A stretch of 64,000 nt of DNA, from the NCBI RefSeq assembly GCF_010078235.1, contig NZ_JAABOS010000006.1, forward strand, positions 186,001 to 250,000, given 5' to 3'. The first letter of the stretch is position 1, and each line of letters starts with the position of its first letter. The position numbers and the translations under genes are program-made. The notes under the pieces are model-generated. The model saw only the letters and a program-made list of their open reading frames with translations, was not told the DNA's origin and did no database searches. The DNA is from Cognatundibacterium crateris (GTDB taxonomy: Bacteria; Pseudomonadota; Gammaproteobacteria; Burkholderiales; Burkholderiaceae_D). Shown here piece after piece: positions 1 to 64,000 of this stretch.

Positions 1-581
1 AGTCCGATTTGCAGGCTTTAGGTCAGAATCTGGGCTTGCCTATGATACTGAAGCCGCCGCATGAAGGTTCGACCATCGGTATTACCAAAGTCAATCATAC
101 TGCTGACATACAACAGGCTTATACTCTCGCCGCGCAATTTGATGAGGTGGTGCTGGCAGAAGAATTTATCGAAGGCCGTGAATTCACGGTCGCGATCCTG
201 GGCCGTGGTGAACAAGCCTATGCCTTGCCAATTATTGAGATCGTGGCACCGGAAGGCAATTACGATTACCAAAACAAATACTTCACTGACGATACCAAGT
301 ATTTATGTCCAGCGCCGCTGACGGCAGAACTGAGTGCGACTATCCAGAAAATGGCAGTGGATGCCTATCGTGCCCTCGATTGTGAAGGCTGGGCACGTAT
401 CGATGTGCTGGTGCGCGAATCGGATCAGCGGCCTTTCCTGCTGGAGATCAATACTTCACCTGGTATGACCGGACATTCACTGGTGCCTATGGCTGCCAAG
501 GCAGTGGGTATGAGTTATGAAGATTTGTGCGTAGAGATATTGAAGACAGCACGCCTGAAAATTTCGGGTGAGAAGTCCTGA
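1..581 (+). CDS. ddlB: D-alanine--D-alanine ligase, 5' truncated by the window edge
   Basis: Makes the D-Ala-D-Ala dipeptide for peptidoglycan precursors in the cytoplasm. Only the C-terminal ~193 codons are present; the frame is open from base 3 with no true start in view. Visible ATP-grasp features are the [11 protein letters not shown] segment near the left edge, the [17 protein letters not shown] strand and the metal/ATP-binding [17 protein letters not shown] near the end, as in Ddl. It is followed 29 bases later by ftsQ, the usual order in the dcw division and cell-wall cluster. Whether the gene would be ddlA or ddlB rests on this context only. Confidence 0.95.
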
Positions 582-610
582 GCTGAAATGCGGAGCGGAG
601 TGTAAATTTT

Positions 611-1393
611 ATGTGGCATGACATCAGACTGATGAACAATACCGCCAACGCCTTGTTTGGCCTGGTATTGCTCGCGCTGATCGCCTCGGGCGTATGGTGG
701 GTGATTCATAGACCCATGTTTACGCTGGTCACGATAAAGGTGGAAGGCGTCAACCATGCCAGCCTGCGCCACGTCAATACACTCACGATACGCAATAATG
801 CGATTCCCAAGATACGCGGGAATTTCTTTACGGCGAATCTGGACTCAGTTCGCGCTGCGTTTGAAAGCGTGCCCTGGGTCAGGAAAGCATCGGTACAGCG
901 AGAATGGCCGAACCGGCTGGTGATTTCGCTGGATGAGCATGTCGCGCTGGGTACCTGGGGTGATCAGGGTAAGCTGTTGTCGGTCAAAGGCGATGTGTTC
1001 ACCGCGAATCTGGCTGAAGCAGAAGAAGACGCCGATCTGATTGCTTTTGCCGGGCCGGATGGCAGTGAAAAAGAAGTGCTGTCGCAGTATATGCAGTTTA
1101 AAAGCTGGTTTCAGAAAATTGGTCTGGAACCCGATGGCGTGAATTACTCGGGACGCTATGCCTGGAGTGTGAAACTCAATAATGGCATGAATGTGGAGCT
1201 GGGCCGGGTGCAGGATAGCGAAACACTGAAAAACCGGGTTGATCGCCTTATGACGGTTTACCCACAGTTAATCGCCAGTCTGCAAGATAGTATAGAGAGT
1301 GTGGATATGCGTTACCCGAATGGCCTGGCTTTAAAGTCCAGTCATAGCGCTGTGGGTTCAAAAAAACAAATAAAAGCAAGTGGAAAGACATGA
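611..1393 (+). CDS. ftsQ: Cell division protein FtsQ
   Basis: Bitopic inner-membrane divisome protein that links FtsB/FtsL to the septal machinery. The 260-residue protein has a short cytoplasmic N-terminus, one membrane segment at about residues 13-36 (FGLVLLALIASGVWW), then a POTRA-like domain (FTLVTIKVEGVNHAS) and the FtsQ domain with VPWVRKASVQREWPN. A GGAG lies 10 bases before the ATG at 611. The stop overlaps the ftsA start in an ATGA arrangement, which implies translational coupling. Length and position between ddl and ftsA fit the family. Confidence 0.96.
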   Translation: MWHDIRLMNNTANALFGLVLLALIASGVWWVIHRPMFTLVTIKVEGVNHASLRHVNTLTIRNNAIPKIRGNFFTANLDSVRAAFESVPWVRKASVQREWPNRLVISLDEHVALGTWGDQGKLLSVKGDVFTANLAEAEEDADLIAFAGPDGSEKEVLSQYMQFKSWFQKIGLEPDGVNYSGRYAWSVKLNNGMNVELGRVQDSETLKNRVDRLMTVYPQLIASLQDSIESVDMRYPNGLALKSSHSAVGSKKQIKASGKT

Positions 1394-2622
1394 CAAAAGA
1401 CGCTAAAAATCTGATCGTTGGTCTCGATATCGGGACATCCAAGATCGTGGCCGTGGTTGCCGAGGTGATGGCTGACGGCCGTCATGAAGTCATCGGCCTG
1501 GGCCAGCATGAATCGAAAGGCCTGAAAAAAGGTGTCGTGGTCAATATCGAGGCGACCGTTGAATCGATACAGCGCGCGCTGGAAGAAGCGGAGCTGATGG
1601 CGGACTGCAAAATCAGTCGCGTCTATACCGGTATCGCCGGCAGCCATATCCGTAGCTTCAACTCCAGCGGTATGGTGGCGATTAAGGATAAGGAAGTCAC
1701 CGCAGCTGACGTGTCGCGTGTGATAGAAACCGCAAAAGCCGTCAACATCCCGACCGATCAGCAATTGCTGCATACCTTGCCGCAGGAATTCATCGTCGAC
1801 AGCCAGGATGATGTGCGTGAGCCTATCGGTATGAGCGGTATCCGTCTCGAAGTAAAAGTCCACATCGTGACTGGTGCGGTGTCGGCAGTACAGAATATTG
1901 TGAAGTGCGTACGCCGTTGTGGCCTGGAAGTTTCGGATCTGATTTTGCAACCAATGGCATCGGCCGAAGCGGTACTGACGCGCGATGAAAAAGAACTGGG
2001 CGTGGTGCTGATCGATATCGGTGGCGGCACTACGGATGTCGCGGTATTCAGTGAAGGTGCAATACGTCACACTGCGGTGATTCCTATCGCCGGTGATCAG
2101 ATCACCAATGATATTGCGATGGCACTGCGCACACCGACTTCAGAAGCGGAGGAAATCAAAGTTCGCTTTGGCGTCGCCAAACAGGTACTGGCTGATCCTT
2201 CTGATACGCTGGATGTACCGGGTCTGGGTGATCGTGGTCCACGGTCTTTATCACGTCAGGCATTGGCGGCTGTGATCGAGCCTCGCGTCGAAGAATTGTT
2301 CGCACTGGTGCATCAGGTGGTGCGTGAATCGGGTTACGAAGATGTGCTGTCATCAGGCATCGTGCTCACCGGTGGATCGGCATTGATGCCGGGTATGGTG
2401 GAGATGGCGGAAGACATCTTCCTGAAGCCGACCCGGCTGGGTATGCCAGCCTACAGCGGACAGCTGGCAGATGTGGTGCGCAGCCCGCGTTATGCGACAG
2501 TTTTAGGGTTGTTGTTGGAAGCGAAGAAGCAGTATTTGCGTGGTCATCTCGTGATACGGCAGGAAGGTTCTGCTAAAGCGGTGTGGCAGCGCATGAAAGA
2601 GTGGTTTTTGGGGAATTTTTAA
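1390..2622 (+). CDS. ftsA: Cell division protein FtsA
   Basis: Actin-like ATPase that tethers FtsZ filaments to the membrane at the division site. The 410-residue protein shows the phosphate-1 motif LDIGTSKIVAVVAEV at the N-terminus, the phosphate-2 motif LIDIGGGTTDVAVF near residue 205, the adenosine motif VLTGGSALMPGM, and a C-terminal amphipathic helix (WQRMKEWFLGNF) of the membrane-targeting type. It overlaps ftsQ by four bases and is separated from ftsZ by 119 bases that hold a promoter-like box and a large hairpin. Confidence 0.98.
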   Translation: MTKDAKNLIVGLDIGTSKIVAVVAEVMADGRHEVIGLGQHESKGLKKGVVVNIEATVESIQRALEEAELMADCKISRVYTGIAGSHIRSFNSSGMVAIKDKEVTAADVSRVIETAKAVNIPTDQQLLHTLPQEFIVDSQDDVREPIGMSGIRLEVKVHIVTGAVSAVQNIVKCVRRCGLEVSDLILQPMASAEAVLTRDEKELGVVLIDIGGGTTDVAVFSEGAIRHTAVIPIAGDQITNDIAMALRTPTSEAEEIKVRFGVAKQVLADPSDTLDVPGLGDRGPRSLSRQALAAVIEPRVEELFALVHQVVRESGYEDVLSSGIVLTGGSALMPGMVEMAEDIFLKPTRLGMPAYSGQLADVVRSPRYATVLGLLLEAKKQYLRGHLVIRQEGSAKAVWQRMKEWFLGNF

Positions 2623-2630
2623 GCAGCTTT

Positions 2631-2662
2631 TTGTACCACATTTGGTGTAGTCATTTTATAAT
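2631..2662 (+). promoter_or_regulatory. Candidate ftsZ promoter
   Basis: A perfect TATAAT lies at 2657-2662 in the ftsA-ftsZ gap. The best -35 I can find is TTGTAC at 2631-2636, with a long 20-base spacer, so the -35 is uncertain. A start near 2669 would put the hairpin at 2674-2725 at the very 5' end of the ftsZ message. Inference from hexamers only. Confidence 0.4.
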
Positions 2663-2673
2663 GGTCTGATATA

Positions 2674-2725
2674 CAGTTATTAGTCGCTAGTCGTCTCATC
2701 CGTGATCATTAGCGACTGATAACTG
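2674..2725 (+). promoter_or_regulatory. Long hairpin in the ftsZ leader
   Basis: Inverted repeat with 16-base arms: CAGTTATTAGTCGCTA at 2674-2689 and TAGCGACTGATAACTG at 2710-2725, with one G-U pair in RNA and a 20-base loop. It ends only 6 bases before the ftsZ Shine-Dalgarno GGAGGAG (2732-2738) and has no downstream U tract, so it does not look like a terminator. A role in mRNA stability or processing is inference. Confidence 0.75.
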
Positions 2726-2741
2726 CCTACCTGGAGGAGTC

Positions 2742-3944
2742 ATGATGGAGTTCGATATGGTTGATAACGCCACACAAGGCACCGTAATTAAGGTTGTCGG
2801 CGTGGGTGGTGCAGGCGGCAATGCGGTTCAGCATATGATCAACAAAGGTGTGTCCGGCGTTGAATTTATCGCAGCAAATACAGATGCGCAGGCTTTGCTC
2901 GCATCCAAAGCACACAATGTGATACAGATCGGTGATACCGGTCTGGGCGCTGGTATGAAACCGGAAGTCGGTCGTCAGCTGGCAGAAGAATCGCGTGCCC
3001 GCATCGAAGATGCACTGCGTGGCGCGCACATGGTGTTCATCGCTGCCGGTATGGGCGGTGGTACCGGTACCGGTGCTGCTCCTGTGGTGGCACAAGTCGC
3101 CAAAGAATTAGGCGCACTGACGGTGGCAGTCGTGTCCAAACCATTTTCTTACGAAGGTAAGAAATGCATGGATATCGCTGATGAAGGTCTGGATGCACTG
3201 ACTCAGCATGTGGATTCGCTCATCATTATTCTCAACGAGAAGCTCGAAGAGATTTATGAAGACGACAGCATGATCGAATGGCTGCAACATGCTGACGATG
3301 TATTGAATAATGCGGTTGCAGGTATCGCTGAAATCATTAATGTACCAGGTCACATTAATGTCGATTTCAACGACGTCAAAACCATTATGGGTGAGCAGGG
3401 CAAAGCAATGATGGGTACCGCAACAGCCTCCGGCGTTGATCGTGCCCGTATCGCGGCGGAACAGGCAGTGGCTTCTCCTCTGCTCGATGGTATTGATCTG
3501 TCCGGCGCACGCGGTGTACTCGTCAACGTCACTGCCAGCCGTGGTCTGAAAGGTAAAGAGATCAAGGAAGTCATGGCTGCTGTGCGCGCGTTTGCAGCTC
3601 CGGACGCTTCTATCGCTCAGGGTATCGCCTACGACGACACCATGGGTGATGATATCCGTGTGACTGTGGTTGCAACTGGCCTCGGACGTGGCAAGAAAAA
3701 TATCCAGCTGGTACAGACTCCGGTGCTGCGTACTGGTACCAATAATGAAACGGTGATGTCGGCTGCAGCGATTGCGACCACTACTGTTTCCAATGGTATG
3801 GTGAATGCAGTGCCAGCGTTTGACGGACTCAGCAAACCTGCGGTATGGCGTCGTGAATCTGCGTCAGACACAGTACGTGCTCTGGAAAAAAATGGCATGG
3901 AAACCTATGACATTCCAGCTTTCCTGCGCAAACAGGCTGACTGA
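2742..3944 (+). CDS. ftsZ: Cell division protein FtsZ
   Basis: Tubulin-like GTPase that forms the Z ring. The 400-residue protein has the GTP-binding signature [14 protein letters not shown] at about residues 105-118, the N-terminal nucleotide-binding [12 protein letters not shown], the synergy-loop region [11 protein letters not shown], and the conserved C-terminal tail [12 protein letters not shown] that binds FtsA. ATG at 2742 is chosen because GGAGGAG lies just upstream; a second ATG follows at once at 2745, so the true start could be three bases later. A terminator follows at about 3977-4008. Confidence 0.98.
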
Positions 3945-3976
3945 TGCTGCTGACTTGTCAGCGCTGCTGATATGTC

Positions 3977-4008
3977 TGAAAAAAACCTCGCTGCGGCGGG
4001 GTTTTTTT
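3977..4008 (+). terminator. Rho-independent terminator after ftsZ
   Basis: CCTCGC/GCGGGG stem with a TGCG loop, preceded by A6 and followed by T7 (stem centred near 3993). It closes the ddl-fts transcript before the peroxiredoxin gene. Confidence 0.85.
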
Positions 4009-4144
4009 ATCTTTGCGCTCTACAGGAAAGACGCTGTCCAGCAAAACTTCGCGCCTTGATGCATACTTCAGCCTGATCAGGAAAATGCAGGTATCCTGAT
4101 GTAGATCAACACGTGTCAACTTACCTATTTTGAAAGGAAACATC

Positions 4145-4651
4145 ATGACGATTAAGATCGGCGATCAACTCCCAGCAGCAAGTCTGGCGGAATTCATAGA
4201 AGTGGAAGGCGAGGGCTGCACACTGGGTCCTAACACTTTCCAGGTAGCTGATCTGGTCAAAGGTAAAACCATCGCGATCTTTGGTCTGCCTGGTGCCTAC
4301 ACACCAACCTGCTCGGCAAAACATGTGCCTGGCTATATCGAACATGCCGCTGCATTGAAAGCTAAGGGCGTGGATGAAATCTGGTGTGTGTCCGTCAATG
4401 ATGCCTTCGTGATGGGTGCCTGGGGTCGCGATCAAAAAGCGACTGGCGTTATCCGTATGATGGCAGATGGTAATGCGGCTTTTTCCAAAGCACTGGGTCT
4501 GGATGCAGACTTCAGCCAGTTTGGCATGGGCACCCGTTCCCAGCGTTACTCGCTGCTCGCCGTGGATGGCGTGGTAAAGCAGCTCAACGTAGAAGCTGGC
4601 GGTAAGTTCGAAGTATCGAATGCAGAAACGCTGCTGGCACAGTTAGGCTGA
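4145..4651 (+). CDS. Peroxiredoxin of the Prx5/redoxin family
   Basis: Cytoplasmic thiol peroxidase that reduces H2O2 or alkyl hydroperoxides. From ATG 4145 the protein is 168 residues; that start follows a GAAAGGA box and gives the usual MTIKIGDQLP opening, while an in-frame ATG at 4130 lacks a good ribosome site. The peroxidatic cysteine is Cys56 in GLPGAYTPTCSAKHVPGY, the PxxxT/SxxC motif. Its own terminators on both sides make it a single-gene unit between ftsZ and lpxC, a position common in Burkholderiales. The reductant (glutathione/glutaredoxin or other) cannot be read from the sequence. Confidence 0.93.
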   Translation: MTIKIGDQLPAASLAEFIEVEGEGCTLGPNTFQVADLVKGKTIAIFGLPGAYTPTCSAKHVPGYIEHAAALKAKGVDEIWCVSVNDAFVMGAWGRDQKATGVIRMMADGNAAFSKALGLDADFSQFGMGTRSQRYSLLAVDGVVKQLNVEAGGKFEVSNAETLLAQLG

Positions 4652-4667
4652 TTGTCTGCACTCGTGA

Positions 4668-4700
4668 TAAAAATGCCCGGTCTGCGCCGGGCATTTTTTT
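4668..4700 (+). terminator. Terminator after the peroxiredoxin gene
   Basis: GCCCGG-TCTGCG-CCGGGC stem (4675-4692) flanked by A5 on the left and T7 on the right. Confidence 0.88.
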
Positions 4701-4817
4701 GTCAAAAACGCCAGGTAACTTTGCGCAAGCCTGACTGTCAGTGTCCGGCCCACGCCACATTACTGTGAATAATTTAGTGCTTTTTCATTGCTGGCGATAT
4801 GAATTGTGCTGAATCGC

Positions 4818-4823
4818 TATAAT
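4818..4823 (+). promoter_or_regulatory. TATAAT box immediately before the lpxC start
   Basis: A perfect -10 hexamer ends 6 bases before the lpxC ATG at 4830. Transcription would begin at or next to the start codon, and there is no Shine-Dalgarno, so the message may be leaderless. No convincing -35 at 16-18 bases; GATATG at 4796-4801 is a poor match. Confidence 0.5.
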
Positions 4824-4829
4824 ACGCCT

Positions 4830-5765
4830 ATGTTAAAGCAAACCACTATCCAACAAACTGTCAGGACCGTCGGTGTCGGCCTGCATTCCGGTACCAAGGT
4901 CGAACTGGTGCTGCGTCCCGCGCCCGTGAATACCGGCATCGTCTTCACCCGTACTGATTTACAGCCGCCGCTGGTGTTTCCTGCATCCGCGACCACAGTC
5001 GGCGATACCCGCATGGCTTCTACGCTGACCAATAACGGGCAGCGCGTTTCTACGGTTGAACATCTGCTGTCTGCGTGTGCCGGTCTGGGTGTGGACAATC
5101 TGTACATCGATGTGAGTGCAGAAGAAATCCCCATCATGGATGGCTCCGCCTCATCTTTCGTGTATTTATTGCAGCAAGCCGGATTGCAGCAGCAGGAAGC
5201 TGCCAAAAAATTTATCCGTGTATTGAAACCGGTCGAAATTCGTGAAGGCTCAGGTGCCAGTGAAAAATGGGCGCGTCTGGAGCCGTTTGATGGCTTTAAA
5301 TTACACTTTTTTATCGAGTTCAATCATCCTGCGGTCGATGGCACGGTACAGACTGCCGTGGTCGATTTTGAAAAAGTATCGTTCGTGAAAGATGTGGCAA
5401 GAGCCCGTACTTTCGGCTTTATGCAGGACGTGGAAATGCTGCGTGGCATAGGACTGGCGCGTGGCGGCTCGATGGAAAATGCGATCGTGATGGATGAGTA
5501 CCGCATCCTGAATGCCGATGGTTTGCGTTTCGACGACGAGTTTGTGCGCCATAAAATCCTGGATGCGATCGGTGACTTATACCTGATCGGACATCCATTG
5601 CTGGCCAGCTATACCGCCCATAAATCTGGTCATGGCTTAAATAACCAGTTATTGCGCGTACTGTTATCGCAACCGGATGCGTATGAAATCGTCAGTTTTG
5701 ACGATGAAAAAAATGCGCCCATCACCTATGCAGAACAAAGTCAGCGTGAATGGGTGGCGGCCTGA
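4830..5765 (+). CDS. lpxC: UDP-3-O-acyl-N-acetylglucosamine deacetylase LpxC
   Basis: Zinc enzyme for the committed step of lipid A synthesis. Start 4830 gives [21 protein letters not shown], which aligns with the normal LpxC N-terminus; the longer frame from GTG 4806 adds eight unusual residues and runs through the -10 box. The protein is 311 residues. Zinc ligand His78 is in STVEHLLSA; the second site is HKILDAIGD; the C-terminal [13 protein letters not shown] carries the general acid/base histidine. A bidirectional terminator separates it from convergent dxs. Confidence 0.97.
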
Positions 5766-5822
5766 GAGTGCGCAGCTACTAGCGCACAGGTATTAGCGCA
5801 CCAGCACTGCGTTTCAGCATAT

Positions 5823-5857
5823 AAAAAAACGGCAATCCTCAGATTGCCGTTTTTGTT
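5823..5857. terminator. Bidirectional terminator between lpxC and dxs
   Basis: Perfect stem ACGGCAATC (5829-5837), loop CTCA, GATTGCCGT (5842-5850), with an A tract before and a T tract after, so it can serve both convergent genes. Confidence 0.9.
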
Positions 5858-5889
5858 TGTATCACCAGTCGACCAGTCGGTTGCCGGTT

Positions 5890-7752
5890 TTACTGTGTGT
5901 TGCTGCGTGTGATTTCCGGAAAGCGCTGACGTATAGAATTCTCTATCCCTTTGGCGTCCAGTCCGCATTGCGACAGCAGCAGTGCGTGATCACCGTGGTC
6001 GATGAATTTGTCCGGCAAACCAAGGATCAGCAATGGAACAGAAATGCCCTCTGCAGCCAGCGCCTCGGCCACTGCAGAACCGGCGCCGCCCATAGTGCAG
6101 CCTTCTTCTACGCAGACCAGGGCTTTGTGCTGTTGCGCCAGTTTGCGCACTAAGTCCACATCCAATGGTTTGATGAAGCGCATATTGGCAACGCTGGCAT
6201 CCAGGGCCAGACCCGCCTGCAGCGCAGGATGCACCATAGAGCCGAATGCGAGTATCGCGATTTCTTTGCCTTCGCGTTTGATTTCACCTTTACCGATTTC
6301 CAGCGTTTGCAAATCCGCTGTGACTTGCGCACCTATGCCGGCACCGCGCGGATAACGCACCGCTGCCGGGCCTGGGTAGTGATAGCCAGTGCTCAGCATT
6401 TGACGGCATTCATTTTCATCTGAGGCCGCCATCACCACCATATTCGGAATGCAGCGCAGATAGGCCAGATCGTAATTACCGGCATGGGTAGCGCCATCGG
6501 CACCGACCAGTCCGGCGCGGTCCAGCGCGAATGTCACATCCAGATTTTGCAATGCCACGTCATGAATTAACTGATCGTAGGCACGTTGCAGGAAAGTCGA
6601 GTAAATCGCAACGACCGGCTTCAGACCTTCGCAAGCCAGGCCTGCCGCAAACGTGACAGAATGCTGTTCCGCGATGCCGACGTCGTAATAGCGCTTAGGG
6701 AATTGCTTTTCAAATTCCACCATGCCTGAACCTTCACGCATGGCCGGTGTAATACCCACCAGCTTCTTATCAGCGGCAGCCATATCACACAGCCATTGTC
6801 CGAATACCTGTGTATACGTTTGTTTGGTCGTGGTGGATGGCTTGATGCCTTCAGCCGGATTGAATTTACCCGGGCCGTGATACAGCACAGGATCTGCTTC
6901 CGCCAGCTTGTAACCATTACCTTTTTTCGTGACCACGTGCAGGAATTGCGGGCCTTTCAGGTTTTTGATGTTTTGCAGAGTCGGGATCAGGGAATCCAGA
7001 TCATGACCATCGATAGGCCCTATGTAGTTGAAGCCAAACTCTTCAAACATGGTCGCAGGGACCAGCATGCCTTTAGCGTGTTCTTCAAACTTTTTAGCCA
7101 GTTCCAGCATCGGTGAAGGCAACACCGACTTGCCGACATTACGCGCTGCTGCATAGAATTTACCCGACATCAAACGCGCCAGATAGCGGTTCAGTGCGCC
7201 TACCGGTGGTGAGATCGACATATCGTTATCGTTCAGGATCACTAGCAGGTTAATGTCGTCATACACGCCCGCATTATTCAAGGCCTCGAAAGCCATACCA
7301 GCCGTCATGGAACCATCGCCGATAATCGCGACAGCGTGGCGGCTTTCACCTTTGGTGCGCGCTGCCAGCGCCATGCCCAGTGCGGCTGAGATCGAAGTTG
7401 AAGAGTGGGCTGTGCCGAAGGTATCGTATTCACTTTCATCGCGGCGCGGGAAACCGGAGATGCCACCGTATTGACGCAGCGTAGGCATCTGGTCGCGACG
7501 GCCAGTCAGAATTTTATGCGGATAGGTCTGGTGACCCACGTCCCACACCAGTCTGTCTTCCGGCGTATTGAACACATAATGCAAAGCGATAGTCAGTTCT
7601 ACCGTACCCAGGTTGGAGGATAAATGTCCGCCAGTTTTCGATACCGATTCCAGTACATGCTGGCGCAGCTCATCCGCTAAGGGATTGAGCTGGTGACGCG
7701 GAACTTGGCGCAGATCCGCCGGAGATTGAATTTGTTGTAATAAGCTAGTCAT
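5890..7752 (-). CDS. dxs: 1-deoxy-D-xylulose-5-phosphate synthase
   Basis: Thiamine-diphosphate enzyme that condenses pyruvate and glyceraldehyde-3-phosphate, the first step of the MEP isoprenoid pathway. The 620-residue length is standard. Visible are the [14 protein letters not shown]-terminal motif, the ThDP/Mg site [18 protein letters not shown]...NDNDMSIS, and the central transketolase region with [15 protein letters not shown]. It is last in a minus-strand unit xseB-ispA-dxs, 13 bases after ispA, so precursor synthesis and prenyl-chain elongation are co-expressed. Confidence 0.98.
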
Positions 7753-7765
7753 AGTAGGTCGCGGT

Positions 7766-8653
7766 TTATGCTTGTCTTTGTACGATCAGATCGGCCAGAT
7801 CATGCAAGTATTGTGCCTTTTCACCAAAGGGCAACAGTGCCTCATGGGCATCCCGGCACAGTTGGCTGGCCAGTTGACGTGAGGCGTCCAGACCAAGCAG
7901 GCTGACATAAGTCGGCTTGTTATCTGCCGCGTCTTTTCCTGCAGTTTTACCCAGGGTGGCTGAGTCCGCAGTCGCATCCAGAATATCGTCCACTACCTGA
8001 AATGCGAGACCGATGGCGCCTGCATACGCATGCAGCGCTTCAGTTTCTGTCGCATCGGGTAATTTGCCACAGATCGCGCCCAGCATGACCGATGCGCGTA
8101 ACAGGGCACCGGTCTTCAGTCTGTGCATTTGTTCGAGTTGTTCGCGGTTGAGTGCGAGGCCTACGCTGGCCAGATCGATGGCCTGACCACCGCACATGCC
8201 CAGCGAACCGGAAGCCTGTGCCAGCACTTTGACCATGGCCAGTTTGGCAGAGGGATCGCCTGGCCCTTCAGACAAGGTGATGAATGCCTGTGCCTGCAGC
8301 GCGTCACCGACCAGCAAGGCGGTCGCTTCGTTGTAACGGATGTGTACAGTCGGTTTGCCACGGCGCAGATCATCATCATCCATGCATGGCATATCATCGT
8401 GTACCAGCGAATAGACATGTATCATTTCTACCGCTGCCGCTGCACGTTTGAGCAATTCGGCTGGCGCATCAAACAGCTGACCCGCTGCGTACACCAGCAA
8501 AGGCCGCACCCGCTTGCCGCCATCCAACGCGGTATAGCGCATGGCTTCGTGCAATTCCTGTGGTGTGGTGCCCGTGTCAGGGATCAGTTCATCTAAAGCT
8601 TGCTCGCAAGTTTGCTGGGTAAGTTTCATCCAAGTCTGGAAATCCTGGCTCAT
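7766..8653 (-). CDS. ispA: Farnesyl diphosphate synthase (polyprenyl synthetase family)
   Basis: Condenses isopentenyl diphosphate with allylic diphosphates to make farnesyl diphosphate for quinones and undecaprenyl carriers. The 295-residue protein has the first aspartate-rich motif in [17 protein letters not shown] and the second in [11 protein letters not shown], plus [10 protein letters not shown] near the N-terminus. The two extra residues inside the first motif ([10 protein letters not shown]) are typical of bacterial FPP/GPP synthases. Its ATG overlaps the xseB stop as ATGA, and dxs follows 13 bases downstream. Confidence 0.96.
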
Positions 8654-8916
8654 GCAAGTTCCTCGTCGTGATCGACATTAAAAGGTTTGAGTACGCCCGC
8701 CTCCAGTACTTTGACCTGTTGTTCAACTTTCTCAAGCTGGCTGGCGCAGAACTGTATCAATTCTGAACCACGTTGATACGCAGTCACAGAGGCCTCCAGC
8801 GGCAGATTGCCGCTTTCCATCTGCTGAACCAGCTGACTCAGTTCCGCCATCGCCGCTTCAAAGCTGGCTGGCTGACTGGCAGCAGAGGTGTGAGAGTCTG
8901 GATTTTTCTTGGGCAT
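8650..8916 (-). CDS. xseB: Exodeoxyribonuclease VII small subunit
   Basis: Small subunit of the single-strand exonuclease ExoVII. The 88-residue protein has the core FEAAMAELSQLVQQMESGNL and the helical YQRGSELIQFCASQLEKVEQQV, both characteristic of XseB. The catalytic large subunit XseA is not in this window. It is the first gene of the xseB-ispA-dxs unit and overlaps ispA by four bases. Confidence 0.96.
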   Translation of the reverse strand: MPKKNPDSHTSAASQPASFEAAMAELSQLVQQMESGNLPLEASVTAYQRGSELIQFCASQLEKVEQQVKVLEAGVLKPFNVDHDEELA

Positions 8917-9038
8917 AGGATGGTGAAGATGTTGAAAACGGCGTCGTGTGACACAAAATTTAATGAACCTTCTATTTTAGAGCAAAGCAGCTGTAGTCAG
9001 TATGAAAACCATGCAAATTCAAAGTGCATTTGCTTACA

Positions 9039-9060
9039 ATTTGAAACTACAGTTTCAAAT
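9039..9060. promoter_or_regulatory. 22-bp operator-like dyad
   Basis: Arms ATTTGAAACT and AGTTTCAAAT are perfect reverse complements around a 2-base spacer AC. The core GAAAC-N4-GTTTC resembles the site of PsrA-type TetR regulators of fatty-acid genes. The identity of the binder is inference; the dyad itself is plain in the sequence. Confidence 0.5.
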
Positions 9061-9125
9061 CGGAAATGCTAATGTTGGGGAAAACCGAATTACACTGAAA
9101 AAAGACGCAGAATTGCGTTTCAAAC

Positions 9126-9141
9126 ATTTCCATGTGGAAAT
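9126..9141. promoter_or_regulatory. 16-bp dyad
   Basis: ATTTCCA and TGGAAAT arms around a TG spacer, about 180 bases before the DUF1631 start. Binder unknown. Confidence 0.35.
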
Positions 9142-9319
9142 TATGTGTATATAGTTCGGTGAGATACAGGCGTGGCGCAATATATTATCCATGAAATTTT
9201 ATCAAAAATACATGGCTTTCACCTCTGATGTCCAAATTTTTTTTCTTATCCAGGTAACATCCCTCACTCAGGCTGGATAGGGCAAACAACACACTTACCT
9301 CAATTTTGCATCCCTAAAC

Positions 9320-11563
9320 ATGCCTACTCAGCATAAGCATACCGGTCAGTCAGTGGGCGTCAACGCGCCTGCCGGTGAGTTGCTGCGCGCCTTAATCCCA
9401 ATTGCGACGCATTTGGTCGGGGCGCAAATTGAGGCAATGTCGGTGCGCTTATCGGCTGCTTTTCTGGCTATGTCTGAAACCAGCCAGGATTCGCGCGAAG
9501 CCAATCTGAGTTTTCATGCCGGACAGCTGCTGAAAAAAAATGCCTATGCTTTTTATTATCTGGTTGCAGCTGATATAGAGAAAGCCCTGCGTGCAGATAT
9601 CGACCAGCTGTTGTCGCCACAGCGTGTGGCGCAACCAGAAAAGAAGCTCGTGATGGAGCCCGATCTGAGTCTGGTGTCTTACGAAGAAATGGATAAAAAA
9701 CTGGCGCTGAGTCGCGCCAGTCGCAGCATAGAGCTTGATAACGCAGAGCAGTACACAGCGCTGAATATGCGCATCGCGCACCTGATGCAAAAAGAAGCCT
9801 TAAGCATAGCGCAAAACCCCTTCCGGCCAGAATTATTGCTGACCACACTGCATCAGGCCTGGTGTCAGTTTGATCCCGAAACAGGAACGCATGAACTGGT
9901 GCTGTCTTTACTGAGCCCCGATATCCTGTTTGATCTGGAACCGATACTGGCAGAGCTAAATCAGGCACTGGTCGCGAAAGGTGTGTTACCTGACTTGCAG
10001 GAATCGTACCGCATTCGCCGCCAGCTTCAGAAAAAGCTGGAAGAGCAAAATGAGCTGGGTGCAGCCACCGCCACCGAAGAAAAATTACGCCAGTACTTTG
10101 CACAAGGTGGCGCGCAGCATAGTGCCCAGACCGACAGGACACACCATGGACTGACGGGCAGTGGCCCTGCTGGCTCTGGTGTCTCAGGAAGCTCTTTGCA
10201 GCAGTTATCTGACTTTCAGAAAAGTCTGCAATTCCGTCAACTGATGTCGGAGGCCAAAGACGTACTGCGTTTGTCGCAGATGCGTGAACAGGCACCGGAA
10301 ATGTTTGCAACCGGCGTGGAAAAACAGACGCTGGATTTGCTGTCTCAGGTGTTCGACAATGTTTTCCGTAATCAGGCCATCCCGGCACAGGTGAAAGAAC
10401 TGATCTCTGTGCTGCAGATCCCGGTGCTGAAAGCGGCGATGATCGATAAAGAGTTTTTCTTTAACGAGCACCATCCGGCACGGCGCCTGATTGACCTGCT
10501 GTCGCGCTACAGTCCTGCGGTCAATTCTCAGCAGGCACAGCAAGATCCCCTGTTCCAGACTATGCAGCGCAATGTGCAGCGCGTCAGTGATGAATTCGAT
10601 CAGGAAGTAGCGCTGTTCGAAGAAGTTGTGAATGATCTGGAAGCATTCATTGCGAAAGAAGAGCAGGCCAGTGTGCAGGCCCTGCAGGCACCGATACAAA
10701 CTGCGCTGCGCAAAGAGAAAATCAAGCAGGCCAGCATGACTGCGACCCAAACCGTGGCGGTACGCGTTGGTACTGGCGAAGTGGTGGCTTTTGTGGAAAC
10801 CTTCCTGGAAAACCGCTGGATTAAGGTCCTGACCTTGGCTTACAGCGTGAAAGAAGAAAAACCCCAGGCTGTGGAAGATGCGATCCGTACCATGGATGAT
10901 CTGATCTGGAGCGTCAAACCCAAGATCACACTGCAAGACAGACAAGAGCTGCTCAACCGCTTGCCAGCGATATTGGCGCGCCTGAATAAATGGCTGAGTC
11001 TGATTAAATGGGATGATGCTGACCGCGTACGCTTTTTCGCGGAGCTGGCGGAATGCCATGCTTCCATCGTACGTGCGCCGCTGGAATTGTCACCCGATAA
11101 GCAGCTGGAAATTGCGGTCGAAGCGGCACAGCATGCAGCTGAGCGCAGACTGGAAATACGCGCCGAGGCGGAGAAGAAAGCACAGCAACAGGCCGAGCAG
11201 GAAGCCGCAGCGGATGATGATCCGGCCATACAGTTGGTCGAAGGTCTGGAGCGCGGTGTCTGGCTGGAGTTGCAGAAGCCAGATGGTGAGCCGGTTAAGG
11301 TCAGACTGGCCTGGGTCAGCCCTATGCGCAGCTTGTTTATTTTTACATCCAGTCAGAAAGAGCAGAGTTTTTCCATACCAGTCAAACAACTGCAACAGGC
11401 TTTCCGCGAACAGAAAGCCCGCTTACTGGAACTCGATAAAGTGGTAGACCGCGCCTTGATAGAAGCCCTGGGCAGCTTGCACCCTGACGATGTGACGCCT
11501 TCAGCAGAGCCAGGTGCCCCGATAACTGATACTGATGCCCGCGTATCAGTCACCCCTGACTGA
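9320..11563 (+). CDS. DUF1631 family protein
   Basis: A 747-residue soluble, helical, glutamine- and glutamate-rich protein of the DUF1631 family of beta- and gammaproteobacteria. Function unknown. Seen here: no signal peptide or membrane segment; a low-complexity Gly/Ser linker near residue 285 (SGPAGSGVSGSS); a coiled-coil-prone Ala/Glu/Gln stretch at about 590-640 (AEKKAQQQAEQEAA); and a compact C-terminal module (GVWLELQKPDGEPVKVRLAW...FIFTSSQKEQSFSIPV) with the look of a small PilZ-like beta barrel. The resemblance to PilZ, and so to c-di-GMP binding, is inference only; the RxxxR and DxSxxG motifs are not evident. Confidence 0.8.
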   Translation: MPTQHKHTGQSVGVNAPAGELLRALIPIATHLVGAQIEAMSVRLSAAFLAMSETSQDSREANLSFHAGQLLKKNAYAFYYLVAADIEKALRADIDQLLSPQRVAQPEKKLVMEPDLSLVSYEEMDKKLALSRASRSIELDNAEQYTALNMRIAHLMQKEALSIAQNPFRPELLLTTLHQAWCQFDPETGTHELVLSLLSPDILFDLEPILAELNQALVAKGVLPDLQESYRIRRQLQKKLEEQNELGAATATEEKLRQYFAQGGAQHSAQTDRTHHGLTGSGPAGSGVSGSSLQQLSDFQKSLQFRQLMSEAKDVLRLSQMREQAPEMFATGVEKQTLDLLSQVFDNVFRNQAIPAQVKELISVLQIPVLKAAMIDKEFFFNEHHPARRLIDLLSRYSPAVNSQQAQQDPLFQTMQRNVQRVSDEFDQEVALFEEVVNDLEAFIAKEEQASVQALQAPIQTALRKEKIKQASMTATQTVAVRVGTGEVVAFVETFLENRWIKVLTLAYSVKEEKPQAVEDAIRTMDDLIWSVKPKITLQDRQELLNRLPAILARLNKWLSLIKWDDADRVRFFAELAECHASIVRAPLELSPDKQLEIAVEAAQHAAERRLEIRAEAEKKAQQQAEQEAAADDDPAIQLVEGLERGVWLELQKPDGEPVKVRLAWVSPMRSLFIFTSSQKEQSFSIPVKQLQQAFREQKARLLELDKVVDRALIEALGSLHPDDVTPSAEPGAPITDTDARVSVTPD

Positions 11564-11661
11564 ACTGGTTTCTTTAGTACTAATCCACTCAAAACCGCAT
11601 CAGCAGACTAGCTGAAATGCTGCTTCAGATATTGCTCTGAGCAGCCTGCGGCGCGTGCTGC

Positions 11662-12612
11662 TCACTGCTCTTCATACGCTGGCAGCCGCATTTGTTCCTG
11701 TGTACTGAAATAACGATTCCTCAACGCGGATATTGACTGCGATAACTGCACCTCATTCAGTCCCATATTGAGCAAACTGCGGCGCTCATTCAGGTAACGT
11801 TGTATCCGCGATGTCCAGTCTGCTTCTTCTCTATCTACTTGTGCCAGCCGGTTTGCTGCATCCGGACTGATGGCGGCGGCGCGCATGCGATATACGTCAT
11901 CTTCACTGGCACCCTGGTTGCGCATGGCGTTTGCCTGTTCTTCCAGCCGTATCACTTGTAGTGGTGCGTTTTTCGCTTCTTTCAGATCTGCTGGTAAGTT
12001 CTCATCCAACGTGCGCAAACGCGTCTGCTTTTCAGCTTCCGTCAGTGCGCGGTTGTTCGCTATCTCCAGCCGCGCAATTGCATCCAGATCATACGCATCA
12101 TCAAAGCCAAACATGGCCTGACTTTCTTTGGCGCTGAAATACTGTAGCCGCAGATTTTGCATCGCCTGCCAGCGTGTACGCATAGCGGTCGCCATCATGG
12201 TGGCAGACTGAACTTGCTGTCCCAGCTGTTTTTCACTGTCGAATAAGGCTGTTTTATATTGCAGATAGCGTGCCAGCAACGCCTTGGCTTGTGCCGCAGC
12301 ATGTGGACGCAAGCGCTGGTCCAGCACTTTTTCGATTTCCTTGCGGATTTCAGCCAGCGATTTTTCTCCGGTGGCGGCCAGATAGTAATCAAACATTAAA
12401 CGCAATTCGGCATTGACCACCAGCTCGCCTTGCGCTTCTTCGAGCTTGCCATCGGTCTGCGTGCCCTCCATGGAGCGTACAAAAGACAAGTGCGTATCTG
12501 GCGCTGTTAGCTGAGCCCTGTCCTGCTGCTCAGTGAGTTTAGTGTTCCAGAAAGTGAAAAAAGCGGCGCTGCCTAACGCCGCTAAACCCAGAGTCCAGGT
12601 AAGTGTTTTCAT
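11662..12612 (-). CDS. lifO: Lipase secretion chaperone (foldase)
   Basis: Membrane-anchored periplasmic steric foldase for the lipase encoded just upstream. The 316-residue protein has one N-terminal membrane segment (residues 5-22, WTLGLAALGSAAFFTF), a variable linker, and the Lif motif RLMFDYYLAATGE beginning at Arg71, which matches the RxxFDY(F/C)LSA signature with one change, Ser to Ala. The rest is helical and Gln/Ala rich, as in the helical arms that wrap the lipase. It starts 28 bases after the lipase stop, so the pair is an operon. Confidence 0.93.
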   Translation of the reverse strand: MKTLTWTLGLAALGSAAFFTFWNTKLTEQQDRAQLTAPDTHLSFVRSMEGTQTDGKLEEAQGELVVNAELRLMFDYYLAATGEKSLAEIRKEIEKVLDQRLRPHAAAQAKALLARYLQYKTALFDSEKQLGQQVQSATMMATAMRTRWQAMQNLRLQYFSAKESQAMFGFDDAYDLDAIARLEIANNRALTEAEKQTRLRTLDENLPADLKEAKNAPLQVIRLEEQANAMRNQGASEDDVYRMRAAAISPDAANRLAQVDREEADWTSRIQRYLNERRSLLNMGLNEVQLSQSISALRNRYFSTQEQMRLPAYEEQ

Positions 12613-12640
12613 GCTGCCGGCTCCGTCAGAGTGGTTTAGG

Positions 12641-14259
<1,619 letters not shown>

Positions 14260-15360
14260 ATGTCCGATCTGGCTTCTTTGTCTACATTAGCGCGTTCTGA
14301 CGCGCAACTTCCGGTACACGTCTATTTTGATGAGACGCTTTTGCAGCGTGAAATCAAGGATTTGTTCCAGGCAGGTCCTCGCTACGTGGGCCACGAACTG
14401 ATGGTTCCTAACGTAGGTGACTTTGCTACTTTACAGTCTGAAAATGAAGGCCGCATGCTGGTGCGTAATGCACAGGGCATAGAGCTGATGTCGAATGTCT
14501 GCCGTCACCGTCAGGCATTGATGTTCAATGGGCGCGGCAATACGAATAATATCGTCTGTCCTTTACATCGCTGGACCTATGATCTCAAGGGTGAGCTGAT
14601 CGGTGCGCCGCACTTTTCAGACACGCCTTGTATGAATCTGAAACGCACGCCTTTACAGAACTGGAATGGTTTGCTGTTCGAGCAAAATGGTTACAACGTG
14701 ATGGAGCGCATGGCGCAACTGAGTGTGACCAAGGATCTCGATTTCAGCGGCTATATGCTGGATCACGTGGAAGTGCATGAATGTGATTACAACTGGAAAA
14801 CCTTTATCGAGGTCTATCTGGAAGATTATCACGTCGAGCCTTTCCATCCCGGCCTGGGCAGTTTCGTCTCTTGCGATGATTTGCGGTGGGAGTTCGGTGA
14901 AGATTACAGCGTACAAACCGTAGGCGTGAACAGTGGTTTGCTCAAATCCGGCTCACCGGTGTATCGCCAGTGGCAAGAGCAATTGCTGAAGTTCCGCAAT
15001 GGTGAAGCACCGAAATACGGGGCGATCTGGCTCACGCTGTATCCGAATATCATGGTCGAATGGTATCCGCATGTGCTGGTGGTTTCCACGCTGTGGCCAA
15101 CCGCGACCGGTAAAACCCGCAATGTGGTGGAGTTTTACTATCCTGAGGAAATCGTCTTGTTCGAACGCGATTTCATCGCAGCAGAACGCGCCGCGTATAT
15201 GGAGACCTGCATAGAAGACGATGAAATCGGCATGCGCATGGATGCTGGCCGTAAGATCCTGCTGGAACGCGGAGAAAATGAAGTTGGACCCTATCAGTCA
15301 CCGATGGAAGATGGCATGCAGCATTTCCATGAATGGTATCGTCGTAATATGACATTCTGA
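14260..15360 (+). CDS. Rieske aromatic-ring-hydroxylating oxygenase, alpha subunit
   Basis: Oxygenase component with a Rieske [2Fe-2S] cluster and a mononuclear iron site. Start 14260 follows an unusually G-rich ribosome site (TTGGGGGGTGGGG); the open frame runs up to 14065 but that part has no family likeness and passes the -10 box. The protein is 366 residues. Cluster ligands: Cys81/His83 and Cys100/His103. Mononuclear iron: His191 and His196 in EDYHVEPFHPG. No beta subunit, ferredoxin or reductase gene lies nearby, so electron donor and substrate are unknown. A terminator follows at 15396-15430. Confidence 0.9.
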   Translation: MSDLASLSTLARSDAQLPVHVYFDETLLQREIKDLFQAGPRYVGHELMVPNVGDFATLQSENEGRMLVRNAQGIELMSNVCRHRQALMFNGRGNTNNIVCPLHRWTYDLKGELIGAPHFSDTPCMNLKRTPLQNWNGLLFEQNGYNVMERMAQLSVTKDLDFSGYMLDHVEVHECDYNWKTFIEVYLEDYHVEPFHPGLGSFVSCDDLRWEFGEDYSVQTVGVNSGLLKSGSPVYRQWQEQLLKFRNGEAPKYGAIWLTLYPNIMVEWYPHVLVVSTLWPTATGKTRNVVEFYYPEEIVLFERDFIAAERAAYMETCIEDDEIGMRMDAGRKILLERGENEVGPYQSPMEDGMQHFHEWYRRNMTF

Positions 15361-15395
15361 TTCCGCATTGTGTTGTCGTATGCGATCAAACATTG

Positions 15396-15430
15396 AAGAG
15401 GCGCTGGCATTTGCTATGCGCCTCTTTTTT
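15396..15430 (+). terminator. Terminator after the Rieske gene
   Basis: AAGAGGCGC (15396-15404) pairs with GCGCCTCTT (15418-15426), followed by a T run to 15430. Confidence 0.88.
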
Positions 15431-15538
15431 CATCCTGACGCAAACGTTTGTGGCGACTGCCTGTCGCGATAATGTTGCCTGAATTTGTTTTATGCCTCGG
15501 TGAAGCACAGCTTGCCTGAGGCGAGCGGAGAAATAGAA

Positions 15539-16447
15539 ATGCAATCTTTATGGATGCTGGTCGCCAGTCTGTTGTTTTCACTGATGGGCGTCTGCGTCAA
15601 ACTCGCTTCTGATCACTATGCAACCGCAGAAATCGTGTCTTACCGCGGCCTGATCGGCAGCCTGCTGTTGTTGGCCTTGATACGGGTTCAGCGCGGCACT
15701 TTGCGTACGACCATGCCGGGCAGTCATTTATGGCGTGGTCTGGTCGGTGTGGCAGCGCTGTGGATGTGGTTTTACGCGATAGGCCGCTTGCCGCTGGCGA
15801 TGGCGGTTACGCTGAACTATATGTCCGCCGTCTGGATCGCTGCCTTTTTGTTCTTGCGTGCCTGGCGCTTGCGTGAACAGCAGCTGGACTGGCGTCTGGT
15901 GGCGGCGATACTGCTGGGTTTTGGCGGTGTCATTTTGCTGCTCAGACCAACGATACATGCCGATCAGTGGCTGGGTGGCGTGATTGCGCTGGTGTCCGGC
16001 ATGCTGGCAGCTCTGGCCTATCTGCAAGTCAGGCAAATGGGCGTGGCTGGTGAGCCGGAATACCGCGTGGTGTTTTATTTTTCGCTGACCTGTGCAGTCG
16101 CCGGTTTTCTGGGCGTTAGCCTGAGCGCGTTAGCTGGCGGTACAGGCTGGCATGCACATACGGGTCAGGGTGCTTTGCTGCTGCTGGCAATCGGCATTAC
16201 GGCGGCACTGGCACAAATGGCGATGACGCGCGCCTACCGGCTTGGTAATACTTTACTGACTGCGAATCTGCAGTATCTGGGCATCGTCTTTTCCAGTATC
16301 TGGGATGTACTGATCTGGCATGACAGCCTGTCCTGGCTCAGCTGGGCCGGTATCGTCGTGATACTGTGCAGCGGTTGTCTGGCCAGTTTTTACAATGCGC
16401 GCAATAGTCCTGCTAAAGTAGCGCCTGATCCGATTGCGACTGAGTAG
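15539..16447 (+). CDS. EamA/DMT-family transporter
   Basis: Inner-membrane drug/metabolite transporter, probably an exporter of a small metabolite. About ten hydrophobic segments in 302 residues, two EamA repeats, opening MQSLWMLVASLLFSLMGVCVKL and the first repeat containing ETVSYRG-like EIVSYRGLIGS. ATG 15539 is preferred over TTG 15485 because GGAG lies about 8 bases before it and the first membrane helix then starts at once. Substrate unknown. It lies between a Rieske oxygenase and a sulfurtransferase in the same orientation, but a terminator separates it from the former. Confidence 0.9.
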   Translation: MQSLWMLVASLLFSLMGVCVKLASDHYATAEIVSYRGLIGSLLLLALIRVQRGTLRTTMPGSHLWRGLVGVAALWMWFYAIGRLPLAMAVTLNYMSAVWIAAFLFLRAWRLREQQLDWRLVAAILLGFGGVILLLRPTIHADQWLGGVIALVSGMLAALAYLQVRQMGVAGEPEYRVVFYFSLTCAVAGFLGVSLSALAGGTGWHAHTGQGALLLLAIGITAALAQMAMTRAYRLGNTLLTANLQYLGIVFSSIWDVLIWHDSLSWLSWAGIVVILCSGCLASFYNARNSPAKVAPDPIATE

Positions 16448-16501
16448 GCCAGCAGGCCGCTCGTCTGCATCATGTCTTGATTCTTCATCTAAGGGGAAAC
16501 G

Positions 16502-17356
16502 ATGTACACCAGCTTAATCCGTGCCGGCCAACTGGCCGCTTTGATTGACTCTGCAGCACAGGGACATACCGTGATTCTGGATTGCCGCCATGACTTGACT
16601 GATACCGATGCCGGCACCCGCGCATTTGCAGCCGGACATTTGCCCGGTGCGCAGTTTGTGCATCTTGATCAGGTGTTATCTGCTGCTAAAACCGGTGCTG
16701 ATAGCGTATTCCGTGGCCGTCATCCTTTACCCGATGCAGAAGACTTTGCCGCCAGCCTGCGTCAGCTGGGCGTCAATGCGGATACTCAAGTGGTGGCGGT
16801 AGATGCCCATGGCGGCATGTTTGCGGCACGTTTGTGGTGGATGCTGCGCTGGATAGGCCATGCTGCAGTCGCTGTGCTGGATGGTGGTATACCGGCCTGG
16901 CAGGCAGCGGGTTATGCACTCAGCACTGAGCAAGTAAGCCGTGCGGCGGGCAATATCCAGGTACAGTCCAGTCTGGTCACCCAGGTCAGCGTGGCGCAGG
17001 TGCTAGCCAATCTGGAGAGTGCAGAACGCATCGTGATCGACGCGCGTGCGCCGGATCGCTTCCGCGGTGAAAATGAAACCATGGACCCGGTAGGCGGCCA
17101 TATTCCGGGCGCGAAAAACCGCTTCTTCAAAGATAATCTGCAAGCCGACGGCAGCTTCAAACCCGCCGCACAATTAAGCCAGGAATGGGCGCAACTGATC
17201 AGTGATCCGGCCCGCGCCATCATGCAATGCGGTTCAGGCGTGACTGCCTGCCATAATCTGCTGGCACTGGAAGTCGCTGGCCTGCGTGGTGCGGCTTTGT
17301 ATCCGGGCTCCTGGAGCGAATGGTGCGCCGATCCTGCGCGTCCGGTTGAACGTTAA
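16502..17356 (+). CDS. sseA: Sulfurtransferase (3-mercaptopyruvate/thiosulfate type, SseA-like)
   Basis: Two-domain rhodanese enzyme that moves sulfane sulfur to a thiophile such as cyanide or thioredoxin. The 284-residue protein has an inactive N-terminal rhodanese domain (ILDCRHDLTDTDAG..GHLPGAQFVHLD) and a catalytic C-terminal domain with Cys243 in CGSGVTACHN, the loop seen in SseA-type mercaptopyruvate sulfurtransferases. FRGRHPLPDAEDFA is a family signature. AAGGGGAAACG precedes the ATG at 16502. The choice between mercaptopyruvate and thiosulfate as donor rests on the CGSGVTA loop. Confidence 0.92.
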   Translation: MYTSLIRAGQLAALIDSAAQGHTVILDCRHDLTDTDAGTRAFAAGHLPGAQFVHLDQVLSAAKTGADSVFRGRHPLPDAEDFAASLRQLGVNADTQVVAVDAHGGMFAARLWWMLRWIGHAAVAVLDGGIPAWQAAGYALSTEQVSRAAGNIQVQSSLVTQVSVAQVLANLESAERIVIDARAPDRFRGENETMDPVGGHIPGAKNRFFKDNLQADGSFKPAAQLSQEWAQLISDPARAIMQCGSGVTACHNLLALEVAGLRGAALYPGSWSEWCADPARPVER

Positions 17357-17378
17357 TACTGCATGTAGTCTGTGTACG

Positions 17379-17414
17379 AAAAAAAAGCACTGTTGAGACA
17401 CAGTGCTTTTTTAT
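17379..17414. terminator. Bidirectional terminator between sulfurtransferase and ZIP genes
   Basis: AAAGCACTGT-TGAGAC-ACAGTGCTTT stem with A8 before and T6 after. It serves both convergent genes. Confidence 0.9.
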
Positions 17415-17433
17415 GGAGAGCTGCATCGCTCCT

Positions 17434-18231
17434 TTAATGATGCCTCGTCACCAGCAAGACCAGCACGATGCCCAGCGTGACCAGCAAGACCTGTGGCACG
17501 GTTTCTTTGAATGTGGCGCGGCGCTGCATTTGCGGCATCAGGTCGCTGACGGCGATATAAATAAATCCCGAAGAAGCCAGTACCAGTACATAGGGCAGCA
17601 AGTCGGCCGCCTGCTCCAGTAAAAAAAAACCCGATACACCACCGACCACGCCCATCATGCTGGTCATCAGATTGTACAGATAGGCGCGGGTGCGGCTGAA
17701 ACCGGCATTCAGCAAAACGATAAAGTCACCGATTTCCTGCGGAATTTCATGCGCGATAATCGCGAATGCTGTCACGATACCGAGTTCAGGATTAGCCAGA
17801 AAAGCCGCCGCGATCAGGATGCCGTCGGTGAAGTTATGCATGCCATTGCCGACCAAAATCATCCAGCCGGATTTGCCTGCTTCATGCGCATCATGCCCAT
17901 GTTCGTGATGGTGACCATCGCCTTCATGATGATGCGAGTGGCGCAAAATGGCCGCCTTCTCCAGCAGGAAAAACGCCAGCAAACCGGCCAGCAGACAGGC
18001 GAACAGCGTGCGTGGATCAGCCTTGGATTCGAAGGCTTCCGGCAGCGCATGCAGCAAAGAGGTGGACAGCATAATACCGACCGACAGGCTGACCAGTTTT
18101 TCCACCATTTTCGACAACAGGGAGAACGAGAAAATCGCAGCGGCAGATATGCTCAGCACCCCTGCTAAGGCTGTGGTGAAGAGGATGGATAACAGGGTGG
18201 AGTGAATTTTGAACCTCGGGGGAATTTGCAA
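17434..18231 (-). CDS. ZIP-family metal transporter
   Basis: Inner-membrane divalent metal (zinc or iron) importer of the ZIP family. Eight hydrophobic segments, a His-rich cytosolic loop (HSHHHEGDGHHHEHGHD) between TM3 and TM4, and the metal-path motifs HNFTDG in TM4 and AHEIPQEIGD in TM5; the usual HExPHE has Gln in place of the second His. About 265 residues. No ATG fits: the frame opens after a stop and the first usable codon is TTG at 18231, inside a 23-bp palindrome. The start is therefore uncertain. Confidence 0.9.
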   Translation of the reverse strand: MQIPPRFKIHSTLLSILFTTALAGVLSISAAAIFSFSLLSKMVEKLVSLSVGIMLSTSLLHALPEAFESKADPRTLFACLLAGLLAFFLLEKAAILRHSHHHEGDGHHHEHGHDAHEAGKSGWMILVGNGMHNFTDGILIAAAFLANPELGIVTAFAIIAHEIPQEIGDFIVLLNAGFSRTRAYLYNLMTSMMGVVGGVSGFFLLEQAADLLPYVLVLASSGFIYIAVSDLMPQMQRRATFKETVPQVLLVTLGIVLVLLVTRHH

Positions 18232-18245
18232 CCAGGTTGCAAATT
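18223..18245. promoter_or_regulatory. 23-bp perfect palindrome over the ZIP start
   Basis: AATTTGCAACC and GGTTGCAAATT, 11-base arms around a single A. It covers the predicted TTG start of the ZIP gene. It could be the operator of a metal regulator or an mRNA hairpin that hides the start. It does not match the Zur consensus I know (TGTTATA-N-TATAACA). Confidence 0.6.
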
Positions 18246-18277
18246 AAAGCACAGACTGGCGAATTAAGCAAATCCAA

Positions 18278-18315
18278 GGCTGATGCAGACTGGCCGGAGC
18301 CGGCCTGCATCAGCC
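18278..18315 (-). terminator. Strong hairpin after the dienelactone hydrolase gene
   Basis: GGCTGATGCAG (18278-18288) pairs perfectly with CTGCATCAGCC (18305-18315), with an inner GC-rich stem. It is downstream of the hydrolase stop and upstream of the ZIP gene on the minus strand. The following U tract is weak, so efficiency is uncertain. Confidence 0.6.
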
Positions 18316-18368
18316 TCTTGGTGTGCAGGCAGCTGCACGCAGCGGCTCACAGAATGCGGCAATCCGGT

Positions 18369-19289
18369 TCAGCCCGCGCCGTTCGCCTTTAACCAGGCCA
18401 CGCAAGCTTTCCAGCCATCTTTGGCATCCGCTTCCACATAGCTGGGACGGTAATCGGCATGGAAGGCATGGCCGGAATTTTCATACACTTTGAATATGGA
18501 ATGGCTGCTGCCTTTGGCTAGCGCTGCTTCCATTTTGGCGATAGAGTCCAGGCTGATGCCGGTATCTTTAGCGCCATACAAACCCAGCACCGGTACCTTG
18601 AGCGCGGCTGCAATATCCACCGGATGCTGTGGCGACAGCGCGTTCGCTTCACCCACCAGACGGCCATACCAGGCTACCCCGGCTTTGATAGCAGGGTTAT
18701 GTGCTGCATACATCCAGGTGATGCGGCCACCCCAGCAAAAACCGGTGATGCCGACCCGCTTCAGATCGCCACCATGTTTATCAGCCCAGGCCAGCACCGC
18801 ATCCAGATCGCGCATCACCTGCGCATCGGGAACTTTGGCAATTACTTCTTTGATCAGCTCTGCCACGCTCGCATATTTGCTCGCATCACCCTGACGCACG
18901 AACAGGTCTGGTGCCAGCGCCAGATAGCCGAGTTGGGCAAAACGGCGCGCCACATCCGCGATATGTTCATGTACACCAAAGATTTCTGACACCACCAAAA
19001 TCACAGGCAGATTTTGTTTGCCCTCAGGCCGCACGCTATACACAGGCACTGCCTGGCCATCGACTTCTATCTGCAGTCTTTGCTCACTCAGACCAGTAGT
19101 TGGTGTGCGCAGCATGGTTTGGGCGCAGACCGGTAAGGCCGCTGCTGCAAAGCCCACGCCCAGCGCGCTTTGCAAAAACTGGCGTCGATTGCTTTCCTGC
19201 TGGCTGCTCGTTTTTTTCTGCGTGCCAGTGCTGTCTACGCTGGCGCCGGTCAGGCTGTTAAATTCTGCTCTGTCATTCTGATTATGCAT
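18369..19289 (-). CDS. Tat-exported dienelactone hydrolase family protein
   Basis: Alpha/beta hydrolase of the dienelactone hydrolase family, probably periplasmic. The 306-residue protein begins with a long N-region and a twin-arginine signal, RRQFLQSALGVGFAAAAL from Arg35, ending near VCAQ. Catalytic residues are Cys in GFCWGGR, Asp in GLYGAKDTGI and His in ENSGHAFHAD. Cys as nucleophile and the CWGG motif place it with DLH rather than with lipases. The true substrate is unknown; catechol-pathway genes are absent here. A strong hairpin follows it. Confidence 0.9.
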   Translation of the reverse strand: MHNQNDRAEFNSLTGASVDSTGTQKKTSSQQESNRRQFLQSALGVGFAAAALPVCAQTMLRTPTTGLSEQRLQIEVDGQAVPVYSVRPEGKQNLPVILVVSEIFGVHEHIADVARRFAQLGYLALAPDLFVRQGDASKYASVAELIKEVIAKVPDAQVMRDLDAVLAWADKHGGDLKRVGITGFCWGGRITWMYAAHNPAIKAGVAWYGRLVGEANALSPQHPVDIAAALKVPVLGLYGAKDTGISLDSIAKMEAALAKGSSHSIFKVYENSGHAFHADYRPSYVEADAKDGWKACVAWLKANGAG

Positions 19290-19520
19290 GCGGGTCTCCT
19301 GAATAAGGGCTGAAATAGAGGCGTGCTTACAGCGATACCGCGCGCTGCGATTAAGGCCGCGCAGTATCAGGCTGCATATTAGCGGTTTTCACATTGGCTG
19401 GCAGTGCAGTCAGCAAGTAGGTTCAATAAAATGAGCAAATTGCAAATTTTTACGTGCGGGCGTATATTGGCGAGACGCTCGCCCGGCACTGCCGCCCTCA
19501 ATCCTGCACCCGTATTGATC

Positions 19521-19871
19521 ATGCATACCAACCAGACTAAACCGCCACTGACAGACAGCGACATCGATCACCTGCTGGGCAAAGTAGCTCGCCAAAGCAG
19601 ACGCAAACAGATACTGACTCATAGTTTGCAGACGGCTGGAACATGGAGCAACTTATTCAACATATTGTGTGTGCCCTTATTGGGCGTAGGGATAAGCTTA
19701 CTGCCCGAGTTCTCAAAGCCTTCAGGCATGAATATGCTGATATTGGTAATAGGAAGTGTAGCGGCAGCGACTTTCTTTGCCCTCATCGGAGTGCAACGCA
19801 AATTGGATATCGCTATCGAGTTATTGCGGCTGCATGACGCCGAACTTGCTGAGGAAAAGGCTGACGATTGA
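19521..19871 (+). CDS. Small membrane protein of unknown function
   Basis: From ATG 19521 a 116-residue protein with a polar N-terminus (TDSDIDHLLGKVARQSRRKQ) and two hydrophobic segments, WSNLFNILCVPLLGVGISLL and MLILVIGSVAAATFFALIGV, then an acidic tail. No family recognised. The frame is open further upstream (ATG 19431, GTG/TTG before that) and no start has a good Shine-Dalgarno, so the N-terminus is uncertain. It lies 52 bases before another small membrane-protein gene and may be co-transcribed with it. Confidence 0.55.
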   Translation: MHTNQTKPPLTDSDIDHLLGKVARQSRRKQILTHSLQTAGTWSNLFNILCVPLLGVGISLLPEFSKPSGMNMLILVIGSVAAATFFALIGVQRKLDIAIELLRLHDAELAEEKADD

Positions 19872-19923
19872 GCTCTTGGCGATCTGGAATTAATTTGAAA
19901 AAAATTGGAGAAAGGACTAGACC

Positions 19924-20154
19924 ATGCCACTCGAACTAAGACGCTCTTTTCAGATCACGACTGGGGTACTCGGCCTGGGACTGAGTATGTTGTGCTATTG
20001 GCTGATACGCGCTGGCGCAGAACATATGCAGGGCGGCGCTGCGATGGCACTCAGCATTATGTTCATCGCAGCCGTCCCGGGCTTTCAGCGCTTGCTAGTC
20101 TTGTTTTTGCCTTTGCTCCTGGTGAAGCTGTTTCCTAGTCTGGATCAACTCTGA
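19924..20154 (+). CDS. Small membrane protein of unknown function
   Basis: A 76-residue protein with two or three hydrophobic segments (ITTGVLGLGLSMLCYWLI, AMALSIMFIAAVPG, LLVLFLPLLLVKLF). GGAGAAAGG lies about 9 bases before the ATG, which makes translation likely. No recognised family. Its neighbour at 19521 is also a small membrane protein. Confidence 0.6.
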   Translation: MPLELRRSFQITTGVLGLGLSMLCYWLIRAGAEHMQGGAAMALSIMFIAAVPGFQRLLVLFLPLLLVKLFPSLDQL

Positions 20155-20185
20155 ACGCTAAGCTTTAGACACTATACCGCCCAGC

Positions 20186-20584
20186 TTAATCCGGTTGCAG
20201 ATAGAACGCGTCCGGTAATTGCGCACCGGCGGTGGTGGTTTTGATGTCGCCTTTGAGATTGGTCAGGATGATTTCCAGCTCAGGACCGCCGAGTTCCAGC
20301 AGCACCTGGCGGCAGGCGCCGCAAGGGGCGATCGGGGCTTCGGTATTGCCGGTGACGGCGATTTTTGCGAATTCACGTGGGCGGTAGCCCGCCGCGATGG
20401 CTGAAAACAAAGCGGTGCGTTCGGCGCAATTGCACAGGCCGTAGGACGCATTTTCTACATTACAGCCCTGAAAAACTTTGCCATCTTTGGTCAGCAAGGC
20501 AGCGCCCACCAAAAAGCGCGAATACGGCGCATAGGCTTTTTCTCTGGCCTGATTGGCCAGGGCGATTAATTCCTGGTCTTGCAT
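20186..20584 (-). CDS. cdd: Cytidine deaminase
   Basis: Converts cytidine and deoxycytidine to uridine and deoxyuridine in pyrimidine salvage. From the ATG at 20584 the protein is 132 residues, the size of the homotetrameric Cdd class. Zinc ligands and general acid are Cys53 and Glu55 in NCAERTA and Cys88/Cys91 in PCGACRQV; the substrate motif is FLVGAAL with NVENASYG. The frame opens earlier (20749) but that part spans a terminator hairpin, so the inner ATG is chosen. It is adjacent to, but apparently transcribed apart from, the nucleoside uptake operon. Confidence 0.95.
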   Translation of the reverse strand: MQDQELIALANQAREKAYAPYSRFLVGAALLTKDGKVFQGCNVENASYGLCNCAERTALFSAIAAGYRPREFAKIAVTGNTEAPIAPCGACRQVLLELGGPELEIILTNLKGDIKTTTAGAQLPDAFYLQPD

Positions 20585-20638
20585 ATCGAAGTTCTCCGTA
20601 CCAGTCTTTGACTCGTCTGTCAGTGTTTCGTGTTGAGG

Positions 20639-20665
20639 AAAAAAAAGGCATGCCTCGCATGCCTT
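20639..20665 (-). terminator. Terminator of the nucleoside operon
   Basis: On the minus strand AAGGCATGC-GAG-GCATGCCTT (plus coordinates 20645-20665) is followed by a run of T. It lies between the oxygenase stop (20767) and the cdd start (20584), so it should end the long upstream transcript. Confidence 0.85.
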
Positions 20666-20766
20666 CAGAATTCTTTGCTGCTTATTTACTGCAAACAGAA
20701 GTCCGCACAGAATATGGCTGTCAGCCCGAAAAGCTGCCAGCAGCCGCATTCTGCCTGGGTCTCTGC

Positions 20767-21609
20767 TTATTTTTTCACGCCCAGTTCACGCAAACGTTCC
20801 TGCAGATAGCTGCCGGACGTGTGACGTTCAGACAGCACAACGTCAGGACGCGGATGCAGGAACAGTGGCAGCGAAATACGGGATTTCTTCGCTTCTTCGC
20901 CAGTCGGATTCAGCACGCGGTGGATGGTCGATGGGTAATAGCCTTGTGAGGCTTCATCGAGCATGTCACCGATGTTGACGATCAGCATACCGAAGTCGCA
21001 TGGCACATCATGCCAGGCGTCGTCCTTGCCCAGCACCTGCAGGCCAGCCTGCGTCGCTGCCGGCAAAACCGTCAGCAGGTTGATGTCACCATGGGCCGCA
21101 GCACGGACTGCATCCGGTTCTTCATCGCCATTCAGCGGTGGATAGTGCAATACGCGCAGCAGGGTCATGTCACTGTCGGTGATCATGTCCGACAAAGGCA
21201 TGGAGTACTTGGCTTTGATGTCTGCCGGGGTATGGTCTTCCACCCATTGCAGCAATTCTGTCGCCAGCTGATTGCCTTGTTCGTAGTATTCGCGTGCCGC
21301 GTTCGATACTTCCGACGGCACCCGGCCCCAAGGGTACACATGGTAGAACTCTTTCAGATCGCGTTTGGCAAAGCCTTTGGCGGTCTCGGAGACTTTAGGC
21401 GAAAAATAGCCATCCATTTTTTCAGTATCGTAGTTGTACTTGTGCTTCGCATCAGTCTGGAAGAACTCGTACCATTCCTGATAAATGGTGTTGAGCAGGG
21501 GTTGCGATAAAGGATGATTGGTCAATACGCCAAAGCCGGTCTGGTGCAGGCTTTCGGTGAATTTTTTCGCGGCATCCGGATCACGGTAATCGACAGGTTG
21601 TATCAGCAT
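20767..21609 (-). CDS. Isopenicillin N synthase-like 2-oxoglutarate/Fe(II) oxygenase
   Basis: Non-haem iron oxygenase of the isopenicillin N synthase/2OG fold, 280 residues, cytoplasmic. Iron ligands: His173 and Asp175 in AAHGDINLLT and His230 in STIHRVLNP; the co-substrate motif is Arg244-x-Ser246 in KSRISLPLF. The N-terminal DIOX_N-like domain has GFGVLTNHPLS. It is 13 bases after the nucleoside hydrolase stop and ahead of the terminator, so it appears to be the last gene of the nucleoside uptake operon. Substrate unknown: a nucleoside or free base is an inference from context. It could instead oxidise an unrelated metabolite. Confidence 0.88.
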   Translation of the reverse strand: MLIQPVDYRDPDAAKKFTESLHQTGFGVLTNHPLSQPLLNTIYQEWYEFFQTDAKHKYNYDTEKMDGYFSPKVSETAKGFAKRDLKEFYHVYPWGRVPSEVSNAAREYYEQGNQLATELLQWVEDHTPADIKAKYSMPLSDMITDSDMTLLRVLHYPPLNGDEEPDAVRAAAHGDINLLTVLPAATQAGLQVLGKDDAWHDVPCDFGMLIVNIGDMLDEASQGYYPSTIHRVLNPTGEEAKKSRISLPLFLHPRPDVVLSERHTSGSYLQERLRELGVKK

Positions 21610-21622
21610 TTTCCGCTCCCGA

Positions 21623-22612
21623 TTATGCCAGCGCTGGTTGCAGCCAGTCGCCGGACAGGGTCTGGTCGATCAGCTTAGCGCAGGCCTCGGCATCCACTTT
21701 CATGCAGACGCGGGTTTCCGGTTTGCTGACTTCCCAGCCTGCTTGCGGGTAAGGGATAGCGAGTTTCGCCATCATGGTCTGACCATTGCCTATGCCTTCT
21801 TTGGCAACGCGCACACGACCGCTCTGGGTTTCAAAGATTTCCGGTGCCACCAGCCAGACAAAGGCCAGTACGTCATGACCGTAGCAAGCGTGACCGAGGT
21901 CAGGGCGTATGCTTTGGTAGAAGTTTGCGTAGAAATTCACAGCGTGCGACAGGGTATCCATCGCTACGTGTTTATGTTGTTCTGCCAGACGTGCAAAGAA
22001 GCTCGATGGCAAGACCACACGGTGGGTAACGTCCAGACCAACCATGGTCAGGTCCCAGCCTGCGGTGAAGACCAGATCGGCTGCGTCCGGATCATTCCAG
22101 ACATTGGCTTCGGCGACCGGCGAGACATTGCCCGGTTCATCAACTGCACCCGCCATCAGTACGACTTTTTTCAGCAGCTTAGGCAGTTGTGGTTCCATTT
22201 TCAGTGCCAGACCCAGATTACCCAGCGGACCGACTGCGACCAGCGTGATTTCGCCCGGATGCTGACGCGCCATCTTGACGATGAATTCTGCTGCGCTTTC
22301 TACTTCAGCCTGACCACCGACTTCGATACGGGATGGCAGATTGCCGAGGCCGTCTGCGCCGTGGATGAAGTCTGGCGGCGTACCGGCCGCTTTTGCGAAT
22401 GGCACATTGACGCCTTGCGCAACCGGGATAGCGCGGCCTGCAATACGGGTCAGGTACAGGGCATTGATGGTCGCCTGTTCGACATAGACATTACCAAAGG
22501 TAGTGGTGATACCGACTACATCGATATCAGGATGGGCCAGCGCGAAATACAGCGCCATTGCGTCATCTACACCAGGATCTGTATCGAATATGACTTTATG
22601 TTTTGCTTGCAT
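21623..22612 (-). CDS. Nucleoside hydrolase (IunH/inosine-uridine type)
   Basis: Hydrolyses the N-glycosidic bond of ribonucleosides to base and ribose. The 329-residue protein has the calcium-binding N-terminal motif DTDPGVDDA at residues 10-18, TTFGNVYVEQA, and AEANVWNDPDAAD, then the C-terminal calcium-site segment HACYGHDVLAFVWLV. CTGGAG precedes the ATG. No signal peptide, so it acts on imported nucleosides. Ribose released here would be used by the ribokinase of the same operon. Base preference cannot be read from the sequence. Confidence 0.94.
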   Translation of the reverse strand: MQAKHKVIFDTDPGVDDAMALYFALAHPDIDVVGITTTFGNVYVEQATINALYLTRIAGRAIPVAQGVNVPFAKAAGTPPDFIHGADGLGNLPSRIEVGGQAEVESAAEFIVKMARQHPGEITLVAVGPLGNLGLALKMEPQLPKLLKKVVLMAGAVDEPGNVSPVAEANVWNDPDAADLVFTAGWDLTMVGLDVTHRVVLPSSFFARLAEQHKHVAMDTLSHAVNFYANFYQSIRPDLGHACYGHDVLAFVWLVAPEIFETQSGRVRVAKEGIGNGQTMMAKLAIPYPQAGWEVSKPETRVCMKVDAEACAKLIDQTLSGDWLQPALA

Positions 22613-22839
22613 GAAAATACTCCAGGAAATAGCTTCAGCTGGCCATTGGACAGAACCCAGTTTGAAGCGATTTGTTGTGTTTGACCTGGTTCAAGGAGGC
22701 CGAATTAAAGAGCTACAAGAGAATTGCAAAAGAGCTAAAAAAGAGCAAAAAAGAGCTCAATGTTCGATTTAAATGAATAAATCACCGGCAGCCAGTACGG
22801 GGCAACCCCATGCTGTTTGCCGGCAGGTTTTATAGTCTT
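22613..22839 (-). other. 227-bp gap with phased AGAGC repeats
   Basis: The gap between the second permease and the nucleoside hydrolase gene is longer than the other gaps in the operon. It carries AGAGC (GCTCT on the coding strand) at 22709, 22731, 22742 and 22752 plus an AGAGA at 22718, in an A-rich context; the last three are 10-11 bases apart. An internal promoter or protein site is possible; I found no clear -10/-35. Confidence 0.45.
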
Positions 22840-23811
22840 TTATCTTGACTTTACAAACGGCACGCCTATCGCCTTAGGCGCGACGGATTTCGCCATCAGG
22901 CCTGCAAGAACGACGACGGTTACTACATAAGGAATCATCTGTATCAATGATCCCGGCACTTTTCCTAAGCCAGGGAAGACCACGCCTTCAATCTGGACTT
23001 GCAGAGCAGTGAAAAAACCAAACATCAGGCAGCCCAGCGCCGTTTGCAGCGGACGCCAGTTACCGAATACCAGCGCGGTCAACGCCAGATAACCATTACC
23101 GGCTGACATATCGCGCAGGAAAAAACCACTTTGTACGATGGACAGATAAGCGCCCGAGAATGAGCACAGCAAACCGGCACACAGCATCGCCATAAAGCGG
23201 GTGCGTTCGACATTGACACCTGCTGCATCTGCTGCATGCGGATTTTCACCCACCGCGCGCAGGCGCAGGCCAAAGCGGGTGTGGTACAGCACCCAGTGCA
23301 CCAGCGGTATCAGTGCAAATGCCAGATACACCAGTGCACTGTGACCACCTATCAGGCGGGTGTATACCCAGCCCAGCAACGGTATTGAAGCCAGCGCTTC
23401 CGAACCTGGCAGCACGATGTCAAACAGGCGCGCTGCACCCAGATCCGGGGTACGGCCACCTTGCATGAAGAAGAACTGGGCAACGACGAAAGTCAGACCA
23501 CTAAGAGTGATATTAATTGCGATCCCGGCCACCAGCTGATTGCCTTTTTGGGTGATGCTGACAAAGCCTTGCAACAGCGCGATAGCGACCGATACGCCGA
23601 CTCCGGCCAGGATGCCCAGCCATGGATTTTGCGTCACATAGGCGACTGCGGCTGAGACAAAGGCCGATGCCAGCATCTTGCCTTCCAGCGCCAGATCAAC
23701 CACGCCGCTGCGCTCTGCAAACAGACCCGCCATGGCAGCGAAAATCAGGACCGGGGCATTACGTATGGTAGAAACCAGAATGCTGGAAAATTGAAAATCA
23801 TCAAACATCAT
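22840..23811 (-). CDS. ABC transporter permease, nucleoside (BMP) type
   Basis: Second inner-membrane permease of a BMP-type nucleoside importer. The 323-residue protein begins with a hydrophobic start and has the family signature APVLIFAAMAGLFAERSGVVDLALEGKML, followed by several membrane helices and the coupling region RAVGENPHAADAAGVNVER. It overlaps nothing but starts only six bases after the preceding permease stop. YufQ/NupC-type permeases of this kind pair with the upstream YufP-type one. Confidence 0.93.
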   Translation of the reverse strand: MMFDDFQFSSILVSTIRNAPVLIFAAMAGLFAERSGVVDLALEGKMLASAFVSAAVAYVTQNPWLGILAGVGVSVAIALLQGFVSITQKGNQLVAGIAINITLSGLTFVVAQFFFMQGGRTPDLGAARLFDIVLPGSEALASIPLLGWVYTRLIGGHSALVYLAFALIPLVHWVLYHTRFGLRLRAVGENPHAADAAGVNVERTRFMAMLCAGLLCSFSGAYLSIVQSGFFLRDMSAGNGYLALTALVFGNWRPLQTALGCLMFGFFTALQVQIEGVVFPGLGKVPGSLIQMIPYVVTVVVLAGLMAKSVAPKAIGVPFVKSR

Positions 23812-23817
23812 TTTTCC

Positions 23818-24900
23818 TCAGGATGGCTTACGTTTGAGCAGGGCAGTTAAAGCCGGTGCATACAGGTTTTCCATGGCGCCACAGAACAGGATAATCAGGC
23901 CCTGGATAAAGATAAAGGTTTCAGGTGGAATATTCGGTTTTTCCAGCGACAGATCGAAGCCACCCTGAATCAGCGCGCCAAACAGGATAGCGGATAACAG
24001 GATGCCAAGCGGATGCTGACGTCCCATGAGGGCAATCGCAATACCGATAAAACCGGCACCGGCCGGGAAGTTCAGATTCAGATAGTGGGTGGAACCCATC
24101 ACCGAGTTGACCGCGCCCAGACCTGCCAGCGCACCGGAAATCATCATAGTGACGATGATGGTTTTGCTGATAGAAATACCGGCATAGTGGGCCGCATGCT
24201 GATTCAGGCCGGTGGCGCGCAACTGATAGCCCCAGGTGGTGCGCCACACCGCCAGACCGTAAATGACCAGTGCCAGCAGCGCCAGAATAAAGCTGATGTT
24301 GAGTGGTGTTTCGCCCAGTATCGGTAAAATGCCATTGAGTTTAGGCAGCCAGGCGCTTTCAGCAAACACGCGGCTGGCGGTGTTTTGTTCGCCGGCCGGG
24401 ATCAGGAAGCTCACGATCACATAGTTCATCAGGCTGGCAGCGATAAAGTTAAACATGATGGTCGTGACCACCACGTGGCTGCCGCGTTTGGCTTGCAGAT
24501 AGCCAGGCAGAAAGGCCCAGGCCGCGCCGAATACCGCGCTGCCCAGCATGGCCAGCGGGATCAGCGCCCAGCCCGGCAGACTCGCATCGAGTGCCAGCAC
24601 CACCAGTGTCAGCCCCAGACCGCCGATATACATCTGGCCTTCGCTGCCGATATTAAACAAGCCAGCCTGCATCGCAATCGACACCGATAAACCGGTGAAG
24701 ATAAAGGTCGCTGCATAAAACAAGGTGTAGCCCAGACCTTCAGGGTTAAATACAGCCGCGTTGAGCAGGATGCCCAGTGATTCCAGCGGACTTTCACCCA
24801 GCAGATAAATCACGCCTGCTGCGACCAGCAAGGCTGACAGCAGATTCAACAGGGGCAGGGCAAAGGCAGTGGCCCAGCGAGGCAGATCGGTTTGGTTCAT
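23818..24900 (-). CDS. ABC transporter permease, nucleoside (BMP) type
   Basis: First permease of the same importer, 360 residues. Visible are about eight to ten membrane helices, the segment LSVSIAMQAGLFNIGSEGQ and the coupling motif RATGLNQHAAHYAGISISK, both typical of YufP-type permeases. The gene lies between the ATPase and the second permease, spaced by 59 and 6 bases. Together with the ATPase and BMP-type binding protein it forms a complete importer. Confidence 0.93.
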   Translation of the reverse strand: MNQTDLPRWATAFALPLLNLLSALLVAAGVIYLLGESPLESLGILLNAAVFNPEGLGYTLFYAATFIFTGLSVSIAMQAGLFNIGSEGQMYIGGLGLTLVVLALDASLPGWALIPLAMLGSAVFGAAWAFLPGYLQAKRGSHVVVTTIMFNFIAASLMNYVIVSFLIPAGEQNTASRVFAESAWLPKLNGILPILGETPLNISFILALLALVIYGLAVWRTTWGYQLRATGLNQHAAHYAGISISKTIIVTMMISGALAGLGAVNSVMGSTHYLNLNFPAGAGFIGIAIALMGRQHPLGILLSAILFGALIQGGFDLSLEKPNIPPETFIFIQGLIILFCGAMENLYAPALTALLKRKPS

Positions 24901-24959
24901 ACGTATCGTCTTAAAGAATTACTCTGGTGACGCTTGACTGTCCGGGTAGGACAGCCGCA

Positions 24960-26489
24960 TCAGTGTTTGTGTAAGCCACCCATTAACAGGCCGATGCGGG
25001 TAGCATCAAATTCTTCTACTTTCAGTTCGCCGGTAATGCAACCGCCTGACATCACCAGGATGCGGTCAGCCAGCGCGCGTACTTCTTCCAGCTCTACCGA
25101 GACCAGCAAAATCGCAACCCCGGCATCGCGCATCGCGAGCAGGCGTGCATGCAGGCTTTCTATGGTGCCGATATCGACGCCACGGGTAGGCTGACCGACT
25201 AAGATCAGTTGCGGATTGGCCGCCATTTCGCGCGCCATCACGACTTTTTGCTGATTACCGCCGGACAGCAATGCGATACGCAAATGCGGATCGGACGGAC
25301 GCACATCAAACTGTGCCAGCAAATTCTGGCAATTTTTCAGAATCGATTTGTAATCCAGCCAGCCTAAGCTTTTGCCCAGTTTTTTCTGGTAACCGAGGAA
25401 GCTGTTCATCATGACCGAGAAGTTTTTGACTACCGCGTCACGCAGCCGGTCTTCCGGTACATGGGCGATACCGAGTTCACGGAAGGTAGCTGGCAAGCCA
25501 TCGGCATCCTTGCGTCCGGCATACGGCAAAGCCTTGCCCTGCATGCTGATGTCGCCCGCCGTAGGCAGACGCATACCGCTCAGAATTTCGAGTAATTCGC
25601 TCTGACCATTGCCGGAAACACCGGCGATGGCGACGATTTCACCGGCGCGGATTTGGAAATTGATGTCTTTCAGCAGACTGACTTGCTGGGCATTGATCAG
25701 GTTGAGGCCTTTCACATCGAGCACCGTCGCGCCCGGCGCATACGGCGCGCGCGGCAATTGGGTCTCGATAGGGCGGCCGACCATCAGTTCTGCCAGTTGT
25801 TCTTTATTGGTTGCTGCTGTTTGTACCGCACCCACCACCGTACCGGCACGCATCACGGTGACTTCGTCCGTGATATCCAGGATTTCCTGCAGCTTGTGGG
25901 TAATCAGGATGATGGTTTTGCCTTGTTCTTTGAACAGGCGTAATACTTCGAACAGGGAAGCGGTTTCCTGTACCGTCAGCACCGCGGTCGGTTCATCCAG
26001 AATCAGGATGTTCGCGCTGCGGTAAATCTGCTTCAGGATTTCCACCCTTTGCTGCACGCCGACCGATAAATCCTCAATCTTGTCGAGCGGATCAACGTCG
26101 AGTGAATAGCGCTGGCAGATGTCACGCAATTGCTGCTCAACCTGTTTGCGGTTTTTTTGCAGACGGAAGCCACCTTCGCCGCCCAGCATTACATTGTCGA
26201 GCACGGTCATGTTATCGACCAGCATAAAGTGCTGATGCACCATGCCGATGCCGAGACCGATTGCCTCATGGCTGTTACGGATATCCTGTTGCTGACCGTT
26301 GATCAGCAATTTGCCGCCATCGGCACGGTAGTAACCGTACAGGATACTCATGAGTGTGGACTTACCTGCGCCATTTTCGCCGATGATGCCGTGGATCGAT
26401 CCTTGCGCAATGGAGAAGCTCACATCGCGATTGGCTTGTACTGCGCCAAAGCGTTTGGAGATGTGTTGAAATTCGACAGCTGGCTGCAT
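24960..26489 (-). CDS. ABC transporter ATPase with two nucleotide-binding domains
   Basis: Energises the nucleoside importer. The 509-residue protein carries two ABC domains. N-terminal domain: Walker A GENGAGKST at residues 37-45, signature LSVGVQQRVEIL, Walker B ILILDEPTAVL. C-terminal domain: degenerate Walker A GVSGNGQSE lacking the lysine, signature LSGGNQQKVVMARE and Walker B LILVGQPTRGVD where Gln replaces the catalytic Glu. Such an asymmetric second domain is usual in YufO/RbsA-like ATPases, so only the first site is expected to turn over ATP. Confidence 0.95.
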   Translation of the reverse strand: MQPAVEFQHISKRFGAVQANRDVSFSIAQGSIHGIIGENGAGKSTLMSILYGYYRADGGKLLINGQQQDIRNSHEAIGLGIGMVHQHFMLVDNMTVLDNVMLGGEGGFRLQKNRKQVEQQLRDICQRYSLDVDPLDKIEDLSVGVQQRVEILKQIYRSANILILDEPTAVLTVQETASLFEVLRLFKEQGKTIILITHKLQEILDITDEVTVMRAGTVVGAVQTAATNKEQLAELMVGRPIETQLPRAPYAPGATVLDVKGLNLINAQQVSLLKDINFQIRAGEIVAIAGVSGNGQSELLEILSGMRLPTAGDISMQGKALPYAGRKDADGLPATFRELGIAHVPEDRLRDAVVKNFSVMMNSFLGYQKKLGKSLGWLDYKSILKNCQNLLAQFDVRPSDPHLRIALLSGGNQQKVVMAREMAANPQLILVGQPTRGVDIGTIESLHARLLAMRDAGVAILLVSVELEEVRALADRILVMSGGCITGELKVEEFDATRIGLLMGGLHKH

Positions 26490-26558
26490 ACGTTCAGGAT
26501 GTTAGGTTCGGCGGAACGGGTGAAAAGGATCAGGACTATGGAACTGAGTAATGAATCA

Positions 26559-26578
26559 GGGCGCATTTTACTGCGCCC
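26559..26578 (-). other. Hairpin between binding-protein and ATPase genes
   Basis: GGGCGCA and TGCGCCC, 7-base arms with a 6-base loop, lie between the BMP stop (26598) and the ATPase start (26489). No U tract follows, so it more likely protects the upstream message or damps read-through than terminates. Such hairpins often raise binding-protein levels over membrane parts; that role is inference. Confidence 0.5.
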
Positions 26579-26597
26579 CGCTGAATTACTGTATGGG

Positions 26598-27593
26598 TCA
26601 GACCGGGCACTTATTGGCATCGCGGAAGTCGACCACTTTCACTTTGCCATTGATGATGTCTTGTTTAGCGGCGTTGATGCGTTTTTCCATCTCGGCGCTG
26701 ACGACACTGCGGTTATCTTTATCGAGCGCCCAGTCCACGCCGCCTTCTTTCAGGCCTTTGTAGACGGTGCCGCCTTTCCAGTCACCATTCTTCATTTGCA
26801 TGAAGCTGTCATAAATCGCCTGGTCAACGCGTTTGACCATGGACGTCAGCATACTGCCCGGATGCATGTAGTTTTGATTGGAATCCACACCGATGCCGAG
26901 CTTACCTTTTTCTTTGACTGCTTGCAGCGTACCCATGCCACTGCCGCCAGCTGCGGCAAAGATCACGTCCACACCGCGTTCAAACTGCGCACGCGCCAGT
27001 TCGCCGCCTTTGGCCGGATCATTCCAGGCCGCAGTGGTGGTGCCCACCATGTTTTGCAGAATTTCGATTTTACCGTCAGTTGCTTTGGCACCCTGCGCAT
27101 AGCCGCAAGAGAAATTGCGGATCAGCGGGATGTCCATACCACCGATAAAGCCGACTTTTTTCGATTTGCTGGCCAGTGCTGCTGCCACGCCAACCAGATA
27201 CGAGCCTTCCTGTTCCTTGAACAGTACCGAACTCACGTTGTCACCTTTGGCGATGCCGTCGATCAGAACGAATTTAGTGGCCGGGAATTCTTTGGCGATA
27301 TTCTGTACCGCCTGCGCCTGCGCAAAGCCGATTGCTGCGATCAGGTCGACTTTTTTGCGCGCCAGATTGCGTAATACCTGTTCAGTCTGGGTGTCACTCG
27401 CGACCTGCACTTCCATGAAACCGATCTTGGTCTCTTTTTTGAAGCGTTCTGCGCCTTCGGAAGCAGATTGATTGAAGGACTTATCAAATTTGCCGCCTGC
27501 ATCGTAAATCACCGCAAACTTAGGGTCTGCAGCATGGGCGCTGGCTGCAGTCAACAGAGCAGCCAGAGTCAGGCAGAAAGGTTTGAGTTTCAT
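26598..27593 (-). CDS. BMP-family nucleoside-binding protein
   Basis: Periplasmic solute receptor of the importer, 331 residues. The signal peptide is residues 1-22 (MKLKPFCLTLAALL...AHA) with no lipobox cysteine, so the mature protein should be free in the periplasm, unlike Gram-positive lipoprotein homologues. Family features are FAVIYDAGGKFDKSFNQSA at the N-terminus, GGMDIPLIRNFSCGYAQGA and GVDSNQNYMHPG. Known BMP proteins (PnrA, YufN) bind purine and pyrimidine nucleosides; base preference here is unknown. Confidence 0.94.
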   Translation of the reverse strand: MKLKPFCLTLAALLTAASAHAADPKFAVIYDAGGKFDKSFNQSASEGAERFKKETKIGFMEVQVASDTQTEQVLRNLARKKVDLIAAIGFAQAQAVQNIAKEFPATKFVLIDGIAKGDNVSSVLFKEQEGSYLVGVAAALASKSKKVGFIGGMDIPLIRNFSCGYAQGAKATDGKIEILQNMVGTTTAAWNDPAKGGELARAQFERGVDVIFAAAGGSGMGTLQAVKEKGKLGIGVDSNQNYMHPGSMLTSMVKRVDQAIYDSFMQMKNGDWKGGTVYKGLKEGGVDWALDKDNRSVVSAEMEKRINAAKQDIINGKVKVVDFRDANKCPV

Positions 27594-27747
27594 GAGAGCT
27601 TCCTTATTCAGATGTCGTAGTGTGAGGGATGCAGACGCTTAACGATAGTCAGATCTTCACCAGCCTAACATGGCGAACACCTCTGGCTCACCATGGAATA
27701 AAAATTTTATCAAATCCCGCGCTGTATTCGGGGATGTAATCTGTCAC

Positions 27748-28674
27748 TTATGCTTTACGGGCTGCCATGAAGGCCAATACTTCTGCCCTTTGTGGTATGG
27801 AAGTCTGCGCACCCAGTTTGGTCACGGTCAGTGCCGCAGTATATTGCGCTTCCTGGCTGGCTTCCAGCAGCGATAAGCCATTGGCGATGCCGACGGCAAA
27901 CGCGCCAACGAAGGTATCACCTGCCGCCGTTGTATCGACCACATCCACCCGGATCGCCGGAATGAACTGGCTCTGACCTGCTTGCGTGATCAACGCGCCG
28001 TGGCCGCCCATGGTCAGTAAGACCTGGCCGACACCCATGGCCAGTAATTTTTCAGAGGCTGCCTGAGCACTGGCATTGTCAGTGACGGCGATGCCACTCA
28101 GTTGACCGGCTTCAGTTTCATTCAGGATCAGGTAATCCACCTGAGCCAGCAGTGCCGGGCTCAGATCCTGTGCCGGAGCCGGATTGAGGATGACCTTGAC
28201 ACCGGCGGCACGCGCGGTAGCGATCGCCCGGGTGACGGTGTCCAATGGTGTTTCTAACTGACACAGCAGGATTTGCGCAGCGCGGATATCCGCTGCTGCC
28301 GCATCTATATGGGCCGGGGTCAGTGAGGCATTGGCACCAGCAGCCAGCACGATGCTGTTGCTGCCATTGTCTTCCACCAAAATACCGGCTACGCCTGTAG
28401 CGACGCCGGGAATGCGGCTCAGATGAGTCAGGCTGATGCCGTCAGCGGACAGAGATTGCTGAGAAAAATCGCCGAAGCCATCATCGCCGACTGCGCCGAT
28501 AAAGCGTACATCTGCTCCCTGACGGGCTGCAGCAACTGCCTGATTCGCGCCTTTGCCGCCGGGTATCTGACGGAATTCGTGTCCATGCAAAGTCTCGCCC
28601 ACCGCAGGCATACGCGGTGTGCGGAAGACCAGATCCATATTAACGCTGCCGACAACGCATATCTGTGGCTTCAT
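27748..28674 (-). CDS. rbsK: Ribokinase
   Basis: PfkB-family kinase that makes ribose-5-phosphate from ribose. The 308-residue protein has the N-terminal motif IPGGKGANQAVAAARQGADV and the anion-hole/catalytic motif DTTAAGDTFVGAFA near the C-terminus; AAGDTF is the form seen in RbsK. It is the first gene of the nucleoside uptake operon, 34 bases after a LacI-type operator. In this context its substrate is ribose set free by the nucleoside hydrolase. No ribose ABC or RbsD genes lie here. Confidence 0.93.
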   Translation of the reverse strand: MKPQICVVGSVNMDLVFRTPRMPAVGETLHGHEFRQIPGGKGANQAVAAARQGADVRFIGAVGDDGFGDFSQQSLSADGISLTHLSRIPGVATGVAGILVEDNGSNSIVLAAGANASLTPAHIDAAAADIRAAQILLCQLETPLDTVTRAIATARAAGVKVILNPAPAQDLSPALLAQVDYLILNETEAGQLSGIAVTDNASAQAASEKLLAMGVGQVLLTMGGHGALITQAGQSQFIPAIRVDVVDTTAAGDTFVGAFAVGIANGLSLLEASQEAQYTAALTVTKLGAQTSIPQRAEVLAFMAARKA

Positions 28675-28707
28675 GATGCTGTTTTTCTCAAATAAATAGG
28701 GTTGCGC

Positions 28708-28727
28708 AATCGTTTGCGCAAACGATT
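28708..28727. promoter_or_regulatory. LacI-family operator, perfect 20-bp palindrome
   Basis: AATCGTTTGCGCAAACGATT equals its own reverse complement and has the CG-TTTGC/GCAAA-CG layout of LacI/RbsR-family sites. It covers the predicted transcription start (about 28725) of the rbsK operon. The regulator gene is not in this window. Confidence 0.75.
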
Positions 28728-28731
28728 TCGT

Positions 28732-28760
28732 ATTTAACTATGGGCGAAACGCCTAGTCAA
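28732..28760 (-). promoter_or_regulatory. Promoter of the rbsK nucleoside operon
   Basis: On the minus strand TTGACT (28760-28755), a 17-base spacer, then TTAAAT (28737-28732). A good -35 and a 4/6 -10. The palindrome just downstream would block it when bound. Confidence 0.6.
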
Positions 28761-28985
28761 GCGGATTCGCGTTTTCTGGTGATTTTTTGTGCAATTTCCA
28801 GAGCCTGCTGCGCCAGGTTTTTTCCGTGCTGAAGCAGGCTGAAATCATGTGTCAGGATGCACTTTTTCCGGACTGCACTCCCTGAAGGCCAGAATTGAGC
28901 AGAAAAGCTGCGCTGAATAGATGCTCTAGTCTGGATTTTCTGGCGGCGAGCGAGATTGTGGATGGCTTGTCACGCTATGTCAAAT

Positions 28986-29025
28986 AGGTCTTAAAAACAG
29001 GTCTTAAAAACAGGTCTGAAAACAC
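28986..29025. repeat. Triple 13-bp tandem repeat
   Basis: AGGTCTTAAAAAC at 28986 and 28999, then the variant AGGTCTGAAAACAC at 29012. Lies about 80 bases upstream of the psuK -35. Function unknown. Confidence 0.7.
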
Positions 29026-29103
29026 GTATTCAGTTTTTCTCAATTTGCTGGTGTCCTGGTCATGATCCAGGGGCTTGGGCCGGCAGGGCTTCCGTTCTGT
29101 TGG

Positions 29104-29132
29104 TTGACTTGATTTAAACATTTGTTTAGAGT
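29104..29132 (+). promoter_or_regulatory. Promoter of the psuK-psuG operon
   Basis: TTGACT at 29104-29109, 17-base spacer, TAGAGT at 29127-29132. Predicted start near 29139, inside the second dyad. Confidence 0.5.
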
Positions 29133-29148
29133 TGCAAACAATTGTTTG
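29115..29148. promoter_or_regulatory. Two TGTTT dyads, 20 bp centre to centre
   Basis: TAAACA-TT-TGTTTA (29115-29128) lies in the promoter spacer and CAAACAATTGTTTG (29135-29148, perfect palindrome) covers the predicted start. Same half-site, same face of the helix. Candidate operators for cooperative repression, possibly by the HTH domain of the kinase encoded downstream. Confidence 0.6.
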
Positions 29149-29151
29149 ATC

Positions 29152-29175
29152 ATTCAAGTATTCGAGTATTCGATT
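29152..29175. repeat. Triple 8-bp tandem repeat
   Basis: ATTCAAGT, ATTCGAGT, ATTCGATT in a row just downstream of the psuK dyads. Meaning unknown. Confidence 0.5.
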
Positions 29176-29215
29176 ATTTGCTTGTCTAATCATTTTCCTG
29201 GATACGCACATCCTT

Positions 29216-29236
29216 GAATGCAAGATCCTTGCATTC
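29216..29236 (+). promoter_or_regulatory. Inverted repeat in the psuK leader
   Basis: GAATGCAAG-ATC-CTTGCATTC, perfect 9-base arms around ATC, about 46 bases before GTG 29283. As RNA it is a small hairpin; as DNA it could be another operator. Confidence 0.5.
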
Positions 29237-29294
29237 GATAGCCAGCGTAGCCCTGGCAACTTGCCTCCCCTAGAAAGAAACTGTGATCCCTGAA

Positions 29295-30404
29295 ATGAAC
29301 AGCTTGTCCAGAAAAGAGCATTTGCTGCGGCTGATACAGGCCCATCCTGCAGTCACTCAGCAAGAGCTGGCCGATCAGTTGCAATTGTCACGTTCGGCCG
29401 TGGCCGGTTATGTGGCGGCACTGATACGCGAAGGCAAGATACTGGGCCGTGCCTATGTCTTACCGGATAGCCGGCCAGTCGTGTGCATAGGCGGTGCCAA
29501 TCTGGATCGTAAGTTGCGTACCCTGAGCGATTTGCAAATGGGTACCTCGAATCCGGTCAGCCAATATGAAAGCTTTGGCGGTGTGGCGCGTAATGTGGCC
29601 GAAAACCTCGCACGTTGTGGTCAACGCGTGCAGTTAATGAGCATAGTCGGTGATGATACTGCCGGTCAGGCCATACTCAGCTATAGCGCTGAGCAGGGCA
29701 TAGATACCAGCGCTTGCCAGACCCTGGCTGGCGTCAGCAGCGGCAGTTACACAGCTGTGCTCGATCCGCAAGGCGAGATGGTGCTGGCACTGGCGCAGAT
29801 GGATGTGTGCGAACGGCTGGACCCGCATTTTCTGCGCTCGCGCCAGCGTCAGCGCAGCGCAGCTGCCATGATAATTGCTGACTTGAATTTGCCAGCCGAC
29901 AGTCTGAGCTTATTACTGCAGGAAGCGCAGCAGCAACAGCAGCAAATTCCGCTGGTGCTGATCGCGGTCTCACAACCGAAAATGCAGCGCCTGCCTGCGC
30001 AATTGCAGGGCTTAAGTTTGCTCATACTGAATCATGGTGAACTGGAACAGCGCGCCGGACAGGCTTTGCCGGATCAGGCCGCGATACAGCAAGCTGTTGC
30101 TACACTGCGTGCACAAGGCGTGCAGGATGTGATTGTCACCATGGGCAGCGCAGGTGTCTTGTGCACCCGGCCTGATACCGATTTGCTGACGGCGATACCT
30201 GCGCCACAGTGTGAGGTGGTGGATGTGACCGGTGCTGGCGATGCCTTCAGCGCTGGCGTTTGCTACTCCTTATTGCAGCAAGCTACACAATTAGAACTCG
30301 CTTGCCAGCGCGGACAGCAAATGGCGGCACTGACTTTGCAGAGTAGCCGGACCGTGTCTGAGCGCCTGCACCCTAACATTTTTCAAGAGGAAAGCTATGC
30401 ATAA
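29295..30404 (+). CDS. psuK: HTH-fused pseudouridine kinase (PfkB family)
   Basis: Phosphorylates pseudouridine to pseudouridine-5'-phosphate. From ATG 29295 (GTG 29283 is an alternative) the protein is 369 residues. Residues about 5-52 form a winged helix-turn-helix ([20 protein letters not shown]...[18 protein letters not shown]). Residues 61-369 are a PfkB kinase with [18 protein letters not shown] and the catalytic GAGDAF at 313-318 (Asp316). It overlaps psuG by eight bases, which fixes the pathway. The fusion suggests that the kinase may also bind its own control region; that is inference. Gln-rich stretch at 211-218. Confidence 0.9.
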
Positions 30405-31311
30405 TTACCTGGTATTTTCAGCAGAAGTTCAGGCCGCACGCGAGGCTGGCAAGCCAGTGGTCGCGCTGGAGTCGACCATTATTTCTCACGGTATGCCTTA
30501 TCCGCAAAATGTGCAGACCGCCAAAGAAGTGGAACAAATCATTCGTGATCATGGCGCAGTGCCAGCCACGATAGCGATCATGAATGGCAAAATCCATATT
30601 GGCCTGTCCGATGCGGAACTGGAATTGCTGGGCCAGTCGCGTGATGCGATTAAGGTCAGCCGCCGTGACCTGCCTTATGTGCTGTCTACCGGCAAACTGG
30701 GCGCGACCACGGTGGCCGCAACTATGATCTGTGCCGAACTCGCAGGTATCAAGGTATTCGTCACTGGCGGCATAGGCGGTGTACATCGCGGCGCCGAAAC
30801 CAGTTTTGATATTTCTGCTGATTTGCAGGAGCTGGCGCAGACGTCGGTAGCTGTAGTGTGCGCGGGTGCGAAATCTATCCTCGATCTGGGACTTACATTG
30901 GAATATCTGGAAACCCATGGGGTGCCTGTCGTCAGTGTCGGCCAGGAAGCCTTCCCGGCCTTCTTTACGCGTGACAGTGGCTTCCGTGCTGACTTCCGTT
31001 TAGATACGGCGCAACAGCAGGCAGCCTTCCTGAACACCAAATGGGCACTGGGCTTACAAGGTGGTGTCGTGATCGCCAATCCGGTGCCGGAAGCGGATGC
31101 CATGCCTGCAGCCGAGATCGAGGCGATTACGCGTCAGGCTTTGGATGAGGCGCAGCAGCAGGGTATAGGCGGTAAAGCAGTCACGCCTTTCCTGTTAGCA
31201 CGCATCAAGGAACTGACTGCTGGCCGCAGTCTGGTCACCAATATCGCGCTGGTGAAAAACAATGCGGTATGTGGAGCACAGCTTGCGCTGGCATTGAACC
31301 AGACCGCATAA
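30397..31311 (+). CDS. psuG: Pseudouridine-5'-phosphate glycosidase
   Basis: Splits pseudouridine-5'-phosphate into uracil and ribose-5-phosphate, breaking the C-C glycosidic bond. The 304-residue protein has the N-terminal [19 protein letters not shown], the catalytic-lysine region [33 protein letters not shown] and the [18 protein letters not shown] segment, all typical of PsuG/IndA. The start overlaps the psuK end (ATG inside the last psuK codons) after GAGGAAAG. A long-loop terminator follows. Confidence 0.97.
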
Positions 31312-31317
31312 ACCGGG

Positions 31318-31367
31318 AGCTGTGGCTGGGTGCTGTGCTACATGCCGGACCTGGCCGCAGCTTTTTT
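31318..31367 (+). terminator. Terminator after psuG
   Basis: AGCTGTGGC (31318-31326) pairs with GCCGCAGCT (31354-31362) with one G-U pair and a loop of about 27 bases, followed by T6. Confidence 0.65.
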
Positions 31368-31401
31368 CATACAAGTGCCGACATCGAACGCTGGCGGTGA
31401 C

Positions 31402-32154
31402 TCATGGCGTCTCCATTTCCAAAGAAAAAAAGACATAGAAGGTGAGTCCGGTCAGGAAAATGAATGAAGACAGCATGAAGCAGCACAGGGCTTTCAGATA
31501 GCCTTTGAAGGATTCCTGCTCGAAAAATTGAACCAGCGCTAACGTAGAAAAAACCATTTTTGCGAACAGATTGCCATAAAACCGCCAGTTACCTTCCAGG
31601 AAATGATTCGCGATCGTTAACAGGGTTGAGAACAGTAAAATTTGCGCCAGCAGAAAAATACTAAAGACGAGAATCTCAAAAAAATTATATTTGGTGTTGC
31701 GGTAAAAAATAAACTTGATCGTGATGCACAGGCATACCGCCTGTATGAGTTGCACCATCGTCGTGTTTTCCAGAAAAAACTGACAAAATTTTGTGACCAA
31801 CTTGTCACATGCCAGAGAGTCGGGATACACGCTGTTGATCCAGACAAAAAACGTGGCACAGGCGGCGATATAGGCGACCGGTTTAATGATCAGATCACGA
31901 TCATGTTGCAGATACTTGCGTACCGAGTGACCAGGGTGAAACGATAAACCCAGCAGGGTGTCGCGGAAGCCTTTGAGCATCCAGGTTTTATAAAATTGTT
32001 CGATAATAAAAAACCAGTCGACCGGATTGACTTGTAATTGCTTACCGCATTTAGGGCAATACTTATCGCCAGCCACATGGTCGCATGGAGTGGCCTGCTG
32101 TTTTATGAGTTTGCTCAGCACGGGGCGTGGATCGATTGGGGTAGGGTCTGGCAT
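31402..32154 (-). CDS. DUF3667-like membrane protein with a zinc ribbon
   Basis: From ATG 32154 the protein is 250 residues. The N-terminus carries a short zinc-ribbon-like CDH...CPKCGKQL, then an amphipathic part FRDTLLGLSFHPGHSVRKYLQ resembling the DUF3667 signature (T-x3-L-x2-PG-x3-R-x-Y), and then four or five membrane helices. Function unknown for the family. The pattern of Cys, the PGHSVRKY motif and the C-terminal helices support the assignment, but it is from memory of the family, not a search. It stands alone between psuG and an outer-membrane protein. Confidence 0.65.
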   Translation of the reverse strand: MPDPTPIDPRPVLSKLIKQQATPCDHVAGDKYCPKCGKQLQVNPVDWFFIIEQFYKTWMLKGFRDTLLGLSFHPGHSVRKYLQHDRDLIIKPVAYIAACATFFVWINSVYPDSLACDKLVTKFCQFFLENTTMVQLIQAVCLCITIKFIFYRNTKYNFFEILVFSIFLLAQILLFSTLLTIANHFLEGNWRFYGNLFAKMVFSTLALVQFFEQESFKGYLKALCCFMLSSFIFLTGLTFYVFFSLEMETP

Positions 32155-32725
32155 ATTCAATATTTCTTGAAACAGGCAATCTGGAATGAGGAATAGGTGT
32201 TTGCTTAAGCTGGCCGGACTTTGCCAGGCTGAACACTCTGCTTGAGAAATCTATTCATCTCAGTACATACAGTCGTGTAGCCTGTCATCGTTCGAACTCA
32301 GAATCGCAAGTTGGAAGGCAAGATTTTTCGATTACTTTGCTTACCTGCGGAACTTAAAACGGAGTGCTTAGGTTTCTCATGGAAAATGTTTTTTTATGAA
32401 ACTCATCATGCTTAAGATTTCAGGGCAATTCAAGCGCCGGACTTCTGATAAATCTTATAGGCAGTAACAAAAATTTAGCGGCTATCGAGGAGTTCATGGC
32501 TGCTTCCCTCTGCATGTAGATGTTATCTGGCAACTGGCTGCGAATTGAGCTGTAACTTTGCTTAAGTTGGGCAAGAATGAAGCCGGTTTTTGTGAGCGAA
32601 AGCGCGGCAGGATCTTGCATCATGTCTGAATCTACGCTGATTAAATTTGAAGATATTTTGAATGGAGCTGTTCTGAGTAAAGAATAGCGCGTAGCGCCGT
32701 ATCCGCAGCTACGCGTTTAACCAGT
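32155..32725. other. Intergenic region with no gene recognised
   Basis: About 570 bases between the DUF3667-like gene and the stop of the outer-membrane protein, both on the minus strand. The only structure I see is the hairpin at 32688-32715. A 67-codon frame at 32420-32623 (-) has no supporting features. Confidence 0.5.
32685..32716 (-). terminator. Hairpin terminator after the outer-membrane protein gene
   Basis: CGCGTAGC (32688-32695) and GCTACGCG (32708-32715), 12-base loop; on the minus strand the sequence CTATTCTTT follows. The U tract is imperfect. Confidence 0.55.
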
Positions 32726-33322
32726 TTAGAAATGGGCTTGTAAGCCTATTGTCACGCTGGTGGCATTGCTGGAATTGCCAGAGCCTGCATTGACGCGGCG
32801 CGCATCAATATCAGCACGCAGTGCCAGATTAGGTGTTAATCCGTAAGTGGCACCGACACCGAAGACCACTTGGGTTCTGCTGATGGAGCTGGATGCTGAT
32901 AAAGCGGGTGCAGGAATTGTGTAAGTGCTTTCTGTCTTGGTTTGACCTATGCCTAGTTTTCCAAATACGGCAACATTATTTCCATAATCGATACGATAGA
33001 CGCCCACGATTTCAACGCCGTTTCCTTTGACAGAGGCGCCCGCCACTGCGCCATAGGTAGGAACTGTGACGTTTGCACCAATAGTTCCCAATGAGTAATA
33101 GCCAAACTCAGCTCCCCAATGAGGATCAACGTTGTAACCCGCCAATAACTTATAGGCAGTATCGTTGGATTTGCAATTGGAACTGCCTGAGCAATCGACA
33201 TTCCAGAAGGATTTACCGATGGAAGCATCCACATACATACCGTTTGAGGCACCAGCCGCGAATACGGATGAAGCCATGCATGTTCCTGCTGCAAGCATCG
33301 CCAGATGATGTCGTAATTTCAT
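32726..33322 (-). CDS. Outer-membrane beta-barrel protein
   Basis: A 198-residue protein with a signal peptide (residues 1-23, MKLRHHLAMLAAGTCMASSVFA) and an eight-stranded barrel pattern of the OmpA/OMP_b-brl type: alternating residues, GAEFGYYSLG, VFGKLGIGQTK, VFGVGATYGLTPNLALRADID and a C-terminal phenylalanine (GLQAHF) for Bam recognition. Two cysteines (VDCSGSSNCKS) could form a loop disulfide. Ligand or function unknown. GAGGAAG precedes the ATG. Confidence 0.85.
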   Translation of the reverse strand: MKLRHHLAMLAAGTCMASSVFAAGASNGMYVDASIGKSFWNVDCSGSSNCKSNDTAYKLLAGYNVDPHWGAEFGYYSLGTIGANVTVPTYGAVAGASVKGNGVEIVGVYRIDYGNNVAVFGKLGIGQTKTESTYTIPAPALSASSSISRTQVVFGVGATYGLTPNLALRADIDARRVNAGSGNSSNATSVTIGLQAHF

Positions 33323-33875
33323 AATTTCTTCCTCAAAAAAAAGGCGTCAAAGACAACGCAAATTCATCTTAAACAGGCTTTTTGCAGGGTTTAATAATTT
33401 TTCTATTTTTAACAACAATAGAAATGTTTCTGAAAACTAATTAACTTTCACTGAAGAATGATTTCATTGCTGTGGAAGCTAGCTCAGCAGAAATCTTAAG
33501 AGTGGAGAGGTGGCAAGATGTTGTTTGGGAAATTTAGTTTCCCCTTGTAATGTGAGTCGGCAATGGACTCAGGATGGACATGGTGGCGATGTTGTTTTTG
33601 TACCAAAGAAGATAGGCGCCAGAAAAAGAGGAGCAAGCCCTCTTGTCATATCTTGCCAGCGATGCCCGTGTTGGCTACAGGGGCGGTTTTACATAAGTTC
33701 TACAGGTAAGTATGCGCCAGCACCCATGAGTTGCGTGAGTGTGAGCGGGCAGGCGGGGTGGCTGCTGCCATGAAGTATTGCAAGCTGATTTAGAGCTCGG
33801 GGAATTGAAACCGCTGTGACGATGGAAGAAGATCAAACGCCGTCAGCGTAAGGCCTGAGTTTGTGGCAGTAAGCA
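33323..33875. other. Intergenic region with no gene recognised
   Basis: About 550 bases upstream of the outer-membrane protein and downstream of the DUF3426 gene. The segment next to 33323 is AT rich and probably holds the promoter of the barrel gene. Short frames such as 33510-33773 (+) lack a ribosome site and familiar motifs. Confidence 0.5.
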
Positions 33876-35402
33876 TCAAGGATAAAACGCACCGACATGA
33901 TAGCCAGAGGCTTTGAGTTGAGGCAGTTCAAAATAAATTTTGATGTTTTTGTCTGCGTTGGGCGTGAAGCCCTTGGCTTCTTCGCCTGCTTCGCTCAGAT
34001 ATTCTTTGGGACTGAAACTTTTTCTGATCACCGTCTTATCTTTGGCGTCATTCAGGATCAGTTCCACATGGGGCCAGGCGAGCGGCATGGCGCTGTGATT
34101 TTGTAATTGCAGTGTGAGCTGGAAGATATTTTTCTCACTGTCCTGAGAAATCAGTTCATTCGCCTCTATCGTAATCTGCTCAATTTTTGCTGGCAGGCTG
34201 ATCTGGCAAGCCAGCAGGGCGCAGGCTTTTTGCAAACCCGGCTTGCTATCCGGATACATCGCGGCAATGCTGTTGCGATTGAGGTAGACCACTTGTCCCA
34301 ACAGCGCAGGAAGCAGGATGAGTGATAGCAGTGCATACACGATGGTCAGAATTTTTTTGCGTTTTTGGGCGCGCTCTGCCTGTAATACAAATTCCGGCTT
34401 GTCTTCAGTTGCCGGTTCTGCTTGCGATACTGCTGCACTGTCGGCATTCAGTTCGTTTGTTTCTGTGAGTGATACGGATAAGTCTGTTGCAGACAGCGCG
34501 TGCATTTCTGCATCCGACAGCGGGAAGTCAGCAATAGGGTGCTCTGCCAGCAAAGGGTCGGCCTGCAGCGTATCCTGCTGCGTGAGTTCCGATAGTAAAT
34601 CCGCGTCACTGCCATTTTCTGCGACCGACCAGTCAATTTCCGGTTCGCTTGCCAGTGCTGCACGGGTTTTCAGCTCTATACTGGACGCGATGCTGGCTTC
34701 CGATGCCTGGCTGTCCGGCAACATGCTGTCCATGCCTTCACCCAGATCGAAGTCTATCGCCGCTGCACTGACGGCTGGCGCGTCCGTATTCACAGGTGTA
34801 GCCTGGCTGACTGGCGGTTCGGCAGTCAGGATTGTGGATTCGGCCTGAAGCTGCAGGCGTTCCAGTTCTTGTTGTTCACGCAGCGCCAGTGCGAATTCGT
34901 CGAGCTCTTCCGCATCAGCTTTAGCCTCAACATCAGCTTCAACATCAGCTTCAACACGGCTGGCATGGCTCCAGACCTGTGGGCTTGCGGTCTGAGTTTC
35001 TGCGCTTGCAGTTTGGGTAGTGCTGATATGGCTGTCTGCTACATTCTGTGTCGCTGCTGCCAGCACGACACTTAATTCTGCATCTGCTGAATTGTTATCG
35101 CTGGCGCTGGCCAGCTGATTCCGAGTGTTTGTGTCGCTTTGCACTTCGCTTGCTACTGCCGTTTGGAGGCCGATAGTTACAGCAGCAGGTGTCTGCACCA
35201 GCGGCTTGTTGTCCGCCTGAGCTGCTTGTGCAGACTGGCTGGCTGGCGCCGCTTTGACGGCATCCGGCGCCACCAGGTGTTCCACCCCATTGAAGGCCTG
35301 ATGACAGGCGCCACAACGGACCAGTCCGGCATGTAGCTTTAACTGGTCATTCGCGACCCGGAAGGTCGTTTGGCAATGGGGGCAACGGGTGGCAAGTGCC
35401 AT
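33876..35402 (-). CDS. Zinc-ribbon DUF3426 membrane protein
   Basis: A 508-residue protein. N-terminal MJ0042-type zinc ribbon: Cys7, Cys10, Cys30 and Cys33 (RCPHCQTTFRV and RCGACHQAF). Then about 280 residues of Ala/Asp/Glu/Ser-rich disordered sequence, one membrane segment (KILTIVYALLSLILLPALLG), and a C-terminal DUF3426 domain ending FELPQLKASGYHVGAFYP. The beta-sandwich-like end faces the periplasm. Function unknown. It begins three bases after prmA stops and is conserved downstream of prmA in Burkholderiales. A small duplication (EADVEADVEAKADAEE) lies in the linker. Confidence 0.85.
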   Translation of the reverse strand: MALATRCPHCQTTFRVANDQLKLHAGLVRCGACHQAFNGVEHLVAPDAVKAAPASQSAQAAQADNKPLVQTPAAVTIGLQTAVASEVQSDTNTRNQLASASDNNSADAELSVVLAAATQNVADSHISTTQTASAETQTASPQVWSHASRVEADVEADVEAKADAEELDEFALALREQQELERLQLQAESTILTAEPPVSQATPVNTDAPAVSAAAIDFDLGEGMDSMLPDSQASEASIASSIELKTRAALASEPEIDWSVAENGSDADLLSELTQQDTLQADPLLAEHPIADFPLSDAEMHALSATDLSVSLTETNELNADSAAVSQAEPATEDKPEFVLQAERAQKRKKILTIVYALLSLILLPALLGQVVYLNRNSIAAMYPDSKPGLQKACALLACQISLPAKIEQITIEANELISQDSEKNIFQLTLQLQNHSAMPLAWPHVELILNDAKDKTVIRKSFSPKEYLSEAGEEAKGFTPNADKNIKIYFELPQLKASGYHVGAFYP

Positions 35403-35405
35403 GGC

Positions 35406-36317
35406 TTATGCGGGTAAATGACCGGCCAGGGCAACCCAGCCTTCATGTTCTGCCCACACGCTGAGCTGGATGAACGGCGCATAAGCGGCTGCGACTTCTT
35501 CGGCCTGGCGTGCCAATACGCCGGAAAGTATCAGTGCACCACCTGGCGCAACGCGTCCGGCCAGCATAGGCGCCATCAGCTTTAAGGGGCTGGACAGGAT
35601 GTTAGCAACGACCACATTGAATTTTTCAGATTCAGGATAGGCGACAGAAAATGGCTCTGGCAGCGCGTATTCGATTTCGCAATGATTGCGCTCAGCATTA
35701 AAACCAGCTGACTCTATCGCTTGCGGATCAATATCGACGCCGATGACTTTCGCCGCACCCAGCTTTTTGGCAACCATGGCCAGAATGCCGGAGCCGCAGC
35801 CGTAATCCAGTACCGATAAGCCTTGCGGCGCATGCGCTTCCAGCCATTCCATGCACAGACGGGTGGTCGGATGGCTGCCAGTACCAAATGCGAGGCCAGG
35901 ATCGAGTTCGAGTACCAGTGCATTCGCATCCGGTGCATCATGCCAGCTAGGTACGACCCAGATGTTTTTGCCGATATGGATAGGCGCGAATTGGGATTGG
36001 GTCAGACGTACCCAGTCTTGCTCTTCAACGCTACGTGTAGTGTAAGCCGGCGTGGCTGGCAAACCGATACTGGCCGCTGCTTCTGCCACCAGTGCGGCGT
36101 GATCGATATCGACATCGGCGAGTGCAACTACACGGCTGCGATCCCAGGCCGCTTCATCCGGCTCCATGCCAGGCTCACCGAACAGCGGTTTTTCTGCATC
36201 GGTACCTTCATCTGCATCTTCCACGGAAACTGATAAAGCACCGGTTTCCATCAGGGCATCCGATAAAGACTCTGCATGTTCACGCGCCACTTCGATGACG
36301 ATTTCTATCCAACCCAT
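35406..36317 (-). CDS. prmA: Ribosomal protein L11 methyltransferase
   Basis: Methylates amino groups of ribosomal protein L11 with S-adenosylmethionine. The 303-residue protein has an N-terminal substrate domain and a class I methyltransferase domain with [14 protein letters not shown] (SAM motif I), [14 protein letters not shown] and [36 protein letters not shown] is the PrmA signature. It lies between accC and the DUF3426 gene on the minus strand; a large GC-rich hairpin separates it from accC, so it may have separate control. Confidence 0.96.
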
Positions 36318-36350
36318 AATTTGTTTCTTTCTCAGAACTCACGCAAAATT

Positions 36351-36405
36351 GTTCCGGTATGGCGGCCGTGCTTCGCCTTTTTGGCGGCCGGGCCGCCGCC
36401 GGAAC
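36351..36405 (-). other. Large GC-rich hairpin between accC and prmA
   Basis: GTTCCGG (36351-36357) plus GGCGGCC (36361-36367) pair with GGCCGCC (36391-36397) plus CCGGAAC (36399-36405). On the minus strand AATTTT follows, so it may terminate or attenuate the accBC transcript before prmA. A smaller hairpin, GGCGGCC with GGCCGCC, competes inside it. Confidence 0.6.
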
Positions 36406-36545
36406 GGTTTTGCCTAAACTCTGTTGTTCTCAGTTTTAGTCTGTTGTAACGCACAGAGGCTGTTGCCAGCCTCTGTACACTTCTGCCAATTTCAGTTTGC
36501 GCTAATCAGGATGTGGCGCAGTCTGTTTTACTGATTTTTTACTGA

Positions 36546-37913
36546 TTACTTGACCTTCTTATCCAGCACTGGCATGCCTGCCAGTTTATGTTCCAGGTAG
36601 TGAATATTGGTGCCACCTTCGATAAAGCGTGCATCGATCATCAGTTCACGATGTAAAGGGATGTTGGTTTGTATGCCTTCCACCACCATCTCTGACAACG
36701 CGATCTGCATGCGACGTATAGCCTGATCACGGGTTTCACCGTAAGCAATCACCTTACCTATCATGGAATCATAGTTAGGCGGTACAAAATACCCTGCATA
36801 GGCATGTGAGTCAACACGAATGCCAGGGCCGCCCGGAGTATGCCAGGAAGTGATACGGCCTGGTGAAGGGATGAACTTGAACGGATCTTCAGCATTGATA
36901 CGGCATTCGATCGCGTGACCACGGAACTGTACCTGGTCTTGCGTAAAGCGCAGCTTTTCGTTGAAAGCGATACGGATTTGTTCCTGCACGATATCGATGC
37001 CGGTAATCATTTCTGTGACCGGATGTTCAACCTGCACACGGGTGTTCATTTCGATGAAATAGAATTCGCCGTTTTCATACAGGAATTCAAAGGTACCCGC
37101 GCCACGGTAGCCTATCTTGCGGCAGGCTGCGGCACAGCGCTCACCGACTTTGGCGATCAGCTCGCGCGGAATGCCTGGTGCCGGTGCTTCTTCGATGACT
37201 TTTTGATGGCGGCGCTGCATAGAACAGTCGCGTTCGCCCAGCCAGACTGCATTGCCATGCTGGTCGGCCAGAATCTGGATTTCCACGTGACGTGGATTTT
37301 CCAGGAATTTTTCCATGTAGACTTCAGGATTGCCGAAGGCGGCACCGGCTTCGGTCTTGGTCATGGTGACTGCATTGAGCAGTGCAGCTTCGGTGTGAAC
37401 CACGCGCATACCGCGTCCACCACCACCACCGGCAGCTTTGATAATGACCGGATAGCCGACTTTACGTGCAGTCTGGACGATCACCTTAGGATCATCCGGC
37501 AGTGCGCCTTCTGAGCCGGGTACGCAAGGTACGCCAGCTTCTATCATGGCATGCTTGGCTGAGACTTTGTCGCCCATCATACGGATGGATTCGGCACGTG
37601 GGCCGATGAAAACAAAGCCGGATTGTTCTACGCGTTCTGCGAAATCAGCGTTTTCAGACAGGAAGCCATATCCTGGGTGGATAGCCTGGGCATCGGTCAC
37701 TTCCGCCGCGCTGATGATGGCTGGCATGCTCAGATAGCTCAGATTAGAAGGTGCCGGGCCGATACAGACGGATTCATCCGCCAGTTTCACATACTTGGCT
37801 TCGCGGTCGGCTTCAGAATGCACAACCACGGTTTTAATGCCCATTTCGCGGCACGCACGCTGGATACGCAATGCGATTTCACCACGATTGGCGATAAGAA
37901 TTTTTTCAAACAT
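36546..37913 (-). CDS. accC: Acetyl-CoA carboxylase, biotin carboxylase subunit
   Basis: Carboxylates the biotin on BCCP with ATP and bicarbonate, the first half of malonyl-CoA synthesis. The 455-residue protein has the N-terminal [17 protein letters not shown], the ATP-grasp glycine loop [15 protein letters not shown], the biotin-binding/catalytic [32 protein letters not shown] and the C-terminal domain. It follows accB by 61 bases. Length and motifs are standard. Confidence 0.98.
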
Positions 37914-37974
37914 GATTTAACTTTGCTGTAGCTATGGTTGCAGCTGCGGTGCCTGTCAGGCATCCCGGCCAGGA

Positions 37975-38433
37975 TTAGCCAATCACAAACAGTGGTTGAC
38001 CGAACTCGACTGGCTGACCATTCTCTACCAGGATTTGCTTAATCGTGCCTTCGTAATCGCTTTCAATTTCATTCAACAGCTTCATCGCTTCGATGATGCA
38101 CAGGGTATCGCCCTTGGCGACGCTCTTACCGATATCCGCAAATGGCGCTGCGCCTGGTGCAGAAGAGCGGTAGAAAGTACCGACCATCGGTGATTTCACG
38201 ATCAGGCCTTCCGGTGCTGCAGGTGCTGCTGCCACTGGCGCTGCACTTGCCAGCGGAGCTGCCGCTAAAGGAGCAACTTGTTGCGCCTGAGGCTGCATCA
38301 TCACAACTTGATTCTGGGGCATGGCGGAGGACTTAACGATACGGACTTTGCCTTCACCTTCCGTTACTTCGAGTTCTGCGATATCCGATTCTGCTACGAG
38401 GTCGATCAGGGTCTTGAGTTTTCTTAAATCCAT
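37975..38433 (-). CDS. accB: Acetyl-CoA carboxylase, biotin carboxyl carrier protein
   Basis: Carries biotin between the carboxylase and transferase parts of acetyl-CoA carboxylase. The 152-residue protein has the N-terminal [18 protein letters not shown], an Ala/Pro-rich linker (residues about 45-75) and a biotinyl domain with the biotin lysine in [11 protein letters not shown]. The thumb sequence [18 protein letters not shown] is present, typical of BCCP of acetyl-CoA carboxylase. It leads the accB-accC operon behind an AT-rich upstream region. Confidence 0.98.
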
Positions 38434-38577
38434 GTGGAATCCCCTTGAAAAAAGTAGTTCTGGAAAAAGTAAGCGCGCAATATAGAGTGTTTACTCGGTT
38501 TCTGCAATGCTTCCGCGCAGAAAATTATAAACTATTTTATTTAAATTTAAGCTAAGTTAGCGCGGAGATGGTAGAAG

Positions 38578-39015
38578 TTAGCGCTTTTTGAGGAAAAAAT
38601 CAATCGCTAACCGGTATCCGTCTGTGCCCAGGCCGCAAATTACACCTTGAGCGATGGCGGATAAAAATGAGTGATGCCGGAAACTTTCGCGCTGGTGCAC
38701 ATTGGAGATATGCAGTTCAATAAAAGGAATCGCCACACCAGCCAATGCATCCCGCAATGCCACGCTGGTATGCGTTAGCCCACCAGGATTGACCACAATG
38801 GCGTCAATTTGTTCCGCACGTGCAGCATGAATGCGATCGATCAGCGCGCCTTCATGGTTGCTTTGGAAGCAGAACAGTTCTGCACCCGCCGCCCGCGCTT
38901 GCGCAATGGCGGCAGCTTCCACTTCAGCGAGGGTGGTGGAACCATAGGTTGCAGGTTCACGGGTGCCAAGCAAATTCAGATTGGGGCCATTCAGCAGCAG
39001 CAGTTTGCTTGCCAT
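38578..39015 (-). CDS. aroQ: 3-dehydroquinate dehydratase, type II
   Basis: Third step of the shikimate pathway. The 145-residue protein has [16 protein letters not shown] with the catalytic tyrosine, [34 protein letters not shown] and [17 protein letters not shown], all type II motifs. It precedes accB (145 bases apart) and follows the TlpA-like gene, an order common in this bacterial group. Confidence 0.97.
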
Positions 39016-39087
39016 AGTCGCATTCAGTTTGACGAAGATGGCCGCATTTTGCCGTTAATAACCGCAGATTGGCAAGAAAAAAACGAC

Positions 39088-39633
39088 TTACTTTGATTTT
39101 TCCGCAGAATATTTGGCGATATCCGCTTTTAATTCCTGCATTTTCAAGCGCCCCAGATAGGTTTTGACCAGCTTACCTTGCGCATCCAGCATCACAGTAA
39201 ATGGCAGACCACCAGCCTGATTGCCTAGCTGACGTGATAGCTCACTACCGTCCAGACCCGCGACAAATATGGGGTAGCTGACAGGATACTTCTGCGTGAA
39301 TTCGGTGATATTGGATGGACTGTCTATGCCCAGACCCAGTATCTGCACCTTTTTAGATTTGAGTTCATTTTGCAATTCAGATAATTCTGGCATTTCTTGA
39401 ACGCAAGGTTTACACCAGGTTGCCCAAAAATTCACGATCAGGAGTTGATTGCCGTATTGTGCCAGCGCGTGGGGTTTACCACTTGCGTCCGGTAAGGATT
39501 TGCTCATCAATTGTTTGACTGCGCCGGATTGCGGTGTGTCCGGTGTGGAATGGACATTGCCAGCATAAATACCGAGACCGGCGCAGGTGGCGCCGACCAG
39601 GACGGCAAAGGAGAGGAATTTTTTATTGATCAT
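39088..39633 (-). CDS. TlpA-like periplasmic thioredoxin
   Basis: Membrane-anchored or exported thiol-disulfide reductase. From the ATG at 39633 the protein is 181 residues; the frame runs to 39741 but only this start gives a normal signal anchor (KKFLSFAVLVGATCAGLGIYAG). The thioredoxin fold carries the active site WATWCKPCVQEMPEL (Cys74, Cys77) and the cis-proline loop GGLPFTVMLDAQG. Probable role in cytochrome c maturation or other periplasmic reduction; the partner is not known. It leads the tlpA-aroQ-accBC stretch. Confidence 0.9.
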   Translation of the reverse strand: MINKKFLSFAVLVGATCAGLGIYAGNVHSTPDTPQSGAVKQLMSKSLPDASGKPHALAQYGNQLLIVNFWATWCKPCVQEMPELSELQNELKSKKVQILGLGIDSPSNITEFTQKYPVSYPIFVAGLDGSELSRQLGNQAGGLPFTVMLDAQGKLVKTYLGRLKMQELKADIAKYSAEKSK

Positions 39634-39951
39634 GATCGCTTGCTCTCTGTATGACTGAGTTGCTGGGTTTCTGACTGCCAGGCATCTTAGCGCAGTTTGT
39701 CTTAGCGCGTGTTCACGCAGCTTGATTGCACGCCGCCTCATAAGTGGTATTTGTGCAAATTATATGTAAAAATAGTAACGCGATTGACGCAATGCAGCAA
39801 AGGGCGGGCCATGGCTTGTGGCGGTGTGGGCGTAGTAAGTCCTTCACCGTGCCGGGAGCGTTGCCATGCTGAAGCCTTGAAACTGTTGCAATCGCTAATT
39901 TGCAATCGCTAATTTGTCCGCCTTGAGGTCGTCACTGATTTGGAAAGTCTT

Positions 39952-41157
39952 ATGTTAAGTAGTCATGCATTACCTGTGGACCAGCTAAGCGCTCCGGCCA
40001 CTGAAAGTCAGGATGCCATGCCATCCAGTCCGCCCGTCACTTTGACGGACACGGCGCAGGTTCCGTCTGTCGACGACCGCATTTATTTTACCGGCAGCGG
40101 CAAGGAATACTTCCGTATCTGGATCATTAACCTGTGCCTGAGCCTGCTCACGCTGGGTGTGTATTCGGCCTGGGCCAAGGTCAGGCGGCTCAAGTATTTT
40201 GACCAGAACACGGTGTATGCAGGGGCGGTTTTTAATTTCCATGGCCGTCCAGAGGTGATTTTGCGTGGACGTATCATTAGCGTGATATTTTTGTTTTTTT
40301 ATCACTATGTGTATGGCTTGTCTAAAATGAGTGCAATCCTGATCGCGGTGGCTTTGCTCTTCATGTTGCCGCTGATGCTCAGAGGGGCCTTACGTTTTCG
40401 CTTACAAAATACCAGCTACCGCGGCATTCGCTTTCAATTTCATGGCAGCCGCATGCGTGCTTACCTGGTGTACTTGCCGGTGGTGGTGATATTTCTGTTG
40501 CCAGGCTTGGTGACTGTACTGTATCCACGCCGCACCACCTTGCTTATATATGCCTTCCTGCCTTATTTGAGCTGGCCTTGGCTCTATGCGGGGATGAAGC
40601 GCTATCAAAATGGGAATTTTGCTTATGGGCGTTTGCGCTCTGCCACGACACTGGGGTGGACTAGTTTTGTTTGGCCTTTCGTCGCTGCTGTTTTAGTGAT
40701 GCTGCTGGCAGTGTTTATCATTGGCTTGGTGACTGCTGTCACTGTCGATGGCTCTCAAATTTTCGCTAAGGATAAAGTTGCTTTTGCTTCTGTCCTGATG
40801 GCAATTATAGGCGGGCTCACCACCGCCTATATTGTTTATCTGATACTGGGTCCGGCTTTGCAAATCAGTCTCTGGAACCGGCTTTGGAATAGCACCTCTT
40901 TACAAGGCGTGCAAATTCAATCTGTACTGCCTATGCAGGCCTATATCAAATTGCAAACAAAAAATTTCTTCCTGACCATGTTGAGCCTGGGTCTTTATCG
41001 TCCTTTCGCAGTCGTGGCGGCGTATCGTTTCCGGCTTGAGCATATGCAACTGACGGTTGCCAGTTTTGAGGCGGCTGGAGCTGCCGCCGATGGCCAGCGC
41101 AGCACCGCGACTGCGGATGCATCGGCAGATATGTTTGGTTTTGATCTTTCCTGGTGA
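39952..41157 (+). CDS. DUF898 (YjgN family) membrane protein
   Basis: Integral inner-membrane protein, 401 residues from ATG 39952 (TTG 39940 is possible; GGAAAG lies just before 39952). Family features: the YFTGSGKEYFRIWIINLCLS opening, LLTLGVYSAWAKVRRLKYF, and the repeated half FFLTMLSLGLYRPFAVVAAYR near the C-terminus. About seven membrane helices. Function unknown for YjgN. It is 10 bases before an M48 peptidase gene, and the two look like one operon. Confidence 0.9.
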   Translation: MLSSHALPVDQLSAPATESQDAMPSSPPVTLTDTAQVPSVDDRIYFTGSGKEYFRIWIINLCLSLLTLGVYSAWAKVRRLKYFDQNTVYAGAVFNFHGRPEVILRGRIISVIFLFFYHYVYGLSKMSAILIAVALLFMLPLMLRGALRFRLQNTSYRGIRFQFHGSRMRAYLVYLPVVVIFLLPGLVTVLYPRRTTLLIYAFLPYLSWPWLYAGMKRYQNGNFAYGRLRSATTLGWTSFVWPFVAAVLVMLLAVFIIGLVTAVTVDGSQIFAKDKVAFASVLMAIIGGLTTAYIVYLILGPALQISLWNRLWNSTSLQGVQIQSVLPMQAYIKLQTKNFFLTMLSLGLYRPFAVVAAYRFRLEHMQLTVASFEAAGAAADGQRSTATADASADMFGFDLSW

Positions 41158-41167
41158 GGGTGATGTG

Positions 41168-42217
41168 ATGCAAGTATTGTATTTTGATGGACTTCACGCA
41201 CAGCATCGTTCTGCACAGCTGCAGGATCACGGTGATGTCCTGGAGTTGAGTGGTGAAGCCTGGACGCAGCGTTACAGCAAAGCGCAAACCCAGCTGGACG
41301 AGTTATTTCGTGCAGCGCCAGGGTTTTTGCGCTTCCCGGACGGATCGCATGCCGAAGTACAGGCAGCCTCTGATAAGCAGGCGTTGCGCCAGATGATGGC
41401 TTACCAGCCCGGCCTGGTCGAGCGCTGGCAGTCAAAGTGGATGCTGGCCTTGCTGGCGATCGTCCTGATGGCGGCCATGCTGTTCAGTGTGTATCGCTGG
41501 CTGATCCCGGCGATTGCTGACCGGGCTGTGAACTGGGTGCCTGTCGCCGCTGAGCGTGAGTTAGGTGCCAGGGTGATGGCAGTCTTAGATGATCATACTT
41601 TCAAGCCGAGTCTGCTCACCGACGCACAAATTTTGCAGGCCGAGCAGATACTAAAACGTACTAAGCCAGCGAATGCGCTGTTCCCGATTCATCTGGAGGT
41701 GCGTTATTCCGGCCAGTTTGGTCCAAATGCCTTCGCCCTGCCAGGTGGTACGGTCGTGGTGACGGATCAGATGATACGGCTTTTGCAAACGGAAAAAAAT
41801 GCATTACTAAACCCTGAAGCAGAGGAGCGGCTCGCTGCAGTGTTCGCGCATGAAGTCGGCCATATTCAATATCGCCATCCCATGCGCGGGTTGATCAGTG
41901 ATTCCATGATCACGATCATGATGGCTACGCTGTTCGGTGATTTCAGTGTGGTTGCAACGGTGGCACCGGGCATTTTGCTCAAAATGGATTATTCGCGCGA
42001 TGCTGAGACTGAGGCAGACGCCTATGCGTTTGCGCGACTGCAGGTGCTGGGGATTTCCCCGGATCGCTTTGCTGAATTATTTGAAATGTTAAGCAAAAAA
42101 AGCGATAGTGCAATGAACAGCCTGCCGATCTGGATGCGTAAAAGTCTGGACTATGTGAGTTCGCATCCGAATCCCAGGCTGCGCATAGAGCGTGCGCGCG
42201 CTGCAGCAGCTAAGTAG
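41168..42217 (+). CDS. M48-family membrane metallopeptidase
   Basis: Zinc protease, 349 residues from ATG 41168. A small cytosolic N-terminal domain, one membrane segment at about 92-113 (MLALLAIVLMAAMLFSVYRWL), then a periplasmic M48 domain with HEVGH at 228-232 and the third ligand in SRDAETEADAYA. The fold and motif resemble BepA/Oma1-type proteases. It follows the DUF898 gene by 10 bases. Substrate unknown; outer-membrane protein quality control is a guess from the family. Confidence 0.9.
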   Translation: MQVLYFDGLHAQHRSAQLQDHGDVLELSGEAWTQRYSKAQTQLDELFRAAPGFLRFPDGSHAEVQAASDKQALRQMMAYQPGLVERWQSKWMLALLAIVLMAAMLFSVYRWLIPAIADRAVNWVPVAAERELGARVMAVLDDHTFKPSLLTDAQILQAEQILKRTKPANALFPIHLEVRYSGQFGPNAFALPGGTVVVTDQMIRLLQTEKNALLNPEAEERLAAVFAHEVGHIQYRHPMRGLISDSMITIMMATLFGDFSVVATVAPGILLKMDYSRDAETEADAYAFARLQVLGISPDRFAELFEMLSKKSDSAMNSLPIWMRKSLDYVSSHPNPRLRIERARAAAAK

Positions 42218-42295
42218 CAGAAAATAGCAGAAAAGTTTGAACAGCCAGCCTCATGCAATACCGGCGCTGGCTGATCAGGCTGGCAGGCTGCCAGC

Positions 42296-42892
42296 TTATT
42301 CCGTGGGTGTAGCAATCAGCTGGCGTAAGGCTGACAGATTTGCGCGTTCATTACTGCGGGTTTGCCCGCTGCGCAAACCATCCTGTTCGTGCAGGATCAG
42401 ATGTACGCCTTCATGTTTATATAAGAAACTGAGCGTCTCTATGCTCTCATTGCGCGCGTTATAGCTTTCTGATACCTCAAACTGCACATCTTTATTCAGC
42501 AGGAAAATCGCGACTTCCTTGGCATTATCGGTGTACAGATGCAGATAAATATCGGAATGCTGACCGGCGGTGCCATTCAGTACGGCGCCCACCAGATAAG
42601 GCTGGAATTGCTCCAGTTGTTCCATGATTTCCAGTGCCAGCAGGCGTAAATGCTGTAAGCGTTGCGGCTGGGTGTCGCCAAAGAACAGCGCATTGTATTC
42701 GCGCACTTCCTGTTCTATCTGTGCATTGTCAGGAAGTACATCCCCTTTGATGCGCTGATTGCCCAGTAATTGTTTGGCGGCCTTCTTCTTGGCTGACGCG
42801 TAATCTGCGCCATCTTCAGCGATCATGCGGGCTGCCAGTGCCGCGATTTCCGCACGCAGTGCTTCGGCTTCATTCGGTGTGTGTATCATCAT
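42296..42892 (-). CDS. Conserved protein with nucleotidyltransferase-like motif
   Basis: From the ATG at 42892 the protein is 198 residues (MMIHTPNEAEALRAEIAALA). The frame extends back to 43072, across the start of mpl, but that part looks non-coding. A central GAVLNGTAGQHSDIYLHLY resembles the minimal nucleotidyltransferase G-S...SDIDL motif, though the second Asp is Tyr here. N-terminal helical region AARMIAEDGADYASAKKKAA. Function unknown. It is divergent from mpl. Confidence 0.65.
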   Translation of the reverse strand: MMIHTPNEAEALRAEIAALAARMIAEDGADYASAKKKAAKQLLGNQRIKGDVLPDNAQIEQEVREYNALFFGDTQPQRLQHLRLLALEIMEQLEQFQPYLVGAVLNGTAGQHSDIYLHLYTDNAKEVAIFLLNKDVQFEVSESYNARNESIETLSFLYKHEGVHLILHEQDGLRSGQTRSNERANLSALRQLIATPTE

Positions 42893-43060
42893 GCGGGCAT
42901 GATAGCCCAAGCCCGTCAGGCTTGCCACACGTCGCTGCTGCCCGGGCATCACCCTGAGCGGCTGCCGACGCCGCATTTCTGTCGTTTTCCACCGATTTCC
43001 CCATAGGGTATCCATGCTGATGTCGGGTAGAATTGCGGGATTCTGAAATTTAGAGGCATT

Positions 43061-44446
43061 ATGCATATTCATATTTTAGGTATCTGCGGTACCTTCATGG
43101 GTGGACTGGCGGTGTTAGCGAAGGAAGCCGGGCATACCGTGACGGGCTGTGATGCCAATGTCTACCCGCCCATGAGCACCCAGCTGGAAGCGCAGGGCAT
43201 CACCCTGACCCAGGGTTTCGGTGCAGAACAGATCGCCTTAGAGCCGGATCTGTATGTGATCGGCAATGTGGTCTCGCGTGGTAATCCGCTGATGGAAGAA
43301 ATACTGAACCGCGGTCTGCCTTATGTCTCTGGCCCACAATGGATGGGCGAGCACATCCTGCGCCATAAGTGGGTACTGGCAGTCGCAGGGACGCACGGTA
43401 AAACCACGACGTCAGCCATGCTGGCCTGGATACTTGAGTATGCCGGTTACGCACCGGGCTTTCTGATCGGCGGGGTACCGATGAATTTCGGTATTTCGGC
43501 ACGCCTGCAGGGCAATCATGCTTCTGATTTTTTTGTGATCGAAGCGGATGAATACGATACTGCCTTCTTCGATAAACGCAGTAAATTTGTGCATTACCAT
43601 GCCAAGACCGCCATTCTGAATAATCTGGAATACGATCACGCCGATATTTTCCCTGACCTGAAAGCGATAGAAACCCAGTTCCATCATCTGGTGCGTACCG
43701 TGCCAGGTGTGGGCCGTGTGATCTTCAATGGTGACAGTGAGGCACTCGCTCATGTGATGCAGCGCGGCTGTTGGAGTGAGCAGGAAAGCTTCGGACAGCA
43801 GCAGAGCTGGCGTCTGGAGCTGCAACAGGGTGAAGATTTCGATGTGTATTTTGAGCAGCAATTGCAAGGCCGCGTGCAATGGGCGCTGAATGGCGAACAT
43901 AATCGTCAGAATGCCTTGGCTGCGATAGCTGCTGCACGCCACGTGGGCGTGCCGCCAGCACTGGCGATAGAAGCACTGTCGCAATTCGTGAATGTCAAAC
44001 GCCGTATGGAAGTACGTGGCGTGGTGCAGGGTGTCACAGTGATCGACGATTTTGCCCATCATCCGACCGCAATCAGCACCACGGTAGCTGGTTTGCGTCG
44101 CAAAGTCGGTGCGCAGCGCATACTGGCTGTGCTGGAACCGCGTTCCAACACCATGAAGCTGGGCACCATGAAACAGGCCTTGCCGGAAGCGCTGGCGCAG
44201 GCCGATCTGGTGTTTGGCTATGGCGCCCAGGATGGCAAGGATGCCTTGGGCTGGGACCTGGCAGAGGCTCTCGCGCCTTTGGGTGACAAGGCAGCTGCAT
44301 TTCAGCAGATACCGGCTTTGGTCGATGCCATCGTGGCGGCAGCCCGTCCCGGTGATACGGTGCTGGTGATGAGTAATGGCGGCTTTGGCGGCATCCATCA
44401 GAAGCTGCTCGATGCGCTCACAGCCTTGCCAGCGGAGCAGGCATGA
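43061..44446 (+). CDS. mpl: UDP-MurNAc:L-Ala-gamma-D-Glu-meso-DAP ligase
   Basis: Attaches the recycled tripeptide to UDP-MurNAc in peptidoglycan recycling. The 461-residue Mur-ligase has the N-terminal HIHILGICGTFMGGLA, ATP loop GTHGKTTTSAM (residues 110-120), EADEYDTAFFDKRSKFVHY and FAHHPTAI, all as in Mpl. ATG 43061 follows GAGG. Its stop overlaps the next start (ATGA). AmgK and MurU at 58-60 kb complete a recycling theme in this window. Confidence 0.97.
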   Translation: MHIHILGICGTFMGGLAVLAKEAGHTVTGCDANVYPPMSTQLEAQGITLTQGFGAEQIALEPDLYVIGNVVSRGNPLMEEILNRGLPYVSGPQWMGEHILRHKWVLAVAGTHGKTTTSAMLAWILEYAGYAPGFLIGGVPMNFGISARLQGNHASDFFVIEADEYDTAFFDKRSKFVHYHAKTAILNNLEYDHADIFPDLKAIETQFHHLVRTVPGVGRVIFNGDSEALAHVMQRGCWSEQESFGQQQSWRLELQQGEDFDVYFEQQLQGRVQWALNGEHNRQNALAAIAAARHVGVPPALAIEALSQFVNVKRRMEVRGVVQGVTVIDDFAHHPTAISTTVAGLRRKVGAQRILAVLEPRSNTMKLGTMKQALPEALAQADLVFGYGAQDGKDALGWDLAEALAPLGDKAAAFQQIPALVDAIVAAARPGDTVLVMSNGGFGGIHQKLLDALTALPAEQA

Positions 44447-45018
44447 TACTGTACCTGCACGGCTTTCGTTCTTCACCCAGTTCCTTTAAGGCCAGGGTGA
44501 TGCAGGCCCATATGGATCAGCTTGGCCGCAGCGCAGAATTCCATAGTCCGGCTTTGTCGCCGTCACCAGCAGAGGCAATAGCACAGGCGCAGGCCATCAT
44601 TGCGGATACCGCACCGGAACAACTGACGATAATCGGATCATCGCTGGGCGGCTTTTATGCGACCTGGCTGGCGGAACAGTATGGCTGTCGCGCCGTGGTG
44701 GTTAATCCGGCGGTGAAGCCGCCGCGCGAGCTGGAATCCTATGTGGGGGTGACGACGTATTATCACAGCGATCAGGTATTTGAATTTAAGGCGGAATACG
44801 TGGATCAGCTGCGCGCGCTGGCCATCAGCGGCATTACCCGGCCTGAACGCTATTTTTTGATGGCAGCGACTGGTGATGAAGTGCTGGATTACCGTGAAAT
44901 GATCAGTTTTTACGCCGGGGCCAGACAACTCATTATCGAGGGCAGTGATCACGGTATCGCTGAATTTGCTGACCATCTGGATCTGGTGCTGGATTACTGC
45001 GATGGCCGGAGTGCTTAA
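44443..45018 (+). CDS. YqiA-like alpha/beta-fold esterase
   Basis: A 191-residue compact hydrolase of the YqiA/UPF0227 family. Nucleophile motif GSSLGGFYATWLAEQ, oxyanion HGFRSSPSSFKA at the N-terminus, Asp in TGDEVLDYREM and His in EGSDHGIAEF. Cytoplasmic. Substrate not known; YqiA shows short acyl-ester activity. It overlaps mpl by four bases. Confidence 0.9.
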   Translation: MILYLHGFRSSPSSFKARVMQAHMDQLGRSAEFHSPALSPSPAEAIAQAQAIIADTAPEQLTIIGSSLGGFYATWLAEQYGCRAVVVNPAVKPPRELESYVGVTTYYHSDQVFEFKAEYVDQLRALAISGITRPERYFLMAATGDEVLDYREMISFYAGARQLIIEGSDHGIAEFADHLDLVLDYCDGRSA

Positions 45019-45631
45019 GCGGATGGAGAGTGCAATACGGCAGCAAAGTTATCACTGCAAACCGGCAGGCTGGAGCAGGCATGTGAATGCAGTGCAGGTC
45101 AGCCGTCAGATGCAGACCTGGCTGAGTAACCGTGACTCGCTGACGGCCAGGCTGGTTGCGCGGTGTCAGCGCTTCCGGGTGCAGCGCTTGTCGCAACACA
45201 AAGCGCGCTGTCTGGCCGATGAGTATGCTGCGATTGGACTGGCGCGGGCGCAGATGGTGCATGAGCGCGAGGTGATACTGCGCTGTGATGAAATACCGGT
45301 GATTTATGGGCATACCGTGGTGCCGCTCAGCGCCACTGCCAATGAATGGCCCTTGTTTCATGCTTTGGGCGAAAAGTCGCTGGGCAGCACTTTGTTTAAT
45401 GATCCCGGTGTGCGGCGTGGCGAGCTCAGCTATGCGCGACTGCATGCCAGTCATCCGCTGATGCAGCGCATCGTGCAGACCTTGCCTGAATTGCGTGGCA
45501 TCAGCTGGCTGCCGGCACGGCGTTCATTGTTCTGGCGACGTGGTGCCTGTTTATTAGTGACAGAAGTATTTTTACCAGCCAGCAGAAATTTACCGGATGC
45601 GCCATTGGCAGCCGGGCTAAACAAGAATTAA
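45002..45631 (+). CDS. ubiC: Chorismate pyruvate-lyase
   Basis: Makes 4-hydroxybenzoate from chorismate, the entry to ubiquinone synthesis. Family likeness: HEREVILRCDEIPVIYGHTVVP, NEWPLFHALGEKSLGSTLFNDPGVRRGELSYARL, RRSLFW. The usual ART tripeptide before VVP is replaced by GHT. ATG 45002 (209 residues) overlaps the esterase gene; ATG 45023 (202 residues) is an equal alternative. No signal peptide. ubiH at 55-57 kb acts later in the same pathway. Confidence 0.85.
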   Translation: MAGVLKRMESAIRQQSYHCKPAGWSRHVNAVQVSRQMQTWLSNRDSLTARLVARCQRFRVQRLSQHKARCLADEYAAIGLARAQMVHEREVILRCDEIPVIYGHTVVPLSATANEWPLFHALGEKSLGSTLFNDPGVRRGELSYARLHASHPLMQRIVQTLPELRGISWLPARRSLFWRRGACLLVTEVFLPASRNLPDAPLAAGLNKN

Positions 45632-45772
45632 GCTGGCAGACTGGAGCTGAGGCGCGTCGCTGGACGCGCCCACATCAGTTTGCCGGCATCATAGCAAGGA
45701 TAGATAGCGCAGCGTGTGCTGGTCTGAAACCCGCCGCCATTGCATCCGTCCGTAGAGAAAAGAAAAACTGTA

Positions 45773-47878
45773 ATGAATGTATTTTTTGAAGAGTCAGGCG
45801 ACTTTAAAGCAGGCAGCGTGTTATCGCAGGCAGGGGAAGCCTATCAGGTTGAACTGGCCAGCGGTAAGCGTGCTAAGGTCAAAGCGAAAGATGTGCTGCT
45901 GCAGTTCACAGCGCCCGATCCGGTCAGCCTGATCGAACAGGCCAAAGCCGCTGCAGCTGAAATTGATTTGCCTTTTTTATGGGAAGTCGCAGGTCAGGAA
46001 GAGTTTGGTTTTGCCGAATTGGGTGCGGAATATTTCGGCCAGGCTGCACAGCCAGTGGAAGCGGCCGGATTGATTTTTGCGCTGCATAATGCACCGGTCT
46101 ATTTCTATAAAAAAGGCCGTGGCCGTTACAAGGCAGCGCCCGAGACTGCGCTCAAAGCGGCGCTGGCCGGGATAGAGAAAAAGAAGCAGCAATTGCTGAT
46201 ACAGGCGGGCTATGTTGAACAGCTGATGCAGCATCAGTTACCGGAAGCGATGCGCCCGCTGGCGCTGCAATTGCTGTTCAAACCGGATAAAAACAGTATC
46301 GAATACAAGGCACTGGTGGAAGCCTGTGATGCCTTACAAACCAGCGCCGCACGTCTGATGCTGGCAGCGGGTGGAATCAGCAGTCCCAAGCATTTGCATC
46401 TGGCGAAGTTTCATTATGAGCACTTCCCTAAGGGCACAGGATTTCCTGCACTGCCTTTACCTGCGCTGGCGGCCGATTTGCCGGTCGCGGATGTGCAGGC
46501 GTTTTCGATTGATGACGTGACCACCACAGAAATTGATGATGCATTCTCAATCGCAGAATTAGGTGATGGACAGATACGGGTCGGCATTCATATTGCGGCG
46601 CCGGGATTGTCGATACAAAGGAATGATGCGATTGATCAGCTCGCACGCAGCCGCATGTCTACCGTGTATATGCCTGGCGATAAAATCACCATGCTGCCGG
46701 ATGAGTTAGTGGATGTATTCACGCTGGGCGCAGGGCAAAGCCGTCCGGCTTTATCGCTGTATGCGACCTTGAATACCGCGGACTGGAGTGTGCTCAGTAC
46801 CGAGACCAAAGTGGAAGCGATCACCATGGCTTCCAATCTGCGTCATAACGATCTGGATGCGCTGGTGACGGAAGAAAACCTGGCTAATGATGCCGGTGAT
46901 TATCCGCACAAAGCCGAAATCGCCCGTATCTGGCAATGGGCGCTGGCGTTGGAGCAGGGCCGTATGGCGAAGCGTGAGAGTTTCGGTATGAAGCCGGAAC
47001 AAAATAACCGCGTCGATTTTAATTTCTATGTCGAAGACGATGTGGTCAGCATCGTGCGCCGTAAGCGCGGTGCGCCGCTCGATAAGATGGTGGCTGAACT
47101 GATGATCTTCGCCAACAGCACCTGGGGCAAACTGATGGCTGATCATGGCATCCCTGGCATTTACCGTGCACAAGGTGTGGCTGGTGGCCGTGGCCCTGGA
47201 GGCTGGGCGGCGCGTATGCAAGTCCGCATGCTGACGCATGCGGCACCACATCAGGGCCTGGGTGTGGATCAATATGCCTGGAGCACGTCGCCGCTGCGTC
47301 GCTATACCGATCTGGTCAATCAATGGCAGATTATCGCCTGCGTTCAGCATGGCATTACCGCACCGCTGGTCGCACCGTTTAAACCTAAAGATGCCGATTT
47401 GTTTGCGATCGTGTCCGGATTTGATGCGGCTTACTCCGCCTATGCCGACTTCCAGAGCAATATGGAACGTTACTGGTGCCTGCGCTGGCTGCAACAGGAA
47501 AATGCACGTCAGGTCGATGCGGTGGTGTTGAAAGATGAAGTCTTGCGTCTGGTCGATATTCCGCTCGTGATACGCTTGCCGGGTATGCCGCAGACTGCAC
47601 GTGGTGCGCAGGTCAGGCTTGATATCCTGCGCTGGGATGAAGTCGATTTGACCGTAGAGGCACGTTTGCTGGAAGTTTTGAACGTCGTGACTGATATCGG
47701 CGAGGAAGAGCTGGAGGAAGAAAACGATACAGAAGCCAGCGATACCGATTTGGGTGAGGAAAATACTCAGGCTCAGCCAGACTTAGCCCAATCTGATTCA
47801 GATTCAGATTCAGAAGCAGTAGCGGAAGCAGAGCCCGTCTCTGCTGCTGGTACGCCTGAAACAACCGCTAACCCTTGA
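45773..47878 (+). CDS. rnb: RNB-domain ribonuclease (RNase II family)
   Basis: 3'-5' exoribonuclease, 701 residues from ATG 45773 (AGAGAAAAG upstream). The catalytic RNB motif is SIDDVTTTEIDDAFSIAEL, with the Asp set in IDD..EIDDA, followed by VGIHIAAPG and RRYTDLVNQ. Upstream part is the cold-shock/OB-like N-terminal region; the C-terminal S1-like domain is short. The end is an acidic, disordered tail with a SDSDSDSE run. Its stop overlaps the next gene. RNase II versus RNase R is not resolved. Confidence 0.88.
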   Translation: MNVFFEESGDFKAGSVLSQAGEAYQVELASGKRAKVKAKDVLLQFTAPDPVSLIEQAKAAAAEIDLPFLWEVAGQEEFGFAELGAEYFGQAAQPVEAAGLIFALHNAPVYFYKKGRGRYKAAPETALKAALAGIEKKKQQLLIQAGYVEQLMQHQLPEAMRPLALQLLFKPDKNSIEYKALVEACDALQTSAARLMLAAGGISSPKHLHLAKFHYEHFPKGTGFPALPLPALAADLPVADVQAFSIDDVTTTEIDDAFSIAELGDGQIRVGIHIAAPGLSIQRNDAIDQLARSRMSTVYMPGDKITMLPDELVDVFTLGAGQSRPALSLYATLNTADWSVLSTETKVEAITMASNLRHNDLDALVTEENLANDAGDYPHKAEIARIWQWALALEQGRMAKRESFGMKPEQNNRVDFNFYVEDDVVSIVRRKRGAPLDKMVAELMIFANSTWGKLMADHGIPGIYRAQGVAGGRGPGGWAARMQVRMLTHAAPHQGLGVDQYAWSTSPLRRYTDLVNQWQIIACVQHGITAPLVAPFKPKDADLFAIVSGFDAAYSAYADFQSNMERYWCLRWLQQENARQVDAVVLKDEVLRLVDIPLVIRLPGMPQTARGAQVRLDILRWDEVDLTVEARLLEVLNVVTDIGEEELEEENDTEASDTDLGEENTQAQPDLAQSDSDSDSEAVAEAEPVSAAGTPETTANP
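47795..47812 (+). repeat. Three GATTCA units inside the RNB tail
   Basis: GATTCA at 47795, 47801 and 47807, in frame, encoding alternating Asp-Ser. Expansion or loss would change only the length of the acidic tail. Confidence 0.7.
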
Positions 47879-48799
47879 TGACAGAGACCCGCAGTATGTC
47901 TAACCGACCAGGCTTTGAAAATCTCGTACTTGGTGCAGCGCTTACCGTATCGGTACTGGCGCATGTGATCCCGCTCGCCTTTATGCATTTCGTCAATCCA
48001 CCGGCCGTGTCTTCGCCAGCCACTGACCCAGGCTTGGAAGTGATACTGGTGAATGCCAAACACGACAAAAAACCCGTCAAGGCAGAGGCATTGGCGCAGG
48101 CCGATCTGGATGGCGGCGGCATGCATGATGCCGGACGCAGCAAGTCCCCTTTGCCCGATATGCAGCGCAGTGAAAATGGTGATCATCTGATCGCCGCCAC
48201 CAAGCGTATCGAAGAAATCGAGCAGCAACAAAAGCACCTGCTGGATCAGGTCAAAAAAAAATACCGATTTCCTGTTACCGGCGCAGGATAAACGTAAGCT
48301 CGATGATAAGCGTGCGCCAAATGCCGGTGCCGAAGATATGGAAACGACTAAGGCGCTGGCGCGGATGGCAGCTGAAATCAATCAGACCATCGAAGACCAA
48401 AATCGTCGCCCGCGTAAAACCTTTATCACCCCAAGTACCCAGCGGGTCGGCTATGCGATTTACTACAAGCAGTTGCAAAAGCGTATAGAGGATTTTGGCA
48501 CGCTGAATTTTCCTCAGAAAGATGGGAAAAAACTGTACGGGGAACTGGTGATTTATATTCCGATTTTTCAGGATGGCAGCATCTATGAAAAAGAGGGTGG
48601 CCCCCGTATCGAAAAATCGTCCGGCAATAAGGCACTCGATAAAGCCGCTTTACGCATCGTGCGCAATGCCGCGCCTTTTGGCAAGTTCCCGCAGAATATG
48701 CGTTCCGGCGACAAAGATGATTTGTGGGTCGTGATTTCACGCTTCCGCTTCACCCGCGATCAGCAATTGGAAACCGATTTGCGCGGAGGGAAAAACTGA
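47878..48799 (+). pseudogene. TonB-family protein gene, split by a one-base frameshift
   Basis: The 5' part (start 47878 or 47896) encodes an N-terminal anchor, NLVLGAALTVSVLAHVIPL, and a linker, and stops at 48291. The next frame, from the A9 tract at 48253-48261, continues without stop to 48799 with NTDFLLPAQDKRKLDDK and a TonB-like C-terminal domain (LYGELVIYIPIFQDGSIYE...AALRIVRNAAPF). The span minus one base is exactly 307 codons. The tract has 9 A; 8 A would give one 306-residue protein. Either a true mutation, a sequencing error, or slippage restores it. TonB domains drive outer-membrane transporters. Confidence 0.75.
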
Positions 48800-49677
48800 T
48801 GCCTGAACCCTTACAGGAAAGCGCAGGCAAGGCAGTCGATCAATATGTGGTGATAGGGAATCCGATAGCCCACAGTAAGTCGCCACGCATCCATGCGCGC
48901 TTTGCGGCTGAGACTGCTCAGACTCTGCATTATGCGACCCTGCAGGCACCACTGGATGGCTTTGTCGCTACCGTTGAGGCCTTCCGCGCTGCCGGTGGGC
49001 GTGGAGCGAATGTGACCGTGCCTTTTAAGCTGGAAGCATTTGACTATGCAAGCCGGCTGACAGCGCGTGCTCAGGCGGCCGGTGCGGTGAATACCCTGAT
49101 GTTTGATGGTGCAGACATTATCGGCGATAACACCGATGGCCTTGGATTAGTGAACGACATCGTGCGCAATGCCGGTATCCCCTTGCAAGCGAAGCGCATA
49201 CTGCTGCTAGGTGCGGGTGGTGCAGCCAGAGGTGCTTTACTGCCTTTGCTGGAACAGCAGCCTGCGCAGTTAATTATCGCCAACCGCACACTCAGTAAAG
49301 CGCAACAGCTGGCGCAGGCGGCACAGACAGAATTCCCTGACCTTGTGGTCGCGGCCTGTACTTTCGAAACGGTTCCGGCAGACTGTGCGTTTGACGTGAT
49401 TATCAATGCGACTTCTGCCAGTCTGCAGGATGCGGTACCGCCGCTGCCTGACAGTGTGTGGCAGGCACGGCCGCTGGCGTATGACATGATGTATGGCGCT
49501 ACACCTACCACCTTTTTGCAGGTCGCAGCACAACATGCTGCGTTGTGCCGTGATGGCCTGGGAATGCTGGTGGAGCAGGCCGCTGCTGCATACGCCCTGT
49601 GGCGCGGCGTACAGCCAGCTACCGGGCCGGTACTGCACGAGCTCAGGATGGAAATGTCAGCGGTGGAGGGTAGGTGA
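48799..49677 (+). CDS. aroE: Shikimate dehydrogenase
   Basis: NADPH-dependent reduction of 3-dehydroshikimate to shikimate. The 292-residue protein has the substrate motif VVIGNPIAHSKSPRIHARFA, VTVPFKLEAF with the catalytic Lys, DNTDGLGLVNDI with the Asp, the NADP loop LLGAGGAARGAL and IIANRTLSKA. ATG 48799 overlaps the TonB-gene stop in TGATG, after GGAGGG. aroQ lies elsewhere in this window. Confidence 0.96.
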   Translation: MPEPLQESAGKAVDQYVVIGNPIAHSKSPRIHARFAAETAQTLHYATLQAPLDGFVATVEAFRAAGGRGANVTVPFKLEAFDYASRLTARAQAAGAVNTLMFDGADIIGDNTDGLGLVNDIVRNAGIPLQAKRILLLGAGGAARGALLPLLEQQPAQLIIANRTLSKAQQLAQAAQTEFPDLVVAACTFETVPADCAFDVIINATSASLQDAVPPLPDSVWQARPLAYDMMYGATPTTFLQVAAQHAALCRDGLGMLVEQAAAAYALWRGVQPATGPVLHELRMEMSAVEGR

Positions 49678-49679
49678 AG

Positions 49680-50369
49680 ATGCTGCGGCGCTTACTGTTC
49701 TGGCTGGTCGGTGTGCCGCTATTGCTGGTGCTCTTGTTGCAGCTTTATTTTTTGCTGCAGATACTGTGGTGGACTCAGTTTAATCCATCCTCAACCAGTT
49801 TCATGCGTCAGCAGCTCAGCGTACTTCAGGAAAAAAAGCCTGATGCGAAATTACAGCATCAATGGGTGCCGTATAACAAAATCTCCAATCACCTGAAGCG
49901 CGCAGTGATCGCGTCGGAAGACGACAGCTTTGTCGATCATGATGGTGTCGATTGGGAAGCGATGCAGAAAGCCTACGAAAAAAATCAAAAGAAAGGCAAG
50001 GTCGTTTCCGGTGGCTCCACCATCACCCAGCAGCTCGCCAAGAATTTATTTTTATCCGGACAGCGCAGTTATTTGCGCAAAGGACAAGAACTTGTCATAA
50101 CATACATGCTTGAAACCTGTATGGATAAACAACGTATTTTGGAAATTTATCTGAACGTGGTGGAATGGGGCGTGGGTGTGTTCGGTGCAGAAGCCGCCGC
50201 CAGGCATTATTACGGCAGCAGTGCCGCGACGCTGGGTCCGGCACAAGCGGCCAGGTTGGCAGTGATGTTACCGAAACCACGCTATTTTGATAAAAATCAG
50301 GGATCCGGCTATCTGCAAAGACGCAGCGAGCTGATCATGAAACGCATGAATAGCGCAGAACTACCATGA
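49680..50369 (+). CDS. mtgA: Monofunctional peptidoglycan transglycosylase
   Basis: Polymerises lipid II into glycan chains at the inner membrane. The 229-residue protein has an N-terminal anchor (LLFWLVGVPLLLVLLLQLYFL), the GT51 motif IASEDDSFVDHDGVDW with catalytic Glu, GGSTITQQLAKNLFL, and EIYLNVVEWGVGVFGAEAAARHYYG. ATG 49680 sits nine bases after GGAGGG; a GTG at 49674 is too close to it. It overlaps the next gene as ATGA. Confidence 0.96.
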   Translation: MLRRLLFWLVGVPLLLVLLLQLYFLLQILWWTQFNPSSTSFMRQQLSVLQEKKPDAKLQHQWVPYNKISNHLKRAVIASEDDSFVDHDGVDWEAMQKAYEKNQKKGKVVSGGSTITQQLAKNLFLSGQRSYLRKGQELVITYMLETCMDKQRILEIYLNVVEWGVGVFGAEAAARHYYGSSAATLGPAQAARLAVMLPKPRYFDKNQGSGYLQRRSELIMKRMNSAELP

Positions 50370-50836
50370 ATTTACACAAACAAAGAGGAATGAGTCTGGT
50401 TGCCGTATCGATTTTATTTATGATACTGGGGCTGGTTGCGATGGGATTTTTATACACCATACGCTATGGACATTTGCCTATGCAGGAAGTCTGGGCACGC
50501 TGGGGTAAGTCGGCCAATGTGATCGGCAAAGAATTAAAGAATGCAAGTGGCATACCGGATTCGTCTGCACCGGCCACTGGCAGTGCGCCTGGCGCTGAAA
50601 ATATGCCGGCTCCGGTGACGGTTGAATCCGGTGTCAAACGCTGCGTCATCAATGGCAAAACCGTGTACTCCGACACTGATTGCCACAATAATGCGACCGC
50701 CACTACCATCAAGCTGCAGGATACTCAGGGCTTCCAGAAACCTAAGCCAGCTGCAGATGCGGCATCAGCCAGCTCGCCTGAGCAGGATGCACGTATCAAG
50801 ATGATAGAAAAAGCCATAGAGAAGGCATCCAAATAA
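50366..50836 (+). CDS. DUF4124-like protein with one membrane segment
   Basis: A 156-residue protein. N-terminal KQRGMSLVAVSILFMILGLVAMGFL is a membrane segment that resembles a type IV prepilin start, but Glu5 is absent. A linker rich in Ala/Pro/Ser follows, then a DUF4124-like motif CVINGKTVYSDTDCHNN with two cysteines. Function unknown. Stop-start overlap with mtgA suggests co-expression with cell-wall synthesis. Confidence 0.75.
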   Translation: MNLHKQRGMSLVAVSILFMILGLVAMGFLYTIRYGHLPMQEVWARWGKSANVIGKELKNASGIPDSSAPATGSAPGAENMPAPVTVESGVKRCVINGKTVYSDTDCHNNATATTIKLQDTQGFQKPKPAADAASASSPEQDARIKMIEKAIEKASK

Positions 50837-50974
50837 AGTCGTGCATGGATGGTGTAGTCCGGGCCAGCGTCGTCAGGATATATGTAAAAAAGTCCTGCGC
50901 CGCTGGTCGCGCTGACCTCAAACAGGTTTACAATCCAGCCCAACCGTTTGTCACGCTTTTTCCGGAATCACCTC

Positions 50975-51949
50975 ATGATTAATGTCTTTGTTTTACACAA
51001 TGGCCGGCTGAGCCAGATCAATATCGAAAACCGCGCAGATCTCGAAAACACTTTGCCGATCTGGGTTGATCTGACTGACCCTACCGAGGAAGAGCGTGAA
51101 TGGGTCAAGAGCATCTATGGCGTGACTTTGCCAGGTGAGGATGAGGTCAAGGATATCGAAGCCTCGGCCCGTTATTACGAAGCAGACAATGGTGATCTGC
51201 ATCTGCGCACCGATTTTCTGATCGACGAAGATGAGGATGACGAGCCAGCCCGCACTGTAACGGTGGCCTTCATTTTGGCGCGCGATATCCTGTTCTCAGT
51301 ACACAATACCGACTTGCCGGTATTCCGTCTGGTGCGCATGCGCGCGCGTTCCCGTCCGGGTTCGATAGGCGACTATAAAGATGTCTTACTGGATTTGTAT
51401 GCGACCGACGCTGAATATTCGGCGGATGCGCTGGAAGGCATTTATCAACAATTAGAAGAAGTCAGCCGCGCCGTATTGCAAAAAGAATTCAGCGATCAGG
51501 ATGCCGCAGCAGCCTTGAATGCGATCGCACAGGAAGAAGATTTGAATGGCCGTATCCGTCGCAATATGATGGACACCCGCCGCGCAGTGAGCTTTCTGAT
51601 GCGCGGCCGTTTGCTGAATGCGGATCAGTTTGAAGAAGCCAGACAGATTTTGCGTGATATCGAATCGCTCGATGGCCACACCTCATTTCTGTTCGATAAA
51701 ATCAACTTCCTGATGGATGCGACGGTTGGTTTTATTAATATTAATCAGAATAAAATCATCAAAATTTTCTCGGTCGCCAGCGTGGCCTTCCTGCCTCCTA
51801 CCCTGATCGCAAGTATCTACGGCATGAACTTTAAAGGCTGGTTTCCAGAGCTGGAATGGGAGCTCGGCTATCCATTTGCACTGATGCTGATGATCGCATC
51901 AGCCATCACGCCATTCTGGTATTTCCGTCGTCGCGGCTGGCTGAAATAA
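50975..51949 (+). CDS. corA: Magnesium/cobalt transporter CorA
   Basis: Homopentameric Mg2+ channel of the inner membrane. From ATG 50975 the protein is 324 residues with a large cytoplasmic funnel domain (VDLTDPTEEEREW, YKDVLLDLYATDAEYSADALEG) and two C-terminal helices; the pore motif YGMNF is in SIYGMNFKGWFPELEW. The TTG at 50948 only adds a poor leader. Stop overlaps the VOC gene in TAATG. Confidence 0.96.
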   Translation: MINVFVLHNGRLSQINIENRADLENTLPIWVDLTDPTEEEREWVKSIYGVTLPGEDEVKDIEASARYYEADNGDLHLRTDFLIDEDEDDEPARTVTVAFILARDILFSVHNTDLPVFRLVRMRARSRPGSIGDYKDVLLDLYATDAEYSADALEGIYQQLEEVSRAVLQKEFSDQDAAAALNAIAQEEDLNGRIRRNMMDTRRAVSFLMRGRLLNADQFEEARQILRDIESLDGHTSFLFDKINFLMDATVGFININQNKIIKIFSVASVAFLPPTLIASIYGMNFKGWFPELEWELGYPFALMLMIASAITPFWYFRRRGWLK

Positions 51950-52341
51950 TGGCTGCTATCGGACTCGATCATGCCAATCTGCGCACCGACCGTGCCGGGA
52001 TGGCGCAGCTGCGTGATTTTTATATTCGCTATGTAGGGCTGGTCGATGGCCCGCGGGCTGCCTTAAGCAGTTTTGGGTACTGGCTGTATGCGGGTGAACA
52101 GGCGGTGCTGCATATCTCAGAAAATCGTGCTGGCGAGTCTGCGCAAACCGGAGTAAAGACCACCTTCGATCATCTGGCATTTAACTGCGCAGGTTTTGAG
52201 CAGATGTTGCAATGCCTGCAGCAGGATGGGATTCCTTATCGCTTATCGGAAGTCCCGGCCTCAGCAGGCTTTGCTTTGCAGCGTCAGATATTTTTTCATG
52301 ATCCTGCCGGCAATGGCATAGAGCTTAATTTTACTGCCTGA
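51949..52341 (+). CDS. VOC-family (glyoxalase-like) protein
   Basis: A 130-residue single VOC module with paired beta-alpha-beta-beta-beta units: GLDHANLRTDRAGMAQLRDFY, TFDHLAFNCAGFEQML and FFHDPAGNGIELNF. Metal-ligand-like His7, His in FDHLAF and Glu in GIELNF fit the superfamily. No specific substrate can be called. The start ATG overlaps the corA stop. Confidence 0.85.
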   Translation: MAAIGLDHANLRTDRAGMAQLRDFYIRYVGLVDGPRAALSSFGYWLYAGEQAVLHISENRAGESAQTGVKTTFDHLAFNCAGFEQMLQCLQQDGIPYRLSEVPASAGFALQRQIFFHDPAGNGIELNFTA

Positions 52342-52363
52342 CGCCACTCCATTCCGGCACCGC

Positions 52364-53548
52364 TTATTCTGTCGTGCTTTGCACTGAGTCCGGACTTGGA
52401 ACCGGCACCCGCTTGCCATCCACTCCGGCCTTAGTCCATACACCGTTTTCCCAAAACAGCATTTCACCACGCTGACCGGATTTGATATCTGAGTCGATGG
52501 AATAAACCCGTCCTTGCCAGTGCGCGTAGACACCGTTCATGGTGGTATGGCCAACCACGATATGTTGTACTTGCAGCGTTTGCAGTAACTGATCCAGCGC
52601 TTCACTCTGTAGCAGCGGTGCTTTCAGGTAGCCCCGATACCACAGCGGGCCGGTGCTGCCATACAGGAAGGAAAGCACATTATTTTCTTTAAAACTGGCC
52701 TTAGGCAAACCCAGACCAGCATGAAACTGTGCATTGACTTCAGCCAGACTGAGTTTCAGTTGCGCATAATCCGGATGCAGGCCACCGTGCATGAACAGGC
52801 TGTCGTTGATACGGATGATGACCGGTTTGCTGCGCAGCCAGCGTCCCAATACGGTTTCCTGACTAAACAGACGTGGGTAAGTCGTATTGAGTTTGTCTGC
52901 AACGACGCGGTATTTAGGATGCAGATAACGCAGGTCATTGGCGAGGCTGATCGCTTCGTGATTACCTAGCAGATAATGTACTTTGCCACCCGCCGCTTCG
53001 GCCTGTGCTTCCAGCATATACAGCAGCCACAGCGCTTCAGTCACCTTAGGGCCACGGTCAAATACATCGCCAGCGATGACCAGATGGCCGCTGCCGTATT
53101 GCCAGTTACCCTGTGCATCAATGATTTTATTCGCTTGCAGCAGGTTCAGCATCAGATCAAACTGGCCGTGGATATCACTGAAAGCCGCGATTTTTTTTGC
53201 TTCAAATCTGGCTGTGACCGGTGCGGCGGCGGCCTGCGCACGCAGCTGTAGTGTATAGGGGTAGCCACAGAGCGGCGCTATGCTTGTGTTGATCGTCGCA
53301 AGCAGCTGATCCTGACGCTGATCGTTACAGACCCAGCTGGCCTGCAGTTGCGCGCTGTCGCTGCTGAAAAATACGTGAGGGCCATCATTGACCGGCGTTG
53401 GTGTTTGCGCCTGAATACTGAGCGGGGCCAGCGCCAGACTGAGCAGCAGCGTGCACAGCGCACCAGTCAGTCTGTTGCGGCATTCGGCAGAAATCGGAAA
53501 TCGTATTTGGGATGAGCGGGGTGATGAGGAAGTAAAGGAAAACAACAT
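52364..53548 (-). CDS. Exported calcineurin-like metallophosphatase
   Basis: A 394-residue protein with an N-terminal signal (hydrophobic LCTLLLSLALAPLSIQAQ near residues 31-48) and the full metallophosphoesterase motif set: SDIHGQF (124-130), GDVFDRG (160-166), GNHEAI (195-200), GGLHPDYAQL and VVGHTTMNGV. The spacing resembles Shewanella-like PPP phosphatases. Probably periplasmic. Substrate unknown. Confidence 0.88.
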   Translation of the reverse strand: MLFSFTSSSPRSSQIRFPISAECRNRLTGALCTLLLSLALAPLSIQAQTPTPVNDGPHVFFSSDSAQLQASWVCNDQRQDQLLATINTSIAPLCGYPYTLQLRAQAAAAPVTARFEAKKIAAFSDIHGQFDLMLNLLQANKIIDAQGNWQYGSGHLVIAGDVFDRGPKVTEALWLLYMLEAQAEAAGGKVHYLLGNHEAISLANDLRYLHPKYRVVADKLNTTYPRLFSQETVLGRWLRSKPVIIRINDSLFMHGGLHPDYAQLKLSLAEVNAQFHAGLGLPKASFKENNVLSFLYGSTGPLWYRGYLKAPLLQSEALDQLLQTLQVQHIVVGHTTMNGVYAHWQGRVYSIDSDIKSGQRGEMLFWENGVWTKAGVDGKRVPVPSPDSVQSTTE

Positions 53549-53653
53549 AGCTGGCGCCGGTGGCAGGTTAGGGTTGAAGCCAGTATCTTACTGTGTATCA
53601 GCCCATACTGGCAGTGCAGAGGTCACGCAACATCAATCGGTAGACAGCAGATT

Positions 53654-54442
53654 TTATTTGTCGCCCGCTCCCGTGCCTGAACCCAACATCTCGCGTTCCT
53701 CATCCAGATAGAGTTTGCTCTTACGTACTTTCTCTATGCTTTGCCAGATCATCTGGACCTGTGCCTTATTGGCCTTATAAAACGCATTATTGAATAACAG
53801 ATACTGATCCGCGACTTTGACTGGCAGTGCTTCTCTGATGACGATGTCTCTGAGAGAAGGACGGTGGCTGAGCTGGCGCTTAGCTTCATGGTCCTGCAGC
53901 ACAATGACTTGCAGTACGCGGTTTTCGAGGTAACTCAGCAAGTCACTGGAAGCGGGATAATATTTGATACGGTACCCCGCTTCTTCCAGATCTTTACCGA
54001 CGCTATAGCCCAGTTGTGCGCCTACCGGCTCATTGCCCAGATGTTGAAATCCCTTGGTTTGCCAGCGTATCTGGCTATCAGCATGGCGATACACATAAAA
54101 GCTATCTGTATGCATGCGGTAATCGCGCTGCAGAGTGCCATCCGGGCTGCGCGGATAGACTCCCCAGATCGCTCTTTCTTTATTGTAGCTGGCAGCAATC
54201 GCGGCATGGATACGTCCGGCTTCAACTTCGAGCAGGCAACGCTTCCAGGGCAGACGCACAAAATCGAATTCTATGCCGGTTTCTTTGGCGACCAATTGCA
54301 TCTGCAATAATGCCAGCCCCTGGCCAGTGCCAGTGACCCACGGATAGACTGAGCTGTCTTCATAGCATAAGCTGACAGGAGCAGCCATCGCTGGCAGCGA
54401 ACAGCAAAGCAATAAAGTGGATAGATAGTCTGAGCGGCGCAT
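53654..54442 (-). CDS. Periplasmic solute-binding-like protein
   Basis: A 262-residue type 2 periplasmic binding protein related to amino-acid receptors (SBP_bac_3 fold). Signal peptide MRRSDYLSTLLLCCSLPAMA. Features: CYEDSSVYPW, FDFVRLPWKRCLLEVEAGRIHAAIAASY, QLGYSVGKDLEEAGY. No permease or ATPase lies near, so it may be an orphan receptor. Cysteines in the signal tail and LPWKRC could pair. Confidence 0.8.
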   Translation of the reverse strand: MRRSDYLSTLLLCCSLPAMAAPVSLCYEDSSVYPWVTGTGQGLALLQMQLVAKETGIEFDFVRLPWKRCLLEVEAGRIHAAIAASYNKERAIWGVYPRSPDGTLQRDYRMHTDSFYVYRHADSQIRWQTKGFQHLGNEPVGAQLGYSVGKDLEEAGYRIKYYPASSDLLSYLENRVLQVIVLQDHEAKRQLSHRPSLRDIVIREALPVKVADQYLLFNNAFYKANKAQVQMIWQSIEKVRKSKLYLDEEREMLGSGTGAGDK

Positions 54443-54574
54443 ACCAGGGCTTTTCGAAGCGGTAACTTATTGTAGTCAGGGAACTGACACATCGTAAGGA
54501 CTAATGACCGAAAGCGCAGCTATCTTTATGTTGGTTTAACACTTTTTAAAACTTAAAACGCTAACATCAGACCA

Positions 54575-55264
54575 TCAGATGAGGTCTGGCAGGTGTTTCG
54601 CGGCTTCGCGCCGGCTTAGCGCGGAGAGTTGTGTTCCATGCAGAGCGAGAAATTGCGTGACCTGTTGCGGCGCATGGCGTGCATAGTCGCGCAAGGCCCA
54701 GCCGATAGCCTTACGGATAAAGAATTCCTGCTCTGGGGCCAGAGTGAGCGCAAAGCGGAACAGGCGTTCGCTGTCTGTTTCTGCGCGCCAGCCGCATTGA
54801 TGCAGCATCGCGATACGTCTGATCCAGAATGAGGGATGCTGCACCGCCTGTTCTATCTGGCTCAGCACTTGCGGCTGTTCTTGTCTTTGCAGACGGATCA
54901 GGTCACCCGCCACATCAGCCAGCCCATCGACACTGTCCCACCACGCATGCTGTTGTGCGAGTTCGAGCAGAAAAGGGAGGGTGGATGCAGGCAGATAGCG
55001 TCTGGCTTTGCCGAGCAGGTCTATCGCACAGTAATGGAATTCGCGTTCGCGTTGTGCCCATAGCTGCAGCGCTATGTCTTGAATTTCGGCGAAATCAGCA
55101 CGGTAATAGGGACGCAGTAATGGCGTCGACAGGGCGCGCCGTGCGGGAGTTGGAATGCCCAGGAAGTGCAGCCTGTGCTGCATATAAGCAGACATTTTTT
55201 CTGCCCGCTGTGGATCAGCGGCCGCTCTTAAGGCCGCATCCAGCTGGGCGATCAGGGTAGGCAT
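54575..55264 (-). CDS. DNA alkylation repair protein (AlkD-like)
   Basis: A 229-residue HEAT-repeat DNA glycosylase of the AlkD family that removes alkylated bases. Seen: MQHRLHFLGIPTPARR, FHYCAIDLLGKA, HAWWDSVDGLADVAGDLI with the Trp-Asp catalytic pair, SFWIRRIAMLHQCG and FFIRKAIGWALRDYAR. Single gene between intergenic stretches. Activity on a particular lesion is not determined. Confidence 0.88.
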   Translation of the reverse strand: MPTLIAQLDAALRAAADPQRAEKMSAYMQHRLHFLGIPTPARRALSTPLLRPYYRADFAEIQDIALQLWAQREREFHYCAIDLLGKARRYLPASTLPFLLELAQQHAWWDSVDGLADVAGDLIRLQRQEQPQVLSQIEQAVQHPSFWIRRIAMLHQCGWRAETDSERLFRFALTLAPEQEFFIRKAIGWALRDYARHAPQQVTQFLALHGTQLSALSRREAAKHLPDLI

Positions 55265-55331
55265 AGCAGTTCAGCAGGCAGAATAGCCTGAGCAGATGAG
55301 GCACTTAAGCACCAGACTCTTGTGTCTGCTT

Positions 55332-55363
55332 CCCCGCGCCGCTGCAACGCAGCTGTGGCGGGG
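55332..55363 (-). other. GC-rich hairpin after the 70-residue gene
   Basis: CCCCGC (55332-55337) pairs with GCGGGG (55358-55363), with an inner GCTGC-AAC-GCAGC stem. No U tract on the minus strand, so termination is uncertain. Confidence 0.4.
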
Positions 55364-55399
55364 TCATGCAAACCAGGTCGGTTTACTCAGGCAGTCTGA

Positions 55400-55612
55400 T
55401 CAGCGTACGATGGCAAAACGCAGCGAGAATTTTTTGAAATGACGGTAGCTCGCGCTCAGGTGTTCGATTGCCTCAACCGATTCAGCGATGGATTCACCTT
55501 CCTGCACGAAGCTGGCGCGGAATTCTTCAAATGCGGCTTCCAGCACGCTGGCGAGTTGATGGTTATACAGGCGGCCATAGTTCATCAGGCGGCGTTTGGT
55601 GCGTAATTTCAT
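55400..55612 (-). CDS. Small protein, family not recognised
   Basis: A 70-residue soluble, helical protein with a basic start (MKLRTKRRLMNYGRLYNHQL), an acidic middle (EEFRASFVQEGESIAESVE) and a basic end. AAGGATC lies about 5 bases before the ATG, a good ribosome site. No known domain. A hairpin at 55332-55363 follows. Confidence 0.55.
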   Translation of the reverse strand: MKLRTKRRLMNYGRLYNHQLASVLEAAFEEFRASFVQEGESIAESVEAIEHLSASYRHFKKFSLRFAIVR

Positions 55613-55686
55613 GGTAGATCCTTCGTTTAAAAAATGCAGGGCAGGCCTGCGAAAAAAATAGTGTAATTTTGTGTGTGTAGAGGCGA

Positions 55687-56877
55687 TCAGGCACGCCAGC
55701 CATACAGCATATGCTCGGCAATCAAATGTCGTGCCGGGCGAAATAAATCCAGTCCACCCAGCGACAGGCCTAACAGACTTTGCTTGAAGCTGCCATCGGG
55801 GGAACTCGCGAAAATGCGGGCCAGTGTATCCGTCAGACCTATCGTCAGGCTGCGGTCGGTCTGCCGTTCGCGTAAAAACTGCTGCAATGCGGCTTCCGGC
55901 ATCGCCAGTTCACGGCTCAGGCATTTCGCCAGCACGATGCTGTCGCGCAGCCCCAGATTTAATCCTTGTCCAGCGACCGGATGCAGCGTTTGCGCGGCAT
56001 TGCCTATGCTGACCACGCGCGCGCTGGCCTGTGCCTGGGCATTCAGACCGAGCGGATAGCTGACACGCTTACTAATGCGTGTCAGCTGCCCCATACGTTG
56101 TCCGAATGCGGTTTGCAGCCGCTGCCGGAATGCGGTTTCATCCAGTGCCATTAACTGCGCCGCATGTTCGGGTCTAACACACCAGACCAGCGCATAGCCA
56201 TCTTCTTGCGGCAGCAGGGCGAGCGGGCCTTCTTCGGTGAAGCGTTCAAACGCGCGGTGCGCAATCGCCTCATCAAAACAGACATGGGCGATGACAGCCG
56301 TCTGTTGATAGTCGCGGCTTTGCTGGCGCTGGCTCTGGTCGGAAAAGGTGCCGCCTTCGGCCTGCACCACGACCTGCGCAGAAAACTGGCGCTGCAGCGC
56401 AGTTCCAGTCTCAGTCCCGTTCCCGGTCCCGGTCTGCACCGTCAGCCTGACATGATCATTGAATTCTTCTATCGCTGTGACCTGGCAGGGTCTATGCATT
56501 TGCACACCCGAGCGTGCGATCTCAGTTTGCATCGGAGCCACGATGTCACCATAACGCGCGACATAACCGAGTGCAGGCAACTGATAGTCCGCAGCCTGGA
56601 TCAGGGTGCGTCCAAAATGGCCGCGCCGCGAGACATGGATGTCCTGAATCGCAGTCGCACGCAGCGGCCAGCAACCAGCCTGCAGCAGTATTTGCTGGCT
56701 GCCGTAAGACAGCGCAATTGAGCGCGCATCCTGTTCGGCCTCGGCTGCAGTTTTTCCGTCAAACAGAGCGATTCTTGCTGCCGGTATGCCTTGCTGTACC
56801 AACAGTAAAGCCAGTGCCTGCCCGGCCGGGCCAGCACCACAAATCGCAATGTCTGCATCATTGATGATGGTCGTCAT
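55687..56877 (-). CDS. ubiH: FAD-dependent ubiquinone-biosynthesis hydroxylase (UbiH family)
   Basis: Ring hydroxylase of ubiquinone synthesis. The 396-residue protein has the FAD-binding GAGPAGQALALLL, the UbiH/COQ6 motif DARSIALSYGSQQIL, and GNAAQTLHPVAGQGLNLGLRD near the C-terminus. It starts eight bases after pepP stops, the pepP-ubiH order known from E. coli. The exact position hydroxylated (UbiF, UbiH or UbiI) is not separable here. Confidence 0.92.
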   Translation of the reverse strand: MTTIINDADIAICGAGPAGQALALLLVQQGIPAARIALFDGKTAAEAEQDARSIALSYGSQQILLQAGCWPLRATAIQDIHVSRRGHFGRTLIQAADYQLPALGYVARYGDIVAPMQTEIARSGVQMHRPCQVTAIEEFNDHVRLTVQTGTGNGTETGTALQRQFSAQVVVQAEGGTFSDQSQRQQSRDYQQTAVIAHVCFDEAIAHRAFERFTEEGPLALLPQEDGYALVWCVRPEHAAQLMALDETAFRQRLQTAFGQRMGQLTRISKRVSYPLGLNAQAQASARVVSIGNAAQTLHPVAGQGLNLGLRDSIVLAKCLSRELAMPEAALQQFLRERQTDRSLTIGLTDTLARIFASSPDGSFKQSLLGLSLGGLDLFRPARHLIAEHMLYGWRA

Positions 56878-56885
56878 GTTGTATC

Positions 56886-58250
56886 TCAGTCGCCGCGCAT
56901 CCAGGCTTCGATTTCATTGATGGTTTTCGGGGTGTCCTGACTCAGATTCTGATGTCCGCTGGCGGTGATCAGTATATCGTCCTCTATCCGTATGCCGGTA
57001 TTCCAGTATTGCTCAGGTACGCCAGCAGCCGGACGCACATATAAGCCGGGCTCTATGGTGATCACCATGCCGGGCTGCAGTGGCCGGTAAGGGCGCGTAG
57101 TCGCTGCATCCCCCGCGCTGTGTGGCGTGCGGTAATCGCCCACATCATGCACATCCAGACCCAGCCAGTGGCCAGTGCCATGCATGTAAAACTGGCGGTA
57201 AGCCTGACTCGCTATCGCATCGTCTACAGTACCAACTTGCTGACGCCTGAGCAGGCCAGTGTCGAGCATACCTTCTGTGAGTACCCTGACCGCTGCATGA
57301 TGCCCATCCATATAGCCTGCGCCGGGCTGGGCACAAGCCAGTGCTGCCTGCTGCGCCGCCAGTACGATCTGATACAGGGTTTTCTGGGCCGGGCTGAAGC
57401 GGCCATTGGCCGGGAAAGTACGTGTGATATCCGAGGCATAGCTGTCAAATTCACAGCCGGCATCAATCAGTATCAGGTCGCCATCATTGATCCTGGCCTG
57501 GTTACTCTGATAGTGCAGGGTGCAGGCATTGGCACCGCTGGCGACGATGGACGAATAGGCGGGCGCCTGAGCGCCATGGCGCCGGAAGCAATACAGTAAT
57601 TCTGCCTCCAGCGCATATTCATGCAGACCGGGACGCGCGGCACGCATCGCGGCGCGGTGCGCCAGTCCTGAGATGCGCGCTGCTTCCTGCATGCAGGCGA
57701 TTTCCTGCGCATCTTTGAACAGGCGCATTTCATCTATCAGGCGGCAGACATCCATCAAACCGGCCGGAGACTGAATGCCCGTGCGGCTTTTGGCAGCTAT
57801 TCCTGCCAGCGCCTGCTGGATTTGCGGTGTCAGACGATGATCGAATAAGGGGCTGGTGTACAGTGTGGCAGCACCAGCCAGGTAATCTTCCAGCCTGACA
57901 GCCAGTTCGCTCACCGGATAGGCCGCATCGACCAGGCAATGCTGACGCGCAGCTTCCGGGCCATAACGGTAGCCATCCCAGATTTCATGCTCTATGTTTT
58001 TTTCGCGGCAGAACAGGATGGATTCCTGTCTCTCAGCAGTCGCGATCAGCACCAGCACGGCTTCCGGCTCGCAAAAACCAGTCAGATAGTAAAAATAACT
58101 GTCGTGCCGAAATGGGAAATGATTGTCGTTGTTACGCGTCATTTCCTGCGCAGTCGGGATCACGGCCACGCCGCCACCCTGCGCCTGCATCTGCCGCATC
58201 AGCTGTTGCCGCCGTGTCTGGCAGGCCAGGCTCAGGGAGGAGGTGCTCAT
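56886..58250 (-). CDS. pepP: Xaa-Pro aminopeptidase
   Basis: Dinuclear-manganese exopeptidase that removes an N-terminal residue before proline. The 454-residue protein has an N-terminal AMP_N domain (RRQQLMRQMQAQGGGVAV, FPFRHDSYFYYLTGF) and the M24 pita-bread domain: LILIDAGCEFDSYASDITRTF (two Asp), HGTGHWLGLDVHDVG (His), ITIEPGLYV (Glu) and GIRIEDDI (Glu). Its stop is followed by ubiH and its start overlaps the stop of the nucleotidyltransferase gene. Confidence 0.96.
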   Translation of the reverse strand: MSTSSLSLACQTRRQQLMRQMQAQGGGVAVIPTAQEMTRNNDNHFPFRHDSYFYYLTGFCEPEAVLVLIATAERQESILFCREKNIEHEIWDGYRYGPEAARQHCLVDAAYPVSELAVRLEDYLAGAATLYTSPLFDHRLTPQIQQALAGIAAKSRTGIQSPAGLMDVCRLIDEMRLFKDAQEIACMQEAARISGLAHRAAMRAARPGLHEYALEAELLYCFRRHGAQAPAYSSIVASGANACTLHYQSNQARINDGDLILIDAGCEFDSYASDITRTFPANGRFSPAQKTLYQIVLAAQQAALACAQPGAGYMDGHHAAVRVLTEGMLDTGLLRRQQVGTVDDAIASQAYRQFYMHGTGHWLGLDVHDVGDYRTPHSAGDAATTRPYRPLQPGMVITIEPGLYVRPAAGVPEQYWNTGIRIEDDILITASGHQNLSQDTPKTINEIEAWMRGD

Positions 58251-58969
58251 GCTTTACCTTGTGTGAGTTGCAGAGGCGCGTTCAGGGCTTGCAATTGCTC
58301 AGGCGTGCCTACATTGTGCCAGTCACCGCGATACTGTTCGCCACCAACGCGCCCTGCATCGATGTAATCACGCAGCAGCGGTCCCAGTTTGGCATACTCA
58401 CCCGCTTTAATATTGGCGAACATTTCTGGACGATAGACACCGATATTGGCGAAGGTAAGCCTTGGTTCGCCTTCATTTGCGAGCCCCATCAGGGTCAGCG
58501 CAAAATCACCTTGCGGATGGAAGCTGGGATTTTTTACCATATACAGCCAGGCGATATCGCGCTGCTCAGGCGGATGCGGATTACCCCACGGGTCATTTTC
58601 TTCCAGCGTATTCAGGCATTCTTTGAAGTTGAAATGCGGGATGTAAATATCGGCCGACACCACCACAAATGGCGCATCGCCGAGTAAGGGCAGTGCCTTG
58701 GCGATGCCACCCGCAGTTTCTAAAGCCTGTTCTTCTGCCGAGTACTGTATGCTGGCGCCGAACTGGCTGCCATCACCGAGTGCATCCACAATCATCTGCC
58801 CCAGATGCGCATGGTTAATCACGATCTCGGTAATGCCTGCTTTGACCAGATTCAGAATATGCCAGACGATCAGCGGACGTCCACGCACTTTCAATAAAGG
58901 TTTGGGGCAGCTGTCGGTCAGTGGTCGCATGCGCTCGCCACGGCCGGCTGCCAGTAACATCGCTTTCAT
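58247..58969 (-). CDS. murU: N-acetylmuramate-1-phosphate uridylyltransferase (MurU-like)
   Basis: Makes UDP-MurNAc in the anabolic recycling route that bypasses fosfomycin-sensitive MurA. From the ATG at 58969 the protein is 240 residues with LLAAGRGERMRPLTDSCPKP at the N-terminus, the typical nucleotidyltransferase fingerprint, then VVSADIYIPH and WHNVGTPEQLQAL. It follows amgK directly. Identity rests on the pairing with amgK; a general sugar-phosphate nucleotidyltransferase is the alternative. Confidence 0.88.
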   Translation of the reverse strand: MKAMLLAAGRGERMRPLTDSCPKPLLKVRGRPLIVWHILNLVKAGITEIVINHAHLGQMIVDALGDGSQFGASIQYSAEEQALETAGGIAKALPLLGDAPFVVVSADIYIPHFNFKECLNTLEENDPWGNPHPPEQRDIAWLYMVKNPSFHPQGDFALTLMGLANEGEPRLTFANIGVYRPEMFANIKAGEYAKLGPLLRDYIDAGRVGGEQYRGDWHNVGTPEQLQALNAPLQLTQGKA

Positions 58970-58979
58970 CGTGCTGGCC

Positions 58980-60032
58980 TCAGAAGGTATAGCCAACTTG
59001 TGGCGCTGTGTTTTCTAACTGATCCAGCAGACGCAGCAGTGGGACTAATTCTTTGTAACGATGGGCGGTTTTACGCACATAGTCCATCACGGTCGGGATG
59101 TCATTGAGGAACTGGTGCTTGCCATCACGGTGCGACAGACGCGCGAAAATACCGAGGATTTTCAGATGGCGCTGCAAGCCCATCCATTCAAAATCACGAT
59201 AGAACTGGTCGATATCCGGTGGTACCGACAGGCCGGCACGGCGTGCTTTTTCCCAATAACGGATAGCCCAGTCCAGCACCATTTCTTCATCCCACTGTAC
59301 ATAGGCATCACGCAGCAGCGACACCAGATCATAGGTGATAGGCCCATAAACTGCATCTTGGAAATCGACGATGCCGGGATTGCCCTGATCCATCCACATC
59401 AGATTACGTGAATGGAAATCGCGGTGTACAAATACCTGAGGCTGAGCCAACGCGCTGGCCAGCAGATGATCGAATACGCCACGCAGGGTTTTTTGTTGAT
59501 CTTCGCTGAGCGTCGCGCCCAGGTGTTTGCCTACATACCATTCACTGAAAATCTGCAGTTCGCGCTCTAAGAAAGCACGGTCATATTCCGGCAATACATC
59601 CGGCTGGCTTTGTGCCTGCATCAACACCAACGCATCAATCGCGTCCATATACAGTTTGAACGCAGTGTCATGATTCAGGATATGGGCATAGGTATGCTGA
59701 CCCAGATCGCTGACCAACAGGAAGCCCTGTTCCAGATCATGGGCTAAGACTTCCGGCACCGACAGATTCATGGACTTGAGCAAGCCGGCCATACGAATGA
59801 ACGCGGCTGAATTTTCTGTCGCAGGCGGCGCATCCATCGCGATACGGGTTTTGCCATCACTGGTATCGAGCCGATAAAACGAACGGAAACTCGCGTCGGA
59901 CGAGGCAGCACGCAGGGTGTCTGTCAGCAGAGCCTGATCGCTGAGGCTGGCCAGCCATTGTTGCAGGGCGATGCGGCGTTGTTCTTTGTCCGGTGCGACT
60001 GCGGACGGCGTGCTTGGAACGTGAGAGGACAT
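58980..60032 (-). CDS. amgK: N-acetylmuramate/N-acetylglucosamine kinase (AmgK-like)
   Basis: Phosphorylates the anomeric hydroxyl of MurNAc for recycling. From the ATG at 60032 the protein is 350 residues, a choline/aminoglycoside kinase-like fold with VFVHRDFHSRNLMWMD (catalytic loop) and GIVDFQDAVYGPITYDL (metal loop). The open frame continues to 60089 but lacks a ribosome site. amgK-murU next to lptD is a common order in Pseudomonas and Burkholderiales. Despite the Pfam name, antibiotic resistance is not implied. Confidence 0.9.
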   Translation of the reverse strand: MSSHVPSTPSAVAPDKEQRRIALQQWLASLSDQALLTDTLRAASSDASFRSFYRLDTSDGKTRIAMDAPPATENSAAFIRMAGLLKSMNLSVPEVLAHDLEQGFLLVSDLGQHTYAHILNHDTAFKLYMDAIDALVLMQAQSQPDVLPEYDRAFLERELQIFSEWYVGKHLGATLSEDQQKTLRGVFDHLLASALAQPQVFVHRDFHSRNLMWMDQGNPGIVDFQDAVYGPITYDLVSLLRDAYVQWDEEMVLDWAIRYWEKARRAGLSVPPDIDQFYRDFEWMGLQRHLKILGIFARLSHRDGKHQFLNDIPTVMDYVRKTAHRYKELVPLLRLLDQLENTAPQVGYTF

Positions 60033-60179
60033 GGCTAAATGAATAATTGAATAGGTTTGTACACAAGCTTCAGATCGGTTCAGCAGCATTTCACCTATAA
60101 TAGGCGGCTGATTTCTGGCGGCCAGTCGGCAGGATACCAGCTAGCCTACTTGCCAAAACGCTTACTACATACTGAATAC

Positions 60180-62486
60180 ATGCGCAGGAAACCCGTATTA
60201 TCTCACTCACCGCTGTTGTTTCCTACTATCCCCGCGATTGTCGTGTCGGTACTGCTGCCTGCCTTCTTTTCTGAAGCCAGGGCACAGGCGCAGACCAGCA
60301 CCAGTTTCGAGGAAGAACTGGCCCGCAATAAAAAGAAAAATGCGGAAGTCAGGAAGGATGAAAAAAAGCCTGAAACAAAGCCTGAAATAAAGCCGGTGGA
60401 TGACAAAGATGCGCCTGTCATCGTCAAGTCGTATAAATTTTGGGGCCGTTCAGACCGCTTTATCCATTTCGAACATGATGTCGACGTCAATAAGGGGGCG
60501 CTGAATCTGCGGTCTGATAAGGCCAGTTACCGCTTTCTGGAAGACGAAGTAGAGGCGAGCGGCAATGTACGGGTAGAGAAAAATGGCGACTGCTATTACG
60601 GCGATAATGCCACCGTGCAGCTCGATTCCGGTGCAGGACGCATAGACAATCCTGTGTACAAACTATTGCGCAGTAATGCGCAGGGTCACGCCAGGCGCAT
60701 AGATTTACTCGATGATGAGCGTTCCCTGATTCACGAAGGGACGTATAGTACCTGTGAAGGTCTCAATCCTGACTGGTATCTGAAGGCAAATACCCTGAGT
60801 CTGGATACCGGACTCGATACCGGCGTCGCCGGGAAGTCGGTGCTGTACTTTAAAAATATCCCGATTCTGGCTACGCCTTCGCTGACCTTCCCTTTGTCCG
60901 GCGCCCGCCATTCCGGCTTCTTGCCGCCTACCGTGGGCACCACCAGCAAGGGTGGTGTAGAGTTCGCGTTGCCGTATTACTGGAATATTGCGCCTAACCG
61001 CGATCTCACCCTGTATCCGAAAATGATCAGCCGCCGTGGCATACAGCTCGGGGCAGAAGCGCGTTACATGGGCGAGACTTTCCCTGGCGGGATATACAAG
61101 GGTGAAACCACAGTCGAGGATTTACCCAGTGATCGCCTGACCCATACCAACCGCTATGCCGTGACCTCGGTGCACGAGCAGGATCTGATGCCTGGCCTGC
61201 GTCTGGCCTGGAACATCAATGTCGCCTCCGATGACGATTATCCGGCGGATTTTTCAACCTCAATCGCCAAGACCGCGCAGCGTTTGCTCTCGCGTGAAAC
61301 CAGTCTGATTTATTACGGTTCGTTCTGGAATCTGGGACTCAGGGCCACGAATTATCAGGTATTGCAGGATACAACGGCTGCGGTACCGATTGGTCGTCCC
61401 TATGACCGTTTGCCGCAGCTGCAGTTTCATGCAGAAAAATATGATGTGCTGGGACTGGACTTCCTGATGGATTCCAGCGTCACCCGTTTCTGGCATCCGA
61501 CGCTGGTTCGTGGTGACCGGTTCGCGAATAACTTCCAGGTATCGGCACCACTGATCAGTTCCGGATATTTTTTAACACCTAAAGTATCGCTGCATGCGAC
61601 CAATTATCATTTGGTGAATCCAGCTCCCGGACAAGAGCAAGATTCGCATAGAATTGTGCCGACTTTCTCGGTTGACAGTGGTTTAATTTTTGAGCGACAA
61701 ACTAGTGTGCTGGGACGCGATTTCACCCAGACCCTGGAACCGCGTCTGTTTTACGTGAACACGCCTTACCGCGATCAGTCCAGGCTGCCGAATTTTGACA
61801 GTGGTCTGGCCGATTTTAACTTTGCCCAGATTTTCAGCGAAAACCGTTTTGTGGGACAAGATAGGATAGGCGATGCGAATCAGATTACGGCTGCGTTGGT
61901 GTCGCGCTATCTGGAGCAGGATGGCAGTGAACGCCTGAAGCTCGCGATGGGACAGCGTTTTTACTTTAATACGCAGAAGGTCAGGCTGGATAACACCATC
62001 AGCCCGAGCCGCTCAGACTTGTTGTTGGCCGCCAGTGGTAAATGGTCGGATCAATTGTCCGGCGATCTGGGGTTTCAGATCAGTGCCGGCACACGCCAGT
62101 CTGTGCAATCCAACTACGGCATACGCTGGCAGCCGGAAGCGAAGAAAGTGCTGAACTTGTCGTATCGCTTCCAGCGCGACAGCCTGGAACAGGTCGATAT
62201 CTCCGCACAATGGCCAGTCGCTCAGCGCTGGTACGCAGTGGGTCGTGGCAATTACTCGCTGATGGATAAGCGGGTAGTGGATGGACTGGCTGGGTTTGAA
62301 TACAAAGCAGATTGCTGGTCGCTGCGTTTTGTGGCTCAGCGTTTTGCGGTCAACAGTACGACCAGCAATACCGGATTTTCTATACAGCTGGAATTAAGCG
62401 GGTTGGCGAAATTGGGTGTAGGCGGAAATCCACTCGAAGCCTTGAAGCGGAATATTAATGGATATCAGCCGATTAGCGACCGCTGA
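60180..62486 (+). CDS. lptD: LPS-assembly protein LptD
   Basis: Outer-membrane translocon that inserts lipopolysaccharide with LptE. From ATG 60180 the protein is 768 residues; the TTG at 60057 would add a non-signal leader. Signal peptide with IPAIVVSVLLPAFFSEARAQA, a Lys/Glu linker (residues about 45-75), OstA beta-jellyroll (FIHFEHDVDVNKGALNLRSD), then the LptD barrel. Three cysteines are left in the mature protein (NGDCYYGD, YSTCEGLN, KADCWSL), where E. coli has four. It is divergent from amgK and followed by surA. Confidence 0.96.
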   Translation: MRRKPVLSHSPLLFPTIPAIVVSVLLPAFFSEARAQAQTSTSFEEELARNKKKNAEVRKDEKKPETKPEIKPVDDKDAPVIVKSYKFWGRSDRFIHFEHDVDVNKGALNLRSDKASYRFLEDEVEASGNVRVEKNGDCYYGDNATVQLDSGAGRIDNPVYKLLRSNAQGHARRIDLLDDERSLIHEGTYSTCEGLNPDWYLKANTLSLDTGLDTGVAGKSVLYFKNIPILATPSLTFPLSGARHSGFLPPTVGTTSKGGVEFALPYYWNIAPNRDLTLYPKMISRRGIQLGAEARYMGETFPGGIYKGETTVEDLPSDRLTHTNRYAVTSVHEQDLMPGLRLAWNINVASDDDYPADFSTSIAKTAQRLLSRETSLIYYGSFWNLGLRATNYQVLQDTTAAVPIGRPYDRLPQLQFHAEKYDVLGLDFLMDSSVTRFWHPTLVRGDRFANNFQVSAPLISSGYFLTPKVSLHATNYHLVNPAPGQEQDSHRIVPTFSVDSGLIFERQTSVLGRDFTQTLEPRLFYVNTPYRDQSRLPNFDSGLADFNFAQIFSENRFVGQDRIGDANQITAALVSRYLEQDGSERLKLAMGQRFYFNTQKVRLDNTISPSRSDLLLAASGKWSDQLSGDLGFQISAGTRQSVQSNYGIRWQPEAKKVLNLSYRFQRDSLEQVDISAQWPVAQRWYAVGRGNYSLMDKRVVDGLAGFEYKADCWSLRFVAQRFAVNSTTSNTGFSIQLELSGLAKLGVGGNPLEALKRNINGYQPISDR

Positions 62487-62626
62487 TTTGTTTGCGGCCG
62501 GAAGGCGGATTCAGCCCCCTTTCCAGCTGCCCAGTTTGTGAAATGCTTGCTAACGTGTATATTGCAGCTTTTGCGCCATTGGCGATGCTCAGTTCAAGGC
62601 AAAGCTTAACCAGGTTTTAACTTTTT

Positions 62627-64000
62627 ATGCGACAACTATTGCACATGAAACAACGTACTCTTGTTACTTTACTGGCAGTGTCTACCGGTTTGTTGGCTAA
62701 CCCGGGCGCCTGGGCGCAAACAACGCAACTGAAACCCGCGACCGCACTTCCAGCTGTCAGCAGCAAGCCACGTGCGGTGAATAGCATCATTGCTGTTGTG
62801 AACGATGAAATTATTACCCGTCAGGAACTTGACGAGCGTATCAACGTGGTTGAAAAACGCCTTAAAGCTCAGGGTACGGCTCTGCCCTCACGCGAAGAAC
62901 TGCAGAAGCAATTGTTGGAGCGCTTGATACTGGACCGCGCCCAGCTGCAACTGGCGAAAGAAAACGGTATGCGTGCCGATGATCTGATGCTGGACCGCAC
63001 TTTGCAGCGTATGGCAGAGCAAAATAAGATGAGCTTGCAGGAAATGCGTAATCAGATCGAACGTGAAGGCACGCCGTTCGCGCGCTTCCGCGAAGAGATG
63101 CGCGAAGACATCATGATGCAGCGCATACGCGATCGTGAAGTCGACAGCAAAATCATCATCACCGAAACTGAGATCGACAATTTCTTAGCCGCTGAAGCCA
63201 GTGCTAAAGCCGGTAAGCAGGAAATCAACCTGGCCCATATTCTGGTGCGTATCCCGGAAAATGCCAGTGCAGAACAGATTACGCTGCGCCGTAACCGCGC
63301 TGAAGAAGTATTGGAGAAATTACGTGGCGGCGCAGATTTTGCCAAGATGGCCGTGACCTATTCCGATAGCGCGGAAGCCTTGAAAGGCGGGGAAATCGGC
63401 TGGCGTGAACAGGAACGTATCCCACAATTATTCCTTGATGCTGTTGCTCAGGTGAAGACCGGCGAATTCTCCGGCATTATCCGCAGCGCGAATGGCTTCC
63501 ACATCCTGAAGCTGGTTGGCAAACGTGCCGGTAATGATCCTAAAGCAGGCACCGAAATCGTTCAGCAAAACCGGGTCCGTCATATTTTGATGAAGCCCAG
63601 CCAGATCGTGCCCGAAGCTGAAGTACGTCAGAAACTGACTGACCTGAAACGTAAGATCGCAGCCAAAGAAATCAGCTTTGAAGAAGCGGCCAAAACCTAT
63701 TCAGCCGACAGCACGGCCTCAAAAGGCGGTGACATCGGCTGGATCAATCCCGGTGATGTAGCTGCTTTCGACGAGGTGATCGCGAAACTGGCCATCGGTC
63801 AGGTCAGCGATGTGATTCAGTCCCAGTTTGGTCTGCATCTGATCGAAGTCACAGAGCGTAAGTCTGAAGACCAGTCGAAAGACCGCAAACGCATGGCGGC
63901 ACGTGAGGCACTGCGTGAACGTAAATCGGATGAAGCCTTGCAGGACTGGTTACGCGAATTACGCGACCGCACCTATGTTGAACTCCGTACGGAAGAAAAA
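62627..64000 (+). CDS. surA: Periplasmic peptidyl-prolyl isomerase SurA, 3' truncated
   Basis: Chaperone for outer-membrane proteins, and parvulin isomerase. The frame is open from ATG 62627 (a second ATG at 62645) to the window edge: 458 codons without a stop. Signal peptide LVTLLAVSTGLLANPGAWAQ, N-terminal chaperone domain with IIAVVNDEIITRQELDER, and two parvulin domains with INLAHILVRIP...SAEALKGGEIGW and VRHILMKPSQIV...STASKGGDIGW. The lptD-surA order is typical. Only the extreme C-terminus appears missing. Confidence 0.96.
   Translation, partial: MRQLLHMKQRTLVTLLAVSTGLLANPGAWAQTTQLKPATALPAVSSKPRAVNSIIAVVNDEIITRQELDERINVVEKRLKAQGTALPSREELQKQLLERLILDRAQLQLAKENGMRADDLMLDRTLQRMAEQNKMSLQEMRNQIEREGTPFARFREEMREDIMMQRIRDREVDSKIIITETEIDNFLAAEASAKAGKQEINLAHILVRIPENASAEQITLRRNRAEEVLEKLRGGADFAKMAVTYSDSAEALKGGEIGWREQERIPQLFLDAVAQVKTGEFSGIIRSANGFHILKLVGKRAGNDPKAGTEIVQQNRVRHILMKPSQIVPEAEVRQKLTDLKRKIAAKEISFEEAAKTYSADSTASKGGDIGWINPGDVAAFDEVIAKLAIGQVSDVIQSQFGLHLIEVTERKSEDQSKDRKRMAAREALRERKSDEALQDWLRELRDRTYVELRTEEK

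Follow-up and report, generated by a model that had tools for sequence, protein, structure and literature searches.

An oxygenase of the SO_2589/3ON7 subfamily is genomically linked to a nucleoside hydrolase and probably has nucleosides or parts of them as substrates

The window, a stretch of 64,000 nucleotides, contains an operon-like set of importer and hydrolase genes that also carries an oxygenase with an intact active site. This protein (OX) belongs to the SO_2589/3ON7 subfamily, and its genomic link to the adjoining nucleoside hydrolase (NH) is real. Since the pairing with NH occurs in two separate lineages, OX probably acts on nucleosides or their parts, and perhaps it unmasks chemically modified ones.

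Seven open reading frames occupy positions 20767-28674, all on the minus strand, with the coordinates and order claimed in the first-pass annotation, and the families it named are borne out by Pfam, every assignment lying above the gathering score. From the 5′ end these are ribokinase (RK, 27748-28674; PF00294, with 358.9 bits against TIGR02152, cut-off 299.65), a BMP/PnrA-type substrate-binding protein (26598-27593; PF02608, 237 bits), an ABC ATPase with two nucleotide-binding domains (24960-26489; two PF00005 stretches), the ABC permeases PermA (23818-24900) and PermB (22840-23811; both PF02653), the 329-residue inosine-uridine type NH (21623-22612; PF01156, 290 bits) and the 280-residue, IPNS/DAO-like OX (20767-21609; PF14226 and PF03171). 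The binding protein, ATPase and two permeases make up a full gene set for a PnrA/BMP-type ABC importer, which from its family and neighbours is predicted to carry nucleosides. In NCBIfam the binding protein matches just one entry, a putative B6 transporter protein, and does so below cut-off (99.6 of 400 bits). NH belongs to PF01156 and is outside the RihA and RihC equivalogs, as it stays below the curated cut-offs of both (174.6 of 433 bits for RihA, 199.8 of 382 bits for RihC).

NH lies upstream of OX with a spacing of 13 bases, and GGGAG precedes the OX ATG. A single transcript from a promoter at 28760 to a terminator at 20639-20665 had been proposed. At its 3′ end this is consistent with an intrinsic-terminator-like hairpin of 10 pairs with a T tail (20644-20666, minus strand) and with the tight NH-OX junction. 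The candidate promoter TTGACT-17-TTAAAT (28732-28760, minus strand), read by eye, fails to pass a promoter consensus scan, and promoter-like sites in the region are fewer than in shuffles (3 vs 6.5). The hairpin itself counts for little because the region is rich in terminator-like sites (20 vs 9.5 expected), and the 227 bases between PermB and NH are long enough for a second promoter inside the operon. Given the promoter scan, the one weak terminator and this gap, a common transcript for all seven genes is something that we infer. Between the candidate promoter and the RK start lies the palindrome CGTTTGCGCAAACG (28711-28724; 1 match, 0.10 expected), a possible operator; of the 20 linked loci inspected, only L067 has it.

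Flanking genes on both sides were absent from the first-pass list. Beyond the terminator lies a cytidine deaminase (20186-20584, minus strand; the reading frame spans 20186-20749, and 20584 was set by eye as the likely start). Upstream is a divergent plus-strand pair, an HTH-PfkB kinase (29283-30404; PF00294 and HTH) and a PsuG-like protein of the Indigoidine_A family (30397-31311; PF04227, 443 bits), which by family function we take to be a pseudouridine-5′-phosphate glycosidase. The two best NCBIfam matches of the kinase, 'sugar kinase' PRK09954 (186.9 of 561 bits) and pseudouridine kinase (128 of 540 bits), are both below cut-off.

PF03171 (64.0 bits, cut-off 23) and PF14226 (41.8 bits, cut-off 27.3) are the only domains found in OX at E ≤ 0.001. 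H173, D175, H230, R244 and S246, previously described as intact, do not vary among 14 aligned sequences, nor among the 62 rows of a larger set. The RxS motif by itself is no proof of 2-oxoglutarate (2OG) use, as isopenicillin N synthase carries it too; OX is a predicted 2OG-dependent Fe(II) oxygenase. It is 99% identical to a protein of Undibacterium rugosum, which makes that genus a very probable home of this genome, and its dN/dS is 0.013-0.097 over eight comparisons, two of which gave identical values and may represent one species. The closest solved structure is 3ON7, the putative oxygenase SO_2589 from Shewanella oneidensis, with like fold and length: OX is 57-60% identical over 276-278 columns and scores 391 bits over residues 2-278, with a TM of 0.89-0.91 by query length.

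In Undibacterium, NH and OX occur together in 41 of 43 genomes and neither is found without the other, in agreement with the earlier view that the oxygenase belongs with the nucleoside pathway in this lineage. Among the named loci, which are the best 80 of at least 537 confirmed OX loci and are biased toward close relatives, 22 have NH directly upstream of OX; RK accompanies the pair in 20 of the 22 (the remaining two lie on contigs of 3.7 and 5.1 kb), a cytidine deaminase is near OX in five, and the transporter varies in position or lies outside the DNA covered. A second lineage, from another class, has NH, OX, BMP protein, ATPase and permeases in a different order at 7 loci. Viewed from the hydrolase side, OX adjoins NH in 8 of the 9 genomes of this lineage whose NH is at least 49% identical to linked NH, a threshold picked after the list was viewed. 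The genome next below it (G805, NH 48%) has RK-NH without OX, and no adjoining OX ortholog was found in the NH regions fetched below 49% identity. The linked OX groups are separate on a tree for which 120 loci were reduced to 62 rows, omitting L067, L149, L151, rows shorter than 230 residues (except L196) and stand-alone rows more than about 80% identical. A tree that places every linked OX in a single clade is rejected (p-AU 5.65e-48, in a test additionally omitting the long rows L193 and L199). L85, F88 and Y225 occur in each of the linked groups and are less frequent among stand-alone OX, a pattern that may be due to chance and is given no weight.

The first-pass annotation would have been contradicted by an oxygenase found mostly away from nucleoside genes. 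This applies in part: within the genus the two genes stay together, but no NH is near OX in 58 of the named loci (again the best 80 of at least 537) or in 19 of 20 anonymous loci with wide flanks, and 65 of 73 short loci, a set overlapping the named ones, show neither NH nor BMP. No nucleoside neighbours of stand-alone OX were recognized by eye in representatives of the 45 largest neighbour clusters from 100 loci, nor were nucleoside genes recognized in the adjoining stretch of annotated Tistrella and Salinivibrio plasmid records; distant nucleoside genes would escape such a reading. We also compared 46 hand-picked OX carriers, 18 linked and 28 stand-alone, of which G007 and G446 were classed as stand-alone from short loci only; a PF01156 hydrolase is absent from 14 of the 28. 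Stand-alone OX has the same active-site residues as linked OX and forms the majority, therefore the OX substrate must make sense there too.

With all nucleoside-related readings summed, we consider it very probable that OX has some role in the nucleoside pathway; this and the following estimates are judgements. Our preferred reading, to which we give rather less than an even chance, is that OX oxidizes a modified nucleoside before NH cleavage, most likely removing a methyl group. The BMP-ABC importer, judged by its family, would take up ribonucleosides from RNA turnover. OX, as the partner of the adjoining NH, would oxidize the modified nucleoside, likely at a methyl that would be lost as formaldehyde, and yield a canonical ribonucleoside. 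NH, as its family suggests, would split this into base and ribose, and RK, whose family match is above cut-off, would turn ribose into ribose 5-phosphate. The analogy with FJS/PHYHD1, which demethylate free 2′-O-methyl nucleosides in a 2OG-dependent manner according to the available text of a 2025 paper (PMC12709175), makes 2′-O-methyl nucleosides the leading candidates, although 2′-O-demethylation as the specific reaction of OX is unlikely in our estimate. The idea of modified-nucleoside oxidation, already raised in the first-pass annotation, gains some support from this precedent in another family and from PsuG beside 8 of the 22 linked named loci (best 80 of at least 537); the 58 unlinked loci speak against it, as do the stand-alone genomes without a PF01156 hydrolase and the domain of FJS/PHYHD1, PF05721 (PMC12709175, available text), which has no counterpart in OX. 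No formaldehyde-handling gene was recognized by eye beside the operon. Nor is demethylation required by every hydrolase, since RK9NH cleaves 2′-O-methyluridine and 2′-O-methylcytidine unaided (PMC6278475, available text). More broadly, the 3ON7 family may tentatively be seen as an unrecognized bacterial 'nucleoside unmasking' oxygenase that would make 2′-O-methylated, 2′-blocked or 2′-deoxy nucleosides into ribonucleosides cleavable by the hydrolase, having evolved independently of PHYH-type FJS/PHYHD1; in two bacterial classes it would be retained with the hydrolase as a pair of genes.

OX could also oxidize the free base released by NH, either like thymine 7-hydroxylase or through hydroxylation or N-demethylation of another base, which appears somewhat unlikely. 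Fungal thymine 7-hydroxylase had been named as a relative, and the Neurospora crassa enzyme (5C3P-5C3S, 22-24% identical to OX) is indeed the nearest fold among enzymes of known function (E 2.6e-22); by sequence, however, it is outscored by plant enzymes and by an ancestral ethylene-forming enzyme (9OVH), the top match of named function (E 1.5e-16, 25-27% identity), which ranks only 22-23 by fold. The 2OG residues R190, L192, Y194, R286 and S288 and the base-stacking F292 of thymine 7-hydroxylase (PMC4787775, available text) align with R152, L154, Y156, R244, S246 and F250 of OX, where the chain index equals the paper's numbers +2, as judged from motifs, and N87 and E122 fall outside the mapping. 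Of the substrate contacts F292, Y217 and N294, only F292 is matched; Y217 is replaced by I176 and N294 by H252, and 3OOX and 9OVH likewise have Phe where F292 stacks on the base. Among the locus genes no isoorotate-decarboxylase-like neighbour of OX was recognized by eye. A more distant oxygenase of the superfamily adjoins NH and an AtzD/TrzD ring-opening amidohydrolase at locus L244 and offers no more than a hint of base oxidation. This oxygenase was rejected as an OX ortholog; its family is broad (113 plasmid records), with varied neighbours in three records.

The fungal pyrimidine-deoxynucleoside 2′-hydroxylase acts in a thymidine salvage route. By a similar reaction OX may convert 2′-deoxynucleosides to ribonucleosides cleavable by NH, a possibility we regard as improbable. 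PMC4787775 (available text) has the fungal step in the title of one of its references, and none of the papers listed in the literature searches named a gene for this hydroxylase. In favour of such a step in OX, RK9NH, an enzyme of the NH kind, gives 0% with dU, dC, T and dA and 3% with dG (PMC6278475, available text). Neither deoC nor a pyrimidine phosphorylase was found in genome G000, and among the hand-picked carriers deoC occurs in 2 of 18 linked vs 17 of 28 stand-alone genomes. Its absence says little, however, because deoC is rare in the order anyway (23 of 200 genomes). There it is also more frequent among OX carriers than among the rest, the reverse of a replacement (8/15 vs 15/185, p 3.4e-5, kinship ignored; the 200-genome OX and deoC sets were taken as identical from shared handles, among the genomes listed). 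On these figures the proposal that OX replaces the deo pathway was dropped. That OX has a general function outside nucleosides and entered the operon of two lineages by mere capture agrees with the predominance of stand-alone loci; yet two separate captures beside the same partner and gene set, with no separation in 41 genomes, point to a shared pathway and strain this explanation, to which we assign a low probability.

Modified nucleosides come from RNA turnover, and the catabolism of 2′-O-methylated ones is described as largely unexplored (PMC12709175, available text). If our preferred reading is true, the solved structure 3ON7 gains a function. The NH-OX pair would be a small, testable two-enzyme pathway, and the genomic link points to a substrate class to assay even if the OX substrate proves ordinary. 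In the available text of a 2023 review (PMC10467617), 3ON7 is among the enzymes with still undefined functions, and a literature search for the locus tag SO_2589 returned unrelated matches only. The function of 3OOX (CC_0200, a putative 2OG-Fe(II) oxygenase from Caulobacter), the second closest solved fold at 30% identity and a member of a broader family, is likewise given there as undefined. RK9NH clusters combine NH with an aldolase, with ribokinase nearby in related genomes, and were proposed to serve 2′-O-methyl nucleosides; the available text of PMC6278475 mentions no oxygenase, and RK9NH itself splits the methylated nucleoside. In the available text of PMC12709175 'operon' is used once, for the E. 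coli pyr operon, and 'gene cluster' once, for RK9NH; that study also used FJS to complement an E. coli pyrimidine auxotroph on 2′-O-methylcytidine or 2′-O-methyluridine. The FJS/PHYHD1 enzymes described there carry PF05721 rather than PF03171, but as 2OG-Fe(II) oxygenases whose substrates are free modified nucleosides they follow the same logic as proposed for OX.

The ORFs of the seven minus-strand genes were confirmed, with the coordinates and order that the first-pass annotation had given them, and their Pfam domains all exceed the cut-offs. The set comprises the 2OG-Fe(II) oxygenase (OX, 20767..21609, 280 aa), an inosine-uridine type nucleoside hydrolase (NH, PF01156, 21623..22612), a predicted importer consisting of an ABC ATPase, two permeases and a PF02608 substrate-binding protein (BMP, 26598..27593), and a ribokinase (RK, 27748..28674). 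RK scores above its NCBIfam cut-off, and OX has no match to NCBIfam models at E ≤ 0.001. Alignments bear out the claim that the metal- and 2OG-binding residues of OX are intact. A terminator-like hairpin lies at 20666-20644. The promoter placed at 28760 was recognized by eye only and fails a promoter scan; the seven genes plausibly form a putative single transcript. A cytidine deaminase gene lies downstream of the hairpin, and an HTH-fused PfkB kinase and a PsuG-like gene (29283-31311) are divergent from the ribokinase gene. In the nearest named locus, L067 from Undibacterium rugosum, OX is 99% identical to that of the window, and the operon genes, cytidine deaminase and psu pair are all collinear with the window at 89-100% identity. 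The perfect palindrome CGTTTGCGCAAACG at 28711-28724, immediately 5' of the ribokinase gene, also occurs in L067 and is absent from 19 other linked loci examined.

At E ≤ 1e-40, OX turned up in 32 of the 398 genomes sampled from the phylum and, within the order, in 15 of 200. In the order sample, deoC occurs in 8/15 OX carriers versus 15/185 non-carriers, kinship ignored. The proposed gene pair was surveyed in the best 80 named loci of 537 confirmed OX loci, a selection biased to close relatives: NH sits directly upstream of OX in 22, and the other 58 lack it. By their record titles the 22 linked named loci are all betaproteobacterial; they carry RK (20), BMP (14), PsuG (8) and cytidine deaminase (5). 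The 58 unlinked named loci gave only OX and generic ATPase matches to window genes at ≥60 bits. The transporter sits between RK and NH in Undibacterium loci and upstream in L125, a Rhodoferax MAG, is accompanied by PsuG/PsuK and divergent from RK-NH-OX in L076-L078 and L086, and is absent from the 20 kb examined in Solimicrobium (L074). The invariant core is NH-OX, plus RK where the contig is long enough. L125 also encodes a UshA-like 5'-nucleotidase (PF02872, PF00149; 10850-12472) immediately 3' of OX. Among 73 short OX loci (1.5 kb flanks, window included, overlapping the other sets), NH or BMP was found in 8. Wide regions around 20 anonymous OX loci from the phylum and order samples contained one linked locus, L059 from genome G205.

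The class of G205 holds a second set. OX relatives occur in 35/385 of its genomes (E ≤ 1e-25), and 20 loci examined from those 35 included six linked ones (L183, L184, L185, L188, L190 and L196), which with L059 makes seven, with a new gene order. BMP, the ATPase and both permeases are present in all seven, NH in six, RK in five and cytidine deaminase in four. In L196 the contig stops, and NH sits on a separate contig with an OX fragment; UPRTase and thymidine kinase come next within L196 itself.

Seen from the hydrolase, NH relatives (E ≤ 1e-40) occur in 3/200 genomes of the order, the two others only 42% and 36% identical, and in 89/372 of the G205 class. Nine genomes of this class have an NH at least 49% identical to a linked NH, a threshold chosen after the list was seen, and OX adjoins in eight (G205, G661, G677, G773, G848, G765, G672 and G745), as a fragment at the contig end in G672 and as a start at the contig end, recognized by eye in translation, in G745. 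The region of G115 (NH 56% identical) has no OX beside NH. G805 (48%) has RK-NH, with OX absent there; in G854 (46%) OX sits on a different contig; and seven more NH regions of the class (≤45%) have no OX ortholog by NH. The tight pairing thus holds for one NH type and not for NH generally. Within the window's genus, a DNA-level search placed NH and OX parts close together in 41/43 genomes (34 as one match, 7 as two) and found either part alone in none of the 43; G959 (73% complete) and G961 (95%) gave neither. NH-OX is a real recurrent gene pair, on which a search confined to open-licence PMC papers found no paper, and a nucleoside-pathway role of the uncharacterized OX family is plausible.

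In an OX tree of 60 rows, the 22 beta rows (window plus 21 loci) form a single clade (support 100/97) and the seven alpha linked rows are placed away from it; as one group these are weakly supported (60/19), and the first tree gave two changes. A constraint joining all 29 linked rows was rejected (p-AU 5.65e-48) by a test that presumes a group fixed beforehand, here defined by gene context, yet after the first tree. Linkage either has two origins or is ancestral with frequent loss, and under both histories shared selection is the simplest account. OX residues 85, 88 and 225 are L, F and Y in both linked groups and rarer in stand-alone OX, possibly by convergent change. The dN/dS of OX is 0.013-0.097 (8 comparisons, dS saturated in some).

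OX is a member of an uncharacterized enzyme family that already has a solved structure. Among solved structures the nearest by sequence is 3ON7 (SO_2589, Shewanella oneidensis; 391 bits), followed by 3OOX (CC_0200, Caulobacter); next comes an ancestral ethylene-forming enzyme (E 1.5e-16), ahead of several plant enzymes and of thymine 7-hydroxylase (3e-11). A 2023 review puts 3ON7 and 3OOX with enzymes of still undefined function (PMC10467617). With an AlphaFold2 model (mean pLDDT 88.8), Foldseek ranked 3ON7, 3OOX and Neurospora thymine 7-hydroxylase (E 2.6e-22, 22-24% identity), the top match of known function; because gibberellin oxidase scores little behind (3.9e-20), this ranking is a weak hint to function. 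Other IPNS-like oxygenases were noted as well. In L244, the region 3159-17047 has a more distant one oriented divergently from a nucleoside hydrolase gene; the same region also encodes a ring-opening amidohydrolase of the AtzD/TrzD type (PF09663), a further amidohydrolase and a BMP transporter, and may be a cluster for pyrimidine or nitrogen-ring catabolism. In L253 (P. putida pKF715A) the genes next to an IPNS-like oxygenase are those of a BMP binding protein, hpxO, several oxygenases of Rieske type and a glutathione S-transferase, a set resembling a purine or methylxanthine cluster. On a Candidatus Megaera plasmid (L151, 3570-6765), two neighboring IPNS-like genes, 26% and 32% identical to OX, are preceded by genes for a glutathione synthase and a hypothetical protein.

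Active-site residues are identical between linked and stand-alone OX, so the family likely has one chemistry throughout. In a set of 28 stand-alone genomes chosen by hand, a PF01156 hydrolase is encoded in 14, deoC in 17 and one or both in 25, a distribution that suits a step from modified to canonical nucleoside and fits less well with one replacing the deo route. In our judgement, some role of OX within the nucleoside pathway is very probable. Our tentative choice for its reaction is that OX would unmask a modified nucleoside to its canonical form, with NH cleavage coming after. Oxidation of the base is judged somewhat less likely. Of the thymine 7-hydroxylase contacts (PMC4787775), F292 is conserved in OX, whereas Y217 and N294 are not. 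For unmasking, a December 2025 report describes demethylation of free 2'-O-methyl nucleosides with 2OG by FJS and PHYHD1, termed previously unidentified (PMC12709175); these are PF05721 enzymes, a domain not found in OX. The nucleoside hydrolase RK9NH itself cleaves 2'-O-methyluridine and barely cleaves deoxynucleosides (PMC6278475), so an oxygenase is unnecessary for some hydrolases. Weighing the FJS/PHYHD1 precedent, RK9NH and the thymine 7-hydroxylase contacts, we tentatively prefer unmasking to base oxidation.
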